Assembly: GCA_030532385.1 (NCBI GenBank)
Contig: JAUNLG010000011.1
Span: 1-33,352 of the forward strand
Direction of reading: 5' to 3'
Source: Anaerococcus sp.
GTDB lineage: Bacteria > Bacillota > Clostridia > Tissierellales > Peptoniphilaceae
Length of the DNA stretch: 33,352 bases
A program made the translations under genes and the position numbers. Under the pieces are notes generated by a model. The model made no database searches and had not been told where the DNA came from. It saw only the letters and a list, made by a program, of their open reading frames with translations. Below are positions 1 through 33,352 of this stretch, piece after piece (within the stretch, counting starts at the first letter, position 1; every line of letters starts with the position of its first letter).

Positions 1-1
1 A

Positions 2-142
2 GAAGAAGATAAAAAAGAAGACAAAAAAGACGGCGTAAAAGCACCAGCTAAAAACGCTAAAACAGGTGTTGTAGGTCTTACAGGAGTTGCAGGAATCTTA
101 GCAGCAGCTTCAGTTGCTTACGCAGCAAGCAAAAGAAAATAA
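2..142 (+). CDS. C-terminal end of a cell-wall-anchored surface protein (5' end outside window)
   Basis: The frame is open from the window edge to a TAA and gives 46 residues. It starts with a Lys/Glu/Asp-rich stretch, then has KNAKTG, a hydrophobic segment of about 20 residues (VVGLTGVAGILAAASVAYAA) and a basic SKRK tail. That order (motif, membrane segment, positive tail) is the layout of a sortase cell-wall sorting signal, but the pentapeptide reads NAKTG rather than LPxTG. The protein is therefore probably a surface protein anchored by a sortase that tolerates a non-canonical motif, or simply membrane-tethered. The body of the protein lies outside the window, so no function can be given. 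Two stem-loops follow it, at 151-184 and 213-240. Confidence 0.7.
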   Translation, partial: EEDKKEDKKDGVKAPAKNAKTGVVGLTGVAGILAAASVAYAASKRK

Positions 143-150
143 TTAAATAG

Positions 151-184
151 AAGTCGTTTTAAGAGTGCACTCTAAGACTTTTAA
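151..184 (+). terminator. Stem-loop behind the partial surface-protein gene
   Basis: A perfect 12-base palindrome AGAGTGCACTCT (162-173) sits between AAGTC (151-155) and GACTT, and a short T-run follows. It could be a terminator or a 3'-end stabiliser for the upstream gene. The T-run is short, so termination may depend on the next hairpin at 213-240. Confidence 0.4.
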
Positions 185-212
185 ATAAGAAAACACCGCG
201 GTACTCACTAAT

Positions 213-240
213 AAAGAGCCTCCCTATGGGGGCTCTTTTA
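213..240. terminator. Bidirectional rho-independent terminator
   Basis: AAAGAGCC (213-220) pairs with GGCTCTTT (231-238), and a CCC/GGG extension around a TAT loop lengthens the stem. T-runs lie on both strands, so the hairpin can end transcripts of the plus-strand surface-protein gene and of the minus-strand endolysin gene whose stop codon is 30 bases away. Confidence 0.85.
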
Positions 241-269
241 TTATGCCTTCTTTCCTAAACTCTTATCTT

Positions 270-953
270 TTATCTATTTATTTCAATCCAGGCTCCTCCC
301 TTAAGCTTTGAAATAGCTACATACCTTCTTAGCCCTGACCTAAGAGCAATATAAGAGATCCAAACATAGCCCTCATTTTCTAAGATTTGATCAAAATAAA
401 TTACATCATTTAATCCATACTGGGCAACAATCCTTGCCCTAAGTGAGGGAGCGCTTCTTACATTGCTAACAGCTTTAACAAGGCCCCATCCCTTAGTAAA
501 CCTTATCTTACCTTGACCTTTTGGCCTAAAATATCTTTCCCTAGGGCCTCGCTTTCTTTCCAAAAAGTATCCTATATATGAATTTTCATCATTTATAGAA
601 ACACCCCTATTGGTGTAGTTGCAGTGGATTATGGAATCTTTCCTTAAAAAAATTCCTGTATGGCCATTGGGCCCAAGACTTTTTCCCTCTTCTCCTCTTA
701 TAAATATGTCCCCAGGCCTAATATCATCATATGAGTAGACTTCATCAAGGGCCTTGCCCCTTAGCTTATAAAGGGTCTCTGTATTGCCAATCCTTGTAGT
801 TTTTGGCAAAAATCCCCCAGCTATAAGACTATAATAGACAAAAGATGAGCAATCATAATAATTAGGTCCAAGCCTTTGAGGGTAGGCCATGCTATAGGCC
901 ACCCTCTTATGCTTAGACTTAGCAAAATCTAGCATTTGCTTAATATTTCCCAT
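270..953 (-). CDS. Phage-type endolysin: Amidase_5 (NlpC/P60-like) plus SH3_5 domain
   Basis: This 227-residue peptidoglycan hydrolase has no signal peptide. Residues about 5-145 match the bacteriophage Amidase_5 family, an NlpC/P60-like cysteine peptidase/amidase fold. The catalytic Cys35 lies in YDCSSFVYYSL after the typical RLGPNYYDCSS lead-in, His98 lies in GPNGHTGIFL, and His110 or Asn112 (IIHCNY) may be the third polar residue. Residues about 155-215 form an SH3_5 wall-binding domain (NVRSAPS, GYVWISY, RRYVAI). The start codon follows a strong AGGAGG whose bases overlap the stop codon of the small upstream gene (962-1087), so translation is probably coupled. Lacking an export signal, the enzyme would need a holin-like route or lysis to reach the wall. 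It may be a phage relic or a domesticated hydrolase. The exact bond cut cannot be told from the sequence. Confidence 0.88.
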   Translation of the reverse strand: MGNIKQMLDFAKSKHKRVAYSMAYPQRLGPNYYDCSSFVYYSLIAGGFLPKTTRIGNTETLYKLRGKALDEVYSYDDIRPGDIFIRGEEGKSLGPNGHTGIFLRKDSIIHCNYTNRGVSINDENSYIGYFLERKRGPRERYFRPKGQGKIRFTKGWGLVKAVSNVRSAPSLRARIVAQYGLNDVIYFDQILENEGYVWISYIALRSGLRRYVAISKLKGGAWIEINR

Positions 954-961
954 GTATCCTC

Positions 962-1087
962 CTACTTTTCCTTGATTTCCTTTATTTCTAAAAGAATCCT
1001 ATCAATTTTTCCATCTATCCTAAATATTAGGATTAGACAAATGGCTATTGGAAAGCCAAGTTCGCTTACAATCTTGAATATGTCCAT
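962..1087 (-). CDS. YvrJ-family small membrane protein, holin-like position
   Basis: This 41-residue protein begins MDIFKIVSELGFPIAICLIL. It has one membrane segment (about residues 9-22), then RIDGKIDRILLEIKEIKEK, a charged amphipathic tail. The GFPI...LL..R.E/D.K.D pattern is that of the YvrJ family. In Bacillus subtilis yvrJ lies next to the genes of the sigma factor SigO (from memory). Here too a sigma-factor gene lies close by, divergently oriented, and an endolysin gene follows directly. By size and place the protein could act as a holin-like pore or membrane anchor; that is inference. The ATG has a poor ribosome binding site, and an 8-bp stem-loop (1101-1119) sits just upstream of it. 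No better in-frame start was found. Confidence 0.75.
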   Translation of the reverse strand: MDIFKIVSELGFPIAICLILIFRIDGKIDRILLEIKEIKEK

Positions 1088-1440
1088 ACTTGTATAGGCT
1101 TTTTCTACAAGGTAGAAAATCTTCTTATCAATTGATGATTAGCTGATTTCCAAAGATCAAAATCCATGAATTGTTAAGAAAGTGCGCCACTCCTTTCTTT
1201 TGTTATTTTGCCTAAGTTTTTTCTAAAACTTAGAAAAAACACCTCCTTTCATTAGTAGATAGAAAAAATATTAGGTCTTTCCCGATTATCCCTAAGGGCT
1301 TTTAGGCAAATTTTTAAGGGTCCTAGGGCCTTTAAGCTTAAAATCTAGGCCTTCTTAGGCCCTTTAGCCAATTAAACTTTTTGATAAAAATGAGTTATTA
1401 TAGTCTTGTCGACATAAAGGGCCCTTGGAAAGGGAAAATT
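1088..1440. other. Divergent intergenic region between the lysis-like unit and the sigma-factor gene
   Basis: No convincing gene was found in these 353 bases. They hold three stem-loops: TTTTCTAC/GTAGAAAA at 1101-1119 (loop AAG), CTAAGTTTT/AAAACTTAG at 1212-1233 (loop TTCT), and GGGCCT/AGGCCC at 1326-1362. Two AGGAG-type ribosome binding site sequences face left, near 1190 and 1245, each followed only by frames of about 20 codons, which may be the remains of small genes. A TTG at 1381 is in frame with the sigma factor but lacks a ribosome binding site. Promoters for both directions must lie here, but no clear pair of -35/-10 boxes was found. Confidence 0.5.
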
Positions 1441-1962
1441 ATGAATATAAAAGATGATGCACAAAGACTTATGAAAGCCTACAGACCCTTACTTATTAGC
1501 CTTGTAAAAAAATATGGGGCCTATGAAGAAGATGAAGCCATGGATGTGGCTAGGATGATCCTTATAGATTCTATAGAAATCTATGATGAGAAAAAAGGAA
1601 CTTTTGGCAACTTCCTAAAGCTAAGGCTTAACTATTATTTCCTAGATCTTGGCAAAAAACCTAGGGTATCTTCCTTGTATGAGAAAAATCCAGCAGGAGA
1701 GGAGATGATTGACCTATTGGAAGAGCCAAGTGATATGGAGAAAGAATTTTATATAAAAAATAGAAATGACCTCCTTATGACCTATGTTAATAGGCTTGAT
1801 GAGCTTGATAGGATGATAATTATTGGGAAATTTTTTGACAGGCTTACTAATAAAAAGCTTGGCCAAGAATTAAATATTTCACCAAAGACTGTTGCCAACA
1901 GGCAAAGCCTTGCCCTAGCTAAGCTTAGGAGGATGATGGATAGGAGGGACTTTGACCTATAA
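1441..1962 (+). CDS. Small sigma-70 family RNA polymerase sigma factor
   Basis: This 173-residue protein has sigma region 2 in about residues 10-72 (DEAMDVARMILIDSIEIYDE, then GTFGNFLKLRLNYYFLDL, the usual core-binding/-10 region pattern). After an acidic linker, region 4 lies in about 105-168 with a helix-turn-helix (NKKLGQELNISPKTVANRQS). The ATG at 1441 was chosen because AAAGGGA lies 5-11 bases upstream; an in-frame TTG at 1381 would add 20 residues but has no ribosome binding site. Such short factors often control a few local genes, for example UviA/TcdR-type regulators of bacteriocin, toxin or lysis genes. The neighbours here are the divergent YvrJ/endolysin pair and, 104 bases downstream on the same strand, the sortase cluster; either could be its target. 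No terminator separates it from the sortases. Confidence 0.82.
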   Translation: MNIKDDAQRLMKAYRPLLISLVKKYGAYEEDEAMDVARMILIDSIEIYDEKKGTFGNFLKLRLNYYFLDLGKKPRVSSLYEKNPAGEEMIDLLEEPSDMEKEFYIKNRNDLLMTYVNRLDELDRMIIIGKFFDRLTNKKLGQELNISPKTVANRQSLALAKLRRMMDRRDFDL

Positions 1963-2065
1963 TTGCTATAAAATATATAAGAAATTGCAAATTTTCTTGA
2001 AATTTAGTATTATTTAACTAATAGATTTTTACTTTATTTAAAATATCAAATTATAAGAGGAGATT

Positions 2066-2959
2066 ATGAAAAAAAAGAAAAGAGCCAAAAAGAACCAATG
2101 GATCTTTAGGGGAATCTTCCTCTTAGGTTTGCTTATCCTTACATATCCTATTATTTCAGACCTATACTATAGGGTGGATGTCAAAGAAGAGATTACAGAC
2201 TTTGATAGCCAGAAGGATAAGCTTGACCAAGAAGAGATTGATAGGAGGATGGGGCTAGCCAAAGCCTTCAATGACTCCTTGGTAAACTCCATTACAGAAG
2301 ATCCTTATACCAAAGAAAACCACGAAAAGGGCAGGGCAGAATATGCCAGGATGCTTGAAATCCATGAGAAAATCGGCCACGTGGAAGTGCCAAAGATTGC
2401 CCAAGACCTACCGATCTATGCGGGAACTAGTGAACAAATCCTTCAAAAAGGCGTAGGCCATCTTGAGGGAACCAGCCTTCCTATAGGAGGCAACTCTACC
2501 CACACAGTCCTTACTGCCCACTCAGGCCTACCTGAAAAAAGGCTTTTTACAGAACTTAGTAGCCTTAAGCTTGGGGATAAGTTTTATATCCACAATATCA
2601 ACGAAACCCTAGCCTACCAGGTTGACCAAATCAAGGTCATAGAGCCTACAAACTTTGATGACCTTCTTGTTGAACCAGGCCATGACTATGCTACCCTTCT
2701 AACATGTACTCCAATAATGATCAACTCCCACAGGCTCATAGTAAGGGGCCACAGGATCCCTTATGTCAAGGCTGTTGATGAAGAGCTGATGAAAGATGAA
2801 AAGACCAACTACCTTTATAGGTCACTCTTCTTTGTAGCATTAATCCTAATTTTGATCCTTCTTATAATCCTAATTAAGCAAATTAGGAAAAATAGAAAGA
2901 CTGAAGCAAGGATAAAAAGCCTAGAGAACAAAGACCAAGAGGCCAGCCATGAAAGTTAA
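2066..2959 (+). CDS. srtC: Class C (pilus) sortase, copy 1
   Basis: This 297-residue membrane transpeptidase joins pilin subunits by cutting their sorting motif and linking it to a lysine. It has an N-terminal membrane segment at about 12-31, a lid motif DPY at 79-81 (the class C autoinhibitory lid), catalytic His152 in TAHSGL, Cys214 in TLLTCTP and Arg223 in NSHRLIVRGHR, then a second membrane segment at about 252-270 with a basic tail. The two-membrane topology and the lid identify class C. The usual AHRG at the histidine reads AHSG here. The start is an ATG after an AGAGGAG-type ribosome binding site. The gene overlaps the next sortase by 11 bases and shares its residue spacing exactly, so the two are tandem paralogues. 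Confidence 0.95.
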   Translation: MKKKKRAKKNQWIFRGIFLLGLLILTYPIISDLYYRVDVKEEITDFDSQKDKLDQEEIDRRMGLAKAFNDSLVNSITEDPYTKENHEKGRAEYARMLEIHEKIGHVEVPKIAQDLPIYAGTSEQILQKGVGHLEGTSLPIGGNSTHTVLTAHSGLPEKRLFTELSSLKLGDKFYIHNINETLAYQVDQIKVIEPTNFDDLLVEPGHDYATLLTCTPIMINSHRLIVRGHRIPYVKAVDEELMKDEKTNYLYRSLFFVALILILILLIILIKQIRKNRKTEARIKSLENKDQEASHES

Positions 2960-3818
2960 GCATAAAAAAGATAGGGGCAATTGGATCTTTATCTCAATCT
3001 TTATCCTAGGCTTTCTCTTTACCATCTATCCACTTATAAGCCAGTGGTATTATAGGGTAGATTCATCAAAGGATATAAATAACTTTGAAGAAGAAGTAAA
3101 GCAAATAGACAAAGAAGATATTGCAAAAAGAATAGACCTAGCCAAGGCCTACAACTCAACCCTAACAGACCTTAATGTCAAAGACCCCTTTAGCAAGGAA
3201 GATAAGGAAGAGGGCATAAGGGAGTATGCAAGGATGCTTCAAATAAAAGAGCTTATAGGCCATGTTGAAATTCCAAAAATTGCAGAAGATATACCAATCT
3301 ATGCTGGAACAAGCGAGGAGATTCTTCAAAAAGGGGCAGGCCACCTTGAAGGAACCAGCCTTCCTGTAGGAGGAGAAGCAAGCCATACAGTAATCACAGC
3401 CCACAGGGGTCTTGCTGATAAGACCCTCTTTAGAAACCTAGACCAAGTAAGGTATGGGGACATCTTCTATATCCACTATATAGGAGGAGTCCTAGCCTAC
3501 GAAGTAGACAAGATAGAAGTAATAGAACCGACAGATATAGACAAAGTATTGGTAAAAGAAAGTAGGGATCTTGCAACCTTATTAACCTGCACCCCTTACA
3601 TGATCAACTCCCACAGGCTTTTAGTCACAGGCCATAGGGTAGACTACACCGAACCTGTAGTAGAGACCAACCTCCCATGGAAGGGCCTTTACCCAGACTG
3701 GTTCCAGCTTTGCCTAATCTTGATACCAATAATCTTAATCTTACTCTACGCCTACCTAGGCCAGGTAAGAAAATCAAAGATTCTTGGAGAAAGGGAGAGT
3801 AAACTTGAAGAAAAATAA
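2949..3818 (+). CDS. srtC: Class C (pilus) sortase, copy 2
   Basis: At 289 residues this is a close paralogue of the preceding sortase; by eye more than half of the residues match. The membrane segment is at about 11-31, the lid is DPF at 79-81, catalytic residues are His152 (TAHRGL), Cys214 (TLLTCTPYMIN) and Arg223 (SHRLLVTGHR), and the C-terminal membrane segment is at about 252-270. The identical numbering of lid and active site in both proteins points to a fairly recent gene duplication. Its start overlaps the end of copy 1, and its end overlaps the start of copy 3, so the three should be translated from one message. Which pilin each copy handles cannot be read from the sequence. Confidence 0.95.
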   Translation: MKVKHKKDRGNWIFISIFILGFLFTIYPLISQWYYRVDSSKDINNFEEEVKQIDKEDIAKRIDLAKAYNSTLTDLNVKDPFSKEDKEEGIREYARMLQIKELIGHVEIPKIAEDIPIYAGTSEEILQKGAGHLEGTSLPVGGEASHTVITAHRGLADKTLFRNLDQVRYGDIFYIHYIGGVLAYEVDKIEVIEPTDIDKVLVKESRDLATLLTCTPYMINSHRLLVTGHRVDYTEPVVETNLPWKGLYPDWFQLCLILIPIILILLYAYLGQVRKSKILGERESKLEEK

Positions 3819-4695
3819 AAGTCTAAAAAAGACCCTGGGCTTCATATTTATAATAATAGGCATAAGCCTTCCCCTCCTAGCCTTCTTCTCCATGTCCTAT
3901 AGAAATCTTTTAGCAGAAAAAAACTATAAGGCCTATGTAGAAGAGAAGAAAAAAATAAGTGAGGAAGAAAAACAAAGGGAACAAGAATTTATAGACACCT
4001 ACCAAAAAACCAACGAAAAGGCAGACCAGGGCATAGTAGATCCCTTTGAAGTAGAAGACTTTAAGGGGGACTACCCTGATGGAATCAATATGGATGAACC
4101 CTTTGCCTACCTTAGGATACCAAAGCTAGACAAACACATGCCCATCTACCTAGATGCAACCGACAAAAACCTAGCCCGTGGTCTAGGCCAAATTGCAGGA
4201 ACTAGCCTACCTGTAGGAGGAGTAGGCAATAGGTCAGTCATAGCAGGCCACAGGGGCTGGTGGGGGGATACCATGTTCTTATACATCCACACCCTAAAGC
4301 CCAATGACAGGATCTATATTGACAAAAATGGCAAGACCATGACCTATGAAGTAGCCTCCTTTGAAGTCATAGACCCTAGCCAGTGGCAAAAGCTCTTGCC
4401 GGTAGGAGGAGAGGACATGATAACCCTCCTAACCTGTGAGCCCTTTGCCCCACCAAGACCTTTTAGGCTTTTGGTAAATGCAAAAAGGCTAGCAAGTGAG
4501 ATGGAAGTGGTAGAAGAAAGCCCATATATCCTAGAAACTCCTGCCAAAATCGAACTAATAGAAGAAGACCAAGATAAGGATAAGACCAACACAACCACAA
4601 GAAGGGTAAACCTTGCCCTTTATGCCATAACCTTTATCCTAATCCTAGGCTTGGTCTTTACCCTAGGCAAATTTATCAAATATCTTTTAAGCTAA
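3805..4695 (+). CDS. srtC: Class C-like sortase, divergent copy 3
   Basis: This 296-residue protein starts at a TTG (3805) with AAAGGGAG about 8 bases upstream. Another TTG at 3784 would add seven residues but has no ribosome binding site. It has an N-terminal membrane segment at about 10-30, a Lys/Glu-rich helix, DPF at 79-81 as a likely lid, catalytic His149 in AGHRGWW, Cys211 in TLLTCEP and Arg221 (or Arg218) in PPRPFRLLV, and a C-terminal membrane segment at about 270-290. The TCEP motif and the proline-rich APPRPF stretch after the cysteine differ from the TCTP of the first two copies. It probably recognises a different substrate or performs a different step, for example attaching the tip or base subunit. 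A terminator follows directly. Confidence 0.92.
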   Translation: MKKNKSLKKTLGFIFIIIGISLPLLAFFSMSYRNLLAEKNYKAYVEEKKKISEEEKQREQEFIDTYQKTNEKADQGIVDPFEVEDFKGDYPDGINMDEPFAYLRIPKLDKHMPIYLDATDKNLARGLGQIAGTSLPVGGVGNRSVIAGHRGWWGDTMFLYIHTLKPNDRIYIDKNGKTMTYEVASFEVIDPSQWQKLLPVGGEDMITLLTCEPFAPPRPFRLLVNAKRLASEMEVVEESPYILETPAKIELIEEDQDKDKTNTTTRRVNLALYAITFILILGLVFTLGKFIKYLLS

Positions 4696-4696
4696 A

Positions 4697-4725
4697 AACT
4701 TCTCCCCTTAAGGGGGAGTTTTTTC
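4697..4725 (+). terminator. Terminator of the sortase operon
   Basis: CTCCCC (4702-4707) pairs imperfectly with GGGGGAG (4712-4718) around TTAA, followed by a run of six T. It lies directly behind the third sortase gene and separates the sortase transcript from the adhesin/pilin transcript. Confidence 0.8.
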
Positions 4726-5124
4726 TTGGAAAAATTGACCCTGGCATAAAAAATACCTAAAAATATAAAGATAGGGAAAAATTGACAAAGATAAATAAGA
4801 TTTTTATTAAGATAGGCAAAAGCAATCGAGGAAATTTTTCCCATGTAAGTATGGAACCTAAGTCAAAACAAAAAATATACAAATAATACAAACATAAACG
4901 ATCAAAATATCAAAATCCTCCGCCAAATATGACTAAAGTCAAGGAAAATATGAAGAAAATTTTTAGAAATATCGGGAATTTAATCTAAAAAATAAGACTT
5001 GCAATATATATAAACTTTTTTATATTTTAATAAATGTTCAAATTCCAACCTTTAACCTGGATAAAAAATTAAAATTAAAAGAAATTTTAGGTATATTGAC
5101 AAATCTTAAAAGGCTCTCAAAAAT
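4726..5124. other. AT-rich non-coding gap upstream of the adhesin promoter
   Basis: About 400 bases with no open frame of note on either strand. Poly-A and poly-T tracts are frequent (for example 4990-5070), as in an upstream region that bends or binds regulators. A TTGACA at 5096-5101 has no matching -10 box at 16-18 bases. No riboswitch consensus could be matched with confidence. Confidence 0.5.
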
Positions 5125-5153
5125 TTGATATAAAAACAAATTTAGTATATAAT
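5125..5153 (+). promoter_or_regulatory. Sigma-A type promoter for the adhesin/pilin operon
   Basis: TTGATA (5125-5130), a 17-base spacer and TATAAT (5148-5153) match the consensus closely. Transcription would begin near 5160, giving an untranslated leader of about 300 bases before the adhesin ATG. Confidence 0.75.
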
Positions 5154-5159
5154 GTGAAT

Positions 5160-5458
5160 ATAAGATGTAGATATATATAAGGTTACTAAGAAGATAGAAA
5201 AATCTTATAGATCATTATTAAGCAAAACATATAGTAACCTTCTACAGGACAGATAGACATACATATTTTTAAGTTTAATATCAAGCTGGGTCCATCAATA
5301 TTACTTAGGATCCTACTTATTAGCTTCTTATCTGTTATTATTATCAATTATTTTATTAGCATTTAAGCAAAATTTTGTAAGTCTTTTTATCCTTTATCAA
5401 GAAATTTCGCCAAAAATCGTATGTACAAGAGTCATAAATTTAAGTAAAGGAGGATCTG
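5160..5458 (+). promoter_or_regulatory. Long structured 5' leader of the giant adhesin gene
   Basis: The predicted leader holds a perfect 10-bp inverted repeat, AAGGTTACTA (5179-5188) and TAGTAACCTT (5232-5241), enclosing 43 bases that themselves contain AAGAT...ATCTT. A second stem, GGGTCC with GGATCC, lies near 5287-5313. The leader ends with a strong ribosome binding site, AAAGGAGG (5446-5453), five bases from the ATG. The repeat could be an RNA stem-loop or a DNA binding site. No known riboswitch class was recognised. Confidence 0.5.
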
Positions 5459-8400
5459 ATGAAAAAACGATTGAACAAAATAATGTCAGCTTTGATGGCC
5501 ATCTTTATGGTCTTAGAAGTCATAACGCCATCTTTTGTGGCATTTGCACAAGAAGAGGAGACCGATACATACACAATATTAGGCTTAAGTGAAAAATATG
5601 AGAAAGATCAGGATTCCTATTTTTCATTAGATCTTGCAACAAGGATTGACAAAGAAAACCTTGATAGTAAAGATCAGATAAGCTTTGCCCTAAAGGCACC
5701 GGCTGATCTAAGTAAGCTTAGCCTAATAGTAAGAGAGGATTTTGACCTATTTGATGATAAGTCCTACTATGATGACCTAGCCTATGCAAGTGAAGACTTC
5801 GATAAGCTAGGCCAAGCCTTCCTAGACCAAGGTCTAAGGCCTGATATATCCCTAGTAGAAGAAGATGGCCTTTATAGGATAGCCAACAATGTAGACCAAG
5901 TTTATATCAAAGAAAACTTTGGTCCATCCTATAAGGCCTACTCCTTTGATGTAGTAGAGAACTTTGACTTTGCTACTAATTCAATCGCCAAAGACATTGA
6001 AGGCCATGAGGGTGAGAAGATCTTTAACTTTACCTTTAAGCTAGTAGATCTTCTAAATAGTGAAGATAAGATGCTAAGCCTATATAAAGAAGAGCTTACA
6101 CCAGTATCTATCAACCACCAAGGAGACCTTCTAGGAGCAATCTTTGATGAAAGTACCTATAGCCTATATAGGGCAGAATCAATCTTTAATGAAGTAGATT
6201 CATCCCTAGCCTATAAGCAAGAAGAAGCCAATAAAGATCAAACTTTAACTGAAGAGACTCCAACTGAAGAACCTAGCGATGATACTCCAAGTGAAGATCT
6301 TCCTAGCGAAGAAATACCTAGTGAAGATACTTCAAAAGAAGAAGCAAGCACAGATTCTCCAAGTGAGGAAAGTCCAAGCGAGCAAACTCCTAGTGAAGAG
6401 ATTCCTTCTGAAGAAAACTTAAGCGAAAAGGCTCCAGAAGAAACTCAAGGCTTAGAAGAAAGCCAAACTGAAATAATCACAGGAGAAAGCAAAGAGGAAA
6501 GTTTAAATACTGAGTCCCTAGACCAAGATCTAGTAGATGAAGAAACTTCCGATAACTTAGTTGAAGAAAGCCCACTAAGCCCAAAAGAAGAGCTTATCCC
6601 ATCCAATAAGGACACAGAAGATAAGATTACTAGCCTTAGAGATGAGCTTTTAGGAGCAAATACTTCTAGTAAAGATCAAAGCCTAGAGGAAAATCAAAGT
6701 ACAAATGATTCTTTCTTAGATAGAAACAACCTCCTAGGCCAAAGCGTTAGTCCTATAAGCATTATAGAAAAATCCCTAGATCAAACTAATATCCTAAGTG
6801 AAAATGAAAAGGGAGAGAAGATTTTTGACCTAAATCTTCCTATAAGTTTAAATCCAAGTCAAGAAAGCCCACTAAACAAAGGCTTTAGCTTTGACTTAAC
6901 CTTAGATGATGACCTAAACGCCAAGGACCTTCCTATAAATGACTTAGTAGATGAAAGTGGCAAGGTGCTAGCAAAAGGAGTCTATCTTCCATTAGAAAAT
7001 ATCATAAGATATGAACTTCTAGAAGAGATTCTAGAAAGTAAGAACCTTGTTATAAGCCAAAAGCTAAATATAAATGAGGGAGCTTTCCCAAAAACTATAG
7101 ATGGCCTAGGCCTAAGAGTAGGAGATGACCATCAAAAGCTAGACCCACTTAGCCTAGAAGAAGATATATTTAATGCTACAAGCCTTGAAATATCAAAAGA
7201 AGAGATTCCACAAGCGCTTGGAGCAGGAGAGATGGCAAGTGATTGGCAAAGTAAGACCTTTAGACTTACTACAAGTGTAGCTCTTAAGGCAAGCAATCTC
7301 CTACCAATCCCTCAAGGTTGGTACTTTGATATAAAGCTAGATGACTACCTAAGTGCCAAAGACCAAGATGGAAGTCCTCTACCAATAAATCCACTAAAAG
7401 ATAGTAATGGAAATACTATAGCAGAAGGTGTCTATGATGAGAATAATCACTTGATTAGATATACCTTCAACCAAGCTATAAGTACTAATATGGACCTTCC
7501 TATAAACCAAGATTTAAAATTTAGAAATATTGATCAAAATACCCAATTTCCAATTTATATATCCGGCATAGCCATAGTCCCAAAATCCATGGCAGCTCAA
7601 GCCATGGATCCTATAAAAATTGAGGCGAATGATACAAGAGATATTATAGAATCATCTTTCCCACAAGCTCAAATAGGGGATCAAGTATCAGATTCTATCC
7701 TAAGTCAATCTTATCCATATAAGCTTGAAGTTCATTCTGAGCAAAAGTTGCTAGAAGCGACAAGTCATACACCTGCAATTATTGGACCAGGGTCAGATAA
7801 TATGAAATTGGAAGTAATGTGGGACTTTACCATAGATACTTCAATCCTAAAAGGCCTTGACCCAAGCCTTGGCCTTGATTATATCTATTTCACAATATTT
7901 GGATCATATAAACAAGGACTAGATAAATTTAAATACAAGATTACGACTAATAAGGATGACTTAGATACTTATACTGACTATAAAACTAATGTTACAGGAA
8001 ACAGAAGTTTGATGTATACCACAAGTAGTAGTCCAGATATTAAAGTGCCTGTATCTAATACAATGCCTGACACCTACTACATTAGGGTCCTTGCTCCAAT
8101 AAAAAGTGGAGAATTCGATAGGCACCCTTATTACTCAATGGGACTTAGGATAAGCCCAAGTACCAACTATATTGCTAATTTATTAGAAAAATTACAGGCT
8201 TATATAGATTCACATCCATTCTTAATACCTATAGTATCAGGGCTTGAGCTAGCTAACAAATTAGCTTCAAAGAACTTTAACCTATCAGAGAGAATGTATG
8301 TAGCAGAAACTGGCCTAAATAATAAGCTTACTGATGAAAATTTCTACTATGATAATTCAAGAACCATAGTTTCAGAAAGAGTTCCTACTAGAAGTAGGTG

Positions 8401-11400
8401 GTATGCACTTGACCTAGCAAGGCTAGATATAGAAAATGAAGAAGCTACAGCAGCTTCCCTAAGTGAGGATCCTGGCCTAGAAAATCCTAGCCTAAATCCA
8501 AGTCCAGCAGGAAGGCTTATAAAGTCCTACTATATACCAAAGCAGGATGGAGGATATGACTGGACAACCACCCAAAGTAAGGCCATGGAAAATGGCTACC
8601 TAAGACCTGGTACCATAGTAGCCTATGACTATACAAATCAATATGGCGGCGAGGATGATAGATATAGCTTTGATGCAAATATAGCCCAAAAGAAGGTCTT
8701 TAGTGATGAGGATGTCTTATCCAACAACACCAGTAACACGACTACAGAAGGTGGACAAGTAAACCTTTATAGCAGAAGATTAAGTGATGAAGAGTTAAAT
8801 AACACCATCCTATCTTATACAGAAGACCCTTACTCAATCATGCGTATCAACAACACCTTTGAGATGGCACTTTGCTTTAACTACACTTATGAAGCGCCAG
8901 CTGTCAATGGTTCATCAGATAGCAAGATTGAGCTAGAAAGATATGATGACCCACAAGGATCTATCCTTCTAGATAATATTGCAAAAAACACCATAGAAGG
9001 TGGTGGACAAAACCCAACCCTAGCAAATACAATGCCAGGTGGAAAGTATAACCTAGATAAAAAGAGTCAAGAAGCAGCCATCAAGGACTTATTTGAAAGA
9101 ATCTATTACTATAGCGAAGAAGTCAAAAAAGAAGAAGAGGCCAAATACCAAGGCCAAGACCGCTATAAGATGCATAGGTTCCTAGAATATGTAATGCTTC
9201 AAAAATCTGTCCACTACTATACAGATGGAGTTCCTTTAACCCGTGACTTTATCGCAAGCCTAGCCCCTGGGGCTAATGCTCCAGAAAATGATATTGGTTT
9301 GACCTTTGACCAAACCCTAGTAGGAACTAGGAGTGGCGACCACTTTGACTCCCAATATAGGAAATCAACTGATGGACCTGATGGCGATAATACCGCCTAC
9401 AAGGCCCTAGCGCCTGGAGAAAGACTTCTAAAACAATGGCCATCTCCTTCAGTTTACCTAGAAGCTAGGCCTTTAGCTCAAAGAGTAATAGATAAGGTAG
9501 AAGCTTCTTATAAATCTACCAATACTGAATGGGAAGATAGAAAGCTAAACGACGCCGTAGAGCTAGTCTTCTTTGACCATGATAGATCAGGAACCCAAAA
9601 GCTCCTATCAGGCCATGTCCTAAGTCCAATATCTATAGAAAAATTAGATATGGAAGGATCTAGGATTGCTGGAGCAGAATTTACCTTCATCGACCTAAGT
9701 GATGGTAGCCAAACTAAGTGGACTTCAACAACTGAAGATGATCAAATCTACCTAAGACCAGGTCAGTATGAGGTAAGAGAAACTTCTACTCCACAAGGAT
9801 ATCAACCAATAGAGAACTTTAACCTAACAGTCACTGAAAGCTTAGTCAATGAAGAATATGGACCTTATCCAAATGTTGGCTTTAATATCAAAGTCCATGA
9901 TGGATATGAAACTAAACTTGCCCTAGACAATGTTGAAAAGGGACCTGATGGTAAGGATCTAGTAAGTATTGATAATGAAAACTTATCAATAAAGCTAACA
10001 AACCCATCAGACCAATATGGAACATTAAACTTTACTAAAAAAGACGCCAGTGCTAACCTTGATGGAGCAAGCTTTAGACTAAGAAAGCTAGCCACTTCAA
10101 TAAATACTGACGAGCTTGCAAAAGAGACTGTGGGCAAAAATCCAATACCAGATGAAGACTTTGACAAAAAAGATGATGGTAGTCTTGTCTATGATCAAGA
10201 GTCTAAAGGAAATAATGGAGAATTTGAATTTAAGCAACTTCCACTAGGTTACTATGTCCTAGAAGAAACAATCGCCCCAGCAGGCTTTAGTACAATTAGC
10301 CCACAAGCTATAAGAGTTAGTCTAGTAGAAGATGAATCGGGAAATCAAAAAGCTCAAGCAAGCTTCCTGTATGATAAGTATGAAAAAGATAAGATTATAG
10401 AAAATAATCCTATCTTTACAGGCATTAGATTTAGGAAGGTAAGAGACCTAGTAGCAGAAGGTGAAGAAAGTCAAGCCTTGATGAATGCTAGATTTAGGCT
10501 CTACTCCCTATGGACAAAGAACAACGATTATTATAAGGAAGATAAGATAAGTGACCCTAATGGCTTGATAGAATTTACCGATATGCCAGAAGGAGATTAT
10601 ATCCTCCTAGAGCTTAAGGCTCCAGAGGGTTACCTAGAACCAGAAAATCAAAATCCTTCCTTCTACGGCTGGAAGCTCTTTGTAAGAGAAAATCCAAATT
10701 CAACCACAGAAGAAGACAAATTTACCTATGACCTTTATAGGTTAGATGAAAGCTCTGATATAAATAAGACCCAAGAAGACCTTATAGCCAATAAAATAGA
10801 CCTTGATTCTATCCTAAGAGTAAGAGATGCTATAGTAGATGGAGATACAGTTCCTTATGAAGCCTACGAACTAGAAAATACCCTAAGGACTGTAGATACA
10901 GACTTTAGAAAGTATAAGGAAAACCCAAACTTTGACCCAACTAAGGCGGAAAGCGAAAGCAATCCTAAGTATATAGCCTTTGATTCACTAGGTCTAGTAG
11001 GAGAAGATGGAAATCCTGTAAGATTCTCACTTTACAAGTCAGACTTTTATGGACAAACTATAGGAGATCCAATCGATAAAAATATAGTTGCCGATAAAGA
11101 TGGAATCTTCCACCTAAAGGACCTTGAGTTTAATGGCTACTATATCCTAAGAGAGGAAAATCCTCCGGAAGGTTATCAAAAGGCATCAGATATAGTTCTA
11201 AAAGTAGTAGCAGAAGCTATAGTAAATGAAGGAACCATGAGGGTTATTGTAAGGGATAAAAACCACAATACCAAGGTTGGCCTTTATGATGTATTTGAGG
11301 GAGTAGTCGATTATAGTAACAAAAATGCTTATGGTAAGCTTCAAGTAAGAAAAACTGGAGATTCAGTATTTCCTGGCTACTATGAAGAAGTTGGCCTTAG

Positions 11401-14400
11401 AAGAGCCTACTTTAGACTCTACTATGCAGATGAAGATTTTAATATAGACCCAAATAAGTATATCCAAAAGGTAACACCAGGAGTTCCTATCATAGATGCT
11501 AATGGAAATCCTATAAATCCAGAAACTTTCCCAGCTTACCAAGGTTATATAAACTTTGACCAACTTCAACCAGGCTGGTATGTCCTAGAAGAGTACAAGG
11601 GACCTGCTGGATACGAAAGAGATCCTAGACCTATCTATGTATATGTAGGGCCTGATGGTACAACAATAGCAAGTAGGGACATAAATAATGAATTTTTCCT
11701 AGCTCCTCGTGGACATGAAGTAGATGATGGTAGAACCTTAATCAATCCTAATGATAATCTAGATCAGATTAAGATAAGAGTCTTCTATAACTACTACAAA
11801 CCAGGATCATACCAACCTCCTATCACAAATTATGAGGGAAGAGTAAAGCTACAAGAGTATAGGGATGGCGTATGGGTTGATGTTACAAATCCACAAATAA
11901 TTCCTAGCCTTACTCCAAAAAGTAATCCACTTAGCCTTTCTTATAAATTTGAAAAAGGTAAGAGATATAGGCTATCCTATGAAATAACTAGTGGTGCTGA
12001 GTTAGGATGGGGCCAAGAGAAGTTCCAATATTTTGATATAGACTTTGCCGCAACCGATGAAAGTGGCATACCACTTATAGATATATCAAATGGTAGTGCC
12101 CTAAGAGTCTACAACGCTGATGAGACAGGCTTTAGAGTTCCTCTAAGGATTGAAAAAAAGGATAAAGATAAGGCCCCACTAGCTGGAGCTAAGTTTAAGG
12201 CAAGAAAGCTAATAAATGGAGAGAAAATTCCAGGAGAAGATATTTATCCAAAATACCATGATGAAGCCTTTGATGGATTTACCGAAGCTACAGGTCTTGC
12301 TGGAGATAACTACTTTAGGGAACTAACCCCTGGTATCTATGAACTTGAAGAAACTGAAGCACCTCAAGATTATAAACATCTTGAGGGCAAAAGGTACTTT
12401 AGAGTAATCATAAATCCTGACCAAGATGGCAATGGCATAGACTATGATCAGCCAGCCGACCCTAAAAAAGAAGACTATATGATTATAGACTTTGACTTTA
12501 CCCACACCTTTAGCCAAGATGATGATTGGAATGCTTCTATAAGCCAAGAAGATAAAAATGCCCTAATAGGACAAACTATCTATGGCCTAGGGTCAAAGGA
12601 TGCTCCAAGTGGATCTGACTTTGTCAAAAATGTAGAAGTTATACCAGATAATGGTCAATCAAAGCCTGCAAGACCAGATGCCCCATACAAGAGCATCCAG
12701 GTAGTAGCAGTAACCAACTATAAGGCTTTAAGAGACCTTGAATTTTATAAGACTGACTCTAAGAAAAATATAATAGACCTAGCAAACTTCACCCTAAGTA
12801 GGGTTGAGGTTGATGATAATGAAAAGTTAGTATTAGACACTGAAGGCAATCCAAGCCTTATTCTAAATGATGACCAACAACCAGTCTATAAAAAGGAAGT
12901 AACAGCAAGTCTTGGCGGTCTAAGATTTACAGGAATCACGGAAGGAACCTATATTCTTGAAGAGACAAAGGCCCCACCAGGATATAAGAAGCTTGATGGC
13001 TATCTAGTAATCCACTTTAGAGAAAATGACTTTGGAAAAATAGTCGAACACTTTGATCTAGACCAATCAAGTGGAGGTATTAAAAATAAAATTTCACTTG
13101 AACCAGGAGAAGATTCCAACACTGAACTTAAGGCTATAACAAATGATGAGAATTCAACAAGCTTTAGATTTAGTAAACTTGACCCTGATGGCAGACCAAT
13201 CTATCGTTCAAGCTTTAGGCTAGTAGCAGTAGATGAAGATGGCAATGAGCTAAAAGATATCTATGATAGGACCATAGTCCACTTAACTGACTACAACTTT
13301 AACTTTGATGGTCTAAAAATCGGAAGATACAAACTAACTGAAGATTATGTAGCAACAGGCTATCAAAAACCAAACCCATGGTACTTTAATGTAGTTGAAG
13401 ATCCAAGATCAGAAGATGGCCTAAGGATAGAATTTGAAACGACTCTTGGAAGTCCAAGTGCAGTAATCCTATCCTTCATAGAAGATTTTGGCTCAACTAG
13501 GGCAAGGGTCCTAAGTCAAAATCAAGACTTTATGAATGTTAAGCCTGGCCTATCCTTAATGGCAGATACAACTCCAAAAGAAATAAGCCTTATAGATAAT
13601 GCCATAAGTAAGTATGATGATGGAACATGGACAATCACCAACCACAAAGAGGCTAGCCTATCCTTTACTAAAATCAAAAGGGAATTCGGGCAAAAAGACT
13701 CCCCATTATCAGCTGTCAAATTTACCTTCAAAAAGGTAAAAACTTCAAAAACTGGCCAAGATATAATATATGATGCAAATAATAAACCAGTAGATCCAAG
13801 CATGATCCCTTATGGCTATTATGGAGAAAAACTATCTAGCCTAAATGGTAGGGTAAGTTTTGAAAACCTAAGCCAAGGTATCTATGAACTAGAAGAGGTC
13901 TTTGAAGGGGAAAGGGCAGATGATTACAATGCCAATACTCAAAGAAGATGGATCTTTGAAGTAAGAAAGGGCGAAAATGGCCTAGTTCCAATCTATGATA
14001 AGACTTATGAAAGAGCTTATTATAAAGAAAATGATCCAGAATATTATCAAAAATATATAGATAATAATTACTACACTTATCCTTCCTTAGAAAATGATGG
14101 TACAGGATTTAAGATAGTAAATATAAAGAATAAGACTAACATAAGGTGGAGAAAGATTGACTCTACTAATGGTAACCTACTTCTTGATCAAACAAACTTT
14201 GAAATCTATAAACTAAGTGATAATCCAACTGCCCTAAAAACAGTAGCGGGAGATCCTGGGGTAATCTTAGCTGATAGGATTTTCCAAGACCAAGGAATCT
14301 TTAGTATAGATGACCTAGAAAGAGGAGTCTATAAGTTAAAAGAAACCAAGCCTCCTTTAGGCTATGAAGTTCCAACAAGGGATATCATAGTCCAAATCCT

Positions 14401-17400
14401 AGAAAAGGAAGTGGGAGATAATGATCCTGGTAATAAGGAACTTATGGTTAAGCTCTATGAGTATGATAAAGAAAGCTCTACTCTAATAACAGATCCTAGC
14501 CAATATATTTACCTTAAGACTCATCTACTAGGGGAAAACCAAGTGGTTGACTTTGAAAATGGATTCTTTGCTATAGGAAATACTCCTACAATTAAGACCA
14601 ACTTTACTATCAAGAAGATAGAAGCTGGAACTAATAGAAGCCTAGCTGGAGCAATCTTCCTCTTATCTAATGAGGCTGGTGAACCTATAAGTAGGGTAAT
14701 CTCTGATGAGAATGGACAAGTTATCTTTAGGGGCCTAGAAGCTGGTACCTATGAATTGATAGAAGAAATGCCTCCTTTAGGCTTTGAAAGGTTAGAAAAA
14801 ACTTGGACTGTAACCATAGACCAAGATGGAAATGCCTCTATCATGGAAAGGGGAGATCCAACTAACTTAGGAAATAATCTAACTGTAGAAAACAAAAGAC
14901 CTAGTCCTAAGGGAAGATTTATCATTAACAAACTAGGAAGGGACCTTAACTCAGTGGACTCACCACTAGCTGGTGCAGAATTTACCCTAACCAGTAATAC
15001 TGATCCAAGCAAAACCCTAGTTAGAATATCTGATAGGACCGGTCAAATCCTTTTTGATAACCTAGACCCAGGCGAGTACACCCTCAAAGAAACTAAGGCT
15101 CCAAATAACTACCAAGCAACTGATAAGACTTGGCTTGTTACAGTAGCTGATGATGGAATTACAAGCGTAAGTGAAGTAAGTACACCTCAACCACTCCTAA
15201 CTAGGATGGCAAGTTTCTTTGGCCTAAGAAGTGTAAGCCCAAATCCAGCTTTTGAAAATGGATACTCCAATAGCTTAGAAAAATACCCTGATAACAAATA
15301 CCAATCAGGACCAATAACCCTAGATGGTAGAGCGACCCAAGTACAAACTTCCGCCCAATATGATTCAAGCAGCAATACCTATTTGCTAGAATTTGCAATA
15401 ACAGCAGGGCCTGACCTTGTACAAGGATCTAGCCAAGATAAGAACATAGTTGTTATTATGCCAAAGGCTTCAAGCCTAAGTTATAATGGGCTTAACTCCT
15501 ATAGGACTGCCGTAACCAATTGGCTAAAAACTTATGAGGGTGAGTCTTCAATGAAAGTGGCTCTTGTGACCTACTCAAGTGGTTCGGTAAAAAGCACAGA
15601 TCATACTTTCAAATCAGTAACCGATGCAATTTCTGCAATAGCAAATGCTGGCACAGATGGCGGTACCCAGTATGGAGATGAAGTAGCAATAGAAAAAGCT
15701 AGTGGACTTTTGGCAAATGTTAGTGGTGAAAAATATATCATAAATGCGAATGCATTAGCCTTGTCAAATAGTACAAAAATAAACAAATATACCAATGCCT
15801 TAAATGGCAAAAATATAAATGTTACAAACTTTGCTATAGGACCTTCTGGAGATAAAGTATATGATGAATTTGCTCGCTTAAATTCTTCTATATCTGGTTC
15901 GGTAGTTACTAACTATAATTTAGGAAATGACTTCTTTACTGGAGCAGTTCCTGGTCCAAGTTCCTATGAGGGAAAATTCCCTAATATAGTAACATCAGTA
16001 CCTGATATAAAGGACGCCAAAGTAGACATCTCCTTTAACAATAACTTCACCTTTGTAGAAAGCTCTACTAGTTCGTGGAAAGATCCTTCAACAGATGGAG
16101 GTAGGTGGCATAGTGGCTACAATAGCCAAACTAAGACTATTGACCTAAGTGCCAATGAGCTTAGTCTAGATCAAGGGCAAACTGCCTACATCAGCTTTAG
16201 AGTAAAAGAAGCTGATACTGTAAGTAAGGATACTCCTTCTGACCTAATCAATGATATAGGCCTAACCATAGGAGCTAATACCTACACTGTAGATGCTCCA
16301 CAAGTTACTATCTATGAGAGGTCATATATAGATATAGTAAGTGAGCACACTGGAATATATCCACCTGGATCAACAATCAGTGCAGAGCTTTTTAGGAAAG
16401 AAGGAGAAACGGAAGTAAAAGTTGCATCTGTGACCATAAATCCAGATAAGTCTGAGAGAATATCAAACCTTAGAGTAAAGGATGACAATGGCAATCCTTA
16501 CACCTATATAGTAAAAGAAATCACCCCAAGTGATAGCACAATTGTAATAGAGACACCATCTATAGAGATAAAAGATCTTTCCTTAGAGAAAATTGCTACA
16601 ATCAAATCTCACTACGATAAGAATGAAACAAATCTTGATATAAATATAAGTGGGTCTTACACAAATAGCGGGATCCTAAGTGCGACCTTAAAGAGAAAAG
16701 TAGGAGATACAGTAGATCCAACCTTTAGCAAAGAACTTGATATTAATGTACCAAGTGGAGCTTATACCCCACTTATAGGATCTATTCCAAAGCATGATGA
16801 GGCAAACAATACCTACACCTACTTCTTAGATAATGTAAGTGTAAAAGATGGAAAGATAATAGTAGGTGATCAGACATCAAAAGCAAATGGGGATACCTAT
16901 ATAATAGACATCCCTATAACAGATGCCAAGGAATTTAGTGTAAGTGTAGATTGGAATGATATAAGCGATAAGGCTCCAATAACCTTATACTTAAGTGATG
17001 GCAGCAAAATAACCTTAGATGAAACTAATGCTTATGCCTATACAGCTTCTAACCTAGACGCGAGCATAGTCAATATAAGTGGAGACAATACTTCCTATAT
17101 CTATTCTCTAGTAGGAGAAAAATCTCCTTACACCATCAATGTAAGAAGAAAAGAAGCCGACTTAGTCTTGGATGTAGTAAATACTATGATGTCCCAAGGA
17201 AGATTTAAGATTAAAAAGCTAAATGAAAGCAATCAAAATCTAGCCGGTGCAGAATTTACCCTAACAAAGATAGACGCTATAGGAAATGAAATCACAAGCT
17301 TTAAGCCAATAGTACTTTCGACAGGTCCTGATGGTATAGCCTCCTTTGAAAATATAGAAGAAGGCACCTACAAGCTAGAAGAGACCAAGGCTCCTACAGG

Positions 17401-20400
17401 CTTTGCTAAAACAAGTGATGTATGGAAGGTAACTGTAAGTAAGACTGGAGAAATCATAAGCGTAGTCGTAAAGGAACCAGACAAAACTATTGATACACAA
17501 AGTGCGGATATATCAAATCCATCTTGGAAGACATACTATGCTGATGTATCCTTTGGATTTGGACCAAATAGGGATTATCGAGATGAAATGGCAATTAGAA
17601 ATACTATTTCAGAAACTCCTGATGCCAATGGCTTCTATGATTTAACCATAACAGCCAACCCACTCCTTAACTACCAAGAACAGAATTGGTATAGGACCTT
17701 AACCTATGAGCTAAATACAGAAGACTTCTGGATTACCTATGAGGGCCAAGATATATATCCAGTAAATAGCGTGCGTTGGCATAGCATTTATGTACACTAT
17801 AACAATAATCCAACGACTATTAGCTATAAGATTAAGCCAAAGAGATTTGAAGCAAATAGAAAGCTTCAACCAGTAAAATGGCTAACTTGGGGCAATGTGA
17901 CCCAAGAGGCTAACTACTTTGCTAGCATGACTCAAAGACTTAATTCAGAATTTAAACCAGGAGCAGAAGTTCCACTAAGTCCAAATGATGGCTTTAACTA
18001 TGAAATAGTAAATGAGAAACTAAAAGTAAATGTCGAATTTACTAAAGTAGATAGCAAAGATAGCTCAATAAGGCTAGCTAATGCAATCTTTGATCTTAGG
18101 AAAAAGGATGAAAATGGAAACTTTGTAAAAGTAAATGGCGGCTATTCTTCTAATCAAGATGGAGTAATCATTCTAGAAAACTTAGAAGCGGGCCACTATA
18201 AGCTATATGAAACAGAGCCTCCTATAGGCTACCTACCACTTACAGGAGTAGCAAAAGAGTTTATTATAAGTGAAGATGGAACTATTACTATAAAAGATCC
18301 TGATGGATTAGATCAAGAATATAACGACACTAGTAAGGAAATTCCTAACACCGAACAAGGAAGTGAAAAATTTACCTTTACCAAGATGGATGTTGGAGGA
18401 GAGATTCCACTAGCTGGTGTAGAATTTGAGATATTAAATATCAATGGTCAATCAATAGGAAAAGCTACAAGTGATACTGAAGGTAAGGTAACTTTCAATA
18501 ACCTTCCTCCTGGAGAGTATTGGATAAGAGAAACCAAACAAAAAGATGGTTATATAAGAAATACCAAGCCTTTCCAAATTTATATAGGAAGAAATGACTG
18601 GATTGTTCCAGAAACTGATGGTAGAGACCTATCATATTACTTTAGTATGGACCTAGTAAAGGGATCAAATATCCAATCTACTGAAAATAGGGAAGATGTT
18701 GTATATCCTAACGTTTCTGAAGGTCTAATGGCAACCCTAAACTATAGGATTGACCCTAAGGCTAATGTAGAACCTGGAGATTACTTTATCCTAAAACTTC
18801 CAGATAATGTTGACATTGATGGAATCAATAAAGTAAATGACAGTATCTTTGACATCTATGGAAACTTTGGAAAGATGGCAGTTGCCGAAGTTCAGCCAGA
18901 TAGAAGATCTATAAAGTATAAGTTTACTGAAGCTGTAGACCAATATAGTAATCTTGAAAATATATCTATCTTGATACCAATGTTTGTTGATAGGGTGAAA
19001 GTTCCTTATAATGGCTGGTTAGATATGACCATAAGTGTCGGAGATGCAAGTTTTAACGATTATATATTTGTAGACTATGATGCTCCAGATGGCAATGGTT
19101 ATATAAAAGCTCCAGATAATATAAAAATCTACCAATACAAGTTAAATAGGAACAATGGAGACTTCACAGCTATAATCTATGTTAATCCGTGGAAGAGAGT
19201 AGAAAAAGAACTTGATATTAGATTCTCATCCGCAAGTGTAATCAATAATGTTACAATGACAACCTATAAGTTTACAGACCCTAATGTAGACATACCATGG
19301 TCCTTTGGTATAGATTTTGATGATCCAACTAATCCTTATAAGCTAGAAGAAGTAACTGATGCCTTTAATTACACTTATAAAAGTGATGATGGAAACACAT
19401 GGCACCAAGTGCTTATACCAAGTGATAGTTTTCAGACAAATTCTTATGTAATCAAGGTAACAGGTACAATCGATCAAAGTCAAAGTGATGCTAAAGATTT
19501 TACCACAATAGTTGAATACTTTAGGGACGTCATAAATGAGGACGGTTCATTTATAAAGGATAAATTGGATTGGTGGAAAGCTTATTCAGAATTCTACAAT
19601 CCAGATGCTGATACCAGCGCCGGTCATATAGTCTATAACACAACCAATGAGATAGAATATACAAAGATTGATCAAGCTACTAACCCTGATGCAGAAAATG
19701 AAGCTGATAGGGAGATAGAACTAGCTGGCGCAGTCTTTGAGCTAAGAGAAATTGTAGGAAGCAACCTAGTAGTTCTAGCAGGAAGTGAAAGAACAAGCGA
19801 TGCTAATGGAAAGGTAAGATGGGAGAAGCTAAAACCAGGCTCTTACCAAGTTTGGGAAACTAAAGCCCCTAATGGCTACATTCCAGTACCTGCTGGCGGA
19901 AGACTAGTTAAAAGATTCATAGTAAAGGAAGATGGAAGTATAAGCAAACCACAAGTAGAAAACTCCACCGACCCTAACCTATCCAACAACCAATCAGATA
20001 GGATAGTAAATATTAAGCCTAGAAAGCTTGAGATTATCAAAAAAGACTATGAAAATAATACAAATCTCCTAGAAGGAGCAGTCTTTAACCTCTATAAACT
20101 AAAGGATGGGTCAAGTGAAGATATCAAATTTAACCCATATGATGAAGCTAACTTTACAAAGCTTAGCCAAACTATAGAAGGTGTCGATACAACAGACTTC
20201 ACTACAGATACATTAGGAAAGATTTCTATAGACAACCTCTATGATGGTACCTACTACCTAGTAGAAAGTAAGGCTCCAGCAGGTTTTGCAAAGATGACTA
20301 AGCCTATTGGACCTATAAAGATCAAGGGAGGAGTTATAGAGCTACCAGCAACTGCTCCAAGTAAAGACTCTGACCTTTATGAACTAAAGGCTAAGACTGA

Positions 20401-20569
20401 GGCGACAGCAACTGAGAGTGGCAATGAAAACACAGTTACAGTCTACAATAGAAAAGTATCAATCCCAATGACAGGAGGATCTGGTCCACTACTAATAATT
20501 CTAATAGGAGTAATCCTAATGAGTGGCTCAATAATCCTCTTTGAAAGAAGGAAAAGAAAATTAGGCTAA
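5459..20569 (+). CDS. Giant multidomain CnaB/SpaA-repeat surface adhesin (probable pilus tip or giant adhesin), IPMTG-anchored
   Basis: A 5,036-residue protein in one uninterrupted 15.1-kb frame. The signal peptide ends at about residue 30 (AFA|Q). Residues 31-260 form an N-terminal domain and about 261-340 a Ser/Glu/Pro stalk of PSEE/PSED repeats. Two related beta-rich modules with a shared 'LDDxL...G...A.GVY' pattern lie near 474-518 and 622-671, within a likely adhesin head. About seventeen CnaB/SpaA-like domains follow, each ending in an E-box such as YELEET.AP.GY; they begin near 1387, 1520, 1655, 1836, 1958, 2224, 2420, 2568, 2731, 2891, 3045, 3150, 3914, 4188, 4303, 4729 and 4855. A von Willebrand A-like domain lies at about 3305-3505 with a degraded metal site. 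The C-terminus has IPMTGG (5002-5007), a membrane segment and an RRKRK tail. CnaB domains usually carry intramolecular Lys-Asn isopeptide bonds. Place, motif and the downstream pilins suggest assembly with the pilus; the ligand is unknown. Confidence 0.93.
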   Translation: MKKRLNKIMSALMAIFMVLEVITPSFVAFAQEEETDTYTILGLSEKYEKDQDSYFSLDLATRIDKENLDSKDQISFALKAPADLSKLSLIVREDFDLFDDKSYYDDLAYASEDFDKLGQAFLDQGLRPDISLVEEDGLYRIANNVDQVYIKENFGPSYKAYSFDVVENFDFATNSIAKDIEGHEGEKIFNFTFKLVDLLNSEDKMLSLYKEELTPVSINHQGDLLGAIFDESTYSLYRAESIFNEVDSSLAYKQEEANKDQTLTEETPTEEPSDDTPSEDLPSEEIPSEDTSKEEASTDSPSEESPSEQTPSEEIPSEENLSEKAPEETQGLEESQTEIITGESKEESLNTESLDQDLVDEETSDNLVEESPLSPKEELIPSNKDTEDKITSLRDELLGANTSSKDQSLEENQSTNDSFLDRNNLLGQSVSPISIIEKSLDQTNILSENEKGEKIFDLNLPISLNPSQESPLNKGFSFDLTLDDDLNAKDLPINDLVDESGKVLAKGVYLPLENIIRYELLEEILESKNLVISQKLNINEGAFPKTIDGLGLRVGDDHQKLDPLSLEEDIFNATSLEISKEEIPQALGAGEMASDWQSKTFRLTTSVALKASNLLPIPQGWYFDIKLDDYLSAKDQDGSPLPINPLKDSNGNTIAEGVYDENNHLIRYTFNQAISTNMDLPINQDLKFRNIDQNTQFPIYISGIAIVPKSMAAQAMDPIKIEANDTRDIIESSFPQAQIGDQVSDSILSQSYPYKLEVHSEQKLLEATSHTPAIIGPGSDNMKLEVMWDFTIDTSILKGLDPSLGLDYIYFTIFGSYKQGLDKFKYKITTNKDDLDTYTDYKTNVTGNRSLMYTTSSSPDIKVPVSNTMPDTYYIRVLAPIKSGEFDRHPYYSMGLRISPSTNYIANLLEKLQAYIDSHPFLIPIVSGLELANKLASKNFNLSERMYVAETGLNNKLTDENFYYDNSRTIVSERVPTRSRWYALDLARLDIENEEATAASLSEDPGLENPSLNPSPAGRLIKSYYIPKQDGGYDWTTTQSKAMENGYLRPGTIVAYDYTNQYGGEDDRYSFDANIAQKKVFSDEDVLSNNTSNTTTEGGQVNLYSRRLSDEELNNTILSYTEDPYSIMRINNTFEMALCFNYTYEAPAVNGSSDSKIELERYDDPQGSILLDNIAKNTIEGGGQNPTLANTMPGGKYNLDKKSQEAAIKDLFERIYYYSEEVKKEEEAKYQGQDRYKMHRFLEYVMLQKSVHYYTDGVPLTRDFIASLAPGANAPENDIGLTFDQTLVGTRSGDHFDSQYRKSTDGPDGDNTAYKALAPGERLLKQWPSPSVYLEARPLAQRVIDKVEASYKSTNTEWEDRKLNDAVELVFFDHDRSGTQKLLSGHVLSPISIEKLDMEGSRIAGAEFTFIDLSDGSQTKWTSTTEDDQIYLRPGQYEVRETSTPQGYQPIENFNLTVTESLVNEEYGPYPNVGFNIKVHDGYETKLALDNVEKGPDGKDLVSIDNENLSIKLTNPSDQYGTLNFTKKDASANLDGASFRLRKLATSINTDELAKETVGKNPIPDEDFDKKDDGSLVYDQESKGNNGEFEFKQLPLGYYVLEETIAPAGFSTISPQAIRVSLVEDESGNQKAQASFLYDKYEKDKIIENNPIFTGIRFRKVRDLVAEGEESQALMNARFRLYSLWTKNNDYYKEDKISDPNGLIEFTDMPEGDYILLELKAPEGYLEPENQNPSFYGWKLFVRENPNSTTEEDKFTYDLYRLDESSDINKTQEDLIANKIDLDSILRVRDAIVDGDTVPYEAYELENTLRTVDTDFRKYKENPNFDPTKAESESNPKYIAFDSLGLVGEDGNPVRFSLYKSDFYGQTIGDPIDKNIVADKDGIFHLKDLEFNGYYILREENPPEGYQKASDIVLKVVAEAIVNEGTMRVIVRDKNHNTKVGLYDVFEGVVDYSNKNAYGKLQVRKTGDSVFPGYYEEVGLRRAYFRLYYADEDFNIDPNKYIQKVTPGVPIIDANGNPINPETFPAYQGYINFDQLQPGWYVLEEYKGPAGYERDPRPIYVYVGPDGTTIASRDINNEFFLAPRGHEVDDGRTLINPNDNLDQIKIRVFYNYYKPGSYQPPITNYEGRVKLQEYRDGVWVDVTNPQIIPSLTPKSNPLSLSYKFEKGKRYRLSYEITSGAELGWGQEKFQYFDIDFAATDESGIPLIDISNGSALRVYNADETGFRVPLRIEKKDKDKAPLAGAKFKARKLINGEKIPGEDIYPKYHDEAFDGFTEATGLAGDNYFRELTPGIYELEETEAPQDYKHLEGKRYFRVIINPDQDGNGIDYDQPADPKKEDYMIIDFDFTHTFSQDDDWNASISQEDKNALIGQTIYGLGSKDAPSGSDFVKNVEVIPDNGQSKPARPDAPYKSIQVVAVTNYKALRDLEFYKTDSKKNIIDLANFTLSRVEVDDNEKLVLDTEGNPSLILNDDQQPVYKKEVTASLGGLRFTGITEGTYILEETKAPPGYKKLDGYLVIHFRENDFGKIVEHFDLDQSSGGIKNKISLEPGEDSNTELKAITNDENSTSFRFSKLDPDGRPIYRSSFRLVAVDEDGNELKDIYDRTIVHLTDYNFNFDGLKIGRYKLTEDYVATGYQKPNPWYFNVVEDPRSEDGLRIEFETTLGSPSAVILSFIEDFGSTRARVLSQNQDFMNVKPGLSLMADTTPKEISLIDNAISKYDDGTWTITNHKEASLSFTKIKREFGQKDSPLSAVKFTFKKVKTSKTGQDIIYDANNKPVDPSMIPYGYYGEKLSSLNGRVSFENLSQGIYELEEVFEGERADDYNANTQRRWIFEVRKGENGLVPIYDKTYERAYYKENDPEYYQKYIDNNYYTYPSLENDGTGFKIVNIKNKTNIRWRKIDSTNGNLLLDQTNFEIYKLSDNPTALKTVAGDPGVILADRIFQDQGIFSIDDLERGVYKLKETKPPLGYEVPTRDIIVQILEKEVGDNDPGNKELMVKLYEYDKESSTLITDPSQYIYLKTHLLGENQVVDFENGFFAIGNTPTIKTNFTIKKIEAGTNRSLAGAIFLLSNEAGEPISRVISDENGQVIFRGLEAGTYELIEEMPPLGFERLEKTWTVTIDQDGNASIMERGDPTNLGNNLTVENKRPSPKGRFIINKLGRDLNSVDSPLAGAEFTLTSNTDPSKTLVRISDRTGQILFDNLDPGEYTLKETKAPNNYQATDKTWLVTVADDGITSVSEVSTPQPLLTRMASFFGLRSVSPNPAFENGYSNSLEKYPDNKYQSGPITLDGRATQVQTSAQYDSSSNTYLLEFAITAGPDLVQGSSQDKNIVVIMPKASSLSYNGLNSYRTAVTNWLKTYEGESSMKVALVTYSSGSVKSTDHTFKSVTDAISAIANAGTDGGTQYGDEVAIEKASGLLANVSGEKYIINANALALSNSTKINKYTNALNGKNINVTNFAIGPSGDKVYDEFARLNSSISGSVVTNYNLGNDFFTGAVPGPSSYEGKFPNIVTSVPDIKDAKVDISFNNNFTFVESSTSSWKDPSTDGGRWHSGYNSQTKTIDLSANELSLDQGQTAYISFRVKEADTVSKDTPSDLINDIGLTIGANTYTVDAPQVTIYERSYIDIVSEHTGIYPPGSTISAELFRKEGETEVKVASVTINPDKSERISNLRVKDDNGNPYTYIVKEITPSDSTIVIETPSIEIKDLSLEKIATIKSHYDKNETNLDINISGSYTNSGILSATLKRKVGDTVDPTFSKELDINVPSGAYTPLIGSIPKHDEANNTYTYFLDNVSVKDGKIIVGDQTSKANGDTYIIDIPITDAKEFSVSVDWNDISDKAPITLYLSDGSKITLDETNAYAYTASNLDASIVNISGDNTSYIYSLVGEKSPYTINVRRKEADLVLDVVNTMMSQGRFKIKKLNESNQNLAGAEFTLTKIDAIGNEITSFKPIVLSTGPDGIASFENIEEGTYKLEETKAPTGFAKTSDVWKVTVSKTGEIISVVVKEPDKTIDTQSADISNPSWKTYYADVSFGFGPNRDYRDEMAIRNTISETPDANGFYDLTITANPLLNYQEQNWYRTLTYELNTEDFWITYEGQDIYPVNSVRWHSIYVHYNNNPTTISYKIKPKRFEANRKLQPVKWLTWGNVTQEANYFASMTQRLNSEFKPGAEVPLSPNDGFNYEIVNEKLKVNVEFTKVDSKDSSIRLANAIFDLRKKDENGNFVKVNGGYSSNQDGVIILENLEAGHYKLYETEPPIGYLPLTGVAKEFIISEDGTITIKDPDGLDQEYNDTSKEIPNTEQGSEKFTFTKMDVGGEIPLAGVEFEILNINGQSIGKATSDTEGKVTFNNLPPGEYWIRETKQKDGYIRNTKPFQIYIGRNDWIVPETDGRDLSYYFSMDLVKGSNIQSTENREDVVYPNVSEGLMATLNYRIDPKANVEPGDYFILKLPDNVDIDGINKVNDSIFDIYGNFGKMAVAEVQPDRRSIKYKFTEAVDQYSNLENISILIPMFVDRVKVPYNGWLDMTISVGDASFNDYIFVDYDAPDGNGYIKAPDNIKIYQYKLNRNNGDFTAIIYVNPWKRVEKELDIRFSSASVINNVTMTTYKFTDPNVDIPWSFGIDFDDPTNPYKLEEVTDAFNYTYKSDDGNTWHQVLIPSDSFQTNSYVIKVTGTIDQSQSDAKDFTTIVEYFRDVINEDGSFIKDKLDWWKAYSEFYNPDADTSAGHIVYNTTNEIEYTKIDQATNPDAENEADREIELAGAVFELREIVGSNLVVLAGSERTSDANGKVRWEKLKPGSYQVWETKAPNGYIPVPAGGRLVKRFIVKEDGSISKPQVENSTDPNLSNNQSDRIVNIKPRKLEIIKKDYENNTNLLEGAVFNLYKLKDGSSEDIKFNPYDEANFTKLSQTIEGVDTTDFTTDTLGKISIDNLYDGTYYLVESKAPAGFAKMTKPIGPIKIKGGVIELPATAPSKDSDLYELKAKTEATATESGNENTVTVYNRKVSIPMTGGSGPLLIILIGVILMSGSIILFERRKRKLG

Positions 20570-20746
20570 TATCCCAGCCCCAAAAGAGCTGGGGCCTAAA
20601 ATCTGGTAAATCGTAGCCAAGGCTACTTTATTACAAAGGCAAGGTGCTTATGCTTTTCGCCTTTGCCTATAAATAAGCTAGATAAGCTTTAAAAAGCAGG
20701 GCAGATGGTCCCTTAACCATCCAAAATAAAAATAAAGGAGAAGGTT
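20570..20746 (+). promoter_or_regulatory. Intercistronic region with four stem-loops between adhesin and backbone pilin
   Basis: CCCAGC/GCTGGG (20573-20593), GTAGCC/GGCTAC (20613-20626, followed by TTTATTA), AGGCAAGG/CCTTTGCCT (20637-20668) and GATGGT/ACCATC (20704-20721) lie in succession. None has a long U-tract. They are more likely partial terminators, RNase processing sites or 5'-end stabilisers for the backbone pilin message than a full stop. The pilin ribosome binding site AAAGGAG is at 20734-20740. No clear extra promoter was found. Confidence 0.55.
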
Positions 20747-22873
20747 ATGAAGAAATTATTAAGAAAGCTAGCAGCAGCAGCAACTGCCCTAGCAATGTTC
20801 GCTGGCGCAGCAGCCCCAGCCATGGCACAAGCCGGTACACCAGTTGTAGGTACACTAGATACTGAAACAATAACTACTGTTACCCTACACAAGATCAAAG
20901 TAAACTCACTAGATGGCTTTCCTATCACTCAACAAGATGGAGCAGACGTTATAGTAGGTAAGGATGGCACAACCGAATACAATGGTGGAGTAATCCAAGA
21001 TCTAACAGGATTCTTCGGAACTGGTGCACAAGAAATAGCTGGCGTTGAATTTACTTATTGGGTATTTGACAACCAAGCAGCTTATGAAGCAATGGTAAAT
21101 GCACCTGATTCATATGACACAGTAGACGAAGTTAATACTTATTTAACAGAACAAAATGTAACAGCAACTCAATCTACAGCAAAATCAGCTATAGGTGGTG
21201 TAGCACTTGATCAAATTATAGTTCCAGCAAATGAAAATAGATTCCTTTGGGCTGTAGAATCTTCATCAGTTATAGCAGGAGAAAATGGTGCAGAAGATCA
21301 AACAATCACAGGAATGAAGGCAGTACCATTTGGACTAGCCCTACCTTTACTAAAGGCTGACGGAAGTGCTAACACAGATATCCACGTTTATCCAAAAAAC
21401 ACAACCGCCAATGAACCTAAGGTAGATAAGGACCATGCAGCAAGCCTTGGTGGAGCTGTAGATGCAAATAATGATAGACAAGAAATAACTAATGAGATTC
21501 CTCCAGTTGCTCTTAACGTAGGAGATGAAGTTCCTTATGAAATCGAAACTTTAATCCCTGCTGGAGTAAATTATGAAACTGCAAGATGGTCAGACCAAAT
21601 GACTGAAGGTCTAACTTTTGGCCAAACTCAACTTGATGGTCTAACAGTAAAAATAGGAGCAAAGGGAGCAGAAGTTGCCCTAGTTAAAGATACTGATTAT
21701 ACTGTAAGTCTTGATGGCAATGGCTTTATCCTAGACCTACTAGCTCCTGGATTAGCACAAATAAATAATCAAACTAGCGAAACAAGGGTATTTATAGAAT
21801 ATAAGGCTATCCTTGATGAAGATGCTGTAGTAGAAAGACCAGAACGAAACGACTTAATGTTCCACTATGGTAACAAACAAGAGCATGCAAATACACCAAA
21901 ACCAACCAAACCTTCTAATGGAAGTCTAACAGTAACAAAGAACTTCCCTAATGTAAATGGTGGTTGGGCAGTTGGTGAAACTGTAACAGTTACAATCTAT
22001 GATGCCCACACAGGACAACCAGTAGTATTTGAAGATGGAACCCTTGCTACTCAAACTCTAGACATTGATAATCAATCATTTACATGGAATGGCCTTGACA
22101 ATGATAGGCAATATATTGTAAAAGAACAATTTAACGTAGGTCATGAAGCTGAATATATCACAAATGCGGATGGATCTATAACAATCAACGACTACCTAGG
22201 TGACTTCCCAGGACCAATAGACCCAGAAGAACCATCAGTTGAAACTTACGGTCACAGATTCCAAAAGGTTGACCAAGCAGGTACAGGTCTTCCTGGAGCA
22301 GAATTTGTTGTTAAAAACAATATAGCAGGTGATGTAAATAACGGTAAGTACCTAGCTTTAAAATCAGGTACTCAATTACAAGATGAACAAGCAGCTTACG
22401 ATGCAGCAGAAAAAGCTTATAAGGATGCAGTATCAGCTGCAACACAAGCTGACCCAAATACTGCAGGAATTGCTAATCTAAAGGCTACTAGAGATAAGGC
22501 TTTTGCCGATGTAAATTACCAATGGACATGGGTAGATACTAAAGATGCTGCTTATAAAGTTACTTCAGGAGATAATGGTTTCTTTAAGATAGGTGGTCTA
22601 AAAGATGGAGCTTACCAATTAGAAGAAACTAAGGCACCAGATGGATTTGCTATGCTAACTGCACCTGTTGACTTTGAAGTTACAAAAGACTCAATGGGTG
22701 AAACAACTATGGTAGATACTAAACTTACAGATACTGGTCTAACATCAGTTGAGAATAAGAAAGTAACAATCCCACAAACAGGTGGTATTGGTACAATGAT
22801 CTTTACTATAGTAGGTATCGGTCTAATGGCAGGTGCTTATATAGCAATGAAGAGAAATAAAGAGATAGCTTAG
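20747..22873 (+). CDS. Major (backbone) pilin, SpaH/EbpC-like, IPQTG-anchored
   Basis: This 708-residue protein has a signal peptide of about 28 residues (APAMA|Q). The pilin motif VYPKN lies at 214-218. Lys217 is the residue expected to attack the sortase-bound C-terminus of the next subunit and so build the shaft. Residues up to about 390 fit the N-terminal pilin domain, and about 395-485 a middle domain (GSLTVTKNF...YIVKEQF). The C-terminal CnaB domain begins near 500 (HRFQKVDQAGTGLPGAEFVV) and ends with the E-box YQLEET (623-628). It carries an unusual Ala/Lys/Asp-rich helical insertion at about 545-590. IPQTGG is at 675-680, followed by a membrane segment and KRNKEIA. Codons are strongly biased towards A- and C-ending forms, as expected for an abundant protein. 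The start follows a good ribosome binding site. Confidence 0.95.
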   Translation: MKKLLRKLAAAATALAMFAGAAAPAMAQAGTPVVGTLDTETITTVTLHKIKVNSLDGFPITQQDGADVIVGKDGTTEYNGGVIQDLTGFFGTGAQEIAGVEFTYWVFDNQAAYEAMVNAPDSYDTVDEVNTYLTEQNVTATQSTAKSAIGGVALDQIIVPANENRFLWAVESSSVIAGENGAEDQTITGMKAVPFGLALPLLKADGSANTDIHVYPKNTTANEPKVDKDHAASLGGAVDANNDRQEITNEIPPVALNVGDEVPYEIETLIPAGVNYETARWSDQMTEGLTFGQTQLDGLTVKIGAKGAEVALVKDTDYTVSLDGNGFILDLLAPGLAQINNQTSETRVFIEYKAILDEDAVVERPERNDLMFHYGNKQEHANTPKPTKPSNGSLTVTKNFPNVNGGWAVGETVTVTIYDAHTGQPVVFEDGTLATQTLDIDNQSFTWNGLDNDRQYIVKEQFNVGHEAEYITNADGSITINDYLGDFPGPIDPEEPSVETYGHRFQKVDQAGTGLPGAEFVVKNNIAGDVNNGKYLALKSGTQLQDEQAAYDAAEKAYKDAVSAATQADPNTAGIANLKATRDKAFADVNYQWTWVDTKDAAYKVTSGDNGFFKIGGLKDGAYQLEETKAPDGFAMLTAPVDFEVTKDSMGETTMVDTKLTDTGLTSVENKKVTIPQTGGIGTMIFTIVGIGLMAGAYIAMKRNKEIA

Positions 22874-22881
22874 TCTATGAT

Positions 22882-22902
22882 GCGAGGGGATTCTCCCCTT
22901 GC
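22882..22902 (+). promoter_or_regulatory. Intercistronic stem-loop between backbone and basal pilin
   Basis: GCGAGGGGA (22882-22890) pairs with TCCCCTTGC (22894-22902) around TTC, a strong stem of nine pairs with one G-T wobble and no U-tract after it. It may protect the 3' end of the abundant backbone message or reduce read-through into the basal pilin. Confidence 0.55.
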
Positions 22903-22938
22903 CTACATAGAAAGATCGAACAGCCAAGAGGAGAGGGT

Positions 22939-24282
22939 ATGAAAAGATATTTATCATTTATAACATTGATTATGCTTATCTTCACAGGGATATTCCAAGT
23001 AAATACTACTTATGCCGAGGAAGATTCAGGCGATTTTATAGCTAACCTTGGCCAAGTAGACGGAGATTTTAGACTAAAGCTATGGAAGATATCCGATAAG
23101 CGTGAAGATTACTTAGACCCAGAAGAGCAACTTAAGACAGTCTTTGACCTAAATAAGAAAAGCGAGGCTGAACTTGATCAAGCCTATAGAGAAAAGATCC
23201 TAAGCGACCTATCCTTTGTTGAAGATGGGGTAAGCAAGGTAAAAATCAAGGATTTGCCAAGAGGAGTCTATTATGTAAGAGGATCTGGCATTGACCTAGA
23301 AGATGGGACTTTTTCCAAAAATTTCCTAATCCTAATGCCAAATGCAAGCGGTGAGTATGACTACACTGCCTACCCTAAGGGCTCATCTACCACAGAGATC
23401 ATAAAGATTGATAGTGATGATGAAAGAAAGGTCCTAGAAGGAGCTAAGTTCCGCCTATACACCAAGGAGGGAGTGGAAGTTCCTATAGAAAATGGAGTAT
23501 ACGCTCCTAATGCTAAGCCTAGTATCCTTACTACAGATAGTGAGGGTAGGATTTTGATCAAAAATCTTCCTGATGGGGACTACTACCTAGAAGAGATCAA
23601 GGCTCCAGCAGACTATGAGATTAGTTCAAAGAAAACTTCTTTCAATGTTCCAAGAGATAAGAGGATTTTTATAAAAAATAAGAAGGTAAGAGGAGGTTAC
23701 TCTTTTCTTAAGGTAGATCAGACTAACAAAGCTCCTTTAGAGGGCGCCCAATTTGTGCTCCAAGTTAAAAATCCTGACGGAACCTATTCCAATGTCAAAA
23801 GACCAGGCACTAATGATGATTATATAATCTCATCAAATAAGGATGGGGTTTTTGAAGTAAGTGGACTTGCCTATGGGACCTACTATCTCTTAGAGCTTAA
23901 GGCACCTGATGGTTATATTAAGGAAAATCAAAGGATAGAATTTACTATCAATGGGGTAGATGAACTTGGAGTTAGAAAGGTTATAGAAAATAAGCCAAAT
24001 AGACCTCCAGATAAGCCTAATGAGCCAGAAGAGCCAAACAATCCGCCACCAGAAAATCCAGAAGAACCTAATGAGCCAAACAATCCACCACCAGAAAAAC
24101 CTAATGAACCAAACACTCCTAATACTCCAAACAAACCAAACGAACCAAATAAGCCTAATAAGCCAAATAGGCCTATTATTCCAAAGACTGGAGATATTAC
24201 TATAATTATCATGTCTATAGGAGGTTTGATCTTTATCCTAATGGGCATATGGATGGTGAAAGATAAAAGTAAGGAAAATTAG
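22939..24282 (+). CDS. Minor (basal) pilin with proline-rich tail, IPKTG-anchored
   Basis: This 447-residue protein has a signal peptide ending at about residue 26 (TTYA|E). An N-terminal domain runs to about 150 and ends in YPKG (145-148). Two CnaB domains follow, at about 152-245 (E-box YYLEEI 215-220) and 252-350 (E-box YYLLEL 315-320). A tail of some 60 residues of Pro/Asn/Glu/Lys repeats (353-413) precedes IPKTG (414-418), a membrane segment and a KDKSKEN end. A proline-rich spacer before the sorting signal is typical of the basal pilin that anchors the shaft in peptidoglycan, as in GBS and pneumococcal basal subunits. It is last in the operon and has its own ribosome binding site (AGAGGAG) after a stem-loop. 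Assignment as base rather than tip is inference from that tail. Confidence 0.9.
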   Translation: MKRYLSFITLIMLIFTGIFQVNTTYAEEDSGDFIANLGQVDGDFRLKLWKISDKREDYLDPEEQLKTVFDLNKKSEAELDQAYREKILSDLSFVEDGVSKVKIKDLPRGVYYVRGSGIDLEDGTFSKNFLILMPNASGEYDYTAYPKGSSTTEIIKIDSDDERKVLEGAKFRLYTKEGVEVPIENGVYAPNAKPSILTTDSEGRILIKNLPDGDYYLEEIKAPADYEISSKKTSFNVPRDKRIFIKNKKVRGGYSFLKVDQTNKAPLEGAQFVLQVKNPDGTYSNVKRPGTNDDYIISSNKDGVFEVSGLAYGTYYLLELKAPDGYIKENQRIEFTINGVDELGVRKVIENKPNRPPDKPNEPEEPNNPPPENPEEPNEPNNPPPEKPNEPNTPNTPNKPNEPNKPNKPNRPIIPKTGDITIIIMSIGGLIFILMGIWMVKDKSKEN

Positions 24283-24286
24283 TATA

Positions 24287-24315
24287 AGGGACTAGAGCAA
24301 TCTAGTCCTTTTATT
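24287..24315 (+). terminator. Terminator of the pilin operon
   Basis: GGACTAGA (24289-24296) pairs perfectly with TCTAGTCC (24301-24308) around GCAA, followed by TTTTATTAT. It lies five bases after the basal pilin stop codon. Confidence 0.9.
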
Positions 24316-24416
24316 ATGAATAAAAGATGGATAAGTTTTTGTCATTTTTCTTATTTGCTTTTTCCTAGTCCTAGGTATTTGTAGGCGATAAGTCTTAGTT
24401 TTCTAAGGCTAAGTTC

Positions 24417-24445
24417 TTGACAGGATTTAGGTATAATAATATAGT
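24417..24445 (+). promoter_or_regulatory. Promoter of the D-lactate dehydrogenase gene
   Basis: TTGACA (24417-24422), a 17-base spacer and TATAGT (24440-24445). The start of transcription would be about 50 bases before the ATG. A TATAAT at 24432-24437 is too close to the -35 box to pair with it. Confidence 0.65.
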
Positions 24446-24500
24446 ATTTAGGTAAATTATGTAGGTTTTAGAAAAAATTGACCGACAGATAGGAGGATTT

Positions 24501-25496
24501 ATGAAGATAAGTGTATTTAATATAAGAGAAGAGGAGAAAAATATCTTTGAAGCTTTCAAAAAAGCCCACCCACAAGTAGAATTAGTTGGCTTTAGCGAAG
24601 GCTTGACCCTTGATAATCTTGATAAGGTATCTGGTAGTGATTCTGTTTCCCTATCTACTGTTGATAAGGTAGAAGATGAGCTTTTAGAAGAGCTTAATAA
24701 GATGGGGATTAAGGTTATTTCCCAAAGGTCTGCAGGTTTTGACATGTATAACCTTGAAAAGCTAGATGAGCTTGGTATGAAGCTTATTAATGTGCCAAGG
24801 TATTCACCAAATGCTATAGGAGAGTATGCAGCTTCTGTTGCCCTCTACTTTACTAGAAACCTTGATAGGATTTTTGCTAATTCAAAGAAGAAGGACTTTA
24901 GGTGGGTGCCAGCTATTCTTTCTAAGGAAATGAGGACTATGACTGTTGGTATTGTTGGTACTGGTAATATAGGAAGAGCTTGCGGCAAGCTTTTTAAGGG
25001 ACTTGGGGCAAAGCTTATAGGCTATGACCCATATGAGTCTGATGAGGCAAAAAAGATCCTAGATTATGTTTCCTTAGAAGAGCTTTACCAAAGGGCAGAT
25101 GTTATAAGCTATCATTTGCCAGCAACTAAGGATAACTACCATATGGTTGATGATAAGGCTATTGCTATGATGAAGGATGGGGTAGTTTTGATCAATGCAG
25201 CTAGAGGGTCTATCCTTGATACTAAGGCTGTCCTAAGGGGGCTTGATAGTGGCAAGATTAGAGGATGTGGCCTAGATGTGTATGAAGAAGAGTTTGATGT
25301 TATTAAGAAGGACTTATCAGGTGAGGACTTAGGTGATGAGGTTTTGGAGGAGATTTTATCTAGGGATGATATTATCTATACTCCTCATATTGCTTTTTAT
25401 ACTGAGACTGCCTTGGATAATCTAATGACTTATCCACTTGACCAATCTATTAAGTTTTTGGAATCAGGAGATGCTGATTCTGTTGTTAATAGGTAG
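24501..25496 (+). CDS. ldhA: D-lactate dehydrogenase (D-2-hydroxyacid dehydrogenase family)
   Basis: This 331-residue cytosolic NAD-dependent enzyme reduces pyruvate to D-lactate, the last step of a fermentative route that regenerates NAD. The dinucleotide-binding site is GTGNIG (153-158) with Asp176 ending the second strand (IGYDP), which favours NAD over NADP. Catalytic residues are Arg235 (AARGS), Glu264 (DVYEEE) and His296 (TPHIAFYT), the same numbers as in the Lactobacillus D-lactate dehydrogenases, and the length also fits that family. The start follows AGGAGG (24491-24496) and a good promoter, so the gene is transcribed alone. A close relative acting on another 2-oxoacid, such as a branched-chain one, cannot be excluded. 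Codon use shifts here towards T-ending forms compared with the pilus genes. Confidence 0.9.
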   Translation: MKISVFNIREEEKNIFEAFKKAHPQVELVGFSEGLTLDNLDKVSGSDSVSLSTVDKVEDELLEELNKMGIKVISQRSAGFDMYNLEKLDELGMKLINVPRYSPNAIGEYAASVALYFTRNLDRIFANSKKKDFRWVPAILSKEMRTMTVGIVGTGNIGRACGKLFKGLGAKLIGYDPYESDEAKKILDYVSLEELYQRADVISYHLPATKDNYHMVDDKAIAMMKDGVVLINAARGSILDTKAVLRGLDSGKIRGCGLDVYEEEFDVIKKDLSGEDLGDEVLEEILSRDDIIYTPHIAFYTETALDNLMTYPLDQSIKFLESGDADSVVNR

Positions 25497-25537
25497 GGGA
25501 GGGGTTTTATAAAAAAATATTTTTTATGATTTTTTTT

Positions 25538-25568
25538 GATCTCACTTGCTGGGGTCTTTTTTTTATTT
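25538..25568 (+). terminator. Terminator behind the D-lactate dehydrogenase gene, joined to the repeat locus
   Basis: GATCTCACTTGCTGGGGTC followed by a run of T is an imperfect version of the GACCTCG-TTTT-GCGGGGTC terminator found at 30842 and 32479. As there, a mosaic repeat unit follows directly. Confidence 0.6.
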
Positions 25569-25787
25569 TTTTGGGGATAAGGGGGAAGGGGGATTATTTA
25601 AGGTGATTTTTTTGTTTTGGGGAGTTTTGGTCTTTGGTGGGATTGTTGTTTTTTACTTTTTTTCTTCGTACTCCGGGGAGATGTCCCGGGGACAGTTCAT
25701 GACCTAACCTATAATCTTTGATTTTGTTGGCAGGTCAGATGTCGCAGTAAAGAAATCTATGATTTCGTCTTACAGCCGACTCGGATG
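25569..25787. repeat. Mosaic intergenic repeat unit 1 (modules A-B-C)
   Basis: T/G-rich module A ends at 25663. Module B runs 25664-25694 (CTTCGTACTCCGGGGAGATG to GGGGACA). Module C runs 25695-25782 (GTTCATGACC to GCCGACTC) and is followed by GGATG. C holds two stem-loops, GACCTAACC.../...GGCAGGTC and GTAAAGAAATC/GATTTCGTCTTAC. The unit lacks the GC-rich core module D: after GGATG it runs straight into the next T/G-rich tract. Confidence 0.85.
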
Positions 25788-26127
25788 GGGACTTTTTGAA
25801 TTTTTTGGTTTTGGGGGAGTTTTGGTCTTTGGTGGGATTTTTGTTTTTTTGGTTGGCTTCGTACTCCGGGGAGACACCCCGGGGACACTTGCGGATGTGT
25901 CCCGTCGGGTTTCTCCCCGGTCCCCTCTTTCCCGTAACCCCCGCAACCGCTTTTTGACCCGCCTCGTTTGTGCTTGCGCCAAACATCGGGTTGGTTTGGG
26001 GTGATGGTTGTTTTGTTCTGAATGGCTTTGGTTGGGGGGGATTTTCTTTTGTTTATGATGGATTTCTAGGTTTGTGGTTTGCTTTTGTTTTCGCTTGTTT
26101 TGCTTTGCAAAACTTTGCTTAGTGGGT
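25788..26127. repeat. Mosaic intergenic repeat unit 2 (modules A-B-D-E)
   Basis: A: 25788-25856. B: 25857-25887. D: 25888-25990, GC-rich. E: 25991-26127, with the hairpin GTTTTGC-TTT-GCAAAAC at 26097-26113. B and the start of D form one long imperfect stem: CCGGGGAGA (25866-25874) with TCTCCCCGG (25912-25920), enclosing GGGACAC/GTGTCCC (25882-25888 and 25897-25903) around an eight-base loop. Bases 25893-26127 are identical to 26254-26488. Confidence 0.9.
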
Positions 26128-26488
26128 AGTTTTATTTTTAGTTTTGTTTCGAAGTTGAGGGGACAGTTCATGACCTAACCCAAAATCTTTGATTTTGTTG
26201 GTAGGTCAGATGTCGCAGTAAAGAAATCTTTGATTTCGTCTTACAGCCGACTCGGATGTGTCCCGTCGGGTTTCTCCCCGGTCCCCTCTTTCCCGTAACC
26301 CCCGCAACCGCTTTTTGACCCGCCTCGTTTGTGCTTGCGCCAAACATCGGGTTGGTTTGGGGTGATGGTTGTTTTGTTCTGAATGGCTTTGGTTGGGGGG
26401 GATTTTCTTTTGTTTATGATGGATTTCTAGGTTTGTGGTTTGCTTTTGTTTTCGCTTGTTTTGCTTTGCAAAACTTTGCTTAGTGGGT
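26128..26488. repeat. Mosaic intergenic repeat unit 3 (modules B'-C-D-E)
   Basis: Here the left arm is an alternative module (26128-26165, ending TTTCGAAGTTGAGGGGACA) instead of the CTTCGTACTCC form. C lies at 26166-26253, D at 26254-26351 and E at 26352-26488. The D-E part is a perfect 235-bp copy of 25893-26127. About 80 T-rich bases without features lie between this unit and the tyrS terminator. Confidence 0.9.
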
Positions 26489-26544
26489 GGTTTTTTTGTT
26501 TTGTCTCCGCTTGTTTTTCTTTGGTTTTTTAATTTTGGGTATGG

Positions 26545-26570
26545 AAAAAGCTGGCTTTTGCCAGCTTTTT
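26545..26570. terminator. Terminator of tyrS (minus strand), symmetric
   Basis: AGCTGGC (26549-26555) and GCCAGCT (26560-26566) pair around TTTT, with A-run on the left and T-run on the right, so it works on both strands. It lies directly beyond the tyrS stop codon and would also stop plus-strand transcripts leaving the repeat locus. Confidence 0.9.
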
Positions 26571-27818
26571 TTAGGCAAGTTCTACTTTGTGGAAGTTTTT
26601 TTTGCCTTTTTTGATTATTATTTTTCCATCTTGGAATATTTCTTTGGTGATTTCGAAGGTTGGGTCTGTTATTTTTTGATCGTTTATTGATACTCCGCCT
26701 TGGTTTACTATTCTTCTTGCTTCTCCGTTTGATTTGGTTAGGCCTAGTTTTGTTAGTAGGTTTAGGAGTCCTAGTGGGAGGTTTTCTTTTTCTAGTTTTG
26801 TTGTTGGCATGGCACTTTCATCGCCTTTTCCTTGGAAGAGGGCTCTTGCTGCATCTCTTGCTTGTTTTGCTTTTTCTTCTCCATGGACTAGTTTTACTAC
26901 TTCATAGGCTAGGGTTTCTTTGGCTTTGTTTATGTCTTTTGCTTCTTTGCTTGCTGTTAGGTTTTTGATTTCTTCTGTTTTTAGGAAGGTTAGTTGGAGG
27001 AGGAATTTTTCTACGTCTCTATCGTCTACGTTTCTCATGTATTGGAACATTTCATATGGGCTTGTTTTTTCTTCATCTAGCCATACTGCTCCTTTTTGGC
27101 TTTTGCCCATTTTTACTCCATCTGCTGTTGTTAGTAGGGAGAAGGTCATGCCGTAGGCTTTGCCATTTTCTTTTTTTCTAATTAGGTCAACTCCTCCTAT
27201 GATGTTTGACCATTGGTCTGATCCTCCGATTTCTAGCTTTACTCCATCATTTCTATACATGTGTAGGAAGTCGTAGGATTGTAGGAGCATGTAGGAGAAT
27301 TCGAAGAAGGTTAGTCCTCCTTGAGCCATTCTATTTTTGTAGGCGTCTTTTTTTAGCATTTCGTTTACTAAGAATTCGTTGCCTATATCTCTTAGGAATT
27401 CTAAGAATTTTAAGTTTAGTAGCCAGTCTTTGTTATTTAGCATTACTGCTCCGTTGTCAAAGTCTAGGAATTTTTGGAATTGTTTGTAAAAGCAGCTGGC
27501 GTTATGGTCGATTCTTTCTTCTGTCATTACTTTTCTCATATCTGACCTTCCTGATGGGTCTCCTATGAGGGTTGTTCCTCCACCTAGAAGGGCTACTGGC
27601 ATGTGGCCGTAGTTTTGCATTCTCATCATTACCATGATTTGGATTAGGTGGCCTACTGTTAGGGAGTCTGCTGTTGCATCAAAGCCACAGTAGAATTTGA
27701 CTTTTTCCTTGCTTAGTAGCTCTTTTAGTTCTTCTTCATTGGTTGCTTGTTCATAGTAGCCACGGGCTACTAGTTCGTCAAAGACGTTATCGTATTCTTT
27801 CTCGTAAGTAAATTTCAT
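26571..27818 (-). CDS. tyrS: Tyrosyl-tRNA synthetase
   Basis: This 415-residue class I aminoacyl-tRNA synthetase charges tRNA-Tyr. The HIGH-type signature is in DSLTVGHLIQIM near residues 46-57, followed by LLGGGTTLIGDPSGR. Tyrosine-binding and KMSKS-type elements follow: SYMLLQSYDF, GGSDQWSNI and KMGKSQ. A C-terminal S4-like RNA-binding domain begins after PLGLLNLL (LTKSNGEARRIVNQGGVSIND). The start was set at the ATG at 27818, which has GGAGGAG eight bases upstream. A longer in-frame start exists but would translate the T-box leader. The gene is transcribed alone, divergently from metG, and ends at the symmetric terminator next to repeat locus 1. Expression should rise when uncharged tRNA-Tyr accumulates. 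Confidence 0.97.
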   Translation of the reverse strand: MKFTYEKEYDNVFDELVARGYYEQATNEEELKELLSKEKVKFYCGFDATADSLTVGHLIQIMVMMRMQNYGHMPVALLGGGTTLIGDPSGRSDMRKVMTEERIDHNASCFYKQFQKFLDFDNGAVMLNNKDWLLNLKFLEFLRDIGNEFLVNEMLKKDAYKNRMAQGGLTFFEFSYMLLQSYDFLHMYRNDGVKLEIGGSDQWSNIIGGVDLIRKKENGKAYGMTFSLLTTADGVKMGKSQKGAVWLDEEKTSPYEMFQYMRNVDDRDVEKFLLQLTFLKTEEIKNLTASKEAKDINKAKETLAYEVVKLVHGEEKAKQARDAARALFQGKGDESAMPTTKLEKENLPLGLLNLLTKLGLTKSNGEARRIVNQGGVSINDQKITDPTFEITKEIFQDGKIIIKKGKKNFHKVELA

Positions 27819-27990
27819 TTCTCCTCCTGATTTTTCCACAAAAAAAGAGCATAAAAGGGCAAATAATGCGGTACCACCTTTTTTTATACTCATACTTGGA
27901 TAGACGCCAAGTTCGCCTTAAACAAAATGAAGTGTAGGTTGGCCATAGCTATTTCAAGCCAGGTTAATGGTTTCATTGTAAGTTTATATA
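27819..27990 (-). promoter_or_regulatory. Tyrosine T-box leader of tyrS (compact Stem I)
   Basis: Reading the minus strand: a short Stem I closed by AATGAA/TTCATT (27977-27926) carries TAC (27936-27934), a tyrosine codon, in the specifier position. Stem III follows as ACTTGG-CGTCTAT-CCAAGT. The T-box AAGGTGGTACCGC lies at 27880-27868. The antiterminator pairs AAAAGG with CCTTTT and GC with GC. The competing terminator pairs GAGTATAAAAAAAGG with CCTTTTATGCTC, followed by seven T. All elements of a transcriptional T-box are present, but Stem I is only about 52 bases. Confidence 0.85.
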
Positions 27991-27997
27991 TATTATT

Positions 27998-28025
27998 AAT
28001 ATACAGGATATGTCATAAATTACAA
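27998..28025 (-). promoter_or_regulatory. Promoter of the tyrS transcript
   Basis: On the minus strand TTGTAA (28025-28020), a 16-base spacer and TATATT (28003-27998). It would start transcription near 27990, just before Stem I of the T-box. The promoter of the divergent metG must overlap this region, but no clear metG boxes were found. Confidence 0.5.
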
Positions 28026-28094
28026 GTTTATATGATTTTTTATCCCCCTTGCAGTATGATAAAGCTAGTATTATTTAGAGTAGAAAGGAATGTT

Positions 28095-30047
28095 ATGAGA
28101 GAAAAAGAACCTTATTATATAACTACTCCGATATATTATCCAAATTCTAACCTACATATCGGAAATACTTACACTTCAGTTATTGCTGATGTGCTTAAAA
28201 GATATAAAAATCTAAGGGGCTATGAGGCCTTTTTGACTACCGGAACTGATGAGCATGGACAAAAGATTATGAGGACTGCTATTAGTGCAGGCACTTCTCC
28301 TCAAAAGTTTGTCGATAGGATTGCTGATGAGACTAAGGAGCTTTGGAAGAAGCTTGAGATTGATTATGATAGATTTATTAGGTCTACTGAGGAAGGTCAC
28401 GAGAAGGATGTGGCTGATATTTTCAATATCCTTTATGATAAGGGAGATATCTATAAGGGAGTCTACAAGGGCTATTATTGTACTCCTGATGAGACTTTTT
28501 GGACTGAATCTCAACTAATAGATGGCAAGTGTCCAGAGTGTGGTAGGGATGTGGAATACCAAGAGGAGGAGACTTACTTTTTTAGGCTATCTAAGTATGA
28601 GGATAGGCTAAAAAACTTGTTTAGGGACCATCCTGATTTCTTAGAACCTAGCTTTAGGCAAAAAGAGATGCTTAATAATTTTATCGATAAGGGTCTAGAA
28701 GATCTTTCTGTTACTAGAAATTCTTTTGACTGGGGAGTTGATGTTCCTTTTGATAATAAGCATGTGGTTTATGTATGGATTGACGCCCTATCTTGCTATC
28801 TTTCTGCTATTGGCTTTGGTGATGATAAGCTTAAGTTTAAGAAGTTCTGGCCTGCTGGAGTTCATTTGATTGGTAAGGATATAGTTAGGTTTCACACTAT
28901 AATCTGGCCTGCTCTTCTTATGGCCCTAGACCTTCCTTTGCCAAAGAAGGTTTTTGCCCATGGTTGGATTCTTTTTGATAATGATAAGATGAGTAAGTCT
29001 AAGGGCAATATTATGTATCCAGAACCTCTTGTTGACCTTTATGGGGTAGACGCCTTAAAATTCTTTATGCTAAGAGAATTTAATTTTGGCTCTGATGGGA
29101 ATTTTTCTGCCCAAAAGTTTATGGAAAGATACAATTCTGATTTAGTTAATGACCTAGGTAACCTAGTATCAAGGACTACTTCAATGATTGATAAGTACAA
29201 TGAAGGTTTTATAGCAAAAGGTTCTATAGAAGAAGAAGTTGACCTTGATCTTAAGGCTAAGGCTAAGTCCACTTATGAGGATTTTATAAGGCTAATGGAT
29301 GACTTTAACTTTAACCTTGCCCTAGAAAGCTTATGGAGCTTTATTAGAAGGGCTAATAAGTATGTAGATGAAACCGAGCCATGGATTTTGGGTCGTGATG
29401 AGGCGAATAAGGAAAGACTTAATAGGGTCTTATATAACCTTGCTGAAAGTCTAAGGATAATCGCCCAACTTATAGAGCCTGTGATGAAAAATACTACCAA
29501 GGAAATCTTGGCCAAGCTTTCTTTTAAGAATATGGGCTTTGAATCTGCAGGCAAGTTTGGTCTTTTAGAAGAGGGGCTAAAGGTATCTAAGGGAGCCAAT
29601 CTTTTTGATAGGCTTGATGTAGAAAAGGAACTTATAAAACTTCATAAGAAAAACCAAGACCTAATTGATGAAAGGATTAGGACTAATAGGGGCGAGCCTG
29701 AAGTGGAAGATGAGGACCTTCCTACCATAGACTTTGGTGATTTTCAAAAAGTTGATATGGTTGTAGGAGAAATTGTTGGTGCCTATGACCATCCAAATGC
29801 TGATAAGCTCTTAGTCTTTAAGGTTGATATAGGAGAAGAAGCGCCAAGGACTATTATTTCAGGAATCAAAAAATGGTATAAGGCTGATGACCTTTTGGGC
29901 AAAAAAGTTATTGTTGTCAAAAATCTTGCCAAAAGAAAAATGCGTGGCATAGAGTCTGAGGGCATGATCCTTGCTGCAGATGATGGGACTAATTTATCGC
30001 TCTTATCCCTCCTATCTGACCTTCCAAATGGGTCTAAGGTGTCCTAA
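28095..30047 (+). CDS. metG: Methionyl-tRNA synthetase with C-terminal tRNA-binding domain
   Basis: This 650-residue class I synthetase charges initiator and elongator tRNA-Met. The HIGH motif is HIGN (21-24), and the catalytic lead is TTPIYYPN. The zinc-knuckle region has Cys129, Cys146 and Cys149 (CTPDETFWTESQL, KCPECG), which looks like a single reduced knuckle. KMSKS is at 298-302. The anticodon-binding helical domain follows, and a Trbp111/EMAP-like tRNA-binding domain occupies about 545-650 (FQKVDMVVGEIV, HPNADKLLVFKVDIG). The ATG at 28095 was chosen for its AAAGGA ribosome binding site and because the family's N-terminus begins just there; an upstream extension of 56 codons is not homologous. 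The stop codon overlaps the tatD start as TAATG, so the two genes are co-translated. Confidence 0.97.
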   Translation: MREKEPYYITTPIYYPNSNLHIGNTYTSVIADVLKRYKNLRGYEAFLTTGTDEHGQKIMRTAISAGTSPQKFVDRIADETKELWKKLEIDYDRFIRSTEEGHEKDVADIFNILYDKGDIYKGVYKGYYCTPDETFWTESQLIDGKCPECGRDVEYQEEETYFFRLSKYEDRLKNLFRDHPDFLEPSFRQKEMLNNFIDKGLEDLSVTRNSFDWGVDVPFDNKHVVYVWIDALSCYLSAIGFGDDKLKFKKFWPAGVHLIGKDIVRFHTIIWPALLMALDLPLPKKVFAHGWILFDNDKMSKSKGNIMYPEPLVDLYGVDALKFFMLREFNFGSDGNFSAQKFMERYNSDLVNDLGNLVSRTTSMIDKYNEGFIAKGSIEEEVDLDLKAKAKSTYEDFIRLMDDFNFNLALESLWSFIRRANKYVDETEPWILGRDEANKERLNRVLYNLAESLRIIAQLIEPVMKNTTKEILAKLSFKNMGFESAGKFGLLEEGLKVSKGANLFDRLDVEKELIKLHKKNQDLIDERIRTNRGEPEVEDEDLPTIDFGDFQKVDMVVGEIVGAYDHPNADKLLVFKVDIGEEAPRTIISGIKKWYKADDLLGKKVIVVKNLAKRKMRGIESEGMILAADDGTNLSLLSLLSDLPNGSKVS

Positions 30048-30808
30048 TGGGTCTAATTGATAGCCACTGCCACCTAACAGATGAGGCTTTTGATGGGGAT
30101 AGGGATTTTATAATTAAGGACCTTGGTAATTTTAAGGTTGACTATATTATAAATCCTGGTACAAACCTGGCTGATTCTAAAAAGGCCCTAGACCTTGCCC
30201 ATAAGTTTGATAGGGTCTTTGCCCAAGTGGGTATTCACCCTGAAGATGTAGATTCAATGGGAGAAGGTGACCTTAAGGAGATTGAAGGTATGGCTAAAGA
30301 TCCTAGGGTCCTTGCCATAGGGGAGATTGGCCTTGATTATCATTTTAGGGATGATAATAAGGATAGGCAAAAGGAAGTCTTTATTAGCCAGCTTAAGATG
30401 GCTAGAAGGCTTGGTAAGCCTTGTGTAATCCATACTAGGGATGTAGGTATGGATGCCTATGAAATTTTGAAAGACTTTAAGGATCTTAAGGTTCAAATCC
30501 ATTGCTTTCAAGAAGATGAAAGGATGCTTAAGCTTTATCTAGACTTAGGTTTTTATATTTCTATTGGGGGAGTGGTGACCTTTAAGAATGGTCTTAATGA
30601 GAAAAGGGCGGCAGGTCTTTGTCCTATGGATAGGCTTATGGTTGAGACAGATAGCCCCTACCTAAGTCCTGAACCCTTTAGGGGCCTAAGGAATGATCCT
30701 AGGAGGATTATGGAAGTGGCAAGGGTTATTGCTGGTATTAGGGGAGTTAAGCTTAGTAGGGTTATTAAGGGGACTAGTAGGAGTGCTAGGGAGTTTTTTG
30801 ACTTTTAG
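30047..30808 (+). CDS. tatD: TatD-family metal-dependent DNase/hydrolase
   Basis: This 253-residue protein has the TIM-barrel metal hydrolase pattern. His7 and His9 are in IDSHCHL, Glu93 in AIGEIGLDYHF, His129 in CVIHTRD, His152 in IHCFQED and Asp202 in VETDSPYLSPEP. The family usually has HCFSG at the fourth site; here it reads HCFQED. TatD proteins are 3'-5' exonucleases on damaged DNA or RNA, and the gene commonly follows metG in Gram-positive bacteria, as here with a one-base overlap. The last codons (REFFDF) and the stop codon lie inside a repeated sequence: TTGACTTT-TAG-AAAGTCAA forms a perfect 8-bp stem whose loop is the TAG stop. Confidence 0.94.
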   Translation: MGLIDSHCHLTDEAFDGDRDFIIKDLGNFKVDYIINPGTNLADSKKALDLAHKFDRVFAQVGIHPEDVDSMGEGDLKEIEGMAKDPRVLAIGEIGLDYHFRDDNKDRQKEVFISQLKMARRLGKPCVIHTRDVGMDAYEILKDFKDLKVQIHCFQEDERMLKLYLDLGFYISIGGVVTFKNGLNEKRAAGLCPMDRLMVETDSPYLSPEPFRGLRNDPRRIMEVARVIAGIRGVKLSRVIKGTSRSAREFFDF

Positions 30809-31237
30809 AAAGTCAAGGAAATTTTTGTTTTTTTATTTTTTGACCTCGTTTTGCGGGGTCTTTTTTTCTTGGTTTTTTTGAAGGAAGGGGAGAGGAAGGA
30901 TTTAGGTTGATTTTTTTGGTTTTGGGGGAGTTTTGGTCTTTGGTGGGGTTGTTGTTTTTTACTTTTTTTCTTCGTACTCCGGGGAGACACCCCGGGGACA
31001 CTTGCGGATGTGTCCCGTCGGGTTTCTCCCCGGCCCCCTCTTTCCCGTAACCCCCGCAACCGCTTGTCGACCCGCCTCGTTTGTGCTTGCGCCAAACATC
31101 GGGTTGGTTGGGGTAATGTTTGTTTTGTTCTGAATGGCTTCGATTGAGGATTTGTTTTTTGTTTATGATGGATTTCTAAGTTTTAGGTTTTCTTTTGTTT
31201 TCGCTTGTTTTGCTTTGCAAAACTTTGCTTAGTGGGT
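30795..31237. repeat. Mosaic intergenic repeat unit 4 (terminator-A-B-D-E)
   Basis: The unit begins inside the last codons of tatD with the TTGACTTT/AAAGTCAA hairpin and the terminator (to 30883), then module A to 30969, B 30970-31000, D 31001-31103 and E 31104-31237. Locus-specific variants, CGCTTGTCGACCCG in D and GGTTGGTTGGGGTAATG in E, are shared with unit 5 but not with units 1-3. Bases 31006-31174 are identical to 31420-31588. Confidence 0.9.
30842..30868 (+). terminator. Terminator of metG-tatD, part of the repeat family
   Basis: GACCTCG (30842-30848) pairs with CGGGGTC (30854-30860) around TTTTG, with seven T following. Bases 30795-30883 are repeated almost exactly at 32431-32520 behind the membrane-protein gene. 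Confidence 0.9.
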
Positions 31238-31645
31238 GGATTTTTGTTTGTTTTGGGGGATTTGTGGTCTTTGGTGGGGTTTTTGTTTTTTATTGATTGG
31301 CTTCGTACTCCGGGGGGACACCCCGGGGACAGTTCATGACCTAACCCAAAATCTTTGATTTTGTTGGTAGGTCAGATGCCTGAGTACAGAAATCTATGAT
31401 TTCGTCTTACAGCCGACTCGGATGTGTCCCGTCGGGTTTCTCCCCGGCCCCCTCTTTCCCGTAACCCCCGCAACCGCTTGTCGACCCGCCTCGTTTGTGC
31501 TTGCGCCAAACATCGGGTTGGTTGGGGTAATGTTTGTTTTGTTCTGAATGGCTTCGATTGAGGATTTGTTTTTTGTTTATGATGGATTGCTGGGTTTGTG
31601 GTTTGATTTTATTTTCGCTCGTTTTGCTTTGCAAAACCTTGCTTG
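31238..31645. repeat. Mosaic intergenic repeat unit 5 (modules A-B-C-D-E)
   Basis: This is the only unit in the window with every internal module: A 31238-31300, B 31301-31331 (with one extra change, CCGGGGGGACACC), C 31332-31419, D 31420-31517 and E 31518 to about 31645. C sits exactly between GGGGACA and GGATGTGTCCC, the two arms of the stem that in units 2, 4 and 8 is closed by the short CTTGC. After 31588 module E departs from unit 4. Confidence 0.9.
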
Positions 31646-31675
31646 CTTGTGTCGGTTTTTATTTTTCAAAAATTT

Positions 31676-31735
31676 TGTAAAGTAAGCTTGACATTTTTTG
31701 CTAAGTAGACTATATTAAAAGTGTAAAGTAAGCTT
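31676..31735 (+). promoter_or_regulatory. Paired operator-like direct repeats around the regulator promoter
   Basis: TGTAAAGTAAGCTT occurs twice without mismatch, at 31676-31689 and 31722-31735, 46 bases apart start to start. The first copy runs into the -35 box and the second lies just past the expected transcription start. This is a typical layout for repression, most likely by the XRE protein encoded next. Confidence 0.65.
31688..31716 (+). promoter_or_regulatory. Promoter of the XRE regulator/membrane-protein operon
   Basis: TTGACA (31688-31693), a 17-base spacer and TATATT (31711-31716), a near-consensus promoter framed by the two 14-bp repeats. Confidence 0.8.
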
Positions 31736-31773
31736 TGCATAATAGGATGATTTTTGCTTCTAAGGAGTTTTTT

Positions 31774-31974
31774 ATGGATAATAGGTTGGCTGAGTTTAGG
31801 AAGAAGTGGAGGTTGTCTCAGGAAGAGTTGGCTTTTGAGGTTGGTGTTTCTAGACAGACTATTACTTCTATTGAGACAGGTAGGTATGTTGCAAGTTTGC
31901 CTTTGGCTTTTAAGTTGGCTAGGTTTTTTTCTTGCAAGATTGAGGATATTTTTTTTATGGATGAGGAGGATTAG
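31774..31974 (+). CDS. XRE-family transcriptional regulator, single HTH domain
   Basis: At 66 residues this is one Cro/CI-type helix-turn-helix domain: RLAEFRKKWRLSQEELAFEV, then GVSRQTITSIETGRYVASL and LAFKLARFFSCKIEDIFFMD. Short XRE proteins of this type (YozG-like) usually repress their own operon and are paired with a membrane protein, as here. The ATG at 31774 follows AAGGAG (31762-31767) by six bases. The stop codon directly abuts the next ATG, so the two products should be made together. The paired TGTAAAGTAAGCTT repeats around the promoter are the likely binding sites. Codons are very rich in T and G. Confidence 0.9.
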   Translation: MDNRLAEFRKKWRLSQEELAFEVGVSRQTITSIETGRYVASLPLAFKLARFFSCKIEDIFFMDEED

Positions 31975-32424
31975 ATGAGAAAGTATGAGGATTTTAAGAG
32001 GGATCTTTCTAGAAGGTTATTTTATATGGCTTTTATGGTTTTTGCTATGGTGGCTGTTCTAATTCTTGCTAGTTTTGTTTTTGATGTTAGTGTTGTTGAT
32101 GGTCCTATTCCTTTTGATTATATCTTTGGGTTTTTTGTAGGGATTATTTTGGGGCTTTTGTTTTTAGGGGTTTTGACTTATAGGAAGGCTTTTAGTGATA
32201 GGGGGCTTAGGGAGCTTTATATTTCTGCTAAGGATGAGAGGAATGTTTATATCAAGATGAAGTCAGGGCTTAATGTGATTCCTTTTTTGTCGGTTGGGCT
32301 TTTGTTTTTGTCTTTGATTTTTGTTTTTATTAATTTTTGGGTGTTTTTGACTTTGGCCCTTGTTGGTCTTGGTCAGGTTCTTGTGGCTTTGGTGCTTTTT
32401 TGGTATTGGTCTAGGAGGGTGTAG
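31975..32424 (+). CDS. Four-helix membrane protein paired with the XRE regulator, function unknown
   Basis: This 149-residue protein has four likely membrane segments, at about 15-37, 49-70, 103-122 and 124-147. A cytosolic loop between the second and third carries LRELYISAKDERNVYIKMKSG. A DER motif in that loop is a feature I associate with the DUF2178-like small membrane proteins that are encoded behind short XRE regulators, but the family match is uncertain. The ATG follows the regulator stop codon without a gap, with GAGGAGG in the end of the regulator gene as its ribosome binding site. The gene ends seven bases before a repeat unit that also supplies its terminator. No enzymatic motif was found. 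Confidence 0.8.
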   Translation: MRKYEDFKRDLSRRLFYMAFMVFAMVAVLILASFVFDVSVVDGPIPFDYIFGFFVGIILGLLFLGVLTYRKAFSDRGLRELYISAKDERNVYIKMKSGLNVIPFLSVGLLFLSLIFVFINFWVFLTLALVGLGQVLVALVLFWYWSRRV

Positions 32425-32430
32425 GTGGGA

Positions 32431-32701
32431 TTTTTGACTTTTGGAAAGTCAAGGAAATTTTTTGTTTTTTTATTTTTTGACCTCGTTTTGCGGGGTCTTT
32501 TTTCTTGGTTTTTTTGAAGTTTTGAATTTTTTGGCTGTGGTTTTTTTGGTCTTTGGTGGGGTTTTTGTTTTTTATTGATTGACTTCGTACTCCGGGGAGA
32601 TGTCCCGGGGACAGTTCATGACCTAACCCAAAATCTTCGATTTTGTTGGTAGGTCAGATGTCGAAGTACAGAAATCTATGATTTCGTCTTACAGCCGACT
32701 A
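32431..32701. repeat. Mosaic intergenic repeat unit 6 (terminator-A-B-C)
   Basis: The terminator module runs 32431-32520, A to 32582, B 32583-32613 (ATGTC variant) and C 32614-32701. C ends CCGACTA instead of CCGACTC. No D module follows; GGATGGGGAC leads into the next T/G-rich tract, as in unit 1. Confidence 0.87.
32479..32503 (+). terminator. Terminator of the regulator/membrane-protein operon, part of the repeat family
   Basis: GACCTCG-TTTTG-CGGGGTC followed by six T, the same hairpin as behind tatD. The preceding TTGACTTT-TGG-AAAGTCAA (32434-32452) matches the hairpin that contains the tatD stop codon. Confidence 0.9.
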
Positions 32702-32895
32702 GGATGGGGACTTTTTGAATTTTTTTGTTTTGGGGGAGTTTTGGTCTTTGGTGAGATTTTTGTTTTTATTGATTGACTTCGTACTCCGGGGAGATGTCCC
32801 GGGGACAGTTCATGACCTAACCTATAGTCTTTAGTTTTGTTGGTAGGTCAGATGCCTGAGTACAGAAATCTATGATTTCGTCTTACAGCCGACTC
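32702..32895. repeat. Mosaic intergenic repeat unit 7 (modules A-B-C)
   Basis: A 32702-32776, B 32777-32807 and C 32808-32895. C has the GCCTGAGTACAG variant of its second stem-loop and several changes in the first (CTATAGTCTTTAG). D and E are absent. Confidence 0.85.
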
Positions 32896-33231
32896 GGATG
32901 TTGATCTTTTGTTTGGAGGATTTGTGGTCTTTGGTGGGATTTTTGTTTTTATTGGTTGACTTCGTACTCCGGGGAGACACCCCGGGGACACTTGCGGATG
33001 TGTCCCGTCGGTTTTCTCCCCGGCCCCCTCTTTCCCGTAACCCCCGCAACCGCTTTTTGACCCGCCTCGTTTGTGCTTGCGCCAAACATCGGGCGTGTCA
33101 GGTGGTTTTTGTTATATAATTTTTGCCTGCGTTTTATATTTACTTTCTTTGTTTGTTTATACTGGATTGCTGAGTTTTGTGGTTTGCTTTAGTTTCTGCT
33201 CGTTTTGCTTTGCAAAACCTTGCTTAATGTG
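32896..33231. repeat. Mosaic intergenic repeat unit 8 (modules A-B-D-E)
   Basis: A 32896-32959, B 32960-32990, D 32991-33093 and E 33094 to about 33231. D matches units 2 and 4 closely (CGCTTTTTGACCCG form). E is more divergent, but keeps the GTTTTGC-TTT-GCAAAAC hairpin. Confidence 0.87.
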
Positions 33232-33352
33232 TAGTTTTATTTTTAGTTTTGTTTCGAAGTTGAGGGGACAGTTCATGACCTAACCCAAAATCTTTGATTT
33301 TGTTGGTAGGTCAGATGCCTGAGTACAGAAATCTATGATTTCGTCTTACAGC
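33232..33352. repeat. Mosaic intergenic repeat unit 9 (modules B'-C, cut by the window end)
   Basis: The alternative left arm (TTTCGAAGTTGAGGGGACA, ending 33270) is followed by C from 33271, which continues past the window. The order E-B'-C copies that of units 2-3 (26100-26253), so D and E probably follow outside the window. Confidence 0.85.

Follow-up and report, generated by a model that had tools for sequence, protein, structure and literature searches.

The same few sequence modules recur in changing order at three intergenic places in an Anaerococcus sp. genome, and the question that this raises is whether they constitute one mosaic repeat, comparable to BOX elements, or have more than one origin. 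The window analysed is the whole of contig C13, 33,352 nucleotides, from a draft genome of 1.39 Mb in 21 contigs that is 82% complete. Nine units in three intergenic arrays, with the module orders A-B-C, A-B-D-E, B'-C-D-E, and A-B-C-D-E, had been described in an earlier note made from the sequence, and direct reading and a repeat search confirmed this layout. Direct repeats in the window reach 248 nt, which is far beyond chance. The A-B-C units begin near 25600, 32543, and 32720, the A-B-D-E units near 25796, 30905, and 32907, and the A-B-C-D-E unit near 31240. The B'-C-D-E units begin near 26147 and 33250, the latter being cut by the contig end at 33352. The arrays and the leader of the units are as follows.

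25538..26490, forward strand: array 1, consisting of A-B-C, A-B-D-E, and B'-C-D-E, between a D-2-hydroxyacid dehydrogenase gene and the convergent tyrS
30795..31646, forward strand: array 2, tatD tail and terminator followed by A-B-D-E and A-B-C-D-E
32431..33352, forward strand: array 3, copied tatD tail and terminator followed by A-B-C, A-B-C, A-B-D-E, and B'-C, cut by the contig end
25600..25663, forward strand: A tract, the T/G-rich unit leader, with further copies near 25796, 30905, 31240, 32543, 32720, and 32907

Two genes occupy the interval between arrays 2 and 3 (31774-32424), one for a small HTH regulator and the other for a protein of 149 aa that has no Pfam match.

Modules B and D pair with each other as the arms of a single 55-nt hairpin; the three copies folded have energies between -35.9 and -40.3 kcal/mol, with z-scores between -4.0 and -4.7.

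25866..25920, forward strand: B/D hairpin with empty loop, -40.3 kcal/mol, z -4.7
30979..31033, forward strand: B/D hairpin with empty loop, -40.1 kcal/mol, z -4.3
32969..33023, forward strand: B/D hairpin with empty loop, -35.9 kcal/mol, z -4.0

The sequence of the empty loop is CTTGCGGAT, and on a second contig of this genome, C18, it is CTCTTGGAT. In the A-B-C-D-E and B'-C-D-E units this loop is occupied by C, such that filled and empty loops are both present in the genome. The A-B-C units are truncated copies without D and E. The whole mosaic can therefore be described as one hairpin, in which the nested element is present or absent, together with its truncated copies. The C copies of the window are listed below.

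25698..25780, forward strand: C, with D and E absent
26169..26251, forward strand: C in the B'/D hairpin loop
31335..31417, forward strand: C in the B/D hairpin loop
32617..32699, forward strand: C, with D and E absent
32811..32893, forward strand: C, with D and E absent
33274..33352, forward strand: C, cut by the contig end

It had been proposed that the modules in general are richer in GC than their surroundings and strongly foldable. The first property belongs to B (0.65–0.70) and D (0.63–0.66), against 0.38 for the window, but not to the A, C, and E stretches (0.31–0.40). Likewise, of the eight pieces folded in all, the three B/D hairpins are strongly folded, but an A stretch has a z-score of +1.0 and D/E pieces have -0.5 and -2.0; two copies of C gave -1.9 and -3.2.

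Behind the hairpin, D and E are copied together.

25893..26120, forward strand: D-E block, 228 nt identical to 26254-26481 and with one difference from the C18 copy
26254..26481, forward strand: D-E block, identical to that at 25893..26120
31006..31233, forward strand: D-E block, used in the comparison among copies
31420..31646, forward strand: D-E block, used in the comparison among copies
32996..33232, forward strand: D-E block with a second E subtype, in which E is only 67–72% like the other E copies of the window

The sharp ends of this block, the identical pair in array 1, and the copy differing at one site behind the glutaredoxin gene on C18 indicate that D-E acts as a 228-bp copying block, as read from sequence comparison. 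Identity among seven copies is 93–100% for D and 66–100% for E.

When one full unit was used as the query, 18 pieces were found in the genome, all in one orientation and all located either in the window or in the final 4.2 kb of C18. Read in reverse, C18 begins with the repeat, followed by flavodoxin, an AraC-family regulator, a Toprim/DUF4093 gene that we take to be rnmV, rRNA adenine dimethylase, glutaredoxin, and the repeat again. In 14 out of 16 relatives read, the exceptions being G019 and G020, the Toprim gene lies within 5 nt after tatD. It is therefore very likely that the ends of C13 and C18 adjoin, in which case all of the A-B-D-E copies probably lie within about 12 kb plus the gap between the two contigs. 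Each array lies directly behind the terminator of a gene, as the earlier note stated, but in arrays 2 and 3 this terminator belongs to a single duplicated segment. The end of tatD, with the terminator behind it, occurs at 30795-30883 and again, 97% identical, at 32431-32519. Since arrays 2 and 3 both open with the tatD tail and terminator, array 3 is at least partly a segmental duplicate.

Outside this genome the block was not recovered. Downstream of tyrS there is no such array in the 260 nt read from each of ten relatives, and A-B-D-E has no convincing match in the other 129 genomes of the family, for which the best five candidates per genome were scored. Weak matches to B-D-E in G001, G006, and G117 were read by eye and rejected as plain T-rich sequence and TTTTG runs. 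In G117, locus L050 has several hundred bases of degenerate TTTTG/TTTGC runs, which are the source of a false module E match. A 20-nt exact string of D is absent from collections of genome contigs and viral contigs, and there is no match in plasmid and phage collections, all of these being collections from which near kin of the window may be missing. The nearest relative among the genomes compared has a TatD identity of 69%. Because the draft is 82% complete and a 701-nt probe found no 23S gene in it, copies of the repeat may be missing from the assembly. Among the genomes searched, the A-B-D-E block is, to judge from its sequence, local to one region of one genome.

That the arrays are collapsed or chimeric repeats created by assembly at a contig end is very improbable. 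The contig does end within the repeat and the genome is a draft, but the units differ from one another, two of the three arrays are inside the contig between intact genes, and other species whose genomes are a single contig also have C (for example G009, G024, and G033). It is also quite improbable that the units are tandem small-RNA genes or other regulatory RNAs under selection, with the B/D hairpin as their core. The low z-scores of that hairpin and the better conservation of D than of E among the copies would be expected of such genes, but recent copying accounts for the identity among copies. In addition, units without D-E or without part of B persist, there is no Rfam match, and the block is absent from relatives at the sensitivity used.

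The C module has a different history from its host. It is a separate element of approximately 85 nt with two hairpins, as seen from covariation in an alignment of 25 copies picked for full length, with 500 shuffles as the control. In this structure 93.8% of the cells are paired, against 84.7% in the shuffles, and 43 cells have changes on both sides, against 13.9. The alignment exceeds all 500 shuffles in paired cells, in cells with two-sided change, and in covariation score, and is no better than the shuffles by the remaining two of five measures, the number of pairs with two-sided change (reached by 92 of 500) and of pair types (165 of 500). Read by eye, TTCWTGACC and GCCGAC, the two ends of C, are mutually non-complementary and each hairpin is an inverted repeat by itself. 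At two pairs of loci (L029 with L038, and L031 with L043), the second hairpin loop of C holds further foreign sequence, resembling a nested insertion.

The earlier note had named in advance, as evidence against its repeat family, copies confined to the window. By this measure the A-B-D-E block comes close to failing, having been found only in the window and at the end of C18, but C is clearly found elsewhere by BLAST, by pattern, and by covariance model. A BLAST search with C and D gave matches in 16 out of 31 genomes of the genus, including the source genome; in the other 15 all matches are within the C part, the sole match in G027 being 21 nt. The covariance model found C at E ≤ 0.001 in 69 of the 130 Peptoniphilaceae genomes and in 23 of 39 genera, with at most 35 candidates scored per genome and some of the matches weak. 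In a phylum-wide draw, with 11 candidates scored per genome, C was found in two of 398 genomes, the source genome and one more of the Peptoniphilaceae. Searched as a pattern, the first half of C has matches in 56 stretches of named genomes, among which are Anaerococcus, Peptoniphilus, Aedoeadaptatus, Mediannikoviicoccus, Lagierella, Gudongella, and several metagenome-assembled genomes assigned to Tissierellales, Clostridia, or Eubacteriales; these last suggest that C extends beyond the Peptoniphilaceae. The pattern also matches five viral contigs.

These distributions bear directly on the comparison with BOX, which one account (PMC3049150) describes as modular, variable in copy number, and strongly folded, as the window repeats are. 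A BOX-like composite, in which the modules spread as a unit and their folded transcripts affect the genes next to them, would agree with the modular build, the variable composition, the strong folding of B/D, and the intergenic sites behind genes. It is nevertheless unlikely, since many genera have C with none of A, B, D, or E, and A-B-D-E was found in one genomic neighbourhood only. Here one of the 'modules' is a separate palindrome that lies within the loop of a hairpin, and the block that hosts it was found in one region only. The composite BOX layout, boxA and boxC with a variable number of boxB, was not found; no central module repeats within a unit, and C stands alone elsewhere. Of the single BOX-like modular repeat that had been proposed, the modular mosaic and the lack of an Rfam family stand, and the unity does not: C is separate and nested, B and D are one hairpin, and A-B-D-E, found in one chromosomal neighbourhood only, shows local duplication. 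Rfam 15 gave no match above the gathering cut-off in the window. A candidate PreQ1 riboswitch in array 1 (15.3 bits against a cut-off of 39, E 3.8) was taken as chance.

The sites of C in other genomes include stable-RNA genes. It is inside the 23S gene of five Anaerococcus genomes (G007, G009, G012, G022, and G026), where the six loci mapped, covering all five, place it in an insertion between E. coli positions 1163 and 1186, a stretch that we take to be helix 45. It lies at no fewer than three places within this insertion, depending on the species. In G009, where two 23S copies were compared, one has C and the other lacks it, and in A. octavius (G012) C is beside all four 23S matches found. 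In seven Anaerococcus genomes (G004, G008, G009, G011, G016, G028, and G030) C was located by eye in the 23S-5S spacer; the G009 and G016 loci were checked with Rfam on both sides and the G008 locus for 5S. Two 23S copies of G010 (L199 and L219) differ by an insert of approximately 105 nt, unlike C, within the same 23S insertion.

Fragments of tRNA and 5S genes also carry the element, the fragments having been read by eye and the intact genes identified by ARAGORN and Rfam. C is in a 5' tRNA-Glu fragment at GCGGT/TAAGAC in G002, G008, G024, G025, and G026, in two tandem 5' tRNA-Val fragments in G043, and in one 5' tRNA-Phe fragment in G072. Each of these is near an intact tRNA of the same kind. 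The C-containing tRNA-Val and tRNA-Phe 5' fragments at L176:1501-1736 and L170:1501-1591 are just upstream of the intact gene, and each is apparently able to close a short stem. In G102, C is in two 5S copies that flank an intact 5S. In both phage contigs examined it is between genes, beside tail genes near the tape measure protein in L146 and beside a DNA methyltransferase in L145. No paper on C was found in the literature searched, which was limited to open-licence papers, and RepRanger (PMC12306157), searched by term, makes no mention of Anaerococcus, Peptoniphilus, or Tissierell-. The C element is the wider finding of this work, having no Rfam family and no paper found, and being unusual in that its habitats include rRNA, tRNA, and intergenic DNA alike.

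Neighbouring copies of C are often in tandem. Among the 150 matches listed, there are 22 pairs within 600 bp, in 11 of 42 genomes, against 0.3 expected under uniform placement; the pairs are non-independent, eight being from Aedoeadaptatus ivorii and three from the source genome. All are on the same strand. Independent insertion would give both orientations, therefore duplication together with the flanks is the better reading. In A. ivorii, C is within a 300-bp tandem unit that has a different partner palindrome. These units, at L103:5000-6900, consist of C and a palindrome beginning GTCATTCTGAGCGAG, and sequence similar to this palindrome precedes C in Mediannikoviicoccus and Lagierella.

It may be asked whether C is an undescribed class of element that homes to stable-RNA genes (the 23S intervening sequence, the 23S-5S spacer, 5S, and the tRNA D-arm), seeds tandem duplication of host sequence and itself wherever it lands, carries along fragments of tRNA, 5S, and intergenic hairpins, and is thereby the source of the window arrays. 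This is doubtful and is put forward tentatively. Were it true, C would behave as a bacterial analogue of the tRNA- and 5S-derived SINEs.

No mobilising enzyme could be tied to C in the association of Y1_Tnp tested over 130 family genomes, and no target duplication was seen by eye at the tRNA-Glu, tRNA-Val, tRNA-Phe, or 5S sites, or at the 23S site of G009. The lack of terminal inverted repeats and target duplications reported for the window thus holds at the sites read. With no mover and no target duplication, the case for mobility rests on the comparison of sites, which supports C as a mobile element. Targeting of hairpin loops in general, an idea that arose from the B/D and tRNA D-arm sites, was not supported (7.7 flank pairs versus 6.6 ± 0.6 in 68 contexts, deduplicated from the 132 copies, out of 134 matches, that have long enough flanks).

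Several known families resemble C in part. The palindromic elements of Rickettsia are one short palindromic family in many genomic contexts, as C is, and are known from reading frames that are kept open. C as a reading-frame element was rejected, because none of 118 copies is in a frame open for at least 30 codons on both sides, 16 of the 134 near locus ends having been left out. REP/BIME palindromes are likewise short, dispersed, and extragenic; C is longer than these, has two hairpins, and lacks a consistent Y1 transposase. A REP-type nature of C, with an IS200/IS605-type (Y1/RAYT) transposase as its mover, is unlikely. Y1_Tnp is commoner in genomes with C (46 of 69) than in those without (28 of 61; Fisher p 0.02, kinship ignored) and has two matches in the source genome, but the association is weak and six out of 15 hand-picked high-copy genomes have no Y1 (G039, G087, G088, G101, G102, and G104). 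MITEs are also non-autonomous, palindromic, and present in many replicons, whereas the ends of C are not mutual inverted repeats and no target duplication accompanies it at the sites read (MITE features as given in PMC3049150). There is a likeness in position to 23S intervening sequences, which use helix 25 or 45; that of Coxiella is described in helix 45 (PMC4990558). The C of the five Anaerococcus genomes is in an insertion in the stretch that we take to be helix 45. C makes up only part of that insertion and occurs outside rRNA as well, both dispersed and in tandem arrays; its copies in the window are not in 23S.

The window arrays are therefore best understood as a real mosaic, in which a palindromic element is nested in a hairpin block that has been amplified locally; the mechanism, and a function if there is one, are inferred. 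The reading preferred, with a probability of about 0.6, is that non-autonomous palindromic C inserted and that C and its host block were then amplified in tandem. C, of approximately 85 nt, would have spread through the Peptoniphilaceae, presumably moved by an activity encoded elsewhere. It sits between genes, in phage genomes, and in stable-RNA loci, sites at which one more hairpin would be nearly harmless. The host would be the A-B-D-E block of one part of the chromosome of the source species, with its 55-nt hairpin of B arm, loop, and D arm. One C probably landed in the B/D loop; both the filled and the empty state are seen, and this is the likely direction. Unequal recombination or replication slippage between palindrome-rich units could then have multiplied, truncated, and homogenised them into same-strand tandem arrays, and may have carried flanking sequence along, as the copy of the tatD tail suggests. 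Beyond giving hairpin transcripts behind terminators, most arrays probably serve no function of their own.

The amplified-insertion reading links 23S rRNA intervening sequences, small dispersed palindromes, and mosaic intergenic arrays, which are usually handled apart. If C is mobile, culturable commensals such as Anaerococcus octavius, and the genome G009, would allow the origin of rRNA intervening sequences to be tested.

Elsewhere in the window, a 5036-aa open frame at 5459-20569 adjoins a sortase (2066-2959) and two pilin-like proteins with SpaA domains (20747-24282). Together these are a large surface-protein or pilus locus.
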